Assembly (NCBI GenBank): GCA_949752735.1
Contig: OX457042.1
Location: 29,487,616 to 29,551,615 of the forward strand
Source of the DNA: Lumbricus terrestris
Taxonomy: Eukaryota > Annelida > Clitellata > Crassiclitellata > Lumbricidae
Reading direction: 5' to 3'
DNA: 64,000 nucleotides
Shown here piece by piece: positions 1-64,000 of this stretch. The stretch's first letter is position 1. Each line of letters begins with the position of its first letter. The translations under genes were made by a program, and so were the position numbers. The notes beneath the pieces were generated by a model that saw only the letters and a program-made list of their open reading frames with translations, ran no database searches and was not told the DNA's origin.

Positions 1-229
1 GTGAAACAAATATTTGCTACAAATCAAGTCAAAGCTCGATTTTGAAAACATGGAGATGCGCGAAGATAATGCTGAGGCGACGACAGGTACCGGTAGGCCT
101 ACACACCGCAGTTCTTACATCAGGTGCTAGTAAATGCATCATTTCATTTTGACATTTTTTCATTTGGAAGGGGGTGTTCAAACACACAGAAACACCCTCC
201 CTAGCTACCGCCTTGTGAGCAAGTCCTTC

Positions 230-345
230 ACTCGCAATTGCTCAAGCGCTTCGGCGTCAAACTCCGATGAAGTGTCCGCGCTGTAGTCGGGAGCGCTTCT
301 GAGTAGTAACCTTGAAGGGGCGCTTTAACAAGTGCATATATATAT
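230..345 (+). repeat. SINE 3' portion in the array unit (recurs in every unit)
   Basis: The stretch from CTTCACTCGCAATTGCTCAA to GGGGCGCTTTAACAAGTG, followed by (TA)n, matches the central and tail parts of the tRNA-derived SINEs at 53000-53213 and 50865-51077. It also matches the last bases of the LINE ending at 41675. Equivalent copies lie near 3657, 5097, 7167, 8609, 9929 and 13377. The tRNA-like head is missing, so an old truncated SINE was carried along when the unit amplified. Confidence 0.75.
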
Positions 346-534
346 ATACAAATGAAACAAGTGCTCATCTGATCAAACGTCATTATTATCAAGATCATGG
401 CCTTCTCTTCTAAATCATCCTGGTGTTATCAATGCTCCATATTTTAGTATTTTATCTTTTACATTGTTTGAGACAGAGAAGAGGAGTGACTTTCTTAAGG
501 AGATCGCACAATATCATTGGTGATCAAATTATAA

Positions 535-740
535 GCATGCTCTTTTCAAAGGGTATGCCTATTTGTCATAGGAGAGTTGCTATCTCCTACAGATCCACAT
601 CATTTTGAGAAATTCATCCTTGTGGCACAGACTCAAAGTCTGTGTAGGAACCTTATCTCAGGAAGTACTGATCCTAAGTCAGTAGGAGTATGATAGCCAG
701 AGCTCTACTCGTGTACCCGCATGAAAATCTGCATGCACGG
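535..740 (+). other. Conserved chain of hairpins in each array unit
   Basis: Six consecutive inverted repeats are visible: 535-558 (GCATGCTCTT with AAGGGTATGC, allowing GU pairs), 570-588 (AGGAGA/TCTCCT), 626-644 (CACAGACT/AGTCTGTG, 3-nt loop), 666-684 (TACTGA/TCAGTA), 686-710 (GAGTA/TACTC) and 710-739 (CGTG..GCATG with CATGC..CACG). They recur in all seven units, somewhat altered in U6. The last hairpin vaguely recalls a group II intron domain 5, but its AGC triad is absent. A structured RNA is an inference; conservation may only reflect recent amplification. Confidence 0.5.
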
Positions 741-1628
741 TTTGTAATGAAGTAAAGCACCTTTGTAATGCTAGACAAGAAAGAAAATATTTGCATGAGT
801 TATTTGCAATCACTCAAGATAGACAAGCGAAGTTGAACTTGAAAGCGCAGCCAATTTTTTCCCCACAATGGACTAAGTGCCTCGCTTTTATAAGCATGTC
901 GGAAGGGTCTCAGAAGTCATCATGTTTCTATTGGCTATACTCATCGGAATTTTTAAACTAGGCGAACATTTTCAATTTAATGTTTCTGCAACACATCAAT
1001 TGAGTGTGACCTTACGTGCATGGATTCTGCATTTGGTGCAAATTAGTGTGAGCTATTGCTAGACGTTAGCACAAAAATGGAAGCAAAAATGACGTATATT
1101 TCACCACTGCAGATGACACCGCGGTTAAAAATCGATTGTCTTGATCACAATGGCAGCTGCATAAGATGTGAGCGCAGTGATAGGCCAATTCTTAGCCGCA
1201 ATTCTTCGTTACAGTTCTTTGCAGTAGGCTAATTACAGTACGGTCGGTACTCCTTGATAGATAGGCTTATACCCCGCAGTCGATCGAGTCGCGCGCTACG
1301 ATGGACTAGGCGATAGTCTCGATCGACTTCGTAGGCTCGCCGACTTCTCGACGAATCGATCGACTTGGTCGAGGGCTGTACCTATAGGGTATGCGCGGGT
1401 ATACAGCGTGTACTGCCCTCCGCGGAAAAAACGGCATAGTGTATACTTACCTCCGAAAACGAGGGTAGCCTAAAAGCGGGTATAATACAGTGTATACTCA
1501 CTTCACAACGAATTAATTTGTTTTTATGTGTGAGAAATTAAATTACAAGCAGAAAATAGTCGCAAATCGCAAGAGCTAGTGATTTTTGTGACGTGGTAAC
1601 AAGAAATCGTAAGAAACAGATTGGTTCT

Positions 1629-2037
1629 TGTCAGTTTTACGACCCCCAAACAAATTATATAGCGTGAGGGTCGCTTAGGGCTCAGGTTAGGCGTCGTGAG
1701 GGTTGGTTAAGGTTAGAAATATTGTTCATCAATCTATAGGTTCAATTTTCAATTTCAGCAAGAATGACTGCACTAACCCTATCCCCGATAGGGTTAGTGC
1801 AGTCATTCTTGCTGAAATTGAAGCTTAATTGACGAACAATAATGCTCAATTAAATAGAGGTTATGTTGATTAAAAGTATCTCCTAACGAAATAGGAGCGG
1901 GATTTATCAAACAAATTATTGCCTAAACAGAAGCTGTATCGATTAATACGATTCTCGTCAAACTAGAAGTTGGATAGTTGGATTGATTAAAAATAACAAA
2001 GCTGCAACGTTACTTCCTGGGGGTCGTAAAACTGACA
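1629..2037. mobile_element. 409-bp MITE with 20-bp perfect TIRs (U0)
   Basis: Starts TGTCAGTTTTACGACCCCCA and ends with its exact reverse complement. The centre is a 75-bp palindrome (1748-1822). It lies inside the foldback element and has no ORF of note. In U6 the terminal similarity extends outward past the TGTCAG ends, so the true inverted repeat was longer. Superfamily is not assigned because no clear target duplication is visible. Confidence 0.7.
1748..1822. repeat. Perfect palindrome, 36-bp stem with 3-nt loop
   Basis: Reading outward from the CCC loop at 1784-1786, each arm mirrors the other for 36 bp (arm centre GACTGCACTAACCCTATC). The homologous sequence at 11452-11548 keeps the outer ~30 bp of stem but has a ~30-nt loop, so the copies differ only in the middle of the hairpin. 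Confidence 0.85.
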
Positions 2038-3284
2038 CGGTCGAGTCGGGTCGAAGAACAACGAACGACTTGAATTGCTAAGACTCACGATCGACTCGAC
2101 TTACAAGTCGATCGAGTCGACGATTTATTGATCGACTCGACTTGATTAGGTTACGACCCACTCGATCTATCGAGCCGACCGAATCGATCGACTGTGGGGT
2201 ATATATTAGGTTGATAGCACCGCCTACAATGCGCCTAGTACCTATAGTGGCGAAGGGCTCCATACAAGGCCGACAACGGCGTCGACAGAATAGATCTAAG
2301 GAGTAAGAATCAGATTGTTGAATATTTGTGTTTAAACATTAATAATGGCCCCGTGAGAAGAAGCAGGCTTTGAGAAGAGACAGGGCAGACGGGAGGCAGC
2401 CAATCAGAAGTGTATAGGAAACAGAAGAAGAAGCGCATTCCAAAGAGAAGGACCGATTGTTCATGACAGAGATGTCCGTTGCCTTGTAGCCGAATGGTTG
2501 TAGTTCCAGTTTGACCCCAGGGGAAGCTTCACTTCACCGGAGAATGAGCTCAGTTTCCCCTTCAATTTATTTACCAATTAAAAGATGTTTTCAAGAACTT
2601 CTTGCATTTAAATCAAATTTTAAAGTAAACTTAAACCAAAAACCCATACACGTTTCACCACAAAGTTCTTACCCGGTCAACGTCTAACACTAAACTTCCG
2701 CCGTCTGGACAAGCAACCAATCACAGGCAACTTCCTGCTGCCGCCAGAACCAAGCGCCGCTTATTAGCCAATCAGCAGCGCACACGGGCTGATCACGTCA
2801 GCGAAGTTCATTTGCATGTCTGGAATGCTGTCTAAAAGCTATTTTGATCCCATGCACCCATGAAATAGTTATAGAACCAGATGTGGCCTGTAAATAAGAA
2901 AGAGACCATAGCGTATTCACAAACGCTACAGAAGTTTCGGAACTTTGGACGTAAAAAAGATATTCGTTGAAATAAAACTTCAGGCAAGGACGTCATATTA
3001 AAGCATCGGCATTGATTAAAGGATGCCGCATTAAAATTAAATTGAGACTTAGAATGGTTTTTATGAAATTTTGGAAAGTGTTGTAAAAATGGATCGACAT
3101 AATGGTAGGCTACTGTAGCTTCGAATTCATGAACAACACTTTGTCGTATGCCCATCAGTAATACAGTATCATGCTGTCGTATATCCAATTCTACAGTAGC
3201 TTGTTAATGCTTGAAATCTCTTCGCCTGAGAATTATCTTCGCGTAGCCTATCTCAACCCCATTGAGGTAATCGAAGTTGAAGTT

Positions 3285-4732
3285 TTGGTCAAATTTTACG
3301 GAAAAAATACATGTAAAAATTGTAGATTTGACAAAACAATCCTGAAGATGGACATGCGACAGGTAATTTTCGGTGAATATCTTTAAAACGATTTGTCGTA
3401 TCTCCTAACGATTGAAAGTGATGAAAGAGAAACAAATTTTTGCTACAAATCAATTCAAAACTCGATTTTGAAAACATGGAGATGCGCGAAGATAATGCTG
3501 AGGCGACGACAGGTACCGGTAGGCCTACACACCACAATTCTTACATCAGGTGCTAGTAAATGCATCATTTCATTTTCACACTTTTTTCATTTGGAAGAGG
3601 GTGTTCAAACACACAGAAACACCCTCCCTAACTACCGTCTTGTGAGCAAGTCCTTCACTCGCAATTGCTCAAGCGCTTCGGCGTCAAACTCCGATGAAGT
3701 GTCCGCGCTGTAGTCGGGAGCGCTTCTGAGTAGTATCCTTGAAGGGGCGCTATAGCAAGTGCATATACATACATGAAACAAGTGCTCATCTGATCACACG
3801 TCATTATTATCAAGATCATGGCATTCACTTCTTGATCATCTTGATGTTATGAATGTTCCATATTTTAGTATTTTATCTTTTAAATTGTTCGAGACAGAGA
3901 AGAGGAGTGACTTTCTTAAGGAGATCGCACAATATCATTGGTGATCAAATTATAAGCATGCTCTTTTCAAAGGGTATGCCTATTTGTCATAGGAGAGTTG
4001 CTATCTCCTACAGATCCACATCATTTTGAGAAATTCATCCTTGTGGCACAGACTCAAAGTCTGTGTAGGAACCTTATCTCAGGAAGTACTGATCCTAAGT
4101 CAGTAGGAGTATGATAGCCAGAGCTCTACTCGTGTACCCGCATGAAAATCTGCATGCACGGTTTGTAATGAAGTAAAGCACCTTTGTAATGCTAGACAAG
4201 AAAGAAAATATTTGCATGAGTTATTTGCAATCACTCAAGATAGACAAGCGAAGTTGAACTTGAAAGCGCAGCCAATTTTTCCCCACAATGGACTAAGTGC
4301 CTCGCTTTTATAACCATATCGGAAGGGTCTCAGAAGTCATCATGTTTCTATTGGCTATACTCATCGGAAATTTTAAACTAGGCGAACATTTTCAATTTAA
4401 TGTTTCTGCAAAACATCAATTGAGTGTGACCTTACGTGCATGGATTCTGCATTTTGTGCAAATTAGTGTCAGCTATTGCTAGACGTTAGCACAAAAATGG
4501 AAGCAAAAATGACGTATATTTCATCACTGCAGATGACACCGCGGTTAAAAATCGATTGTCTTGATCACAATGGCAGCTGCATAAGATGTGAGCGCAGTGA
4601 TAGGCCAATTCTTAGCCGCAATTCTTCGTTACAGTTCTTTGCAGTAGTCTAATTACAGTACGGTCGGTACTCCTTGATAGATAGGCGAATATACCCGCAG
4701 TCGATCGAGTCGCGCGATACGATGGATTGGGC
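3285..4732 (+). repeat. Tandem array unit U1 (short type, 1448 bp)
   Basis: Starts at the shared boundary TTGGTCAAATTTTACGG and is nearly identical to U2-U4 along its length. Relative to the long units it lacks everything between the first ~45 bp of the foldback left arm (TATACCCGCAGTCGATCGAG near 4691) and the next unit start. The short form therefore looks like a deletion derivative that was then amplified. Confidence 0.85.
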
Positions 4733-6182
4733 TTGGTCAAATTTTACGGAAAAAATACATGTAAAAATTGTATATTCGACAAAACAATTCTGAACATGCG
4801 ACAGGTAATTTTCGGTGAATAACTTTAAAACGATTTGTCGTATCTCCTAACGATTGAAAGTGATGAAAGTGAAACAAATATTTGCTACAAATCAAGTCAA
4901 AGCTCGATTTTGAAAACATGGAGATGCGCGAAGATAATGCTGAGGCGACGACAGGTACCGGTAGGCCTACACACCGCAGTTCTTACATCAGGTGCTAGTA
5001 AATGCATCATTTCATTTTGACATTTTTTCATTTGGAAGGGGGTGTTCAAACACACAGAAACACCCTCCCTAGCTACCGCCTTGTGAGCAAGTCCTTCACT
5101 CGCAATTGCTCAAGCGCTTCGGCGTCAAACTCCGATGAAGTGTCCGCGCTGTAGTCGGGAGCGCTTCTGAGTTGTAACCTTGAAGGGGCGCTTTAACAAG
5201 TGCATATATATATATATACAAATGAAACAAGTGCTCATCTGATCAAACGTCATTATTATCAAGATCATGGCCTTCTCTTCTAAATCATCCTGGTGTTATC
5301 AATGCTCCATATTTTAGTATTTTATCTTTTACATTCTTTGAGACAGAGAAGAGGAGTGACTTTCTTAAGGAGATCGCACAATATCATTGGTGATCAAATT
5401 ATAAGCATGCTCTTTTCAAAGGGTATGCCTATTTGTCATAGGAGAGTTGCTATCTCCTACAGATCCACATCATTTTGAGAAATTCATCCTTGTGGCACAG
5501 ACTCAAAGTCTGTGTAGGAACCTTATCTCAGGAAGTACTGATCCTAAGTCAGTAGGAGTATGATAGCCAGAGCTCTACTCGTGTACCCGCATGAAAATCT
5601 GCATGCACGGTTTGTAATGAAGTAAAGCACCTTTGTAATGCTAGACAAGAAAGAAAATATTTGCATGAGTTATTTGCAATCACTCAAGATAGACAAGCGA
5701 AGTTGAACTTGAAAGCGCAGCCAATTTTTTCCCCACAATGGACTAAGTGCCTCGCTTTTATAACCATATCGGCAGGGTCTCAGAAGTCATCATGTTTCTA
5801 TTGGCTATACTCATCGGAATTTTTAAACTAAGCGAACATTTTCAATTTAATGTTTCTGCAAAACATCAATTGAGTGTGACCTTACGTGCATGGATTCTGC
5901 ATTTGGTGCAAATTAGTGTCAGCTATTGCTAGACGTTAGCACAAAAATGAAAGCAAAAATGACGTATATTTCATCACTGCAGATGACACCGCGGTTAAAA
6001 ATCGATTGTCTTGATCACAATGGCAGCTGCATAAGATGTGAGCGCAGTGATAGGCCAATTCTTAGCCGCAATTCTTCGTTACAGTTCTTTGCAGTAGTCT
6101 AATTACAGTACGGTCGGTACTCCTTGATAGATAGGCGAATATACCCGCAGTCGATCGAGTCGCGCGATACGATGGACTAGGC
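4733..6182 (+). repeat. Tandem array unit U2 (short type, 1450 bp)
   Basis: Short unit with the same junction to the next unit (foldback stub followed by GGCTTGGTCAAATTTTACGG) as U1 and U3. It contains the SINE tail with a (TA)n stretch near 5205 and the same hairpin chain. Confidence 0.85.
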
Positions 6183-6222
6183 TTGGTCAAATTTTACGGA
6201 AAAAATACATGTAAAAATTGTA

Positions 6223-6846
6223 CACTGTGCCCCATAAAAAAACACAAAAAAACTTTGTCATGAAACGCATGTAAGTCTAATGTTAAATAAGAAAAAGCAA
6301 TGTTTCATTTAAGAAGATGTTCGAAGTGATGTCCCTTCGCTTGAACGCAGGCTCTCAGCCTTGGCCGCCACTGTTCAATAGCTTTGTCAATGACACTCTG
6401 CTTCAGCTGTGCCCACCCAACGATGAGGCGCTCCTTCTACTCGTCGATGTCCCGTATTGCTGTCTGGTAGACGCGTTCCTGTATTAGACCCCAAATTCTG
6501 TAGTCAACGGGATTGAGGTCTGGTGAGTTTGCTGGCCAGAGTTCCGGTCCAATGAAGCTTGGTGTTTCACGTCGCAGCAACGCAATGGTGTCCTATGCGC
6601 GATGTGCTGGGGGCTGTCCTGCTGGAGAATGAATAAGTCGCTTGACATCCTCCTGATCGCTGGCAGCATCTGCTCCATCAACAGGATATTCCTGTAATAT
6701 TCGCCGTTGACCTTCACCCCAGGTTCCACGAAGAACAATTCCGTGCACCCGAGCTTCGAGACGGCGACGGAGACCATCAGTGAGCGGCTGAAAGTCGGGC
6801 GGGTCCGCAGTAGTTTTTTGGTGTGTTTTTTTTATGGGGCACAGTG
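6223..6846 (-). mobile_element. Tc1/mariner-type element, internally deleted
   Basis: A TA duplication (6221-6222 and 6847-6848) flanks inverted ends CACTGTGCCCCATAAAAAAA and, on the other strand, CACTGTGCCCCATAAAAAAAA. The interrupted sequence ATTGTATATTCG is intact in neighbouring units, which gives an empty site. At 624 bp the element is too short to be autonomous. Its minus strand encodes the C-terminal half of a transposase. Confidence 0.85.
6300..6777 (-). pseudogene. Mariner-family transposase C-terminal remnant
   Basis: The minus strand reads VMVSVAVSKLGCTELFF, then GVKVNGEYYRNILL, then LFILQQDSPQHIAHRT. After a frame break it continues as WPANSP and DYRIWG, ending in a region resembling the usual mariner C terminus. 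The QQDS..H and WPxNSPDLNPxDY-type motifs contain the second and third catalytic acidic positions of mariner-like transposases. The N-terminal DNA-binding half is missing and the frame is broken near 6480-6580, so it cannot make an active enzyme. Confidence 0.75.
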
Positions 6847-8253
6847 TATATTCGACAAAACAATTCTGAACATGCGACAGGTAATTTTCGGTGAATAACT
6901 TTAAAACGATTTGTCGTATCTCCTAACGATTGAAAGTGATGAAAGTGAAACAAATATTTGCTACAAATCAAGTCAAAACTCGATTTTGAAAACATGGAGA
7001 TGCGCGAAGATAATGCTGAGGCGACGACAGGTACCGGTAGGCCTACACACCGCAGTTCTTACATCAGGTGCTAGTAAATGCATCATTTCATTTTGACATT
7101 TTTTCATTTGGAAGGGGGTGTTCAAACACACAGAAACACCCTCCCTAGCTACCGCCATGTGAGCAAGTCCTTCACTCGCAATTGCTCAAGCGCTTCGGCG
7201 TCAAACTCCGATGAAGTGTCCGCGCTGTAGTCGGGAGCGCTTCTGAGTAGTAACCTTGAAGGGGCGCTTTAACAAGTGCATATATATATACAAATGAAAC
7301 AAGTGCTCATCTGATCAAACGTCATTATTATCAAGATCATGGCCTTCTCTTCTAAATCATCCTGGTGTTATCAATGCTCCATATTTTAGTATTTTATCTT
7401 TTACATTCTTTGAGACAGAGAAGAGGAGTGACTTTCTTAAGGAGATCGCACAATATCATTGGTGATCAAATTATAAGCATGCTCTTTTCAAAGGGTATGC
7501 CTATTTGTCATAGGAGAGTTGCTATCTCCTACAGATCCACATCATTTTGAGAAATTCATCCTTGTGGCACAGACTCAAAGTCTGTGTAGGAACCTTATCT
7601 CAGGAAGTACTGATCCTAAGTCAGTAGGAGTATGATAGCCAGAGCTCTACTCGTGTACCCGTATGAAAATCTGCATGCACGGTTTGTAATGAAGTAAAGC
7701 ACCTTTGTAATGCTAGACAAGAAAGAAAATATTTGCATGAGTTATTTGCAATCACTCAAGATAGACAAGCGAAGTTGAACTTGAAAGCGCAGCCAATTTG
7801 TTCCCCACAATGGACTAAGTGCCTCGCTTTTATAACCATATCGGAAGGGTCTCAGAAGTCATCATGTTTCTATTGGCTATACTCATCGGCATTTTTAAAC
7901 TAGGCGAACATTTTCAATTTAATGTTTCTGCAACACATCAATTGAGTGTGACCTTACGTGCATGGATTCTGCATTTGGTGCAAATTAGTGTGAGCTATTG
8001 CTAGACGTTGGCACAAAAATGGAAGCAAAAATGACGTATATTTCATCGCTGCAGATGACACCGCGGTTAAAAATCGATTGTCTTGATCACAATGGCAGCT
8101 GCATAAGATGTGAGCGCAGTGATAGGCCAATTCTTAGCCGCAATTCTTCGTTACAGTTCTTTGCAGTAGGCTATTACAGTACGGTCGGTACTCCTTGATA
8201 GATAGGCGAATATACCCGCAGTCGATCGAGTCGCGCGATACGATGGACTAGGC

Positions 8254-9575
8254 TTGGTCAAATTTTACGGAAAAAATACATATAAAAATTGTATATTCGA
8301 CAAAACAATTCTGAACATGCGACAGGTAATTTTCGGTGAATATCGTTAAAACGATTTGTCGTATCTCCTAACGATTGAAAGTGATGAAAGTGAAACAAAT
8401 ATTTGCTACAAATCAAGTCAAAGCTCGATTTTGAAAACATGGAGATGCGCGAAGATAATGCTGAGGCGACGACAGGTACCGGTAGGCCTACACACCGCAG
8501 TTCTTACATCAGGTGCTAGTAAATGCATCATTTCATTTGGACATTTTTTCATTTGGAAGGGGGTGTTCAAACACACAGAAACACCCTCCCTAGCTACCGC
8601 CTTGTGAGCAAGTCCTTCACTCGCAATTGCTCAAGCGCTTCGGCGTCAAACTCCGATGAAGTGTCCGCGCTGTAGTCGGGAGCGCTTCTGAGTAGTAACC
8701 TTGAAGGGGCGCTTTAACAAGTGCATATATATATATACAAATGAAACAAGTGCTCATCTGATCAAACGTCATTATTATCAAGATCATGGCCTTCTCTTCT
8801 AAATCATCCTGGTGTTATCAATGCTCCATATTTTAGTATTTTATCTTTTACATTCTTTGAGACAGAGAAGAGGAGTGACTTTCTTAAGGAGATCGCACAA
8901 TATCATTGGTGATCAAATTATAAGCATGCTCTTTTCAAAGGGTATGCCTATTTGTCATAGGAGAGTTGCTATCTCCTACAGATCCACATCATTTTGAGAA
9001 ATTCATCCTTGTGACACAGACTCAAAGTCTGTGTAGGAACCTTATCTCAGGAAGTACTGATCCTAAGTCAGTAGGAGTATGATAGCCAGAGCTCTACTCG
9101 TGTACCCGCATGAAAATCTGCATGCACGGTTTGTAATGAAGTAAAGCACCTTTGTAATGCTAGACAAGAAAGAAAATATTTGCATGAGTTATTTGCAATC
9201 ACTCAAGATAGACAAGCGAAGTTGAACTTGAAAGCGCAGCCAATTTTTTCCCCACAATGGACTAAGTGCCTCGCTTTTATAACCATATCGGAAGGGTCTC
9301 AGAAGTCATCATGTTTCTATTGGCTATACTCATCGGAATTTTTAAACTAGGCGAACATTTTCAATTTAATGTTTCTGCAAAACATCAATTGAGTGTGACC
9401 TTACGTGCATGGATTCTGCATTTGGTGCAAATTAGTGTGATCTATTGCTAGACGTTAGCACAAAAATGGAAGCAAAAATGACGTATATTTCACCACTGCA
9501 GATGACACCGCGGTTAAAAATCGAGTGTCTTGATCACAATGGCAGCTGCATAAGATGTGAGCGCAGTGATAGGCC
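8254..9575 (+). repeat. Tandem array unit U4 (short type, 3' truncated)
   Basis: Same organisation as U1-U2, but it breaks off in ...GATAGGCCAT near 9576 and joins a shortened start of the next unit. The last ~100 bp of the usual unit and the first ~30 bp of the next are missing. Confidence 0.8.
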
Positions 9576-10976
9576 ATGACAAAAAATTGTATATTCGACA
9601 AAACAATTCTGAACATGCGACAGGTAATTTTCGGTGAATATCTTTAAAACGATTTGTCGTATCTCCTAACGATTGAAAGTGATGAAAGAGAAACAAATTT
9701 TTGCTACAAATCAAGTCAATACTCGATTTTGAAAAATGGAGTTGCGCGAAGATAATGCTGAGGCGACGACATGTAGTAGGTCTACACACTGCAGTTCTTA
9801 CATCAGTTGCTAGTAAAGCATCATTTCATTTTCACACTTTTTTCATTTGGAAGTTTCTGTGTGTTTGAACACCCCGTTCAAACACACAGAAACACCCTCC
9901 CTAACTACCGTCTTGTGAGCAAGTCCTTCACTCGCAATTGCTCAAGCGCTTCGGCGTCAAACTCCGATGAAGTGTCCGCGCTGTAGTCGGGAGCGCTTCT
10001 GAGTTGTAACCTTGAAGGGGCGCTTTAACAAGTGCATACATACATATATACATATGAAACAAGTGCTCATCTGATCACCAGTCATTATTATCAAGACCAT
10101 GACCTTCTCTTTTTGATCATCCTGGTGTTATCAATGTTCCTTATTTTAGTATTTTATCTTTTACATTCTTTGAGACAGAGAAGAGGAGTGACTTTCTTAA
10201 GGAGATCGCACAATATCATTGGTGATCAAATTATAAGCATGCTCTTTTCAAAGGGTTTGCCTATTTGTCATAGGAGAGTTGCTATCTCCTACAGATCCAC
10301 ATCATTTTGAGAAATTCATCTTTGTGGCACGGACTCAAAGTCTGTGTAGGAACCTTATCTCAGGAAGTACTTATCCTAAGTCAGTAGGAGTATGATAGCC
10401 AGAGCTCTACTCGTGTACCCGCATGAAAATCTGCATGCACGGTTTGTAATGAAGTAAAGCACCTCTGTAATGCTAGACAAGAAAGAAAATATTTGCATGA
10501 GTTATTTGCAATCACTCAAGATAGACAAGCGAAGTTGAACTTGAAAGCGCAGCCAATTTTTTCCCCACAATGGACTAAGTGCCTCGCTTTTATAACCATG
10601 TCGGAAGGGTCTCAGAAGTCATCATGTTTCTATTGGCTATACTCATCGGAATTTTTAAACTAGGCGAACATTTTCAATTTAATGTTTCTGCAACACATCA
10701 ATTGAGTGTGACCTTACGTGCATGGATTCTGCATTTGGTGCAAATTAGTGTTAGCTATTGCTAGACGTTGGCACAAAAATGGAAGCAAAAATGACGTATA
10801 TTTCACCACTGCAGATGACACCGCGGTTAAAAATCGAGTGTCTTGATCACAATGGCAGCTGCATAAGATGTGAGCGCAGTGATAGGCCAATTCTTAGCCG
10901 CAATTCTTCGTTACAGTTCTTTGCAGTAGGTTAATTACAGTACGGTCGGTACTCCTTTATAGATACCGGGTAAGCG

Positions 10977-11931
10977 TATACCCCGTAGTCGATCGAGTCG
11001 TGCGCTACGATCGACTAGGCTTGACTGGCGATCGTCTCGATCGACTTCTCGACGAATCGATCGACTTGGTCGAGGGCTGTACTGTACCTAGGGTATGCGC
11101 GGGTATACAGCGTGTACTGCCCTCCGGGAAAAACGGCATAGTGTATACTTACCTCCGAAAACGAGGGTAGCCTATAAGCGGGTATAATACAGTGTATACT
11201 CACTTCACAACGAATTAATTTGTTTTTATGTGTGAGAAATTAAATTACAAGCAGAAAATAGTCGCAAATCGCAAGAACTAGTGATTTTTGTGACGTGGTA
11301 ACAAGAAATCGTAAGAAACAGATTGGTTCTTGTCAGTTTTACGACCCCCAAACAAATTATATAGCGTGAGGATCGCTTAGGGCTCAGGTTAGGCGTCGTG
11401 AGGGTTGGTTAAGGTTAGAGATATTGTTCATCAATCTATAGGTTCAATTTTCAATTTCAGCAAGAATGACTGCACTAACCCTAACTCCGGTTTTAACTTC
11501 TTGCTTTTAACCCCGATAGGGTTAGTGCAGTCATTCTTGCTGAAATTGAAGCTTAATTGACGAACAATAATGCTCAATTAAATAGAGGTTATGTTGATTA
11601 AAAGTATCTCCTAACGAAATAGGAGCGGGATTTATCAAACAAATTATTGCCTAAACAGAAGCTGTATCGATTAATACGATTCTCGTCAAACTAGAAGTTG
11701 GATAGTTGGATTGATTAAAAATAACAAAGCTGCAACGTTACTTCCTGGGGGTCGTAAAACTGACACGGTCGAGTCGGGTCGAAGAACAACGAACGACTCG
11801 AATTGCTAAGACTCACGATCGACTCGACTTACAAGTCGATCGAGTCGACGATTTATTGATCGACTCGACTTGATTAGGTTACGACCCACTCGATCTATCG
11901 AGCCGACCGAATCGATCGACTGTGGGGTATA
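10977..11931. mobile_element. Foldback element copy in U5
   Basis: Same outer ends as the U0 copy (left arm TATACCCCGTAGTCGATCGA). It contains the MITE at 11331-11765, so the nesting predates duplication of the long units. Confidence 0.65.
11331..11765. mobile_element. MITE copy in U5
   Basis: Same 20-bp terminal repeats as the U0 copy. Its central inverted repeat (11452-11548) has an additional ~30-nt loop, making the element longer. Confidence 0.7.
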
Positions 11932-14405
11932 TATTAGGTTGATAGCACCGCCTACAATGCGCCTAGTACCTATAGTGGCGAAGGGCTCCATACAAGGTCG
12001 ACAACGGCGTCGACAGAATAGATCTAAGGAGTAAGAATCAGATTGTTGAATATTTGTGTTTAAACATTAATAATGGCCCCGTGAGAAGAAGCAGGCTTTG
12101 AGAAGAGACAGGGCAGACGGGAGGCAGCCAATCAGAAGTGTATAGGAAACAGAAGAAGAAGCGCATTCCAAAGAGAAGGACCGATTGTTCATGACAGAGA
12201 TGTCCGTTGCCTTGTAGCCGAATGGTTGTAGTTCCAGTTTGACCCCAGGGGAAGCTTCACTTCACCGGAGAATGAGCTCAGTTTCCCCTTCAATTTATTT
12301 ACCAATTAAAAGATGTTTTCAAGAACTTCTTGCATTTAAATCAAATTTTAAAGTAAACTTAAACCAAAAACCCATACACGTTTCACCACGAAGCTCTTAC
12401 CCGGTCAACGTCTAACACTAAACTTCCGCCGTCTGGACAAGCAACCAATCACAGGCAACTTCCTGCTGCCGCCAGAACCAAGCGCCGCTTATTAGCCAAT
12501 CAGCAGCGCACACGGGCTGATCACGTCAGCGAAGTTCATTTGCATGTCTGGAATGCTGTCTAAAAGCTATTTTGATCCCATGCACCCATGAAATAGTTAT
12601 AGAACCAGATGTGGCCTGTAAATAAGAAAGAGACCATAGCGTATTCACAAACGCTACAGAAGTTTCGGAACTTTGGACGTAAAAAAGATATTCGTTGAAA
12701 TAAAACTTCAGGCAAGGACGTCATATTAAAGCATCGGCATTGATTAAAGGATGTCGCATTAAAATTAAATTGAGACTTCGAACGGTTTTTGTGAAATTTT
12801 GGAAAATGTTGTAAAAATGGATCGACATATGGTGCTGTAGCTTCGAATTCATAAAAAACACTTTGTCGTATGTCCATCAATAATTCAGTATCATGTTGTC
12901 GTATATACAATTCTACAGTAGCTTTTTACTGCTTGAAATCTCCTCGCCTGAGAATTATCTTCGCGTAGCCTATCTCAACCCCATTGAGATAATCGAGGTT
13001 GAAGTTTTGGTCAAATTTTACGGGAAAAAATACATGTAAAAATTGTAGATTCGACAAAACAATCCTGAAGATGGACATGCGACAGGTAATTTTCGGTGAA
13101 TATCTTTAAAACGATTTGTCGTATCTCTTAACGAATAAAAGTGATGAAAGAGAAACAAATTTTTGCCACAAATCAAGTCAAAACTCGATGTTAAAAAAAA
13201 TGGAGATGAGCGAAGATAATGCTGAGGCAACGACATGTAGTAGGTCTACACACCGCAGTTCTTACATCAGTTGCTAGTAAATGCATCATTTCATTTTCAC
13301 ATTTTTTTTATTTGGAAGGGGGTGTTCAAACACACAGAAACACCCTCCCTAGCTACGGCCTTGTGAGCAAGTTCTTCACTCGCAATTGCTCAAGCGCTTC
13401 GGTGTGAAACTCCGATGAAGTGTCCGCGCTGTAGTCGGGAGCGCTTCTGAGTAGTATCCTTGAAGGGGCGCTTTAACAAGTGCATATATATACATATGAA
13501 ACAAGTGCTCATCTGATCAAACGTCATTATTATCAAGATCATGGCCTTCTCTTCTAAATCATCCTGGTGTTATCAATGCTCCATATTTTAGTATTTTATC
13601 TTTTAAATTGTTTGAGACAGAGAAGAGGAGTGACTTTCTTAAGGAGATCGCACAATATTATTGGTGATCGAATTATAAGCATGCTCTTTTCAAAGGGTAT
13701 GCCTATTGTCATAGCAGATTAGCTATCTCCTACAGATCCACATCATTTTGAGAAATTCATCCTTGTGGCACAGACTCAAAGTCTGTGTAGGAACCTTATC
13801 TCAGGAAGTACTGATCCTAAGTCAGTAGGAGTATGATAGCCAGAGCTCTACTCGTGTACCCGCATGAAAATCTGCATGCACGGTTTGTAATGAAGTAAAG
13901 CACCTTTGTAATGCTAGACAAGAAAGAAAATATTTGCATGAGTTATTTGCAATCACTCAAGATAGACAAGCGAAGTTGAACTTGAAAGCGCAGCCAATTT
14001 TTTCCCCACAATGGACTAAGTGCCTCGCTTTTATAACCATGTCGGAAGGGTCTCAGAAGTCACCATGTTTCTATTGGCTATACTCATCGGAATTTTTAAA
14101 CTAGGCGAACATTTTCAATTTAATGTTCTGCAACACATCAAATGAGTGTGACCATACGTGCATGGATTCTGCATTTGGTGCAAATTAGTGTAAGCTATTA
14201 TTAGACGTTAACACAAAAATGAAAGCAAAAATGGCGTATGTTTCACCACTGCAGATGACACCGCGGTTAAAAATCGATTGTCTTGATCACAATGGCAGCT
14301 GCATAAGATGTGAGCGCAGTGATTGGCCAATTCTTAGCCGCAATTCTTCGTTACAGTTCTTTGCAGTAGGCTAATTACAGTACGGTACTCCTTGATAGAT
14401 AGGCG

Positions 14406-15110
14406 TATACCCCGCAGTCGATCGAGTCGCGCGCTACGATGGACTAGGCTTGCCTCGCGATCGTCTCGATCGACTTCGTCGGCTCGCCCACTTCCCGACG
14501 AATCGATCGACTTAGTCGTGTATAGGCTACATACCTCCGAAAACGAGAGTAGCCTATACGCGGGTATAATACAGTGTATACTCACTTCACAACGAATTAA
14601 TTTTTTTAACGTGTGAGAAATTAAATTACAAGCAGAAAATAGTCGCAAATCGCAAGAACTACTGAGTTTTGTGACGTGGTAACTAGAAATCGTAAGAAAC
14701 AGGTTGGTTCTTGTCAGTTTTACGACCCCCAAACAAATTATATAGCGTGAGGGTCGGTTAAGGCTCAGGTTAGGCGTCGTGAAGGTTGGTTAAGGTTAGA
14801 GATATTGTTCATCATCATCAATCTAGCTTCAATTTCAGCAAGCTAGAAGTTGGATAGTTGGATTGATTAAAAATAACAAAGCTGCAACGTTACTTCTTGG
14901 GGTCGTTAAACTGACAAGTACCAACAGATTTCTAAGTCCGGTCGAGTCGAGTCGAGTCGAAGAAACAACGATCGACTCGACGTGCTAAGACTCACGATCG
15001 ACTCGACTTACAAATCCATCGAGTCGACGATTTATTGATCGACTCGACTTGATTAGGTTACGACCCACTCGATCGATCGAGCCGACCGATTCGATCGACT
15101 GTGGGGTATA
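14406..15110. mobile_element. Foldback element copy in U6
   Basis: Ends TATACCCCGCAGTCGATCGA and TCGATCGACTGTGGGGTATA are intact. The left arm is shorter and the inner MITE is internally deleted. To the right of the MITE it keeps about 22 bp (starting AGTACCAACAG) that the other two copies lack, so the three copies record different deletions. Confidence 0.6.
14712..14916. mobile_element. Internally deleted MITE copy in U6
   Basis: Both ends are present (TGTCAGTTTTACGACCCCCA and GGGGTCGTTAAACTGACA). The segment between CAGCAAG and CTAGAAGTTGG, including the right half of the palindrome, is gone. Confidence 0.65.
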
Positions 15111-15142
15111 TGATAGGCTGATAGCACCGCCTACAATGCGCC

Positions 15143-15805
15143 TAGTATCTCTCATTGTACCTTACAATAAAGTGCAAAACGGAATTCTGAGGTCGTAGTG
15201 AAAGTGATATCATTTGACATGGAAATCTACAATTAAATGACGTTCATTTTCCGCGGAAATTTGAAAAAACCAAATTGAAAGTTTAAACAGCTGTGACTTT
15301 TCCAAGCATGAAAAGTTTCAAGTGAAACTTTCGGAGATTGTTGGCAATTCATTCCCCTGCAAATTGGGAAATTTTCGCAGAAAAAGTTCAATCCGTTGCG
15401 AGGATATCGCATTTTATCCGGTGGTACATTTTTTTGAGCCACCCTGTAGGCCTACTGACACAATTAGGACCTACCTTCGTAGGTCTATACTGACTGTATA
15501 CGATTTCCATTAGTTCATTTATCTACTATAGGCCTATTGAATCTAAGTTTGAATGGAAACGACGCTAATAGGGCTGCGAAGCTTAGACGTAGCTTAACTG
15601 ACCTTAACAAATCTTTGTTGTAGACACTAAACAATTAGGCCCTACATACGATTCCCATTCGTTCATTTCAAATCTAAGTCTAGGCCTACTGACACAATTA
15701 GGACCTACCTAAATGACGTTAACAAACCTTCGTATGGCTACTTATTGTATAGGATTCCCATTCGTTCATTTATCTACTGTATTTAATCTAATTTTGAATG
15801 GAAAC
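15143..15805. other. Unassigned repeats, TAGGCCTA-rich, with a mariner-like end
   Basis: No gene seen. Around 15420-15448 the sequence GGTACATTTTTTTGAGCCACCCTG-TA resembles the right terminus of a mariner-type element (in pieces: ACATTTTTTTGAG then CCACCCTG), but no matching left end was found. From 15444 to 15805 a degenerate motif recurs: a CCCATTCGTTCATTT-like part, TTTGAATGGAAACGAC, and AGCTTAGACGTAG. The word TAGGCCTA is frequent. The same motif continues after 40308, which bears on the hAT-1 empty site. Confidence 0.5.
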
Positions 15806-15813
15806 GACAATAC

Positions 15814-16147
15814 TCAGTGTTTAATCTAGACGTCTCTGGGGGGAACTTTCCCCCCCAGGATTGACATTTCCCTCCAGAAAAATTTGACAAAATGTTATTG
15901 GTTTTTAGTAACTTTATCATCGTTGTTTTACTTGAAGTGTTATAATATACCGTGATATTATTTACTATTATATATGATTATAATGACATTATTTACTACT
16001 ATAATATACGATACTATTGTAAGCCCCAGCCACCTCTGTGACTGCTTACAACTCCACGAGTCAACACTCCAACAAAGATTAGAGTCTGACTAAAATTTAT
16101 TATGTACATTCAGACATATATACACAGACTAGCATAATAAACTCCTC
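15814..16147. mobile_element. hAT-1 left end segment
   Basis: Starts TCAGTGTTTAATC and includes a C/G-run hairpin (CTGGGGGG..CCCCCCCAG) and AT-rich sequence. About 150 bp match 36541-36700 (shared CTCCAGAAAAATTTG and TATACCGT.ATATTATTTACT). LTR-A interrupts it at CTAT. Confidence 0.6.
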
Positions 16148-16151
16148 CTAT

Positions 16152-17597
16152 TGTAGCGAACCAGGTTGCTACAAGCTACCTTACTTATTTACTTAAGTAA
16201 GGCCGCTATTTCTATTACGAATTCATGGGTGCTATGCTTAGCACTGATCGATGCGGTCATCGCTATATTTAGCTTCCCATGCATTTTTCAATGGAACTTT
16301 CCGCCACGTGCGATTTTTGATTGGTTAGACATCACGCGATGTTTTAGGCGCTAAAAAGCGCTCTCTTGCGGCAAATTAACGCGCAAACCTTTAGTCGGGC
16401 CGCAGAGTTGAATCGTGTAAGACCTATGCTGGTGGAAATCGTGAATCGTGGTAAAATTGATGGTATTTTCGATTCTGGCAAGTTTCTCAGGTAGAAGACG
16501 AGGTTCTTCCGATGTCTTGTGAATCGATGTGTAATTACGAAGATTTCCGGCAACGATTAAATTAATGATACGCTTCCGACGGAGAATTTCTGGCATCGGC
16601 CGACGACTCAATAACTTTCTACAGGACGGAAAACGGTGGATCGGCTGTCCTAAAATATCAATGGGAACAGGGAAGTATAGGCAACCTAATCTATAGAGCT
16701 CGAACCTGAACTAAGTGTAATTAGATAAAACTTGTATCGCTATTTTGGTGCAAATATTAGTTGTGGTATATTCAGTCTGTGAACTGATCGGATAGGTGTG
16801 AAATAGTCAGTCTGTGAACTGATCTGATAAAACTTAAGCTAGTCAAGGGACATAGGCGTTTTAGGAAGGCCTTAATAGTGAATCTAATATTGTTTCTATT
16901 TTATCGGCTGTGTAAATAATTGCTAATGAACGACAGACAGTCGCTTGATTAATTCTACAATAAATGAAACTTAAATAGAGAACTGTGAAGTGATTTCTGC
17001 TATCGAATTATAATGGACTCCGACAGGGACACGGACAGTGTCTTAGAGACAGGACAAGAGGAAGATGAGTTATGTCCGAGAGAAACCCTTGAGTTGGGGA
17101 CTACAGACAATACTGATGACTTAGACCCTGCTGTATTACAGAAACAAATGACTACAATAGAACAGTTTATGGAGCGCCAGAGTAGCATTTTAATCGGTCT
17201 AGCTGAAGAGCTGAATCTGGTTTCCATGCAGCAAGCCCAATTAAGTTCCCGCCAGAAAGATTGTGAAACAATGGTGAAGTCGGTAGCTGAAGGTAAAGTG
17301 GGTGATGGAGCTTGGGGGAAAGTTGAGGAATCGAACCCAGATAAGCACCCATTTAGTGGGGCTGTTGTGAGCTTAACAGCCACCGCTGACATATGTCCAA
17401 TATCGGCCCATCCTGAGGAATTTGGTAACCAGAGAAGCTCACACCCTAGGTTAGGATTCGAACCCGCTACCATTGACACCAAAACCCTTGACCTAGGACC
17501 CAGCTTTCCTCAACCGCGCTTAAGGGGGCGCGCAACAGTAGAGCCCATTAATTTGGGGTCGGAAACGGTAGGACAGGCGGTGCCCCCGCGCGTAACA
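16152..17597 (+). repeat. LTR-A 5' LTR (1446 bp)
   Basis: TG...CA long terminal repeat. The first 22 bp form a hairpin (TGTAGC-G-AACC pairing with GGTTGCTACA). A poly(A) signal lies at 16959-16964 and the gag ATG at 17013, so on the usual U3-R-U5 logic the coding part falls in U5. TCAGTCTGTGAACTGATC occurs twice (near 16769 and 16807). Confidence 0.9.
16959..16964 (+). promoter_or_regulatory. LTR-A poly(A) signal AATAAA
   Basis: AATAAA in the LTR, repeated at 24268-24273 in the 3' LTR. Cleavage 15-30 nt downstream would place the R/U5 border around 16980-16995, just before the gag start codon. The signal is seen; its use is inferred. Confidence 0.5.
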
Positions 17598-20597
17598 ATT
17601 GGTTCCAGCAAGTGGGATGAAGCTACAAAAGGTCATGGGTCAGAGGGTAGAATAATAATGGATCCCAGATTTAGTAGAGCAGAATATTTATGGGAAGAAG
17701 TGGAAAATGGAAAAGAAAATTTTTCACAAGATGATCCAAGAAGAATGGATGTACAGATGAAATACTTTGGTGCTAGACCAAAAGATTTACAAGGTCGGGA
17801 ACAAGGTCAAGGTCAAAAGGTAAATGACTTACAAGGTAAAAAGGTAAATGATTTACAAGGTCAAGGTCAAGGTCAAAGAGTAAATACAACTGACATGTTG
17901 CATGGTCAAGCAATGTATTATTATGATACAAATGTTTTGTATAGAGATTTTGACTTTGAAAATTACATGCGTCGAAAACAAGATAAATTAGTTAGAATTG
18001 AAATCGAAAATAAATCTGAAAATGATGATTCAGAAATCACTGACTTGCGACCTTTACATAGACTCGAACTCGAAACAAAAGCGTTAGGTGTAGAGCAAAA
18101 TGAGGGTAAAACTTGTACTAATCCCAGATTTTTAGTTTCAGATGGAAAAATGGGGGATTCTTCGTTGCTGAGCGACGACCACGTGGGAACATGGGATGCA
18201 CATCCTCGCCATTCAGCGACTGTCATTCCTCGGGCTGCCACCTTCCCCCCCTCGTCGGTTCCTGAAACAGAAAAATTCCGGTCACCGAGCAACATGCTGT
18301 CACAAGTGACCGCTTCAGTCACCTCGGCTGCTTCTGATGTCCTGTTCTGCGAGTCGAAAACAGAACCCGGAAGAACCCTCCCAGTCTTCGCATCAGTTCC
18401 TCAGATGTTCGCGTACACATCTGCTCCGAGTCGACCGATCATGTCCATGGTGTCCCTGTCGTCGGAAACTCGAGTCACGCACAGCTACGAATACATACAT
18501 TGGGCAACAGGTCAGCCCATGTATGCGCCATACAGTCAGAAGATGGTTCCACCTGTTCCAGTCTTCCCTGTCTACGCGGAAGCAGTTTCTCTTCCGATCC
18601 AGATGCAACCGTGGCCCGTGACGAACACAGTTCTGGAAAACTCTGTCAAGGTCATGCAACTGCATCCATCGTCAGAAATGTTCAGCCCAGCCAGTGTGAA
18701 CTGTCAAGATAACTGTCCGAAAACAGCTGAAGGAAAGACAGTCAGTCTTTCTTTCCCAGCAGTGCAAGTTGCTGCTGAAAGTCGAGCATCAACTGGTGAC
18801 ATGGTAACGCCATCAACCAACACAGAACAAGAAAAAGCTGCCGACTCAACAAGAGAGAAGGTGAGATCGCACATGAAACTAGGTCATTATAATGGAAAAA
18901 CGTCGGTAGAGGTGTTCCTAAAAAAATTTGAGGTGTGTTCCAAGAACAATCGATGGACAGAAAACGAAAAACTAGCACAACTGACCTGCGCACTGGTCGA
19001 ACCTGTAGATCAACTTCTTTATGAATTTGATTCTGACACAATCACCACATGCGCCGACTTGATGGACAGGTTGAGGCTAAGACATGGGAGCACTGACCAA
19101 ACGGTTTTGTACCAGACTCAACTAAGTGCTCGCAGACAGAAGGTAGGAGAAGATCTGGGTTCTTTAGTCCAAGACATAAGACGATTAATGATTCTGGCAT
19201 TCCCAGGACCGAGGTCAACACACAGTGAAACTATTGCGATCAAGGCTTTTCTTGATGCCTTACGAGATAAAGAGCTAGCCTTAAAAGTGAGAGAGAGGGA
19301 ACCGGTCACCCTAGACAATGCGTACAAGACGGCCATGAGACTGGAAGGTTACCGCAGAGCTGATGAAGATGGCCTGGACCGCCAAGAACGACGTCCAGGC
19401 CGAGTCAAAACTGTGAAGGAAAGTGATGAAACGGGAGATTGCGATATGAAAGAATTTCGCGAAGACATTGCCCGTCAATTAAAACAATTGAGTGACAGAA
19501 TGGACTGCCTGCTGAATACTCCATCGACCGAAAGACACTATCCGCCATGGCAACCGCAACGCACCTCTTCGGCATGGAGAGGCACAAACTATAGAAATCA
19601 ACGTTGGAGTCAGAAACCGAATGAAAACTACCGAAGGACAACGCCTGACAACCGACGCTGCTTCGAGTGCAACCAGGTTGGACATTTGGCCCGGGTTTGT
19701 CCTCGCAGAATCACCTCTTCGTCAACTGGAGAGCAAGATGAACCTGAAGAACCTGGGGTGAGTAACGCTAGACATGTAAAAGGAAACAGTGACGCTTATC
19801 TGTCCGTGACAATTAGAGGAAAGAAATTGCTAGCTTTGTTAGACTCTGGCAGTGAAATGACATTATGCCCTGCGTCGTTAGTGGATCCGGCGGAAATCAA
19901 AGGCTCCAGTCAACTGTTGCGAGCTGCTAATGGGTCTGCAATTCGGGTACTGGGGGAGACTGTATTGAAACTGAAAATCGAAGATCAGGCTTTCGAAATT
20001 CCTTGTTTGGTAACTGAGCAGGTTACTGAACTTATTCTCGGACTCTCTTGGATGGTGAAGGAAAATGTCATGTGGCATGTAGGGAAAGGATGGATCTTCG
20101 TCCGGAATCTGCGGCTGAATGTCCTGTGCACAAACAGTTTGAAACAGTGTCAGCGAGCGAAACAAACTGTCAGTGACCTGCGAAATTCTCCGAACATTGA
20201 AACGAGCTGTGAAACGAATGTCGAAAATCGAACAGTGCTGCCAGAGACGAAAATCACGAAAGAAATCTGTGCCGTGCAAACCGAAACCTTCGAACCGGAA
20301 GCTTCGTGTCAAGAGAAGACTGCTGTCCAGCCCAATCGCTTCCGAAATCTCTGTCCTGCTGAGGTGGCAGCCCGAATCCCACGTCCACCGGATGTGCATC
20401 CTCGGGTCGACCCAAATAGTTCCTTCCGGGGTGGAACTTGCCTTCCTCCAGTGACGCCATCTGTCGAATCAATGCGAGTGGAAGAGTCAGATGCAATCTA
20501 CATGGTCACTCGCTGCCCAAAGTCTGGTGTCGATCAGAGGATCAAACTCACCGGGGGAAACAGACTCGCAATGCTGGCGAGACTGTGGCAAGCGTAA
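17013..20597 (+). CDS. LTR-A Gag-protease polyprotein (1194 aa), start inside LTR
   Basis: One open frame with, in order: an acidic N-terminal part (1-195) encoded wholly by the LTR; a Q/G-rich repeat (DLQGxxQGQGQ-type, ~260-290); a long low-complexity linker; a retrotransposon capsid region (~620-780, starting MKLGHYNGKTSVEVFLKKFE); one CCHC zinc knuckle, CFECNQVGHLARVC (~883-896); and a retropepsin-type active site LLDSGSEMT (Asp ~944). The ~200 residues after the protease end in a stop with no RT. It would assemble particles and process Gag while polymerase and integrase come from elsewhere. The ATG at 17013 is the first after the predicted R/U5 border; downstream initiation at a later Met is possible. 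Confidence 0.88.
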   Translation: MDSDRDTDSVLETGQEEDELCPRETLELGTTDNTDDLDPAVLQKQMTTIEQFMERQSSILIGLAEELNLVSMQQAQLSSRQKDCETMVKSVAEGKVGDGAWGKVEESNPDKHPFSGAVVSLTATADICPISAHPEEFGNQRSSHPRLGFEPATIDTKTLDLGPSFPQPRLRGRATVEPINLGSETVGQAVPPRVTIGSSKWDEATKGHGSEGRIIMDPRFSRAEYLWEEVENGKENFSQDDPRRMDVQMKYFGARPKDLQGREQGQGQKVNDLQGKKVNDLQGQGQGQRVNTTDMLHGQAMYYYDTNVLYRDFDFENYMRRKQDKLVRIEIENKSENDDSEITDLRPLHRLELETKALGVEQNEGKTCTNPRFLVSDGKMGDSSLLSDDHVGTWDAHPRHSATVIPRAATFPPSSVPETEKFRSPSNMLSQVTASVTSAASDVLFCESKTEPGRTLPVFASVPQMFAYTSAPSRPIMSMVSLSSETRVTHSYEYIHWATGQPMYAPYSQKMVPPVPVFPVYAEAVSLPIQMQPWPVTNTVLENSVKVMQLHPSSEMFSPASVNCQDNCPKTAEGKTVSLSFPAVQVAAESRASTGDMVTPSTNTEQEKAADSTREKVRSHMKLGHYNGKTSVEVFLKKFEVCSKNNRWTENEKLAQLTCALVEPVDQLLYEFDSDTITTCADLMDRLRLRHGSTDQTVLYQTQLSARRQKVGEDLGSLVQDIRRLMILAFPGPRSTHSETIAIKAFLDALRDKELALKVREREPVTLDNAYKTAMRLEGYRRADEDGLDRQERRPGRVKTVKESDETGDCDMKEFREDIARQLKQLSDRMDCLLNTPSTERHYPPWQPQRTSSAWRGTNYRNQRWSQKPNENYRRTTPDNRRCFECNQVGHLARVCPRRITSSSTGEQDEPEEPGVSNARHVKGNSDAYLSVTIRGKKLLALLDSGSEMTLCPASLVDPAEIKGSSQLLRAANGSAIRVLGETVLKLKIEDQAFEIPCLVTEQVTELILGLSWMVKENVMWHVGKGWIFVRNLRLNVLCTNSLKQCQRAKQTVSDLRNSPNIETSCETNVENRTVLPETKITKEICAVQTETFEPEASCQEKTAVQPNRFRNLCPAEVAARIPRPPDVHPRVDPNSSFRGGTCLPPVTPSVESMRVEESDAIYMVTRCPKSGVDQRIKLTGGNRLAMLARLWQA
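17600..17618 (+). promoter_or_regulatory. LTR-A primer-binding site (tRNA-Leu-like)
   Basis: TGGTTCCAGCAAGTGGGAT begins two bases after the LTR CA, the normal PBS position. It resembles PBS sequences complementary to tRNA-Leu (TGG..CAG.AGTGGGAT) but the match is imperfect and the tRNA is tentative. It is translated as part of gag (frame reading I-G-S-S-K-W-D). Confidence 0.6.
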
Positions 20598-22299
20598 TGT
20601 GATGTAATGTGATATGATAGGGTAGTCCTGTCGCGTAATGGCGACAAGTAGGTGAATAGAGAATAGAGTCTTCTCTGCTTTAGTTGTGTTTTTGATGATG
20701 TAATGTGGCCTTGAGATGTAGGTTTACATTTTTATTTTAATGTGCGTGGATAAAATTGTGCTTTCTTACTGTGTAAAAATGTGAAAGTTGATTACAGTAA
20801 TGAAGTGTAATATGATGATATATGTTAAGTGAGAATGCATAGTTTTATTCGTGTGAAATGTAGCTTAAGTATTTCAGATTATAGGTGTGTCCTCTGATGA
20901 TAAAAATAACTATGTAGGTGAGATGAATAATAAAGAAATGGGATAAATAAGAGATAACCAGGTAAAGATACTTGTACTTGTCTCGTGTAGAATCCCTCCA
21001 GGTCGTGTAATGGCGACGAGAATAAGCGAAGGGAGAATAGAATCTTCTCTGTTTTATTTGCTTTTTGATGATATGTAACTATGTGATGTGGGAATACATT
21101 GTTTTATTTTCTTGTGCATAAATGCTGTGCTTTCTGATGTAAGCTAGTTGGCTATAACTATGTGAAAATGTTTACAGTAAGTGTTTAGTAGCAGTTACAA
21201 GAAAGTAATGTAGAGTGATGTGATGCTACAAGGACATTTAGTAAGTATGAGCTCCAGCGTAATGCTTAAAGAGTAGTCCTTTAGTTTGAAATAAAAAGGG
21301 TAGTTTTAAACTCAGTTTAAATATTTGAATTGCTTCTTGTTGCCACGAAGAAGGGCAAATTTTGTGCTTGTATGTTATGTGCATAATAAGGATTGCAAGT
21401 TAAAAGATAATGATTATAGTAGGCTATGGTAGAAGTAATTAGCATTCTGCGTGGTGATTGAAGGATAACCTTGTGTGATTGGATGAATGAGTAACTTGGT
21501 GATGATGTGGTGCTAGATTGTGTAGTAAGTTTGAGTAGAGCACCCAATTGTAAGCATCGCCCTGAGAGTTAGTGAATAAGTTGGATTATAGACTTAGAGG
21601 CAGACTAAACTCACTGTAGGAGACAGTGGAGATTACAGTCAATGGTGAGCTGTGCCTGAGGTATTGACGATGAGTTCGTCCAGTCTTAGACCACTTCCTG
21701 CAGGGGTTGTAATGTAATAGACTATTATAGGATATGGGAATAAATCCTTTATGCCTTGGGTATGCTTAGCTGAGCAGTAATTCCTTCTTCGATCCAGGTA
21801 GCTAAGCCTTGATGTAATGTTGAAACGTGTGCATGTTGGTATGCATTATTAGTACCCTAGGTTTATGATCTGACGTTGCTTCATCTCTGTAACAGTGGCT
21901 TGTTGTAAAAGGAATGCGTGCCTGTAAAACACAGCTTAAGTTTTAAGTTGCTGTATATGTTTGGCTTGGTGAATGGGTGAACCTTGGTTTCGGATTGCAG
22001 TAGAAAAGATGGTTTGTGGATATCAAATATTGTCTAAGAGATAGAGTAAGGTAGTATGTATGAGAGCGACTGAGTGTGCTTGAAGATGCATTTCCCATTT
22101 TGTGGCTTTTGATGACAAGTTTAAATGGATTATGGCCTCAGACTCTTGTGTACCTGAGATTTAGTATAGTATCATAACCATAAAATTGTGTAAGGTATTG
22201 ATTCTTTTATAGCGATTCTTGTTGATTGTGATTATTATATGTGAAATTCTAATAATGCTACTGCTGTATAAAAATGTAATAACGGATTAATATAAGATT
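20598..22299 (+). other. LTR-A non-coding interior with a duplicated ~370-bp segment
   Basis: No ORF of note. Two diverged copies of one sequence lie at about 20625-20820 and 20998-21190 (shared GTAATGGCGAC, AGAATAGA.TCTTCTCTG, TTTTTGATGAT and GTGCTTTCT). Most of the rest is AT-rich and unrecognised. An autonomous gypsy element would carry pol here. Confidence 0.6.
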
Positions 22300-22317
22300 T
22301 GGCGCCGGAACATGACT
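22300..22317 (+). other. Second PBS-like sequence inside LTR-A
   Basis: TGGCGCCGGAACATGACT resembles primer-binding sites complementary to tRNA-Lys (TGGCGCCCGAACAGG). It lies about 160 bp upstream of the 155-codon ORF, not at an LTR edge. It could be a relic of another element fused into the LTR-A interior, or chance. Confidence 0.3.
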
Positions 22318-22458
22318 ACATGTGTTAAGAGGACTTTCTCTCGCTAGGGTTCCGTGCAATTGCTGGAAGTAGAAGGTAGTTAAATTTCATTGTGAATAAT
22401 TGCTAAAAGTAGTTAAGCTAGGTGATTGTAATTATGTGTAGTTATTGGGGTAAGCTGG

Positions 22459-22926
22459 ATGTTGGTGCGATACTTCTACGAAAGGGGACCGTTAGAATTT
22501 GGACGGACAGAGTTAGATGCTCTGTTAGAGTCGACACCCGCCCTCTTGACCTGTGCTGAAACTGTGCCCATTGTGGTGGCTACCATTCACACGGTGGCAA
22601 CTGTGCCCAGGATCCTAGACGTGATAAATCGTTGGAGGAGGGAGGTAGGAGATCCTACTCCTGAGTCGGCCTACGGGCAGGGGAATGGTCTCGCACTAAC
22701 CCCGTGGAAAGAGGAAAATCTGTGGACTTTCAGAACCTGGACCTTAGCCATGGAAGTATCCCACCGGTTCTTAGCCCAAACGAACACCCTTTCCGAGGAA
22801 GTGTTCCTCGCGTCACTAACTGACCTGCTGGACCCTGTTGGTCGAGAGTGGTGGAAGGTAGAAACGATAGTTACAACGCTGTTTACTATTAAGAAGGCTG
22901 CATGGTTCTGGCCATTCCTCGTTTAA
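22459..22926 (+). CDS. LTR-A second ORF, unrecognised 155-aa protein
   Basis: An open frame of 155 codons that is more GC-rich than its AT-rich surroundings, which favours real coding. I recognise no family. It starts MLVRYFYERGPLEFGRTELD, has a hydrophobic stretch near 35-55 (VPIVVATIHTVATVP), a Trp-rich middle (WKEENLWTFRTWTLAMEV) and a C terminus KKAAWFWPFLV. There is no zinc knuckle, protease or polymerase motif. The position, downstream of gag-pro and before the polypurine tract, is where env or accessory genes usually lie. A remnant gag from a fused element (see the PBS-like site upstream) is an alternative. Confidence 0.5.
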   Translation: MLVRYFYERGPLEFGRTELDALLESTPALLTCAETVPIVVATIHTVATVPRILDVINRWRREVGDPTPESAYGQGNGLALTPWKEENLWTFRTWTLAMEVSHRFLAQTNTLSEEVFLASLTDLLDPVGREWWKVETIVTTLFTIKKAAWFWPFLV

Positions 22927-23452
22927 CGCTACTGAGTTGGTTGTAGGCAGTGATGTTACCGCTTAGATGTACCAGGCTCCTATAATTTAGTATCGAGGGA
23001 TCTAGCATATAACACTAGTCGTGAAATGAAGATATGATTTCAATTGGTTATTTTAGGTGGACTATACAATTGTGTTACTGAGTTGTCTTGGAAATGCTAT
23101 CTCCTGCATTGCTATGTTTTACCTTTCCGAGATATTATTGCTATATGATGTATGTAATCTGATGGCAGGTATTAATGATAAAAACTGTGACAGTTTATGT
23201 GAATGAGGAGATTAGTAAGACTTTGTTGGTCAGTGTGAAGACCTCGGTTAGTTAAGAGCTGTTGTTGGGCATATGTGAACCCTTATGACTGACTAATAAT
23301 CAGCCATTGTACAAATTTCTATGCCAATTGATGCAACTTCTGAGACATTGTAAGCTGTAGCATGCTAGATGATATACAAGTACTATGTATCCGGTTCGAG
23401 CTCCGAAGTATTATTAAATTTACCAGGGTACTGGTAAATTTAAGAGTAAGTT

Positions 23453-23460
23453 GTGGGGGG
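23453..23460 (+). promoter_or_regulatory. LTR-A polypurine tract
   Basis: GTGGGGGG lies directly before the 3' LTR, in the position of the plus-strand primer. It is short and contains one T, so other elements of the tract may lie further upstream (AAGAGTAAG). Confidence 0.5.
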
Positions 23461-24906
23461 TGTAGCGAACCAGGTTGCTACAAGCTACCTTACTTATTTA
23501 CTTAAGTAAGGCCGCTATTTCTATTACGAATTCATGGGTGCTATGCTTAGCACTGATCGATGCGGTCATCGCTATATTTAGCTTCCCATGCATTTTTCAA
23601 TGGAACTTTCCGCCACGTGCGATTTTTGATTGGTTAGACATCACGCGATGTTTTAGGCGCTAAAAAGCGCTCTCTTGCGGCAAATTAACGCGCAAACCTT
23701 TAGTCGGGCCGCAGAGTTGAATCGTGTAAGACCTATGCTGGTGGAAATCGTGAATCGTGGTAAAATTGATGGTATTTTCGATTCTGGCAAGTTTCTCAGG
23801 TAGAAGACGAGGTTCTTCCGATGTCTTGTGAATCGATGTGTAATTACGAAGATTTCCGGCAACGATTAAATTAATGATACGCTTCCGACGGAGAATTTCT
23901 GGCATCGGCCGACGACTCAATAACTTTCTACAGGACGGAAAACGGTGGATCGGCTGTCCTAAAATATCAATGGGAACAGGGAAGTATAGGCAACCTAATC
24001 TATAGAGCTCGAACCTGAACTAAGTGTAATTAGATAAAACTTGTATCGCTATTTTGGTGCAAATATTAGTTGTGGTATATTCAGTCTGTGAACTGATCGG
24101 ATAGGTGTGAAATAGTCAGTCTGTGAACTGATCTGATAAAACTTAAGCTAGTCAAGGGACATAGGCGTTTTAGGAAGGCCTTAATAGTGAATCTAATATT
24201 GTTTCTATTTTATCGGCTGTGTAAATAATTGCTAATGAACGACAGACAGTCGCTTGATTAATTCTACAATAAATGAAACTTAAATAGAGAACTGTGAAGT
24301 GATTTCTGCTATCGAATTATAATGGACTCCGACAGGGACACGGACAGTGTCTTAGGGACAGGACAAGAGGAAGATGAGTTATGTCCGAGAGAAACCCTTG
24401 AGTTGGGGACTACAGACAATACTGATGACTTAGACCCTGCTGTATTACAGAAACAAATGACTACAATAGAACAGTTTATGGAGCGCCAGAGTAGCATTTT
24501 AATCGGTCTAGCTGAAGAGCTGAATCTGGTTTCCATGCAGCAAGCCCAATTAAGTTCCCGCCAGAAAGATTGTGAAACAATGGTGAAGTCGGTAGCTGAA
24601 GGTAAAGTGGGTGATGGAGCTTGGGGGAAAGTTGAGGAATCGAACCCAGATAAGCACCCATTTAGTGGGGCTGTTGTGAGCTTAACAGCCACCGCTGACA
24701 TATGTCCAATATCGGCCCATCCTGAGGAATTTGGTAACCAGAGAAGCTCACACCCTAGGTTAGGATTCGAACCCGCTACCATTGACACCAAAACCCTTGA
24801 CCTAGGACCCAGCTTTCCTCAACCGCGCTTAAGGGGGCGCGCAACAGTAGAGCCCATTAATTTGGGGTCGGAAACGGTAGGACAGGCGGTGCCCCCGCGC
24901 GTAACA
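23461..24906 (+). repeat. LTR-A 3' LTR (1446 bp)
   Basis: Same length as the 5' LTR; the difference seen is A to G at 24355 (Glu to Gly in the LTR-borne reading frame). It repeats the first 195 codons of gag; the frame then runs 7 codons into flanking DNA and stops at 24930. Confidence 0.9.
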
Positions 24907-24910
24907 CTAT

Positions 24911-25386
24911 TATACAATTTGATTGGCTAATTGCTAATGTTCTTGTGTCCAATCATTACCTATTCTATGACATGATATATATCTAATACTAGATGTTTTT
25001 ATAATTTGTGGTTTTTAACACTACTCCACCATCAATTGACCGCTAAATTTCGGGTTTTCGCCAACCCTCCACCCAAGCCCGCTTTCCCAAAAAGCCAAAC
25101 GTGATCCGCCCTTGCGGGGCGCTGCGGAAATTATTACTGGGCAAGTATGACGTGGGGCCGACTGTAGACTCTTTACTGATTATTGATGAAATCTGTGTTA
25201 AAATGCTATTGATGAAATCTGTCTTAAAACGCTAATAACTCGATTTCTAAAGTGAAATTTAGGGTTTTAAAGACTACTCCACTGTGGTACCCATCGTTGA
25301 CCGCTAAATTTAGGGTTTTCGCCAACCCTCCACCCCACCCCGTTTACCCAAAAATCCAAACGTGACCCGCTCTTGCGGGGCGCTGC
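24911..25386. repeat. Two tandem ~250-bp copies, the second split by hAT-2
   Basis: Copy 1 (~25022-25273) and copy 2 (~25274-25386, resuming at 34023) share ACTCCAC, TTGACCGCTAAATTT.GGGTTT, TTCGCCAACCCTCCACCC, GCGGGGCGCTGCGGAAATTA and GATGAAATCTGTCTTAAAAC. Copy 1 contains the uninterrupted hAT-2 target site GGCGCTGC at 25118-25125. The first ~110 bp (24911-25021) are unassigned AT-rich DNA. Confidence 0.75.
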
Positions 25387-25547
25387 TAGGGCTGCCAACC
25401 GTCCCGGATTCGCCGGGACAGTCCCGGAATCGACCCTGTGCGTCCCGTGTCCCGGATTGATCTCAAATTGTCCCGGAATTTGATCCAGAGATCCACTTAG
25501 CACAATTATTGTTTCTATTAATTTTTTCTCACTAAACTCAGCCATTT

Positions 25548-26057
25548 TGTGAGCTAATTTTGTATAGCGTGTGGTGGTCAGCTAATTGTTGAGTGTACAG
25601 ACAGACAGGCCAGCTGACTGAGTGGCGGGAAAGTGCCGCGGCGCGTCGTCGCCGGAGAGAGAGAGAGAGAGACAGACAGACAGCGAGAAGGACAGAGAGA
25701 GGCAGAGAGAGGGACAGTGCGACCGAAGAGAGAATGTACGCTGAGAGTGAGATAAGTTGTAGAAGGAGTGCTAGTCGTGTGGAGAAGACGTTAGAAGAGT
25801 AATATAATAAGATGGCGTTTCTGTCGTGCAATTGAATTGTTTGTCGTCGTTGATACATTGTTGTGTTGTTTGCGAATGTTGGAAATCGAAGAAGAAAATA
25901 CAAGAAACTGATCTTTGTTGTAAGTGAACAAGTTTAAGAACTTTAGACACTTATAACCTAGCCATAGCTACCGCAGTACAGTGAATAGGTTAGGCCTAGG
26001 CTGCGCTGCAGAACTAAAGAAGAGACTGGAAAATCGTGAGGGATTATTAAGATCACA
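25548..26057 (+). repeat. Gmr1-like 5' LTR (510 bp)
   Basis: TG...CA repeat with a (GA)n run near 25658 and purine-rich GACAGACAG/GAGAG sequence. It differs from the 3' LTR by one extra GA unit and by A versus C in TAAG(A/C)TGGCG. Confidence 0.93.
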
Positions 26058-26059
26058 TT

Positions 26060-26078
26060 TGGTGGCAGCGGTGGGATT
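26060..26078 (+). promoter_or_regulatory. Gmr1-like primer-binding site (tRNA-Leu)
   Basis: TGGTGGCAGCGGTGGGATT, two bases after the LTR, is complementary to the 3' end of animal tRNA-Leu (acceptor ...CCCACCGCTGCCA plus CCA). Confidence 0.85.
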
Positions 26079-26084
26079 GTCAAT

Positions 26085-26230
26085 CCAAGTTTACGGACGG
26101 AAGGATATTTACGAACGTTGGGATATTGTCAATCCAAGTTACGGACAGTGGGATTTTGTATCCAAGTTACGACCGGAGGGATATTTACGAACGGTGGATT
26201 TTTAGTCCAAGCTACGGACAGTGGATTTCA
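26085..26230 (+). repeat. Short repeats in the Gmr1-like leader
   Basis: Between the PBS and gag, the motifs TACGGACnGTGGGAT, ATATTTACGAACG(T/G)TGG and TCCAAGTTACG recur four to five times in imperfect form. Function is unknown; a packaging signal or a slipped duplication are both possible. Confidence 0.6.
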
Positions 26231-26489
26231 AATCATTACGAGAAGCCGACCTCACGGGAGAAGGAGAATGAGCATTTGATCAACCGGAGAAGCATTCCGA
26301 GCATCCGAACAACTGGTGAGAAGATACAACGGGCATACGAACGACATTACGACAACGCAACGCCAGAGAGAGGTATACAAAACTCGCTCCTTGAATAAAC
26401 AAGCAATAAGAATTAAAGTCAACCAATTACAGCAATCATAGCCACTCCCTCGTTTTCTTCACGGAAATCATTTGAAGTAAAGAAGTAAG

Positions 26490-29400
26490 ATGGAGAAACT
26501 TACAGAACAAAAACAAGCTAGTATAAAAAAGATGTCTTCTGATCGAATAATAAAATTATTAATCGAAGCTGGTCTAGACGTGGAAGAAGTCGAAGAGATG
26601 TCAAGGGAAAATTTGATTAGAGCTTTAGCAGAGGTGTGGCTTAAAGAAGAAGCGATAGCACCACCCACAGCGCGGGTAGGCCTAATTAGTGGGGCTGAGG
26701 AGAAACCACAGGCTATGTCTATGGAGGCGTTGATGCAATTTATGATGATGAGGGAGGAGCAACGGAGACAAGAAGAGAAAGAACGGAAACAAGAAGAGAA
26801 AGAGAAAGAGGAGCAACGGAGACAAGAAGAGAAAGAACGGAAACAAGAAGAGAAAGAGAAAGAGGAGAAACGGAGACAGGAGGAGAAAGAGAAAGAGGAG
26901 CAACGTAAGCAAGAAGAGAAAGAGAAAGAAGAGAAACGGAGACAGGAGGAGAAAGAGAAAGAGGAACAAAGGAGACAAGAAGAGAAAGAACGGAGACAAG
27001 AGGAAAAAGTAAGAGCAGAACAAGCAGAAAGGATGAGACAAGAAGAGATAGAGATGCAGAAGCAGCAGTTTCAGCTTCAGTTAGAACAACTGAAAAGAGA
27101 TCGTGACGAAGCTGAACGAAGAAGAATGGAATTGATGATAGAATACGAGAGGGCAAGGAAAAGTGATGAAGAAATACGGAAACAACAGATTGAAGAGCAA
27201 AAGGCTCGCGAGGAAGTCAAGGAAGCCATGCGTTTGGCAGAATTACGAAGAGCCGAAGAGATTCGACAGGAAGAATTGAATATGGAGAAAGAAAATTTGG
27301 AAAAGGCGGAACGAGAAAGGGAAGAACAAGTACAATTAGAACAAAAGAAACTCGCTCTTAAGGAAGCTCAGCTCCGAGAAATGGCTATAGAAAAGGAGGA
27401 ACGCAGAAGGCAGTTAGAATTGTTGCAGCAGAAGATAGAACAAGAAGAACTGCGTAGGGAAGAAGATCAAAATAGACTGAGGGAACGAAATGAAGACGAA
27501 AGAAGAAGCCGTGAGGAGTTAGAACGAAATAGGATCCGAGAAAGTGAGACAATGGTGTCTAAGATTAAGAAGATAGGTGATGCAATGAAACACGTGTTAC
27601 CTAAGATGCCATATGATATGATGGAGGTGCCATTATATTTTGAGACAGTTGAGAATGCATTCAACAGTTTTACGGTGGAAAAGCAGTTTTGGGTCAAATT
27701 GCTGTTGCCACTAATGACACCAAGAGCGAGAACGGTGTTAAACCGATTGTCTTTTGATGATCTAGACAATTACGACATAGTGAAAGAACATTTACTGAAA
27801 GAATTCAAATTGACAGCGAGAGAATATCGATCACGATTTGTAGATGCGAAGAAAACGGCAGAAGAGACATACACTATGTTTACAGCAAGATTGAAGAATC
27901 TGTTGAACTATTATGTCAGAAGTAGGCGAGTGGGCAAAGACTATGAGAAGTTATTTGATCTGTTGGTGGCGGATAAGTTGAAAGAATGTCTACCACCGGG
28001 TCCACTACAGTTTGTACTAGCAAAGGAGGGTACTGAATGCTTGGAAGCTAGTAATGTTGCAGATCTCGCAGACATACATGTGAACAATCGAATTGGTCTA
28101 ATGTTTCAAGACAAACCGAAATATGAAGCATGGGGTAATAGTTCGAAGCAAACCAGGTGGAATAGTAGTAACAAAGAAACGGGAAGCCAAGCCAGAAGTA
28201 ATGAAGTAAGGAAAGATAGTGCTCCTGGAAGACAGTTTGGTCAAGATAGAAGAGAAGCAACGGGTGACAGACAAATATATAGTCGAATTCCAGTGATGGG
28301 ACGTGAAAGAGAAAGCAATGCAGCATATGCTCCGTACAATTACAGACGGGAGAGCACTGAACAGAGAGGTATTGTGAGGAAACGTTGCCATAATTGTCAG
28401 TCAGACCGACATTTGATAAAGGATTGTCAAGCACCACCAAGAATGACAAATCTGAGAAATAGATTTACTCGAAGTGCAGAAAATCTCAGAGTAAATCAGA
28501 TCCAAGTAATGAATGCACCTAATCAGCTGGAAGGACAAGACAACCGCGAAACGGAAGTGAAGTCAGTAATGAAGTGTACGCCTCAGTTTACTATACAGAG
28601 AGAAGTAGTAAAATCTGCTCCCATTACGGATACTTGTCGAGAAACAGAAAGTAAAGATCAGTGTCAACGTACGAAGAAGTCCTTACTACGGCATGTAGAT
28701 GTAGATATACGTGGAAATGATGACAGTTGTCATCCCGTGCAAGTCAAAGCGCTGATTGACTCTGGTACTGAGATTCCAGTAATCAATGAGGAATTATTGA
28801 AAGGAGCGACAGTAGAAGAAATTGGCAGAGTACATTTGCAACGTGTGGCTGGAGAACCCATTCCAGCTAAGTTGGTGAAAATAGAAGTGCGGATGAGTGG
28901 TCATAACGTACACGAAGGAGGAGATTTGAAGGACAAGGGAGTAAATATCGCGCCATATTTAATCTTGGTATGTGCCAGCATTCCAGCAGTCTTGTGCAAA
29001 GATAACAAAGAAAAGTTCTTGCTGCATCCAGAAATAATTGCAGAACTGAAAGAGGTTCCACCAGTGAGTGTATTGCAAGGAGAATTGCAAGCGAATGTGA
29101 CTACGAGAGCACAAAGTCGGAGAAGAGCAGTGGAAGAAGGAGAAGAAGAACAGCTAAATGAAAGTTTGCTAGACGATGACACAGAAAGCGATGATGAACA
29201 AAGCGTTCAAGAAGAAGAAGAAGGAGTAACATCCAGGAGCAATGAAATTGAAGAAGAGATGGTTGCATGTGAACGTGATGATTATGATGATTCTGGAAGT
29301 GATAGTGAAATGGACACGAGTATGAGAGATTTGTTTGCCGAGAATACGAGTGATGAAAGACAATTGGCAGACGCAAAGAAATTTGAAGAGCAGCAGAGAA

Positions 29401-30581
29401 ATGACGAGTCACTGAAGTCGTGGTGGAAGATAGCTGAAGACAAAGGATCTGAGTTTAGTGTGGTGAATGGGTTGATGTATAAGAAGCATCAAATGTTGGA
29501 CCAGTTGGTGTATCAGTTGGTGTTGCCGAAGGAAAGAAGAATTCAGGTGATGGAATTGGCACACGAGTCAGTATTTGGCGGACACTTGGGAGAAGAGAAG
29601 ACAAGAGAACGTATCAAATTGTCCTTTGTGTGGCCAAGGATGCGTAGAGATGTGGTGAAATTCTGCAAGTCTTGTGAGAAGTGTCAGTTGAAAGCACGAA
29701 GTTTGGTGATGGATCGAGTACCGATTACGCCAATACCAAGGGAGGATGTGCCGTTCAGAAGAATGACAATGGACGTCGTAGGACCAGTCGAACCGACGTC
29801 AGCAGCAGGGCATAAGTATTGCTTGTGCATCGTAGACTCATGTACAAGATGGCCGACAATCTTTTTGATGAAGTCATTGACTGCTAAGGCTGTATGCGAA
29901 GCTCTGATGAAGTTGTTCATGGATGTGGGAGTTCCGTCAGTGATAACGAGTGATAGAGGAACGAATTTTACAGCCAGTCTAACGAGAGAATTTCTGAAAT
30001 TGATGGGGTGTTGTCCTCGATTCGATTCGCCAGGACATCCAGAAGCGGCCGGATTAGTGGAGAGGTGGAATCAAACGTTCAAGAAGATGGTTCATCATGT
30101 CATTGTGGAAAATCCGAGACAGTGGCATAAAATCATTCCATTTACAGTCTGGGCATTGAGAGAAGTGCCTAATGCAACTACAGGAGTGGCACCGTATCTG
30201 CTGGTCTATGGAAAGTTGCCGAGAGGGCCACTAACCATTCTTAAAGAAAGCTGGACCAAAGAGATAAATTTATTACCGAACATTGGAGTGCAACCGGCTA
30301 AGTACATGAAGAATTTAAGAGCAGACATGGAAAAGGCCTTAACATTCGCCGAGAGCTGTGCTGAAGAAAAGCAAAAACAATACGCCAGTCAATATAATAA
30401 AAGAGCAAAAGATAAAGAATTCGAACCAGGAGAAAACGTCATCGTGCTGTATCCAACGTCAACCAATAAATTGATCTCACGATGGCATGGTCCATGCACT
30501 GTCTTGCAAAGAAGATCCAAATATTCGTATCTCGTGGACATGAATGAAAAGGTCGACGAATTATTCATGCCAACAAGATGA
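26490..30581 (+). CDS. Gmr1-like ORF1: Gag-protease-integrase polyprotein (1363 aa)
   Basis: Domains in order: N-terminal helix-rich segment (1-85); a long charged coiled coil built of EEKEKEEQRRQEEKER-type repeats (~85-370); capsid-like region (~370-540, YDMMEVPLYFETVENAF then LLLPLMTPRARTVL); CCHC knuckle CHNCQSDRHLIKDC (~632-645); retropepsin site LIDSGTE (Asp ~756); acidic linker; integrase HHCC finger (H..H..CKSCEKC, ~1026-1072); and the DDE core with Asp in TMDVVGP (~1094), Asp in TSDRGTNF (~1154) and Glu in GLVERWNQ, spaced D-35-E. The frame stops right after integrase and overlaps ORF2 by ATGA. Confidence 0.93.
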   Translation: MEKLTEQKQASIKKMSSDRIIKLLIEAGLDVEEVEEMSRENLIRALAEVWLKEEAIAPPTARVGLISGAEEKPQAMSMEALMQFMMMREEQRRQEEKERKQEEKEKEEQRRQEEKERKQEEKEKEEKRRQEEKEKEEQRKQEEKEKEEKRRQEEKEKEEQRRQEEKERRQEEKVRAEQAERMRQEEIEMQKQQFQLQLEQLKRDRDEAERRRMELMIEYERARKSDEEIRKQQIEEQKAREEVKEAMRLAELRRAEEIRQEELNMEKENLEKAEREREEQVQLEQKKLALKEAQLREMAIEKEERRRQLELLQQKIEQEELRREEDQNRLRERNEDERRSREELERNRIRESETMVSKIKKIGDAMKHVLPKMPYDMMEVPLYFETVENAFNSFTVEKQFWVKLLLPLMTPRARTVLNRLSFDDLDNYDIVKEHLLKEFKLTAREYRSRFVDAKKTAEETYTMFTARLKNLLNYYVRSRRVGKDYEKLFDLLVADKLKECLPPGPLQFVLAKEGTECLEASNVADLADIHVNNRIGLMFQDKPKYEAWGNSSKQTRWNSSNKETGSQARSNEVRKDSAPGRQFGQDRREATGDRQIYSRIPVMGRERESNAAYAPYNYRRESTEQRGIVRKRCHNCQSDRHLIKDCQAPPRMTNLRNRFTRSAENLRVNQIQVMNAPNQLEGQDNRETEVKSVMKCTPQFTIQREVVKSAPITDTCRETESKDQCQRTKKSLLRHVDVDIRGNDDSCHPVQVKALIDSGTEIPVINEELLKGATVEEIGRVHLQRVAGEPIPAKLVKIEVRMSGHNVHEGGDLKDKGVNIAPYLILVCASIPAVLCKDNKEKFLLHPEIIAELKEVPPVSVLQGELQANVTTRAQSRRRAVEEGEEEQLNESLLDDDTESDDEQSVQEEEEGVTSRSNEIEEEMVACERDDYDDSGSDSEMDTSMRDLFAENTSDERQLADAKKFEEQQRNDESLKSWWKIAEDKGSEFSVVNGLMYKKHQMLDQLVYQLVLPKERRIQVMELAHESVFGGHLGEEKTRERIKLSFVWPRMRRDVVKFCKSCEKCQLKARSLVMDRVPITPIPREDVPFRRMTMDVVGPVEPTSAAGHKYCLCIVDSCTRWPTIFLMKSLTAKAVCEALMKLFMDVGVPSVITSDRGTNFTASLTREFLKLMGCCPRFDSPGHPEAAGLVERWNQTFKKMVHHVIVENPRQWHKIIPFTVWALREVPNATTGVAPYLLVYGKLPRGPLTILKESWTKEINLLPNIGVQPAKYMKNLRADMEKALTFAESCAEEKQKQYASQYNKRAKDKEFEPGENVIVLYPTSTNKLISRWHGPCTVLQRRSKYSYLVDMNEKVDELFMPTR
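26757..27012 (+). repeat. Coding minisatellite in Gmr1-like gag
   Basis: Purine-rich repeats of the form GAGGAGCAACGGAGACAAGA and relatives encode the EEKEKEEQRRQEEK coiled coil. Copies differ slightly in the Q/K and R/K positions. Mirror-image frames on the other strand are open only because of this composition. Confidence 0.85.
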
Positions 30582-32107
30582 GAAAGTTCATTACGAGAAC
30601 ATTGTCTTGTGGTCTGATCGTGGAAGAGGATGACGAATTTGGATCAGTGGTAGAAATACCGCTGAAGGAAGACCATACAGAGACAAAACAGAAATCACTC
30701 CAATTGGATTATGAACAAATTGGACATCTTACGAGCGAACAGCAGAAACAATTACTTGATGTACTGAATCGTTATGCAGACAGATTTTCGGACAAACCGG
30801 GACTATGTACATTAGTAGAACATGAAGTGGTGTTGAAACCAGACTTTCGAGAAAAAGAATTCATGGCATATCGAATACCACTAATATACCGGGCAGAAGT
30901 GGAAAGACAAATACAAGAGATGCTGAAAGAAAACATCATTCAACCATCGTCAAGCAGAATGGCAAGTCCACTTGTCATTGTCAAAAAGAAGGATGGATCC
31001 TTGAGATTGGCTTGTGACTACAGATACATTAACGCTTTTACTGAGAACTGCAGATATCCTATGCCAATCGTCAATGATGTTTTGAGCAAAGTCGGAAAAT
31101 CCAAGTTTATTTCTGTTATGGACTGTCGCAGTGCCTATTGGACTTGTCCTGTGAAAAAGAGTGATCAATGGAAGACTGCGTTTGTTACACATAATGGACT
31201 GTACGAATTTACGCGTGTTCCTTTTGGAATGATTAACTCTGGACGGACTTTTGTAAAAGCGATAAATATGATTTTGCAACCGATACATGATTTCACTGAA
31301 CCTTATGTTGATGACATTGCAGTGCATTCTAATGATTGGGACATTCATTTAAGACATTTGGAATTATTTTTGAAACAAATTAGACTGCATAATGTAACGT
31401 TGAACTTGAAGAAATGTGTGTTTGGTAAGAGTGAGGTGAAGTTCATCGGTCACCTTATAGGATCAGGGAAGAAGATGATGAATCCAGATAGGATTGACAG
31501 TTTGATTAATTTGAAGAAACCTGAAACCAGGAAGGAAGTGAAACAGGTCTTAGGATTTTTTGGGTTTTACAGACAGTTTATTTGTAATTTTGCTGAAATT
31601 GCTAAACCATTGACAGACTTAACCAGCAAGAAAGTACCTGAGAACATTGTTTGGACTGATGCACATCAGAAATCCTTTGATTCACTTAAACAGATTGTCT
31701 TGTCAAATGTGGTTTTATATATGTTTGAGGTTGGTAAACCTTTTAATTTGTACTGTGATAGCAGTGATTTTGCTGTGGGAGCTGTTCTATCACAGGTGGA
31801 CAATGAAGGGATAGAACGTCCCGTTTCCTTTATAAGTCAGAAGCTGACAGATACCCAGAGGAGATGGGCGACGATTGAGAAGGAAGCCTATGCAATTATA
31901 TGGGCTTTAAATAAATTGAAAGAAATTCTTATTGGTTCTAAGATTAATGTGTTTACAGACCATAATCCTTTAGTTTACTTGACTGAATCAATGTCGAAAT
32001 CTGCTAAGTTAGTCAGATGGTCATTATCATTACAAAATTTTGACATTCTGTTGAACTATAAGAAAGGTAAATTGAATGTAGTAGCTGATTGTTTATCTAG
32101 ATTGTAG
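30578..32107 (+). CDS. Gmr1-like ORF2: reverse transcriptase-RNase H (509 aa)
   Basis: The RT palm is complete: FISVMDCRSAYW (catalytic Asp ~181), FTRVPFGMINSGRTF, and the YVDD box (~241-244). RNase H follows with NLYCDSSDFAVGAVLSQ, the ATIEKEAYAI Glu, VFTDHNPL and the final VADCLSRL. No integrase follows; it is in ORF1. The start ATG overlaps the ORF1 stop as ATGA (30578-30581), which suggests termination-reinitiation, although frameshifting is not excluded. RT is normally fused to protease or integrase in Ty3/gypsy elements, so a separate RT-RH frame is unusual. All catalytic residues are present. Confidence 0.93.
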   Translation: MRKFITRTLSCGLIVEEDDEFGSVVEIPLKEDHTETKQKSLQLDYEQIGHLTSEQQKQLLDVLNRYADRFSDKPGLCTLVEHEVVLKPDFREKEFMAYRIPLIYRAEVERQIQEMLKENIIQPSSSRMASPLVIVKKKDGSLRLACDYRYINAFTENCRYPMPIVNDVLSKVGKSKFISVMDCRSAYWTCPVKKSDQWKTAFVTHNGLYEFTRVPFGMINSGRTFVKAINMILQPIHDFTEPYVDDIAVHSNDWDIHLRHLELFLKQIRLHNVTLNLKKCVFGKSEVKFIGHLIGSGKKMMNPDRIDSLINLKKPETRKEVKQVLGFFGFYRQFICNFAEIAKPLTDLTSKKVPENIVWTDAHQKSFDSLKQIVLSNVVLYMFEVGKPFNLYCDSSDFAVGAVLSQVDNEGIERPVSFISQKLTDTQRRWATIEKEAYAIIWALNKLKEILIGSKINVFTDHNPLVYLTESMSKSAKLVRWSLSLQNFDILLNYKKGKLNVVADCLSRL

Positions 32108-32200
32108 CGTAAGATATTTTATGATGTTATATATATTGGACTGTTTGCATTGTTTAGTTAAGGTACGTTCGCTAATTTTTATAGATAATTAGCTCTCTTT

Positions 32201-32217
32201 AAAAGAAAGGAAAGAGG
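32201..32217 (+). promoter_or_regulatory. Gmr1-like polypurine tract
   Basis: AAAAGAAAGGAAAGAGG, three bases before the 3' LTR, is the expected plus-strand primer. Confidence 0.85.
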
Positions 32218-32220
32218 TAA

Positions 32221-32728
32221 TGTGAGCTAATTTTGTATAGCGTGTGGTGGTCAGCTAATTGTTGAGTGTACAGACAGACAGGCCAGCTGACTGAGTGGCG
32301 GGAAAGTGCCGCGGCGCGTCGTCGCCGGAGAGAGAGAGAGAGACAGACAGACAGCGAGAAGGACAGAGAGAGGCAGAGAGAGGGACAGTGCGACCGAAGA
32401 GAGAATGTACGCTGAGAGTGAGATAAGTTGTAGAAGGAGTGCTAGTCGTGTGGAGAAGACGTTAGAAGAGTAATATAATAAGCTGGCGTTTCTGTCGTGC
32501 AATTGAATTGTTTGTCGTCGTTGATACATTGTTGTGTTGTTTGCGAATGTTGGAAATCGAAGAAGAAAATACAAGAAACTGATCTTTGTTGTAAGTGAAC
32601 AAGTTTAAGAACTTTAGACACTTATAACCTAGCCATAGCTACCGCAGTACAGTGAATAGGTTAGGCCTAGGCTGCGCTGCAGAACTAAAGAAGAGACTGG
32701 AAAATCGTGAGGGATTATTAAGATCACA
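32221..32728 (+). repeat. Gmr1-like 3' LTR (508 bp)
   Basis: Near-identical to the 5' LTR and immediately preceded by the polypurine tract. It ends GATCACA, followed by the target duplication CATTT. Confidence 0.93.
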
Positions 32729-32733
32729 CATTT

Positions 32734-33410
32734 GTACGATGATTTTTACGTTCTGCTCTCCGTCACACCTATACATTACATTATTGACTGAACATCGTGA
32801 GATGGTTCATGTGGTTCACTTTTTTACCTTCTGCATTGTGTGTTGGTTTTCTGTGCCTGCACATTGCTTTGATGTTATAGGTGTGTCCTGATCAACAATC
32901 TTCAGGGCTCTTTCTACTTTGTGTGTTGGTTTTTTCAGTGTGGCTTATTTGTTTCATCTGCTGTTGCTTTTGGTTCATTTTTTCATCAATTTGTGGTGCG
33001 TATTAATTAGAATTCTTCATAGCTACTTGGGGGCCCTACTTAGCGGGATTCCCTCCCTTCTGGGTCTCCATTTGTGTCCTAATTCTGTACTCTAGAGTTT
33101 ATCTTTAACGCACTCCAGGTTTAGGGTTATCTTTTCCCACTGCATGGTATCACTCTATCCTATAGCCACTGGGTTTAAATAATCTCTTCTTATATATTCC
33201 TGGGGGTATCCCCAATTTAGCCCAAAGGTTTTTTATAAATAATATTATTTGCGTTAACTAATTAGTTCTTACCTTGATTATTGCCTGTTTAATTTGTGAT
33301 ACTTGTTATGCTTTATGTAACTATTTTCCTGCCTTATATCTTAGTGTGCTTGACACATATGGACCAATAAAAAATTGATTGGTTGATTGATTGATTGATT
33401 GATAGATCTT
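32734..33410 (+). mobile_element. LINE 3' end with (GATT)n tail, inside hAT-2
   Basis: Sequence from about 32890 to 33403 ends GACACATATGGACCAATAA followed by TTGATTGGTTGATTGATTG repeats, a short-repeat tail typical of CR1-type non-LTR retrotransposons. No RT domain remains, so only a 3' UTR-like part is present. The 5' boundary is uncertain; 32734-32890 may be original hAT-2 sequence. Confidence 0.5.
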
Positions 33411-33480
33411 CAAAACTTTACAAATCACTGACACTCGGTTTTCGGTTTAGCATCTTGTGTCCAGTCTTAATGCTTTTTTT

Positions 33481-33546
33481 TGCGAGAGAGCGTTCAGCAT
33501 TATGAACGATCTGTTGTCTAACAATCGCAATTACAAATGTACCTGA
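33481..33546 (+). pseudogene. hAT transposase C-terminal dimerisation remnant
   Basis: Reads CERAFSIMNDLLSNNRNYK before a stop, matching the conserved ERxFS.MN...R signature of the hAT dimerisation region. No DDE or BED-finger part survives, so hAT-2 is a dead copy. Confidence 0.55.
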
Positions 33547-34022
33547 GCACCGAGAGTTCACCGACCTTATTAAAGCACAACTGTTAGCATGATTTCTGTT
33601 CCGGATCTGCTTAACAAACATAAGTAGGCCCTATAATATATTAAGTATGGGCCCTAATTTTAATATAAATTCTGCTCTCCGATCGCAGACCTACGAGCCT
33701 ACGATACATACGAACTTCCCTCAATGTGGGCTAATAAGCTTAAGTCTTACTCTGATGAGCCTAGATGACTGTAGTTTGAAATGCTTCTTTTTGAGGTTGA
33801 TTCTTGTCTTAAATTTAAGCCATAAAATTATGTCTTTTGATGATTTGTCTGAAATTATTAATAGATTGCAGATGTAGGCCTAGATTCTATACTGGGCTGA
33901 CACAACAGTTGTTACATTATGCGTTTCTGTGGATTGTGTAAATAATTATTGGTAATGGCATATCGAGTGGCTGAAGTCGTCCCGGAATGGCAAAATCTAA
34001 AGTTGGCAGCCCTTGGCGCTGC

Positions 34023-34347
34023 GGAAATTATTACTGGGCAAGTATGACGTCATGCCGACTGTATACTCTTAGCTAAATCGTAACGTGAGCGATTATAGAT
34101 GAAATCTGTCTTAAAACGCTAATAACTCGATTTCTAAAATGAATTAAAAGCTGAAAATAGTCAATATGACCTTAAAGTTTGGGTAAGAATCAATTGGATA
34201 TTTTTTTTTAAACCGACGCTCTGTCATTTCCGAGCTTATTTTGGGGCGAAGAGTAAAAATCCGGACATACAAGTAAACAAACATATGGAAGGACAAACTT
34301 TGAGAAATATATTAGAGATAAGTTAATTCATCATATATATATATATA
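34023..34347. other. Continuation of the duplicated repeat, no gene
   Basis: Resumes copy 2 of the ~250-bp repeat after hAT-2 (GGAAATTATTACTGGGCAAG, GATGAAATCTGTCTTAAAAC), then AT-rich unassigned DNA and a (TA)n run (34333-34347). Confidence 0.6.
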
Positions 34348-36411
34348 TGTGGCGGACAGGCCACAAGCGAGTTACGTGTAAAAGACAATTTGCTGGTAAC
34401 TCGCGGGAGTAACCCTGACTCTCGTTAGGTAGCCATTTGGCTTGGTAGAAAAGAATCTGAAACCGGTTTCGTTTGAACTTAGGTTTCGCTACATTCATAC
34501 GGAAAACCGATTGGGGCTTTTAAGCCAAAGTATAGAGTGTTGCCGGTGGAATAAAGCCTGCCACACGGTGCGTTGCTTATAACGTGGAGTAGTTGCCGAC
34601 TACTCCATACGTACTGTGACTCGTTAATTCGTTCATAGTGAATTCGGTTGTGTTCGACTGTCTCTACAGGATTGGCTTTGGCCATTCGAACATGATTTGG
34701 CGATCCTGATTGTACGCGGTTGTGAGAGTTTGTGTTGACGATCTTTCAGGGTTCTCTTCCTTGTCATCGATCTCACAAGGTTCAATCTTCCGTTTCAGTG
34801 GTACCGGTACGTGATAATACGGTCGGAGACGCCGCAGCTTCGTTGGTCTGCGGAAGTGACACGGTTGAGTATAGGGTGAAATCCTCTGGTGCAGTGTACG
34901 AAGTTTACTTCGGTTACACGTGTTGACGATTCTGCAGGGCTGGGTTGGGCTCCTACCTGCAAGGGAAGCGACGTGTTGTATTCACGATCCTGCCGTCTTG
35001 GTGATCGTTGAGAGTCCGTTGAGCGTAACGTGAAGGTTACGGGTTTTTCTGGGTGGAGAGTGGTGACTCCACGGGTGCGCATGAAACCGACGCCTCGGTG
35101 ATATTCGTGCTAATTAGTAAAACAGGGGCACCAAGTTCTTCAGGTTTATCAGTTTGACAGTGGTAATTGTGTTGCTCTCCTCGGGTAGAGGATCGTTTGT
35201 GGACTTAGCAAACTAGGAGCGTGGGAAGCAGAGTAAAACCTGAGAGTAAAGACCAAGTTGTAATCAGGGTTTTGACTTGAGGTCCGTAACTGCTGAGTTA
35301 AGGGCGAACGGCGCCAGTAGAATACAAGACAATTAATAAGTCTCTTCGGAGACGGGGTTACCCGTTACCTGTTCCCCAAGACCGCCAGGTCTTTTATTTT
35401 TTTCTGAAATATCGCGAAAGCGAACAGCATCTACCACCCCGCTCTTCCGAGCGGCCGAGAAGACCAAGTCTCGGGGAAGGCCGGTTATTGCCGTTGACAG
35501 TGAGCCGGGTGAGGCGGGCACCCAAAGCGGCCGCCGCTTACTTTGGACAGGGCGGTGGCGCGTGATACGTTGAGGGAAGCAAGGCAACAGAGTTGGTGAT
35601 CGTTGGACGGGTGAGGTGAGCACCCAGGGCGCTCGCCGTGTACTTGGTGCAAGGCGGTGGCGCGTGTGCCGTTGAGGGAAAAGACATAATTAAAGTGTAG
35701 AGTTGGGAGTTTTGGCCGCTGCCGGTCTCGATCGCTCCCGGGCCTCAGCTTGACTTTGCCCGGTAGCGTGGCTGCAGCGTGGGCTGTCTCTCCGGTTAAT
35801 TTCTCGGTGACAGGATGAGAAAAGGGTCGTGGCGTACCCTTGGGTTAGGGCCGTTGGAATGGCTTTGGTTCAGGGCGCTTTGGTCGCCGGTAACTGGAAC
35901 ATCCTCAGTAGTCCCCGTTGGTGGCGAAGGTTCGGTGGCTGCTAAGTGTAGCATGGTGCGCAAGGGTGCAGAAAAGATGGGTTCGAAGACGAAGGCCGCC
36001 GCCGCGACTGGTGGCGCTCGGCGAGGCCGCTCTGCCGTCGGGACAATGGACCCTGTTTTGAGAGTCGGCCATCCTCTTACTCAGGACGCCGCCTATTCGG
36101 TGGCCGTGGACGGGGCAGGTCGAGAGCGGGTCTGACGATACCGAGTTGCACACCCGGTCGCAGGCGTCGGGTTCGGGGTCTTCTTCGACCGTCGACAACG
36201 GCAGTGAAGGCGCGCATGCCGCACACAGTGATTCGGGAGACTCTGGCAATCCTGGTAAGATAGAGTGCCTCCCGGGTCCTGAGCAGCCGGAGACTCTTGG
36301 TGGTGCAGGGGCCACCGAGAGCGACCGATTCGATCGGACAGAGGCGTTTGCCGGCGAGAGAGAAATAGCAGGGCCGCAAGCGTTGTCTGAGAGAGAGGGT
36401 CGAACGCCACA
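34348..36411 (+). mobile_element. LTR-B: 2064-bp candidate solo LTR or short non-autonomous element
   Basis: Starts TGTGGCG and ends CGCCACA, a 7-bp inverted TG...CA terminus, and is inserted in a (TA)n tract that hides any target duplication. It is much more GC-rich than its surroundings, with AATAAA at 34550-34555. No PBS, RT or second LTR is seen in the window. Near the 3' edge it carries a broken gag-like reading frame that runs out of the element, a layout similar to LTR-A. A DNA transposon with short inverted ends is the main alternative. Confidence 0.5.
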
Positions 36412-36427
36412 TATATATATATATTGA
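35956..36427 (+). pseudogene. Broken gag-N-terminus-like frame at the LTR-B 3' edge
   Basis: Frame 1 carries MGSKTKAAAATGG..., then MDPVLRVGHPLTQ and stops at 36133-36135. Frame 2 carries SGSDDTELHTRSQASGSGS... with an acidic, Ser/Gly-rich composition and runs past the LTR edge at 36411 into the TA tract. The change of frame near 36125 looks like a small indel. Composition resembles the disordered N termini of retrotransposon Gag, but no capsid or zinc knuckle is present, so the assignment is tentative. Confidence 0.4.
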
Positions 36428-37157
36428 ACGACACGCCCCTATCAGTTCATGTGTATACATATGACAACTATCATGTTGCAATGAATATAACTTACTGTAT
36501 ATATTTAGATAAACACTATTTTTTCTAACTAAAAACAGAGATGACATCTCCTCCAGAAAAATTTGTCAAAATGATAATAGTATTTAGTTGCTGTTTAGTG
36601 TTTACATCATTGCATTACATGAACTGTTATAATAATATACCGTAATATTATTTACTGCTACATGGTTGTAGTAATTAGTTACTGCTATATTTTATGACAA
36701 AATTGAGGAAAAATTAGTATAATTTACTGTTAATATTTGTACAAATACTATTTTTGTACAACTGAATGGCTATCAAGTGCTATCCTTCACATTTTAAACT
36801 GTCAAATTTCAAACTGTTTTGGTCCTATTATCTAAACACCTAGTAAAACAACATTATTTTTACAAGACTAGTGGCTTTTTGATTTTGGTACCGGTAGTTT
36901 ATTGGCTCTTGGTAGATTTGTGTACCATTAAATATGATTTTGGAAAGTGTGTACTGGTCAGCAACTCAGGGCAATGTGGAGAAACTGGGATAAGCTGACA
37001 GTTTCTGATTAGGCCTACAGTGCTGAAAAGTCAGCTTATTTACTCATGTAAACAGTAATTCATTAGAATAACCCAGCAACAGCAGAACTAAGCTGCTGAA
37101 CAGGATACATAAAGATTTTTTTATTGTAATGATAATTATAATATATATATATATATA
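36425..37157. mobile_element. Second partial copy of the hAT-1 left segment plus unassigned DNA
   Basis: About 36541-36700 matches 15867-16000 (CTCCAGAAAAATTTG.CAAAATG, TTATAATAATATACCGTAAT). The outer end is missing. The rest is AT-rich with no feature seen and ends in (TA)n. Confidence 0.5.
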
Positions 37158-39392
37158 TTAGACTGGTCCAAAATTGCATGGTAAAAAAATTTCTTTTGGA
37201 TTTTTGAGGCATGTTGATACATTTGTTCATTTTGATCTAAAAAGTACCTGTGTAAAATTTTATGCCAAAAATGTAATATTTAGGGGTCACTCACGAGCAT
37301 CAAAGTTGGGGTTTGGGAGCTATATATTAATAGGCCAGGCAATTTGCAGTTTGTCTTGGGGAAAAATTGTAACACAAGCTTTCTAAACGGTTTCTTCCTC
37401 AGAATTTGCTGCCGAATAAAATATCCAAAATCCAAAAAATCTGACCATGGGGTCTTCTCCAAAATGGGGTTCAAAATATAATGGTTTTTCGTGCATTTTA
37501 CATTGAATATCGGGCTGCTGACAACCTTAATGTGGCTGGAAAGTGAAGTTTTCAAGAACAATTTTCATAAATTGGTTGGTTGTCCCTCTCAGAACATTGA
37601 TAAGTAGACCTACACTTAAACAGACCTACCCTTAGGAGACTCGAAGGGAGCATTAGGGCACGTGCCCCCACGATGTTCTATAAATTGAGCTGGTTTCAAC
37701 GCTGGACCACAGCATTATTTTTAACAGGCTTTCTAGTCACATCCTATAAATTTGCAGTCCAATACTGTATGGCCAAAGTCTATTTCTCAAAGCTCACTTT
37801 GGCATGCCAGGGTTGACAGGGGAACCAATATGGCGTCAATCTGAGAGATTTCTTCGTTCACGAAGTCAAGAAGGAAGATGCTCTCTTAGTTTCACTCTGG
37901 AATAGTAAAGTAATTGTAGCAGACCTTACAGAAGAAAGAAGAGGGCGCATAGGTTGACCCAGGGTGAGAATTACTGGGCGTTTCACCCCCCAATCTTACT
38001 TAGAGCCCCATAGTAAAGTCTGTTTTTCACACCCCAATTAAAAGTGGATCATGGTTCAACCCCCAGTTATTTTTACACAATTCTCACACTGGGTTGACCT
38101 TTTGTCAATAATTGTTGGCTTCAAGTCCAAATATCAAATTCGATGAGCTCATTGCTGTGCCAAAGCTTCCATTGGGAACTGGAGCTGCCATGACCAACGT
38201 CGCTCTCAAGATCATTGAAGAATGGACATGGGAAAAACCTATTGAAGCTCTGTCATTTGACTCTACTGCTTCTAACATGCCATGGGATCCATTACGGATG
38301 TTGCTAACTGTTCGGTGTTGTATTTTGTTGGCTTTTGTCGCATTTAGCTTGTGCAGACATCTCGCAACAGAGTCTATATTGGATACAGTCTTCATAGTTG
38401 TGATGGCTGCATCATCTGAACCCGATATCCAGCTATTCAAATGTTTATCACCAACAGTGGTCTTTCATCATAACAGTCCGCTAGTCCATGCATTTCAGGT
38501 TCTAAAATAACTGACTGCAGAAAGTGCCAAGATGCAGCCATCGTGGTCATGAAGACCTGCACAGTTCGTGCCTCTGTAAACCTATCAACAGGGGATCTGC
38601 AGCTCTCCTGGATGACCAACACAACGCTGCAAATGAGAAGATCACTAAGGCGGCATTTACTAATTTCATTCGTCATTTCTGGTATTTAGGAATTGACCTT
38701 GCTGGGTTCTTATTTTTCTCCAAGAAACAGTTAATGAATGAGAAAAGAAATAATCAAGACACAAGTAAAGAAGAAGAACCTAGAATGCAAGAGGTGGGTT
38801 CCTAAGGGAAAAAGGAGAGGAAATAACAGAGAGCCGGAGCCCGGAGGTTTATGAAATCTCTTTGTATCAAGGAGACGTTGTTGGATCTTCCTCCTAAATA
38901 GGCTTACAGACCAAGTCGTGAATGATGTGGCAGAGAAATTTTTGAGATTAGCTGCAACAATCAGTACCTTCAATGACTCGCTGACGAAGAGCGAAGACAC
39001 TAAGCATTACTCTAGGTGACGAAGCTTCATCGTGATCCTCGTGGTCAAATTCGACTTTCTGAACCGACACTGTGACATGCTGACCGCATTCTTAGACAGT
39101 TTTATTAGACACTGGAAGTCAATTAAACACTAATTGCAGCTGCTTTTCATGCTGGCAATTAAATAATATTGCCAACAGCTAAAATGGAAGGCTCAGTGCT
39201 CCTTGACTGGAGACCTGCAGTTATATTGCAATGTTTACAATGTAGTTAGTATGTTAAAACTTTGACAGCTGTGAGTGACCTGAAGATAGAGTCACAGTGT
39301 TTTAATATTTTGCACTGTGGGTTTTCTGTACCAGATGTACAGAAAAAACAACATGCCTTTCAAATATTTCAATGTTCATTTTTTTGGACCAC

Positions 39393-39397
<5 letters not shown>
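37158..39397 (+). mobile_element. DNA transposon relic with TTAGAsTGGTCCAAAA ends
   Basis: Inverted ends TTAGACTGGTCCAAAAT and, reversed, TTAGAGTGGTCCAAAAA sit in (TA)n tracts. The interior carries degenerate protein similarity on the plus strand. The TSD cannot be read within TA repeats and I cannot name the superfamily. Confidence 0.55.
38112..38510 (+). pseudogene. Transposase-like fragment in the 37158-39397 element
   Basis: A 133-codon frame includes VPKLPLGTGAAMTNVALKII, an EEWTWEKP segment and LSFDSTASN, which resembles an acidic-residue core (FDTTASN-like) I associate with cut-and-paste transposases of marine invertebrates. The frame breaks up afterwards, with recognisable pieces to ~39000. 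Family membership is a weak recollection, not a proven match. Confidence 0.4.

Positions 39398-39442
<45 letters not shown>
39397..39442. repeat. (TA)n microsatellite
   Basis: About 46 bp of alternating T and A directly after the right end of the DNA transposon relic. Confidence 0.9.
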
Positions 39443-39444
<2 letters not shown>

Positions 39445-39464
39445 AAATCCTAAAACACTTTTTA

Positions 39465-40171
39465 TCAGTACTGAAATAATGGAGCTATTTTGCTAAAATG
39501 GCATCTTCAAAGGGTACCATATTGCAATGTGGAAATTCAAGAAGTTTCTAATGAGTCACTGAAAAAGTAGGCTACAGCTATTTTGTTAAGATGACACCTT
39601 AAATTGCTGCCATCCATTGCATTGTGGAAATTCAAAAAGTTTCTAATGGGTCATTGAAAAAGTACTGCTATTTTTTTAACATGACACCTTAAAATGCTGC
39701 CATTGCAATGTGGAAATTCAAAAAGTTTCTAATGGATCACTGAAAAAAGTACAGGTATTTTGTTAAGATGACACTTTAAAATGTTGCCATTGAAATTTGG
39801 AAATTCTAAAAGTTGCTAATGGGTACCTGAAAAAAGTACAGCTATTTTGTTAAGATGACACCTTAAAATACTGCCACTGCAATGTGGAAATTCAAAAAAT
39901 TTCTAATGGGTCACTGAAAAGTACAGCTATTTTGTTAAGATCACACCTTAAAATGCTGCCATTGCAATGTGGAAATTCAAAAAGTTTCTAATGTATCACT
40001 GAAAAAGTACAGCTATATTGTTAAGATGACACCTTAAAATTATGCTGCCATTGCAATTTGGAAATTCAAAAAATTTCTAATAGATCACTGAAAAAAGTAC
40101 AGCTAATTTGTTAAGATGACATCTTAAAATACTGCCATTGCAATGTGGACATTCAAAAAATTTCTAATGGG
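39465..40171. repeat. Minisatellite, ~85-bp period, about 8 copies
   Basis: Unit contains ACAGCTATTTTGTTAAGATG, ACACCTTAAAATGCTGCCAT, TGCAATGTGGAAATTCAAAA and AGTTTCTAATGGGTCACTGA. Copies carry scattered substitutions and small indels and are in one orientation. It lies between the transposon relic and the hAT-1 right end. Confidence 0.85.
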
Positions 40172-40307
40172 GAGGGGGATTTGCCCCCTCCCCATTACCC
40201 CCATCAGGTAGCTACGCGCCTCACGAGCGTCCTTTGGACGCTCAATTGTCTCCCTCCCCAGAAACCTCAATTCCCCCCCCAGCGGAGGGGAACTAGATTA
40301 AACACTG
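40172..40307. mobile_element. hAT-1 right end segment
   Basis: C/G-run-rich sequence (GGGGAGGGGGATTTGCCCCC) ending AGGGGAACTAGATTAAACACTG. Its end mirrors the left end at 15814 and matches the right end of the 43236-43613 copy. Confidence 0.6.
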
Positions 40308-40424
40308 GACAATAATGAGGCTAAGAAGCTCAGACGTAGTTAAATGACATTAAGAACTTTCGTTTGCATGTTAATGCCAGTGAAAAGTCTTATCGGTTAT
40401 GGCATTATTCTACGATTTGCACAT

Positions 40425-40535
40425 GGGGGGACTTTGTCCGGGGGGATAATGTCCTACGAAAAATCGGGGGAATATGTCCGGGGGCTAATGTCCGGGGGGA
40501 TAATGTCCAGGGGGGCTAATGTCCGTTCCCCGAAA
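40425..40535. repeat. G-rich short tandem repeat, GGGGGNTAATGTCC
   Basis: About six copies of a 15-20 bp motif (GGGGGGATAATGTCC, GGGGGCTAATGTCC). The G-runs are long enough to suggest possible quadruplex structure. Confidence 0.75.
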
Positions 40536-40594
40536 GTTGGTCTGTAAAGGGCGTTTTAGCACTGCCCAATCTCCAACCTATAGTTAGCACAAAT

Positions 40595-41675
40595 ACTATA
40601 AGTGTGGTCCATGGCTCGACTAGCTCTCGGTGGGTCCCTGCCCCATATGGTTTGCCTCAGGGTTCAGTTCTTGGTCCACTCTTATACATAATTTATACCA
40701 CTGGTCTCGACCTGCTTCTTGCAGAACATGGTGCCTTTAGCCAACTCTACGCTGATGACACACAGGCATACATGCACTGCCTCTCATCTAACGCTTCCTC
40801 TACAGTTAGGGCTATGAGTCAGGTGCTCATTGCCCTGAGAGCATGGATGGCATCAAACCGTCTTAGACTAAACCCTGCTAAGACTAAATTCATTTGGCTG
40901 GGCTCCAGGCAGCAGCTGTTTAAGCTTGATCTGATTCACCTCTCTGCTGAATTTCCCGACTATACTTTCTCCACCTCAGTCCGTGACCTTGGTGTTGTGC
41001 TAGACCAGGAACTTACTTTTGTACCTCACATTAATCGTCTCAGTCGCTCCTGTTTCTATCAGCTGCGCCAGCTTCGCACTGTCGCTCGCTCTCTCTCAAC
41101 TGGTGCTGCAACTACGCTTGTACATTCCTTTGTCTCAGCTCGTCTTGACTATTGCCTATCCCTTTATGCTGGTTTACCATCTGGTCGATTATCTTCTCTT
41201 GACCGTATTCTGCGCGCTGCAGCACGCCTCATTGGTCATCTGCCCAAATTTGGTCATGTTACAAATTACATGCTGGAGGTTCTGCATTGGCTCCCAGTCC
41301 GTCAGCGCATCGAATACAGAATCTCGTCCTTAATATGGCGCTGCCAGCTAGGTCTTGCTCCATCTTACCTACTCGATCTTTGTCGGCCTGTGTTAAGTGC
41401 TCGGACTGGTCGGTCCCTACGCTCGGCTGTTAGGGAAGTACTCTTTGTCCCATTTGCTCGTACCTCCACCATGCAGAGTCGTGCTTTTTCTGTGGTTGGC
41501 CCAGTGGTATGGAATGCCCTCCCACTTGAGCTGCGCCTGTTCCCTAGATCACTCTCTGACACACTCTATAAGCACCTAAAAACTGTTCTGTTTGTCCGTA
41601 CTGGAGTCGGGAGCGCCTCTGAGTAGTTTCCTTGAAGAGGCGCTATATAAATACTTGAATGAATGAATGAATGAA
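40595..41675 (+). mobile_element. 5'-truncated CR1/L2-type LINE with (GAAT)n tail
   Basis: An open RT frame is followed by a short 3' UTR (GTCGGGAGCGCCTCTGAGTA, TTCCTTGAAGAGGCGCTATA) and a GAATGAATGAATGAATGAA tail. Candidate target duplication: TTAGCACAAAT (40584-40594) versus TTAGCACACAT (41676-41686). Its tail matches the SINEs here. Confidence 0.85.
40604..41626 (+). CDS. LINE reverse transcriptase, C-terminal 340 aa (partial)
   Basis: Open frame from the RT fingers/palm onward: [11 protein letters not shown] near residue 17, the YADD catalytic box at 49-52, [12 protein letters not shown] downstream, the thumb-like region, then the conserved [14 protein letters not shown] and WNALPLELR motifs of CR1/L2-type LINE C termini, ending GSASE. 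The endonuclease and RT N terminus are absent through 5' truncation, and the listed Met is internal, not a true start. The absence of stops suggests a fairly young copy, but it cannot mobilise itself. Confidence 0.85.
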
Positions 41676-41689
41676 TTAGCACACATGTC

Positions 41690-43227
41690 GGCATGGCACG
41701 GACACTGCGACTTCTGGCTGTCTGGGTGGAATGGCCTCCCTGTTACAGTACTATACGCTTAGTTTCCAGGGCCCGCATGCACATGACCAGGCACAGGCTA
41801 ATCTAGGTGTAGACCTTACACCCGACATAACAATTCCCGACTTAGCCAGTGTCATTCCCCGGCAGGCTATTCATGTAGGGTCTATAGCCTACAGTCTATT
41901 TGTTTAGTGTCCTACAACAAAGGTTTGTTAACGTCAGTTAGGCTACGTCTAATAAGCTTTGAAGCGTCTAAAGTGAAAAACTGACTGACAATTATGCGGG
42001 CTGCTGAAGTTGGTTGGGTAGAACAAAAAAAGTGGGGTAGAACAAAAAGTGCATAAATTTGCGTCTGTTTAATTTGTGATATTTTCACACTTCTTCAATC
42101 ACTTTTGATCTAGAGCAGCTAAACACATTTGCTTTTCAGTTTTAGGCGAATGATTTAGAACGCTATGATTACCCGCACACTGCGTTCAATTAACTGGCAA
42201 GTACTGAGACTGCCGATAGGCCTGGACCTACTTGCTGAACGCTGCTGGTTGATCTGGCTCATGAAAATAGGATTACAAGAACAAGCTAACGCACTGGAGC
42301 AGAAATGTTGCAAAGATAGTCGCCGCCGTAAAATTCCGATTGTAAAAAGCAGCGTTCGGTTTTCTTTTGATTCCCATTCAGTCGCATGAGCAGATCGATT
42401 TTTTCCGTTTATTTATAGCCAAGGCCTAATTCACAATCTTCTAGAAAATGAATCGACAATGGCTCTGGAGCGACCACGAACTCGTCAAAAGCAGATGGCT
42501 TGTATATAGCCTATCAGCTATAAAAGTGTGGCTAGACGGTCATGGACGGCGTCCATGCACTTATTTTCAAATCTGAACGAAGTCCTGCCACTTATTTGGC
42601 CAGAACAGACTGGAAAGTCAAGGAGCGTCAAGGCCCTACACTTTAAGCACTGATACTAAGCTCTAAATTTATATCAAAGCGGATCAGGCTAAACATGCGC
42701 ACCACATAACTAGATAAACTAATGAACGCCGCGTCGTACAGTGGGGATCCAGATGCCACAGCGATATTCGATGAGATTTTCAAAGGCGAAGGATCGGACG
42801 AATAACGGTAGGAATTCTTCGACAGGCGAAATTTTAATTCGGATTGGTAAGCTTTCTGGTTGGTTAAGTAGAGGAGCCTGAAGCACATGGTTGTTTTACA
42901 TCCAAATGGAAGATTTTAAAAATTGTTTAAGGCTCTTATTCTGAAGTAACTCACTCATCATTATAATTAGCCTATTACTATGTTTAAGTATACCTCAATC
43001 AGCTTTTCATTGATCATTATTCTGATATTATTATTTGTCAGTAGGCCTATCATCACCACCACAATCGTCATCATCAATCATCGTCGTCATCATCATCAAT
43101 CATCATCAATCATCATAGCCCAATGTACGAATGAACCCAATAGGAATGAAAAGTCAGCTAGTTCTAGGATTGGACTTTGGATAAGCAGACCTTATCCCCT
43201 AGACTATTTAGACAGGAAGCTTGGAAA
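41690..43227. other. Intergenic; inverted copy of the TAGGCCTA-rich repeat and a small MITE
   Basis: Around 41905-41975 the minus strand matches 15570-15640 (AGACGTAGCCTAACTGACGT, TTTGTTGTAGGACACTAAAC). A MITE lies at 42521-42646. A microsatellite of ATC/ATCATCAA lies at 43056-43120. I see no supported gene; the 74-codon frame at 42165-42389 has no recognisable content. Confidence 0.5.
42521..42646. mobile_element. Small MITE, ends TAAAAGTGTGG / CTACACTTTAA
   Basis: About 126 bp with short inverted ends and a central GGACGGTCATGGACGGCGTCC segment. It is homologous to 52092-52227 in intron 3 of the tetraspanin gene. Confidence 0.65.
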
Positions 43228-43235
43228 GCAATGAC

Positions 43236-43613
43236 TAGTGTTCAATATAGACGTCTCGGAGGTGGGGGAATCACACCCCCATGAATGACATTTCCACAGA
43301 AAAATGTGCGAGGTGTTCTATACATGTAAATACATATCATTCCCCAGGAAAATCGAGCATGTAAGAATTACCCCTCCAGAAAATTCAACAGGTCTTGTTT
43401 ACACAAAAGAGGATATCAGTTTTTAAAGTGCTCAGTGAAAATGGCACGGTTTATGGTCAATTTTGAAAGACTAAAAAAATTGTCAGAAAAATTAGAGATA
43501 TAACAGGATGTCGTCTGTGGCACAGTGGACGGTTCACCCAAAACAGCCGTTTTCCCCGCCTTCCCAGAAACACAAACCCCACCCCAAAGCAGGGAGACTA
43601 TGTTAAACACTGG
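43236..43613. mobile_element. Complete 378-bp hAT-like MITE (hAT-1 family)
   Basis: 8-bp target duplication GCAATGAC (43228-43235, 43614-43621). The left end TAGTGTTCAATATAGACGTC and the right end ACTATGTTAAACACTGG match the hAT-1 ends at 15814 and 40307. No ORF. Confidence 0.8.
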
Positions 43614-43621
43614 GCAATGAC

Positions 43622-45284
43622 AATGTGAGAGCACTAAGTTAAAGCTTTTGATTCAAAAATCAGAAGCAGGAGAAATGACATGAGGAAATCGCACATAACA
43701 TTTGATGGCTGTAATTGGATAGACAATGAAATAGCAGGAAGGAAAAATTCTCATGAAATCTGCATGCAAATTATGGAACACCCCCTCCCCAGCTACGGCC
43801 TTGGAAGGTCAAACAAAGATGAAAAAGTGACGCAGCTGTAAAGAATTATTATTCGAACTAGCACACGATTATACACGACCTGACTAATAATAACGGGCAA
43901 AAAACAAGTTTACTTTGCACTAAACGATTAATTAATCATAGCCTAAATTTCACTTTTTCACCGCGACTGTATATTCCAATAAAAAATACAACAATAATGT
44001 ATTATTACCACAACCAGACTGGCAACCTGACATCGCTTATCATGCGTCGACCTGAGGGGGATGCTTTTTCAGTCAGACACTTGACACAACCCTTGGTGGG
44101 AACAGATTTCACAGTAACTATTCTACGTGGCACCAAAATAACTAGGCGACAAATATAAACGTTCACGAAGACATTCTACTCCAAAAACATAATATGATGG
44201 GCTTGAAAGTAGAGTCGGCGTAACCATGGTTACAAAATGTCAGCTGAACGCAACTTAGTGTAACATTGTTAGAAGGGGGTTTTCTTGCCAGAAGACCTCA
44301 CTTAAAAATTGAACATGCACGTAAAAAATACACCAATTGAATTTAAATTTACAAAAGACAGATACTATGACATAGAGGTGTCAAAAAATATTTACCAAAG
44401 TCAGCCCATGGCAGAATTTGCCAGAGAGTGGCAGGCAAAGATAACAAAGGTGAATGACAAAATGGGACAAAAGTCTCAGAAGTAGGCTACACTGGTGAGC
44501 TCGTCCACAATAAATTTTTGCAAATCTATATCTTAAATGGCGTCTTTTTTAGCATACAAAGAGTCTTGATGTTCATCTTCCTTATAAAAAAAACTATATA
44601 GCATAGTGAGGATATAGTATTGACTAGCTTGTTGATACGACAGAAATTTGATTTCACTTCAATGTACCGTAGTGATGTAATGTATGTTGTAATGAAATCA
44701 CAAAGTTTAACTTTTATTCTCAAATTGTGTACAATTCAGGCAAGGTTCCGCGGGCCAAAACAATGTCATCGACATGCCAGATATGGCCCACAGACCGGAC
44801 TTTTGACACCTCTGTTTAATATATCTAGCAGTTAAAACCGATAAGCTATAATGTTAAATACATAAAAATAATTTTCCACGAAAACTGACCAGCTGTGATG
44901 AGTTGCACAAGTAACATAATATCTAAGCTACTGTGCAAATTAACAGGCTATGCAGTTCAATACATAGAAAATTTACTAAAAAACTGACATAATACAAAGT
45001 TCAACAGTCAACATGCGAAAACATTTACCAGTGAAACTGATGTCGTCATTAGAGACACGCGTGCGATCTTGATAACACGAGTTTACAATTTACGCTCGTA
45101 ATTCAAACAGATCTATGACTTGTGTTTGCGAATTGTTTGCAAAATGTAACACATATATATAAACTGAAGTATTCGTACCACTGGTGTACAGAGAGTAAAC
45201 GTACAATTTGTAAATAAATATTTTGATTTAGATGTAACTAAACAGATCTGTTAATTCAGATTTTAAATAGAGATATCACTCGGT
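43622..45284. other. Unassigned AT-rich DNA
   Basis: No gene, known repeat or structured element could be supported here. Short ORFs (such as 44620-44835) have no recognisable content. Confidence 0.4.
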
Positions 45285-45455
45285 ATACTTTTAATGTACC
45301 AGTACTATAAAATGTAGCTTTTAACGTACCTGTACTATAATGTACCATTTAATGTACAAGTGCTATAATGTAATTTCGAATGCACAGTACTATAATGTAG
45401 CTTTATTGTACCAGTACTATAATGTACCTTTTAATGTACAAGTACTATAGTGCAA
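45285..45455. repeat. Minisatellite, ~30-bp period
   Basis: Six imperfect copies of a unit containing CAGTACTATAATGTA and CTTTTAATGTACAAGTACTA. Confidence 0.8.
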
Positions 45456-46778
45456 GCACTGATTACAGTGCTTTGTACTAAACTGTGCTATTATATTAAA
45501 CCGCCAAATTTATTCAACTCTGCAACCGTACGTCTGTGCCACAAATCATGACAAATGCCAGTACAAAGCCTGCAGAAAGGAGGAGGGTTACATTAATGGC
45601 CCTGATAAACATTATAGGGTGACATTTTAAGAACTGGAACTACACAAGCAGAATTCTTTTGTCAATATCAACTATAAACATTGGCAGCCACGATCATCTT
45701 TTGCATATTCACTGTGCAACACAGTGACAACATGTACTTGGTTGCTGTTGTCCGCTTTTCGGCAGAAAGATCTTTCAACCTAAGGACCAATCCTTGACCA
45801 TCTAGTACAAATGATGCGGGAAATAAATGAACAACTGCCTTACCTTACTTTACATGGACATTGGACAATCATCAATGTTTGGGAGCTACATAATTGTGGA
45901 ACTCAAATAACAAAACATCTGAACATGCAAGCATACGAACACACACACAATGACTAGTAGGCAAGCTGCTAACCCAAGCTGTTTGAAGTAATTAGGTTCC
46001 AAGTAAAACTACTCAGGTCTCGAGTACAAGCACCATGTAAAACGTATCTTCTGTTAACTTCAGTGGCTTCGGCCAGCCTGTGCCAAACGGAGAGCACAGA
46101 AGCAAATTTCCTGACAGAAAACATTAATATTTTTTCAAAACCTCAGATCGAAAGATAAACAAAGACAAACATATATCCCAACTCTGAGTGCACAGCTAAG
46201 CACTGCTTCACTGCACCATATATCTGATTAAAATCCAAACAATTTTTAATCTACATAAAATGCATCCTGCAACAGTTTATACTCGGCTACAGACTTAAGT
46301 AATGAACCTCAGAATGTACTCTGCAGTAAAAAAGTTTCGTTAGACTGCTACATGTGATGCAACCCATTGAAAAATGTAGCGATTAAAGTAGACTGTTAAA
46401 AAATACTACAGCTGAACCTCGAAATGAAGCCTACATAGCCTACAGTAAAACCTTGACAAAGAACGAATTGCAGAAACGTCGCCAGACTTAAATTTAAGAC
46501 GAGACTTCTACATGAGGCATCCATTTTCCAAGCAGCCCATTGAAAAGTCCTAAGATCCTGGTCATTGGTTAAGTATATAAAATAAAATAAACTGCCTCCT
46601 CTAGCCTCCATATAGCTACAACTATGGTAGCAAGATATTCTAAAACAGCACCTACATCACCAAATAAATGGCACTGTTTTACACAGCATTACCCATTACA
46701 GCATTATTAAATGAATAAAGAAAATACAAATTTGTTATTGGTATTATTCTTTGCCCTATTACAAGTCATAATTAAGTT

Positions 46779-46826
<48 letters not shown>

Positions 46827-48540
46827 CTATTATTATTAAAAGTTTTATATCTGTTACTCACAATTTTTTTCTTCCAAGGTACATATGATCCCTCAGGGAC
46901 TTAAACACTAATTAATAAAATATATTAATAACATTATTATTGTTGATATTATTATTATTATTATTATTATCATACAAACTACATGCAACAAACAGACAGT
47001 GGTTGACCATGAACATGCTACAAAGCACCACCATTTTCCCGTGTACACACTGAACTGCTTGCTGCAATATCTTGAAACACCAGATACACATGTTTTAAAA
47101 TCTGGTTTGCAAAATTCCTATGGCCCATCTGTAGAAAGGGAGGTATCTAACAATTCCTTACTTAGGTGAGGGTGTCAATATCCCAAAACCAGTGTGCCCT
47201 GTGCAAAAATGATTTATACGACACAGTTGAAAAAATTACACAAACAAAGACAATAGACATCCAATGCACCAAAGCAGGATATATCATCTTAAAAATATCT
47301 ACATCAAGCGACCGACACAAAAAATGCAACCTTGACATTGCGCTCACAGTAACAGCTGTGTTTCAGTTTTTTAAACTGGTTTTTAGCCACAAGAACAGAA
47401 GAAAGAGTCAGAACCATCAGGACATTTATAAATTGCATTTTCCTATCACACCCATAAGCATACATGCTGATAAATTTGCAACATATATAAATGTTTTCAC
47501 GGTGGTGTTCCTTGGTGACAATCATGCAAAGTTACCTGATAGAACACCAAGAACTGCGTTGTGTGAGTATGTCAAAACATAACTCAAAATGTCAGTAACC
47601 AACTTATCACAAGTTAGTAACTAATCAGTAATGTATTACATCATACATGCATAGCCACCAAGTACCATTCAAATTCATTACCATTGATAAGCCAACAAAT
47701 AGCTTGTAATGACATCACTGCACCACTGATTATAGTGTAATGTAGGGCAGTATGGGTACTAAGGAAACCCACACGCAGTCCCATGCACAGTAGTAACGTT
47801 AATTAAAGGCCTGCACGAGGGAAATTATGACTTCAGAAAATTTCTCTCATGAATACAGTCTTCAGATTATGTTAGAAGGCAAACTAAAACTTTTAACAAA
47901 TCGGAAAAACACTATTCATAAAAGCTGCAAGAGAAAATTCTAATGTTATTAATTCAAAAAGACGAAAATAACAATCTCAACATTTCCTATTCGCAGCTAA
48001 TTGAAATGAATTGCTATAGCACAGACATCAAAGATATTGTTTTAAGAAGCATCAAGAGCTCACAAACACAATTTTATATGTGTCTGAAAATTGATGTAGT
48101 AAGTGAAAAAAATGGAAATGTAATGCAAATATATTCCCGAAGTAGAAATGATCTATTAGCGTTTAAAAAATTCTTGGTAGAATATACTTATCAGCATATA
48201 TTCCAAAATGTGAACTTAAGATTTGTACATAATTTATATCTATGCTTGTATATTAATTTCATAAACCTGAAACCCATTGAAATGCCATCATTCGAAGCTG
48301 AATCAAGAACTGTCTTATACTGAGGTTGTGCTATAATGAATTAAGTTTGAAATATAGCAGACTTAGTCCGCCAATGAAACATTTTCGAGTCTTCCGTTTG
48401 AACTTACCAACATTAATATATTAAAATACTAACTGCATGGCAATCAGCTAATTTCCCATCATGCACCACTTCTCATCTTACCAACACCACCGAGCGAATT
48501 AAAGGCAGAGTGAACCTCTGAGATGGTAGCCCAACTTATT
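45456..48540. other. Unassigned AT-rich DNA downstream of the tetraspanin gene
   Basis: Contains a (TA)n run at 46783-46824 and a (TTA)n run near 46940-46970. The 126-codon frame at 47943-48323 is AT-rich with no recognisable domain, so I do not call it a gene. A low-copy host gene or UTR here cannot be excluded. Confidence 0.4.
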
Positions 48541-48560
48541 TAAGCGTTTAACTATTTACT

Positions 48561-48571
48561 TTTATTTTATT
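48561..48571 (-). terminator. Candidate poly(A) signals of the tetraspanin gene
   Basis: Two overlapping AATAAA hexamers on the minus strand (48561-48566, 48566-48571), about 400 nt after the stop codon. Use is inferred. Confidence 0.35.
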
Positions 48572-48961
48572 TATACACTGTACACGAGTAACAATTCGGC
48601 GTAACTTGCAAACAGACAAAGGTGCACACAGCTCCATATTTACGCATACACTGTACAGCAAGGTGTGTGTAACAACAGTTAAATGCTTACGTGTAAACAT
48701 GCACAGAAGTCAGTAAATACTTTCAGATCTTGATGGCCTTGAACACGGGGCAACCATGGCAACTAGACAGTAACCGTGGCAACAAGACAGTGTTAAAAGA
48801 GCAGGAGCAGACGCGCTTTTCGATGTCCGTGTACAAAATTGTACAACGATCGTCGTGCAACTTGTCTCTGATTTGACGATCACGATCTAAGACTACAGAG
48901 GATGACGATCCTTTGGTCGTCAGTCGCCAGGGGCGCCTCAGTCGCCAGGGAGGGCGCTCGC

Positions 48962-49030
48962 TCACTCGTCGTACTCCTTATCCTGACGCAGACAGCAGAA
49001 CATTGCCATCGATGCGACGAGACCAAGAAT
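48962..49030 (-). CDS. Tetraspanin exon 6 (22 codons plus stop)
   Basis: Acceptor CTTCTTTCAG|ATTCTT. Encodes ILGLVASMAMFCCLRQDKEY and DE then TGA at 48962-48964. CC at the membrane edge is a likely palmitoylation site. Confidence 0.92.
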   Translation of the reverse strand: MLGLVASMAMFCCLRQDKEYDE

Positions 49031-52000
49031 CTGAAAGAAGAACATGAGAAACGGTAAATACGGGCAAGGCGATGCAAGGTTTACAAGTAAGAGTAATGGA
49101 AAGCAGGATCAAGTTGAGCCAAGAAAACAAAATGTAAAGGTAATGCAAGTGTTAGTGTATGTAAGTGCAAATGTATGCATGTAAGTAAATGTGATTATAT
49201 GCATATATGAGCAAGTATGTGAGTACTGTACTGCATTGTTGTATATGACCATTTACAAAGCGCTTCTTTCAGCAAAAGCCATTCAATAGCACCTCAAGTG
49301 CAATCAACCCCAAGAGAAAAGGCAGCTGATTTGAAGCTGAAGAAAAATGAGGAAGAGGACTACCAGACAGAAAGACCTTTTGATGTTGACTTGCGATTGA
49401 TAAGCATGGACAGAAGATCTATAAAGTACATCAAGAAATGTACTCCAGGATTGAAACCTGTGGATTTCTGAATGGAACTGGCACAAAAGTCTAGTGGTCA
49501 GTGCCAGTGGCACCATCACAGTCCACATGTTCCAAAAACTTTGAAGCAGTCTAACTAAAGTAATGCAAATGCCATTTCACCTGCATAAAGTCAGTTTTAA
49601 TCTACCTGCACGATGCGTATTTAGATCTACCTGTACGACATCAATTCTTACCTGTACAACACCGATACTGATAGCAACTATTCCAATGATGTAGAGATTC
49701 TGTCGCAAAAGGGACTGCATTACAGGTAGACAAGCCTGTAATGAAATTGATTATAATTATTAGTAGTGTCACTATCATAAGACAGTATTGATTCCACAGC
49801 AAGGAACAAGCTGAGCTAAATTCGGAGTGGAAATGTCTAATCCATACAAGAAGGTTAAGAGTACAATGCATTCATTTTATTTATTATCTCACCACCCAAA
49901 TGAACAAATGCAGTCCCTGCTGGCCTGGGAAAAGAAAAGCATCTCGCACAGCAACTGCATTGAGGTACTCCCTTTCTAATACCACTCTAATAAAGACACC
50001 CAATCTCGAATTACCTGATCTTACTTGACCTACAGCACCCTACTTCACATTACCATACCTGCCTGCACACAAAAGAAATCAATAAGAAGTACTTACTCTC
50101 TCACATGACACTACCTTAACTCACCTTATCCTAGCGGGACATAATCTATTAATCTTAGCTCAGAATGAAGAGATAGTTTTATTATGCCAATATTAATTAC
50201 TGTCTTGATCTGCATGATTATAAATGCAAACATTTATAAATATATATAATCAGAATTAATCAAAATCACATGTATAACAAATAATCTTCAAGTTGTTCTA
50301 AAAATTAAATTTTAGATTAAGAAACTACAGTATTCTTTTATTTTCAAATCCATAACAGATGATGAAAAACTACTAATCAATGTTTGCATACAATTTCATA
50401 ACACCATTTTGATTGCACTAAATGAAATTAATTCCTGAAAAATTAACAGTAGCATGACAATTTCAGGCCATAAATACATGTTTTGCAAACTTGCAAGCAA
50501 ACATGCTTTACGAATAACTATAATAAGAATCTCATGTATATCATCAATGCTTATCAGGAATATTCCTCTAATTTAAAAATTATATGTATGAAAATTGCCA
50601 AGGCAAGTACTGTGTAATTTGTTTCAAGGACCCTCTTGTCAAAATTTGAGCACCCTGGACATTACTGACAATATTATTTCATGCCGTTAAACAAATGAGT
50701 ATTGGTGATATTGTAGACGTTGGTTTGGCATATTTAATTGATGTATGTAGGAAAACTTTACATTCTGGTTTCAATGTACTGTATATACTCTCAATTGTCA
50801 TCAACAACTATATTGGTGTCATGTGTCATTTATAATCACTTTTAAAAATTTATTTCCTGCATATGCTATATAGCGTCCTTTCAATATCTATACTCAGAGG
50901 CGCTCATGACTACAGCGCGGGCTCTGCATCGGAGTTTCACGCCGAAGTGCACGAGCAATTGCGAATGAAATGACTTGCTCATTGCTCAAGGTCCCTATGC
51001 GGCAGCTTGAGGTGGATTTGAACCTGGAATCCTCTGGCTCCAAGGCATCGAACCCACCACTACACCACCCTGCCCCACAATGGTCATATTACATGACCAT
51101 TCATATCAAATTAAACATCATTGGTGTCATATACTTGCTATTGGTTGGCCTTCCAAAAGTTCGGTTTTTCTCTCTTCAGTTCGCCCTAAATGCTGTGGCC
51201 AGACTAATAACCCGACTTCCTCATTCATCCCACATTTCTGCTTTTATGATTGACCACCTTCATTGGCTTCCCCTTATTGCTCGGGTTCAACTTAAGGCCC
51301 TGACATTAATTTGTCAATCTTATAATAGCTGAGATACTCCAAGTATCTATGTGACCTCATCCGTCTGTGACCTCGGCCACTTCCCTTCGCCCGCTCTGCT
51401 CCTTTGACCAGCATGATCTCTTCGTCCCACAAGCTAGGACCACCATAGCTAAAACGTGAGCCTTTGCTTTCATTGGCCTTGCACTGTGGAACTAGCTTCC
51501 TCCTTCGACACGTTCCTCCTTATTAACCAGTGGGCCAACTGCCTCTTTTCGTTGTCTCAAGACCACTTTTTTCTCTCTTGGCCTAACGCACTGGGAGCGC
51601 CTCTGATTGGTGCGCACTATGAGAGACGCTATCAAAGTCACACAATCAGTGTGTGATCCAAGATACAGTCAGTTAATTGGTTCTTTTTGTTGGTGTCAGA
51701 AATAAATTTATAGATACAATACAATACAATGACGTTAAACATTAGAATAAAAGGGGTAACTGAAATAACAGGTACTAACTTTCTTGTACCAGTTTTCTGG
51801 GTTTTCCTGGCAGTCGGTTGCGTTTTTCCGGCAGCACTCAAGCGGCACCTGGTTCTTGTCGGGCCAGCCATTCGATTTGAACCAGTCCGTGGCATTGTTG
51901 ACACCACAGCACTCAAACTAAACAACAACGAGACAATAACACATCCATGAATGCAACGCATTATTCAGCAACTCACTCAGCCAGCCAGCCAGTCAGTTAA

Positions 52001-55000
52001 TTGGTCAGTCAGTATCATTCAGTCAGTCAATTGGTAAAGTCAGTTTTCAAAGTCACACAATCAGTGTGTGTGATCCAAGATACAAGTAGGGCTTAAAGTG
52101 TGACTGGACGGTCATGGACGGCGTCCATAAACTTGTTTTAAAATCTCAACGCCGTCCAGCCACTTATTGGCGAGCACAGACTAGAAAAGTAAGAGGCATT
52201 CAGGCACTTCTTTTTCCACACTTTAGGCACTGGGTACAAGGCAAGGTCAGGTGATACAAGGTAAGGGCAGGTAAAGCAGTGATGCGATATGTATATATGT
52301 AATATTATACAGTATCTATTATATATATACACACATATATATACATCTTCATTTATTTAAAAACCTGAGTGATACCATGGCCTGTGTGACAACAGAGAAG
52401 AAAAATTAATTAATAAGCACACTGATAAGAGCTGACCAGAAGTCATCATCTCTAAAGTAATCTAGGAATACAGTCAGTGTCATCCTTATCGGGGAGTTTA
52501 AAACAAATGTGTGTCCTGGGGCGCAAGTCACTTGCAGATGCAAGGTCCCACCAGGCAGGAACGACATAAAGAAGTCACGATATAACAACCGTGGCCCTAG
52601 CTACATCGTGAAGTGCAACACCTGAAGAAGGCCATGGTATCTCCGAAGCCTAAGGGCATAGAGAGAGATAGTGCAAGTGTCAGGAAGCCACTCAATGTGC
52701 TGAGTATCCAGGAGATCCCTGGATATTGATAACTCCCATGGAGTCAACCCTCTTCATGTCTGGAGTGGGATGGGGAAGACTTACATCCAACCAACGTGCA
52801 ACCGTGCGAATCCCATCTCCCTATTGACTTAGATGCATTCAATTTAAGATTGTTCCGAAGGGCCTATACAGAGATAGCAGTTAGTTCTTTAAGACCAATT
52901 GTTTCTCTCATTGAGGCTGGACCTATCAGATAAGTGTCACCATCAGTAAAAATGTAACCATCTGGTTGCGTTCATTAGTATAGGATGGACGTCAAATTTA
53001 TTTATTTATTTATCCATTTCTATAGTGCCCCTTCAAGCTGACTACTCAGAGGCGCTCCCGACTACAGCGCGGACACTGCACTGAAGTTTCACGCTGAAGC
53101 GCTCAAGCAATTGCGAGTGAAGGACTTGCTCAAGGTCCCTACGCGGCGACTTGAGGTGGATTCGAACCTTCCGGCTTCAAGGCAATGACGCCACCACTAC
53201 ACCACCGCGCCCCAATGCATTCAATTAGCTGTATATAGGACGATGGTCCAATCTCGGTCTTTGAAAACGGAAAGCTTTTAACCATTTGCCATATGAAACT
53301 CACCGTAGACTGAATGAACTTCCATCCGGATTTGAGATTTAGCACATCCTGTTCGTTGTCAGGTGGGTAGTTGTCCTTGATGCCCTTCAGGAGTTCCTTT
53401 CCAAGGACATCCTCAATTTCGCCCTTGTAGACAAACGCAAGAACCCCGACGACGATCTCCAGGATGAAGATGACCACAACGAGTACAAAGTACTGGAAAA
53501 TGCAAGCAACCACTTAATTAGCGAGTGCCAAACGCGAACAAGTTTCACGCTTCACAAGCAGAACTTTAGAATAATGAACAGGATATGGCGAAGCAGAGAA
53601 CGGTATTGTATCATATTTATAAATTTATATAGCGCCTCTCACACACAGTGCACACCAATCAGAGGTGCTCCCAGTGCGTTAGACCAAGAGAGAACAACGA
53701 AAAGAGGCATTTGGTCCATCAATTCTTATGTGAGGAACACTTTGCAGGAGAAAGCTGGTTCCACAGTGTAGGGCCAATGTGAGCAAAGGCACACTTTTTA
53801 GCCATAGGGCAAATTAACAAACAAAAACAAGATAAAATATACGAGACGATGATACAACCGATTTTTCCACATGGTTCGGAATGTTGGGTAACGTGAAAGC
53901 TTGACGAAAAAACAATTCTTACAGCAGAAGCGAATTGGCTGCGGCGCAAAAGTGCAAGGATCTCAAGACTACTGAACATAAGAAATGAAACAATCACAAA
54001 GGTATATAAAAAAATCAGAGCACAAATTAAATTACTGAAGAACTTGAGCATAAGAAATTTAAAAGAGAGATGAGAATAAATTCACTAACATGAAACACAG
54101 CATGGTGCAAAATTACGGGTGAAATCAGGTCTGGAAAATACCATATGATGTGTAAAATGAGTGAGCAAATACCAGCATTTCGCGCCCACCCATTCATTCA
54201 CCTATCCCTCCCATTGATTCTAACACCCTCATCAGACCCAGCGACCTCCCACTCACCCGTACATCGGTCCAAGCTTTCAACCTGCCCGCATTGTACAATT
54301 AAACCGGTTGAAATGGTGGCATTGCTAAAACAGTGCAGAGGAGGACACATGACTTTTATATCAAGGGCAGAAAGACTTGTAAATGACCGCAGAAAAGTGC
54401 ATAAGTAACAATATTCTTTGCATGTCTACCAGGAAGCACGCAGCAAACTACCGAAAAAGTAAATAAGTAAATAGAGACAATTATGCAAATTTATCTTGGT
54501 GGGGCATCAGTTTAGTGCAGGTGCAGGGTAAGATCTTACAAGCAGGGAGTAGGTTGCAAACAATATGACAAGGGTTTTGAGAGGATTGAAGGAAAAGAGC
54601 AGAGTCAGCCACAGAGCAGTGTCACTCAAGATTACCCCCCATCCATGAGTTGCACCCAAAGTACTTCCAGTACTGAAAAGACATTACATTGATTTAAATT
54701 TTGGACTCTACTGACACTACCCAGTACTCAAGCACTAGAACTCATTCTGACATGTTTGCCATCCTGCTCCCATGAAATTGGTCTCTGAACCTCACTCAGT
54801 CTCTGCTTTTTCTGTCACTTCTGTCTGTCATTTTATGTCCATATGTGATTGCCCCGTCATTCTGTCGTTTTAATGATGTTGCTCAGTCAGTTATTCAGTC
54901 ATTCAGTTAGTCAGTAAGAAACTCATCTAGTCATTCAGTCATGTAGTCAGTAAGTCAGTCATTTAGTCAGTAAGTCAGTCATTTAGTCAGTCATTTAATT

Positions 55001-58000
55001 ATTCATCAGTCTGTCAGCAACTAGTCAGTCAGGCAGTTGCTTACTCAGCCAGTCAGTCATTTAGTTAATAAGCCAGTCAATCTTAGTCAGCCGGTCATTT
55101 AGTGCGGCCAGTCATTTAGTCCAGCAAGTCAATTAGTCAGTCAGTGATAGTCAGCCAGTCACTCATTAGTCCAGTCAGTAACTTAGTTATTTAGTCAGTG
55201 AATGATTTAGTCAGTCAGTCACTCATTCAGTCATTTAGTACAGTCGGCTTGAGTGAAGTCATTCACTGTACACTGCTATCTATCTATCATTCTGTATGCA
55301 TGTGTCTGTACAGTGTACATGTCACTGTCTGTGCATTCACGGACCGCCTTGTGCTACATGTCCTCTTTCAACCAGCTCAAGGCTCACATTTCCAGTAGCC
55401 TTAACAAGAACCCAATTAGCACAAGACAATAATTTGCCATGCTCTTTGTCTAACATTTCTGATGTATTTACGTAATTGTAATTGTAATCGTACATTTATA
55501 TAGCGCCACTTCAAGAGAACTCCTCATACGTATGCATGATGTGTGTGTGTGTTCATGTGCTTGTGGGGTTTGTAAAAGAGTCTGTGTGTGTGATCATACA
55601 TATATAGAGCTCTCCTGTATTGACCTTTCAAGCAGGTTTTTTAACGTGTAGTTGTACACAAAATGTGCAGTTGTAGAAGCACTTCTGTACAGTTAAAACT
55701 AGCAAAAAAGGTCATTGTTCTCCTATTTTAAGTAATTTACCATGGATGATGGGAAAAGAAAGAAGGAGTTGTGCAGTTCTAAAAATTCCTTAAAAACAGC
55801 TCTGCTTTCAAGGGCACAGAAGCAGCATGGTTATCTGCAATCTTGCAACAAATGTCTAATAACAGACGACATTTACAGCATGAGCAAAACCCTTGGAGAC
55901 TCACAGACTGGCTGGTCCCAAATAACATTCACAATCGCCCAAGTACTTCAAGTCACACATGTCTTACTCCAAAGGAGGCCAAAATAATATCTGGGGTCCA
56001 TTTAAAATAGGCAATGTCAGAAATTTATGTTTTATATGCAGACAACCGACATCTACGAGTACTATGGCTACATTGGAGCACTTCTGAGTACTACAGTGAG
56101 TAGTGAGCCTGACAGGGCGCTATAGCAAATGAAAGAAAAAAAGAAATAAAATAAGTTCTAGCAAGTCAGCAACCACATACTTTGTTGAAACACTTTCCTG
56201 GTAATTAATTCCGATTCTTTTGCCTAAATTCAGAACCACATCAATTGATGATTTCTGACATTATGGCTCTAGCTTTACTGAGTTTGTCTGTCAGGCTACC
56301 CTTTTGTTTCTAACCTGGATTTTTAATGTTTGAGCATGTTACTAATGAGCAGCCAAAGATTTAAAAGATAGTCGGATGTGTATATGCATAGACATCTAGA
56401 TACATTGCGCTAGAGATATAGGAGTCCTTGGTGTATGCTACCAAAAAGGGACCCCACTGGGTGGTGGCATCGCCATGTGCCTCAGATCCAACCACCTGTC
56501 ACAGTTGTAGTTTGACCCAGAGACTGGTCATCTGTCATCTCTGGCTATAAATTCGTAAATTGGGCTCTACATGTATGAGTGTGCGTGTGCCACTGGTGGC
56601 ACATAATGGTGCAGTTTAGCTGGAGTCATGTCATTATATTGTGGCATATGAGTCAACTAAAAAAAGGACGAAAATTACCTGGAACAAAATTATTTACTGT
56701 ATATAGCATGAATTCAGACATAAAATGGATATTTAGTCTTTATTAGGAAGACACAGAGGCAGCCATAGACGTATGAAGCAAGAGTGCAGAGATCTGGACT
56801 TCCGTGCTTTTTTGTACGAAAGTGAAGGAATATCGGTAGGAAGGAGGAATAAATCGCAACAGTACAGAAACAGCAAAAGAGGAGGTATACCTGTGTCAAA
56901 ATAATCATGCAAGCGGAGGCATATGGTCGACGCAGTCGGGGACGACAGAAGAAAAGATGGGAGGACATGATACAACAAGACCTGAAGCTGCTCAAATTGA
57001 AGAAAGAAGACACCGGAAGCAGAGACAAGTGGAGGAGAAGGAGTGGCTGACCCGTTGCCAGAGGGAATAATTCAAGCCTGAAGGGAAAGAAAGAGTACAG
57101 AAACAGCAAAAACCATGATGATTGTGAAGTTGCGTGATGAACGAGAAATTGAGAACGACACATTTATAGCACACAGCAGAATTTCCGAATATGCCAGATT
57201 TCACTTTTCAAAAAAGGTGCTTTACTGGCACAGTGATAATAGATCGCATACAGATTACAGGATCACATACAGCTTACAGGATCTGCCACACAGAGTCTAC
57301 ATACACAGCTTACTTAGCTTACACGCACGTCATATGCACGACACCAATAATTCTTGATTTATTTTCGCTTCAGGCAGAAGTAAAAGCTTGCACGTCATCC
57401 GTTTCACACAGAAATGTCCCCTAAATATGCGTAATTACCTATATTGAGGTAGTGACTTCATTTTCATAACCACGGTATCTTACACACAAAACTCATCAAC
57501 TAGTCATCATGGGGGGGGGGGGGCCCCGGTGGCATTGGTATTGGATAACAAACTGTCTTGGAGATCAGCGGACTGGAGTTCGATTCCCGAAGCCCTTGTA
57601 GGATAGACGTGCTTTCTAGGCTGCTACTAGCACTGTTGTATTGCAGGCTGTCTGTTCTGTTAGTAGTTAAGATTGATGTTAATTACGATAGCTGCATAAC
57701 TGTAACCGGTTGCGGTGTGTCAACCGGATTGTTGAATAAAAGAAAATTATTATCTATGATTAATATTGTAAATACAAAAATGCATTTAAATGATCGAGGT
57801 CGGCATAATGACTGTACCGCCCGATCTGAACTGGCTGAACTCATTGGTGCCTGTGTCACGAAATAGAGTATCCCCCGTATTAATTGTATCCCCCAAATTA
57901 AAAAAAGTCGAAAAAGCCACTTCCACGTGTATTTGTTTTTGCAAATTAATTTTCATCTGCTTTGTTTTGAACAATGACACTAACAGGTATGTTTATTCCT

Positions 58001-61000
58001 ACTAAATAATTTGCTTTGCCCTGTTTTTAGAGCACTTAAAACATCTAAAACACTTAAGAACACTCAGAGTCACTAAATAAATTCGAGTTGCCTTTATCTG
58101 AGAATTGCTTAGGACACTAAAAACAATTAGAGTCACTTTAAAATTTGATCACAGCATAACTTTTTTTATTATGCGCATTTTTCGAAAAAGTAGAATGGTT
58201 TATCCCCCGGATAGTATAGACCGGTTAATTCCATCCTGGGGATGGATTAATTCATCCCCACGGATAGCTTTCAGGGGGGATACTCCGTTCCGTGTCACCT
58301 GCTATGCAGCATCTTTCAATAGAGCCAAGCGGTCATGATTATCAGCGGCCGTGATGATAATCCATTCGAAAGTCAATTTAAAAGGCGCTACGCAAATTAA
58401 TTCGGTCGACTTTCATTCTTTGTCATGAGAGTCCAGTTCTGTGCGTTGGACTATCAATAGAAAAGTCAGAGTTCATAAAGGGGGCAGGGAGTTGTTATGG
58501 ATTACCGCTACACTTGCACTCTATAGCCTACGCATTAAGTTTCGTTACCATATACTGTAAGTGGGAAGATCGGGCAGCAAGGCACAGGACTGTCACTCCT
58601 CGTCTTCGAAGTTAAAAATAAAAAGTGGCTGACTCCGTGGTTGCCTCTTATTGGTGGATTGCTACTGTATAGTAGTTCAAAGAATACCTGTCTACCACCC
58701 TTATCAGAATTTCTCTCTATCTTGAAGGACTAATCTTTGGTACTAAGCAAGTTATAAGTAGATTTCAGATTAGATCCTACATGCTTACACGTCATGGGTT
58801 TTTTAACAAAGAGATTTTATATTGGATTCTCCCTGCTGACACATCATGTAGTGTTGCAGCATCATGTGCTGTTTTTTTAACAAAGAGATTTCAACAGAAA
58901 CCCCAAGACAAAGGACACGCAAGCCAATTTAGGAAAATTAGCGTCATCTGGCAAATTACGGTAATTCTGATAAATTTGGTTCAATTGGCAGCTGAGGATA
59001 TTGAGGCCAAATTTAGATCAATTAGGCTGTAATGAACATAATGAACATATTGAACAGTCAAATGACACTCTAAACAATTGCGGCCCCAGGTCCTTGCTTC
59101 TGGTCCACGTGTCGAAACAGTGCAGTCAGTGGAGGAAGCTCCTACTACAACACTACATTCGGGATGTACGTAACTGCTTAGGGACTTTGAGCAAAGCATT
59201 CAACAACTCAATAACAATCATTGCTCTGTGCCCTCAGATCCAGAATTCTGCTGATGTTGCATGCATGATAAATGTAAACGAAAAAAAAATAACATCAGGA
59301 CTAAAACTAGTAACAATAAAATGGAACAGCGTAAAGTGCCTCATCATTAATGATTAAACTACAATAAAGAAATCATTAGTCTCATCACAAGAACAGATTA
59401 TCTCACCATTGAAATAAAACAGAATACTTTACCACTAAAATAAAATAGAATCTTCACCACTAAAATAAAACAGAATACTTCACCACTAAAATAAAACAGA
59501 ATACTTCACCGGTCACCACTAAAATAAAACAGAATACCTCACCATTAGAATAAAACCAAATACCTCACCATTAGAATAAAACCAAATAACTCACCATATG
59601 TAAGAATAAAACCATATACCTCATCATAAGAATAAAAACAAATACCTCACCATTAGAATAAAAACAAATACCTCACCATTAGAATAAAACCAAATACCTC
59701 ACCACTAGAACAAAACCAAATACCTCACCATAAGAATAAAACCAAATACCTCACCACTCATTGGTCCTGCACTTCGAAATCACCTCACTCCACAAATACG
59801 TTCTCCGTTATTAACTGGTACCCCAAGCACATCTTTTCGCTGTTTCAAAACCACTTTATTTTCTCTGGGTCTTTCGCACTGGGAGCACCTCTGATTGGCA
59901 TGCACTGCAAGAGGCGCTTATAAATTCACACACACAATACAATACAATTAGAATAGAAAAGAATGCCTCATCAAAACAACAGAATCTAATAGAATCAAAT
60001 AACAACAAAACAATAGAAAGCAGAGAACTACAGAAACCGGGCGGCCACGCATGATCGCCAACGTGGAATCGAACTGGAGACTTACGGTCATCAGCAAGCA
60101 CTTGTTCTCCATGATGGCGCCGCAGCAGCCGAAGAACCCGACGACGAGAACAAGAACGCCGGCGGTGATGCAGAGAACGGTGGCGCTGAGGAAGTTCATA
60201 GATGGAGACAATGCCGTGGCGGCGTTCTTCGACACCTGCAGCCATATCCCGATGCCAAGGATCGCACAACCGAGCAACTGTGCAACAACAGACAACAGCT
60301 CAAAGATAATAACGCTTAATTCATTCATTCAGAGCATTTATACAGCGCTCCTTCAAGAAACTACTCAGAGGCGCTCCCGGCCCAACCACGAACAAAGAAA
60401 AAATACTTGAGAGACTTGTAGAACCCAGCCGGATGGACCACAAGTAGCGAGCAAAGCGTAACCGGGAGGTCGTTCCAGACAGTAGGCCCCACGATCGAGA
60501 AAGCACAGCGCTGCTTAACAGCCAAGCGAGCCCGCGGAATCAGAAGCTCACCCCTAGCTGAAGAGTGAAGTACATGACACACTGCAATGTCAGAAGAGAA
60601 CATGCTCCTAACATAAACGTGACATTCGATCCTTGATCAGAAGCGTGTCTCTGACGAGTGTCTTTCGGAGGCTCTAAATAAATTTGTGATAGCAATATGC
60701 AAGAATTCAAATTTATGACTTGCTGGCATCAACCCTTACAATCTTCGAGGAGGAGGCATCAGAGTTGGGTCTACACGTCAACTGGCAGAAAACAAAAGTG
60801 CAAAGTCTGAGCGATTTCCTACCGCGACCTCCGGACATCATGGTAGAGGGGGAGGCGGTCGAGTGTGTTGAGGGCTTCAACTATTTGGGCGTGCTCACTC
60901 ATGAGTCCTGTCGCAGCACCTCGGAGATCTCAAGACGCCTGGGAATGGCAAGCGGAGCGTTTGGAGCCCTAAAAAATAACATCTGGTCCACTCGTATCAG

Positions 61001-62632
61001 CCTCAGCACCAAGATACGACTGTTCAACTCATATGTCATGCCAGTCCTCCTCTACGGCTCTGAAACATGGTCATTCGGTCGACGGGATCAGCTGCGCCTA
61101 GATGCCTTTGGGACTAAGTGCTTGAGGACCTTATGCGGCATCAAGTGGTCTGACTTCATCACCAACGCGGAGGTTTACAACAGAACAGGACAAACAACAG
61201 TTTGCGGTATAATTAGACGGAGACGTCTGGGGCTGCTTGGTCACGTTGCTCGAATGCCAGCAGACTCAGACTCTAGACAGGCACTGCTGGCGCAGGCTCC
61301 GCCTTCCTGGAAGCGCCCTAGAGGAAGACCCAGAACAACGTGGCTCGCTATGATAAACGAAGACTTAACTGGGCTGGGTATGGATTTGAACATGGCCATT
61401 ACTGTGGCTGAAGATCGGACACGCTGGAGAAATTTGGTAAACTCATTGTGCAACGCTCCCATTGGTGGAGTAGGCGACGAATGATGATGATGATGAATAT
61501 GCAAGTGGCACGGATTAAGTCATTGACAACAATTGGATAACAACGATTATAAAAAATCAATTGTTCATGCAAATTACGATATTTTAGTCAGTCACGTCGC
61601 CTTTGGGTGGTTTGAACCACCCTACTCTAAAATATATGAACCATGCAAGTTGTTCAAATCCATTGAGTTGTCATTAGGGCATTGGGGTGGGGGTTGAGCC
61701 AACAATAGAGACCTAGACTGCTAGTAATTAAGAAATGTAATAACCACCACACTTACTAAGGACTGGCTATGCTTAGCTGATGACAGTTTTAATAGTAAAA
61801 GTTCATTTGTAGTATGTAAATCTGTCAATTATGACGAGCACTATAGCAAGATGATGGCTTAATGACAATGTCATATATTAGGCAAAACTATTGATAACAA
61901 TGCCTTAAATAGAACAGTTAAGCAAACTTTACAGACAACTTAAATAATACCATTTTTAGAAACAGTCAAATACACCGGTGCAGTGCTATAGCACGTGTAT
62001 GCTATTCAAGTGACTGTAGTATTAAAGTAGTTCTTTTCTTTTTGTATCTCTTCTTTCTCCATCACACAGCTCCGAAGACAACTATTATGTTTTGTAATTG
62101 CATTAATCCACATCATGATGAATTTATTTTGCATACTATGATTAGTTTTGTAATTATGCAGTGTACACGCCTAGATTGGTTTAATTTCGATGTATCAGAA
62201 AGAGTGTTTGCAGGCGGCTCAATCAACTAACGCTTACTTACTTACTTAACCGGGTAAAAACAGGGATTTAATAAAAAAAATAGCTTGAACAACACGGATG
62301 CAGTAAATTAAATAAATAATTAACAAAAATACCAAAAACTATAAAGAGCAATGACAAGAATACAGTGAATGAAGTGAATACAGAATTTTAATCAAATTGA
62401 AATGGAAAAATCCGAAAACTCCTACAAAATGAATTTAGTAATAAAAGGTTGAAATTTGAAAAGTGCAAATTCCTACCCAGAAGATGACATTGAATCCGAA
62501 GAAGATGAACTTGACGCACGAGAATCCGGAGAACTCTCCTCTTCCCGCTCCAATTCCCCTTCCGTATCCATAACCCCGGCCGCGACCGAACCCCTGGCCG
62601 AACCCCTGACCAAACCCTCTTCCGAACCCCAT
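48962..62632 (-). CDS. Tetraspanin gene, 6 coding exons, predicted 275 aa
   Basis: Exons (minus strand): 62632-62477, 60277-60086, 53492-53304, 51917-51780, 49735-49652, 49030-48962. All five introns are phase 0 with GT and AG ends, so the reading frame joins without gaps. The product has four membrane segments, a small loop with the FFGCCGA region after TM2, and a large extracellular loop with CCG, CC and two further Cys (six in total) and two N-A-T glycosylation sequons. The short C-terminal tail ends RQDKEYDE. These are diagnostic of the tetraspanin superfamily (CD9/CD63/CD151-like membrane organisers). The N-terminal cytosolic tail is unusual: about 33 residues of GFG/GRG/YG repeats. Orthology is not assigned. 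Confidence 0.93.
49031..49651 (-). other. Tetraspanin intron 5 (621 bp)
   Basis: Spans donor GTAAGA to acceptor CTTTCAG. No repeat recognised. Confidence 0.85.
49652..49735 (-). CDS. Tetraspanin exon 5 (28 codons, last loop Cys and TM4)
   Basis: Acceptor TTTCATTACAG|GCTTGT; donor GTACAG|GTAAGA. Encodes ACLPVMQSLLRQN then LYIIGIVAISIGVVQ (TM4). Exon length equals the usual 28-codon tetraspanin TM4 exon. Confidence 0.92.
50865..51077 (-). mobile_element. tRNA-derived SINE with LINE-type tail
   Basis: On the minus strand: a tRNA-like head with A-box TGGTGTAGTGG and degenerate B-box GGTTCAAATCC, a central CAATTGCTCG region, then GCGCCTCTGAGTATAGATAT and GACGCTATATAGC. It is a diverged copy of the SINE at 53000-53213. 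Confidence 0.8.
51125..51660 (+). mobile_element. Degenerate CR1/L2-type LINE 3' end
   Basis: Frames broken by stops read LNAVARLITRLPHSSHISAF, then DHLHWLPLIARVQLKALTLI, the thumb-region signature of these LINEs. The 3' end is GGGAGCGCCTCTGATTGGTG then AGAGACGCTATCAAAG. A subfamily distinct from the 40595 copy (CTGATTGG instead of CTGAGTAG). Confidence 0.75.
51780..51917 (-). CDS. Tetraspanin exon 4 (46 codons, Cys-rich large loop)
   Basis: Acceptor TTGTTTAG|TTTGAG; donor AAGAAA|GTTAGT (weaker but GT). Encodes FECCGVNNATDWF with the signature CCG, then PLECCRKNATDC. Five of the six large-loop cysteines and both N-A-T sequons are here. Confidence 0.92.
52092..52227. mobile_element. Small MITE, second copy (in tetraspanin intron 3)
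   Basis: Ends CTTAAAGTGTG and CACACTTTAGG are inverted repeats. The internal GACGGTCATGGACGGCGTCC matches the copy at 42521. Confidence 0.65.
53000..53213 (-). mobile_element. Full-length tRNA-derived SINE with LINE tail
   Basis: Minus strand: GGGGCGCGGTGGTGTAGTGG head (A-box), GGTTCGAATCC (perfect B-box), a central part with CACTCGCAATTGCTTGAGCG, and a tail GTCGGGAGCGCCTCTGAGTA ... TTGAAGGGGCACTATAGAAA, ending in (AAAT)n. The tail equals the 3' end of the LINE at 40595-41675, the likely mobilising partner. It would be transcribed by RNA polymerase III. Confidence 0.88.
53304..53492 (-). CDS. Tetraspanin exon 3 (63 codons, TM3 and start of large loop)
   Basis: Acceptor GCATTTTCCAG|TACTTT; donor TCTACG|GTGAGT. 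Encodes YFVLVVVIFILEIVVGVLAF (TM3 with the usual Glu) followed by a charged helical part of the large loop. A SINE sits ~90 bp downstream in intron 3. Confidence 0.93.
53620..53815 (-). mobile_element. LINE 3' end fragment
   Basis: Minus strand: ...CCACATTGGCCCTACACTGTGGAACCAGC (in parts: TGGCCCTACACTGTGG, AACCAGCTTTCTCC), then GCACTGGGAGCACCTCTGATTGG and GAGAGGCGCTATATAAA. Same subfamily as 51125-51660 and 59770-59935. Confidence 0.7.
54880..55245. repeat. Degenerate AGTCAGTCA/TTTAGTCAG repeat block
   Basis: Dense runs of TCAGTCATTTAGTCAGT-like words over ~365 bp, in imperfect form. A similar short block is at 51966-52035. Confidence 0.8.
56830..57085 (+). mobile_element. Degenerate LINE C-terminal fragment
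   Basis: One frame reads EAYGRRSRGRQKKRWEDMIQ then QDLKLL and DKWRRR, the RGRxKxRWxDxIxxDL signature near the C terminus of several LINE polyproteins. The 3' end has GGAAAGAAAGAG. No RT core. Confidence 0.6.
57508..57740 (+). mobile_element. tRNA-derived SINE-like sequence after a G-run
   Basis: A G13 run and CCCC precede GGTGGCATTGGTATTGGATA (A-box-like) and GGAGTTCGATTCCCG (B-box), spaced as in a tRNA. The body ends GTTGAATAAAAGAAAATTAT. It differs from the other SINEs here in body and tail. Confidence 0.55.
59400..59755. repeat. Minisatellite, ~27-bp period, about 13 copies
   Basis: Unit resembles CTCACCATTAGAATAAAACC plus AAATAC, with variants (CACCACTAAAATAAAACAGA). Confidence 0.85.
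59770..59935 (+). mobile_element. LINE 3' end fragment
   Basis: CTTTCGCACTGGGAGCACCT then CTGATTGGCATGCACTGCAA and GAGGCGCTTATAAA, preceded by TTTCAAAACCACTTTATTTT. Matches the 3' ends at 51125-51660 and 53620-53815. Confidence 0.7.
60086..60277 (-). CDS. Tetraspanin exon 2 (64 codons, rest of TM1, small loop, TM2)
   Basis: Acceptor GTTGTTGCACAG|TTGCTC; donor ATGACC|GTAAGT. Encodes LLGCAILGIGIWLQ (completing TM1), the small extracellular loop, then VLVLVVGFFGCCGAIMENKC, the conserved TM2 and inner loop of tetraspanins. A LINE 3' end lies only ~45 bp upstream in intron 1. Confidence 0.93.
60320..60603 (-). mobile_element. CR1/L2-type LINE 3' end
   Basis: Minus strand encodes AFSIVGPTVWNDLPVTLCSL ... 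FFVRGWAGSASE, then CGGGAGCGCCTCTGAGTAGT, CTTGAAGGAGCGCTGTATAA and GAATGAATGAAT. Same family and same C-terminal GSASE as the 40595 copy. It ends ~45 bp from tetraspanin exon 2, close to the intron branch-point zone. Confidence 0.8.
60704..61495 (+). mobile_element. 5'-truncated LINE with (TGA)n tail and perfect TSD
   Basis: A 10-bp target duplication AATATGCAAG (60694-60703, 61496-61505) flanks a copy ending GACGAATGATGATGATGATG. The TSD and long open frame indicate a fairly young insertion within tetraspanin intron 1. Family is distinct from the CR1/L2-type copies. Confidence 0.88.
60720..61484 (+). CDS. LINE RT C-terminal region, 254 aa (partial)
   Basis: Starts just downstream of where the YADD box would be: LHVNWQKTKVQSLSD, FNYLGVLTHESCRSTSEISRR, the LYGSETWSFGRRDQ motif, RRRRLGLLGHVARMP, and KRPRGRPRTTWLAMINEDL before the end VGDE. 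These are LINE thumb and C-terminal motifs (RTE- or I-like groups both possible). The true start is lost to 5' truncation and the first Met is internal. Confidence 0.82.
   Translation: MLASTLTIFEEEASELGLHVNWQKTKVQSLSDFLPRPPDIMVEGEAVECVEGFNYLGVLTHESCRSTSEISRRLGMASGAFGALKNNIWSTRISLSTKIRLFNSYVMPVLLYGSETWSFGRRDQLRLDAFGTKCLRTLCGIKWSDFITNAEVYNRTGQTTVCGIIRRRRLGLLGHVARMPADSDSRQALLAQAPPSWKRPRGRPRTTWLAMINEDLTGLGMDLNMAITVAEDRTRWRNLVNSLCNAPIGGVGDE
62477..62632 (-). CDS. Tetraspanin exon 1 (52 codons, G/F/R-rich tail and TM1 start)
   Basis: Starts MGFGRGFGQGFGQGFGRG, continues with GYG/GRG repeats, then GFSCVKFIFFGFNVIFW, the typical Cys-containing entry to TM1. The donor is CTGG|GTAGGA at 62476. Upstream, a strong acceptor (TTTTTGCTGTCTGTTTCAG) ends at 62808, so this exon probably begins at 62807 with 5' UTR and a non-coding exon lies further upstream. 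No earlier in-frame Met was chosen because the tail directly abuts TM1 in frame. Confidence 0.85.
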
Positions 62633-62810
62633 GCTTCCCTCGTTGTCTATTGGTTGAACTCCGCAGGTATGCTCAGAAGTGTCTCAGTTTGACGACCTGA
62701 CCTTCAATTGGGTCATGTATCACCAAGTAAACAGGTCAAGGTCATCCAGATCAGAAAAACGTCAACAATGAAGAGTTAATATCCGAGTTTCTTCGCTTGC
62801 ACAGAACCTG
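62477..62810 (-). promoter_or_regulatory. Probable 5' UTR exon boundary of the tetraspanin gene
   Basis: Acceptor AG at 62808-62809 on the minus strand follows a pyrimidine-rich tract. About 175 nt of candidate 5' UTR lie between it and the ATG at 62632. The partner upstream exon and promoter were not identified and may lie beyond the window. Confidence 0.45.
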
Positions 62811-62864
62811 AAACAGACAGCAAAAATATTAATGAATTTCACAAGTTCGGTGGCGTGTGACACG

Positions 62865-63005
62865 TCGTGACAGTGCAGCGGTTAGTGCACTGGAAAATCA
62901 ATCGAGAACAATGCAGGACTATAATAACTCCGATTCAGTGCCCGCACTGTAATCGGGAGCGCTTCTGAGTGGAAATCTTGAAGGGGCACTATAACAAGTG
63001 CACAC
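62865..63005 (+). mobile_element. SINE-like sequence with the shared LINE tail
   Basis: GTGCAGCGGTTAGTGCACTGG resembles a tRNA-like A-box region; the 3' part is CACTGTAATCGGGAGCGCTT, CTGAGTGGAAATCTTGAAGG and GGCACTATAACAAGTG, the same tail as the other SINEs. No good B-box was seen. Confidence 0.5.
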
Positions 63006-64000
63006 GCACATATACGGTATACATACATAATCAGGACTAAAACGAAATGAGCACTAGTCTGAAGATCACGAGAATATGAAATATTGTGATCCTTAACCTA
63101 CACACATTGTTAGAAAACAACGGGCAAAAGGACCTACTGATGACATTGATGAGCAAACAATTATAAGCAAACATTTTGAAACAGTCTTTTTAATAGTCAC
63201 TTGCTTCATTCAGTGTGCAGCACCCTTGACAGGTACTTTCAAACTCACTAGACTAAGTGGCCTGATACAGCTACAGCATACATTATGACGACGATGATGA
63301 TGAATAATGATGAAATAATGGTAATAAACTATTAGGACGATATTCTACACTTCCTTCATTCAAATACCACCATTGCTACTTTACACCGTCATAAACCACA
63401 TGATCGGTGCAGTATATTTATATCATATATGCTCTTCGAAAATAAATATCAGTCAATTGTTAAAATCATTCATTCTAAAGTTTAGTCAAAGCCTATGTCA
63501 TAAATGTCTGTTGAATCGTTAACTTGACTCACTATCCTCCAAATCTCACCTCCCACTACAACTAAAACTCTCTTCCCATGACAACTGCATTTAACAGTTA
63601 AGTGCCTGCCTTGTGTTTCAGGCCAGGGGGGAGGGTGTGGAGGCACCCTGACCTCTTTTATTCCTTCCTGGTCTTTCATGGCCTTTAACCATATTCAGAG
63701 TAATTGCAGACAACTGCAATTATGGGGTGGTAAATAGGTGGTAAATTACGCACCCATATGGCCTTTGACCTCTTGTAAAAACAGAGATGATATCCTGAGG
63801 GTGATGAAGAGTTCATGGGAAGGGTGTGGTGCGACTTAATGCCCCTGTGGAGTAGATGTGTCCTGACTCTGAAAGACTTCCATTGTGAGGACAGTAGGTT
63901 GGCAAGACTACCTCATCCTGAATGTGCATCCTATTCACACGATCAGGAGCAAGATAGCTCACTTACTTACTTGTTAACACCCTGTGCATTGGACACAACA
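63006..64000. other. Tetraspanin 5' flank, no gene seen
   Basis: AT-rich DNA with a GATGATGA run near 63290-63310. No ORF with recognisable content and no clear promoter or upstream exon could be identified. Confidence 0.4.

Follow-up and report, generated by a model that had tools for sequence, protein, structure and literature searches.

The window analysed here, a 64,000-nucleotide stretch of Lumbricus terrestris DNA, holds an LTR retrotransposon, LTR-A, on its forward strand. Its terminal repeats (5' LTR, 16152..17597; 3' LTR, 23461..24906; both + strand) are 1446 bp long each, end in TG..CA and are flanked on both sides by CTAT, and a PPT-like GTGGGGGG directly precedes the 3' LTR; the borders that the initial annotation had called secure are therefore well founded. 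A single mismatch separates the two repeats (1/1446; position 17047, A in the 5' LTR and G in the 3' LTR), and due to this low divergence we consider LTR-A a young insertion. Paired LTRs, a target duplication, a primer-binding site (PBS) and a PPT are all present, the PBS being imperfect relative to the one tRNA end with which it was compared. A second element, LTR-B (26481-32107), has its integrase domains (H2C2, rve) placed before RT-RNase H, which we take to be the arrangement of Gmr1-type Ty3/Gypsy elements, and an imperfect array of short repeats in its gag (26719-27045) encodes a probable coiled coil rich in Glu, Lys, Arg and Gln. Elsewhere in the window, a reverse transcriptase match (RVT_1) at 40520-41626 is probably a LINE-type remnant, and the region 60693-61484, with DUF6451 as its only match, looks LINE-like to us.

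From Met216 of its long open frame onward (17658..20594, + strand), which is where the relative P0030 begins, LTR-A encodes a capsid, a CCHC knuckle and an aspartic protease. Asp_protease_2 exceeds its Pfam cut-off, while zf-CCHC (18.8 of 20.8 bits) and gag-asp_proteas (26 of 28.2 bits) fall just below theirs, and we counted the knuckle and protease characteristic of Ty3/Gypsy elements (Metaviridae) as present. A capsid model built with 17 relatives (mean pLDDT 83.7) is predicted to have the Ty3/Arc fold, with Foldseek probabilities of 1.00 to dArc1, Arc and PNMA2 and 0.99 to Ty3, at E-values of 1.5e-3 to 0.14 and none <=0.001. Of 30 related proteins, 15 entered alignment A1, 6 alignment A2 and 17 alignment A4, the rest being left out of those alignments. 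Four of them (P0002, P0003, P0006, and P0012) share the capsid-CCHC-protease region at 45-49% identity and continue into RT, the last three also into integrase, whereas LTR-A does neither. Neither RT nor integrase was seen in its internal region (20598..23460, + strand), which ends in the PPT-like motif, and the RT-RNase H-integrase order of a Ty3/Gypsy pol is thus missing from LTR-A. Because pol is absent from the window copy and present in relatives, LTR-A is at most a non-autonomous Ty3/Gypsy relative. An intact Gag frame lacking RT and integrase is the make-up of Gag-only non-autonomous elements; LTR-A keeps the protease too and, judged by its domains, is presumably a Gag-protease-only, non-autonomous member of this kind. 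The internal region also contains a 164-codon open frame (22432-22926) with no Pfam match, a length reached in 6/400 simulations, and a direct repeat (20630-20766 and 21002-21135; 142 columns, 75% identity).

The Gag-protease frame opens inside the LTR. Stop to stop it spans 16989-20597, with its first ATG at 17013 (585 nt short of the LTR end), and crosses the PBS without a stop. The fused frame of the window copy (17013..20597, + strand, stop included) comprises 1194 codons, of which 195 are LTR-borne (17013..17597, + strand), just as the initial annotation had claimed, and it resembles the Gag frame of Ty1 in beginning in the LTR and running through the PBS. Another ATG further upstream, at 16964, opens a 4-codon ORF. 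AATAAA at 16959..16964 (+ strand) is the only such motif in the LTR and places the start codon, as had been proposed, in the predicted U5, the R/U5 border being set from this motif; the frame would then be present once in genomic RNA, at the 5' end. Strong-stop DNA includes U5, which ends up in both LTRs; lying in the predicted U5, the LTR-borne frame would be part of strong-stop DNA and double with each insertion. The 3' LTR holds the same frame (24322 onward), extending 7 residues into the flank. One earlier claim, that the coding part is identical in both LTRs, did not hold, as the only LTR mismatch falls in codon 12, which reads Glu in the 5' copy of the LTR and Gly in the 3' copy.

Several observations bear on whether these 195 codons are coding or open by chance. 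They contain 0 stops, whereas the two alternative sense frames have 18 and 20, and none of the 20,000 first-order Markov sequences simulated for each of three backgrounds stayed open (10.4 to 13.1 stops expected). The codon score of the frame is 0.07, against -0.45 and -0.57 in the remaining sense frames, and codon score and base composition by codon position in the LTR part resemble those of gag from 18159 on. The second-best codon score (-0.07) belongs to an antisense frame, which counts against the coding argument; across the 195 codons this frame is largely open, with one stop. Measured stop to stop, an antisense frame overlapping the LTR-borne coding part is 169 codons long (17000-17509) and open in both LTRs. 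It is the one point in favor of a chance origin, a reading that the simulations, the codon score and the existence of relatives nonetheless leave barely credible. The LTR-borne codons apparently constitute real coding sequence. The initial annotation's picture of a coding segment in the predicted U5, with the strong-stop copying and duplication that would follow, is supported to this extent, and two other LTR-borne frames stay open.

These two frames are those of P0031 (199 aa) and P0032 (213 aa), LTR-borne relatives from the database that are 94% and 88% identical to the window frame and share its initial Met. They were the only two matches of a query with the short 3'-LTR copy of the frame; residues 1-200, compared with 1194 candidates in the same length range as the whole ORF, matched none at E 0.01. 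Both relatives carry the Gly of the 3' LTR at codon 12. P0031 diverges from the window after residue 195, where the LTR ends; a frame from a 3' or solo LTR should do just this. Compared with the 3' LTR, P0031 shows 10 differences, all of them one-step (mean BLOSUM62 0.70 vs. about -0.44 under neutrality; P about 0.013). P0032 shows 23, of which 20 one-step differences were scored (mean 0.30, P about 0.021) and 3 were left out of the test; the mean over all 23 is 0.13. Substitutions in both relatives thus appear milder than neutral, in tests that are modest, covering two relatives and protein sequence only. The openness of these frames has to be read against the low number of stops expected under neutrality, only about 0.5 (P0031) and 1.2 (P0032), and against ascertainment, since database proteins are open by nature.

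Among four sequences, 30 of the 195 positions are variable, and the longest invariant run spans 36 residues (25-60; permutation P 0.038). This run overlaps the only confidently predicted segment, a helix at residues 39-92 with a heptad pattern. Elsewhere the model of the LTR part, built from 4 sequences (mean pLDDT 46.9), has low confidence. The putative coiled coil has a weak, below-cut-off Pfam match to ANG-1 and no sequence match in PDB, neither of which indicates a function.

The PBS of LTR-A (17600..17618, + strand) is one base longer than the 18-nt stretch complementary to the 3' end of one known tRNA, from which it differs by 4 edits. The 18-mer concerned, TGGTACCAGGAGTGGGGT, is complementary to a tRNA 3' fragment that we take to derive from tRNA-Leu(UAA). 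The fragment is printed in PMC7330628, in the portion of that paper available; the corresponding portion of PMC5006322 gives the tRNA 18-mer as miR-4286, a point against the PBS reading. Residues 196-202 of P0032, IGTRSGV, are the exact translation of AT + TGGTACCAGGAGTGGGGT + G, and since they render the tRNA-end complement in protein form, P0032 seems to read through a canonical PBS. Its frame ends 18 codons past the LTR, and 12 of the last 14 residues of its tail are identical to frame 1 of the window. The end coincides with the position of the window stop at 17653, the first of two off-frame stops, TAATAA (17653..17658, + strand), found at the ATG of residue 216, two bases before ATG 17658.

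P0030, the nearest relative over the Gag leader, starts precisely at residue 216. It is rearranged, with capsid and knuckle missing and a stretch downstream of the protease duplicated, the frame still being open. Because P0032 stops just before residue 216 and P0030 starts there, the relatives may have two cistrons. The proximity of stop and start is in itself weak evidence for such a layout; an off-frame stop <=6 nt upstream is found at 7/34 in-frame ATGs of the ORF, Met216 included. RNA folding across the PBS is unremarkable (z -1.34). P0031, P0032, and P0030 are known as bare protein records from short contigs, the arguments from P0032 and P0030 resting on one record each, and scans of viral_contigs and genome_contigs for the DNA of relatives found none. 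A gene caller may have chosen the start of P0030, P0032 may have decayed, and the PBS of the window copy could match some host tRNA as it stands. PBSs begin with TGG, and two further close relatives, P0009 and P0017, have a common sequence from a Trp codon onward and different sequences before it, which may mark an LTR border inside their Gag.

The reading that we prefer, and to which we would give an even chance of being right, is that LTR-A is a young, presumably non-autonomous element with genuine coding sequence in U5, whose relatives have two cistrons (a U5 coiled-coil ORF followed by Gag) that are fused in the window copy. The predicted U5 would code for a small, mostly disordered protein of 195 codons with one long coiled-coil helix. 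In related elements, to judge from P0032 and P0030, the ORF would start in U5, cross the PBS and stop ~18 codons on, beside the AUG of Gag, which could then be reached by termination-reinitiation or from a shorter transcript. In the window copy, the one-base-longer PBS would join the upstream ORF to Gag, yielding a predicted Gag with 215 extra N-terminal residues. This extra base, in a PBS 4 edits from the tRNA complement, would be the cause of the fusion; with LTRs that differ at a single one of 1446 positions, the PBS was most likely altered before or at insertion, not later. Two cistrons in relatives and a fusion in the window copy are the simplest account of the sequences at hand. The earlier description of the LTR part as the N-terminus of Gag accordingly fits the window copy, in which it is fused in frame to Gag; as a general layout it fares less well, since P0032 stops before residue 216 and P0030 begins there.

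Alternatively, the fused Gag could be the working layout itself, with Gag starting in U5, the LTR encoding an N-terminal coiled coil and P0032 representing a frameshifted relative, an explanation that we regard as a real though lesser possibility. The 1194-codon frame is open in a copy whose LTRs differ at 1/1446 positions, so the fusion was probably present at insertion, and a single start codon would serve the whole protein. Between 17013 and 17658 there are 11 further ATGs, and a Gag made on its own would therefore depend on termination-reinitiation or on a shorter transcript, which favors the fused reading in the window copy; a start at 17658 means that 12 upstream ATGs are passed or that ribosomes reinitiate. 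Leaky scanning to 17658 as the main route was rejected, with 12 ATGs from 17013 on in the way. In P0017, too, a single protein combines a helix-prone N-terminus with this capsid region, but its N-terminus has no detectable similarity to the LTR part. Also weighing against a fused working layout are the start of P0030 at residue 216 and the PBS itself, which is canonical as read in P0032 and 4 edits away in the window copy, the only one in which an in-frame fusion of LTR and Gag is seen and whose PBS has one base more than the tRNA complement as read in P0032. In a further scenario, an older coding region became U5 when the priming site shifted downstream into it, and now lies unused, with Gag made from residue 216 only. 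The start context of Met216 is equally good (ATAATAATGG against ATTATAATGG), and the protein searches with the LTR-borne part matched only P0031 and P0032. However, frames that remain open in two diverged relatives with mild changes are not expected of such a fossil, and the numerous upstream ATGs would make a sole start at 17658 difficult on LTR-A RNA; we consider this scenario quite improbable.

A further reading, unlikely but worth stating, is that the frame depends on the tRNA primer. Reverse transcription renews the PBS from the tRNA, and the primer would thereby fix the frame of an ORF translated through it: a canonical 18-nt PBS would give a separate U5-borne protein and then Gag, a one-base-longer PBS would give Gag with a 215-residue extension, and copies could switch between the two.

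In Ty1, Gag also starts in the LTR, which holds only about a dozen of its codons. The PBS of Ty1 from Saccharomyces cerevisiae lies within the GAG ORF (PMC4974528, available text), so a Gag frame containing the PBS is not unprecedented, a precedent that also speaks for the fused working layout. Ty1 differs from LTR-A in being copia-type and autonomous and in the extent of the LTR-borne segment, about a dozen codons vs. 195. Other overlaps between coding regions and LTRs, as described in the available portions of the respective papers, are not Gag starts in U5: in the plant centromeric Ty3/Gypsy elements of CRM group A the C-terminal end of the polyprotein lies in the 3' LTR (PMC3059260), and in V-clade1 of fishes pol partially overlaps the LTR (PMC11117352). 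RLG_Quinta of wheat encodes Gag and lacks RT and integrase, like LTR-A, and reliance on a partner has been proposed for it (PMC11302176); it is a plant element, and the available text does not mention a Gag start inside the LTR. The non-LTR element SART1 has two ORFs with overlapping stop and start codons, UAAUG, according to the accessible part of a review (PMC5972666), whereas LTR-A has its first TAA two bases ahead of the ATG, with stop-start coupling a conjecture. A literature search for ORFs or Gag starts inside LTRs, over texts available in part and differing in wording between papers, found no U5-borne ORF of the size seen in LTR-A, and the available parts of PMC7175516 and PMC5911963 contain nothing on the subject. 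Within the literature searched, two things seem new: how large the U5-borne segment is, and that relatives differ in their layout.

Placed in U5, a coding sequence would pass into strong-stop DNA, double with every insertion and persist in each solo LTR, so that protein-coding DNA would act like any other portion of a repeat. The same bases would have to be both translated and bound by the primer, a direct conflict in which the tRNA would constrain both the sequence and the frame of the protein. Ty1 shows this in miniature; an LTR-borne stretch of 195 codons, together with a relative that keeps the frame yet ends it before Gag, would make a much stronger case. If the tRNA did set the frame, copying of the PBS from tRNA in one case and from template in another could switch the layout, and solo LTRs would all remain sources of the coiled-coil protein.
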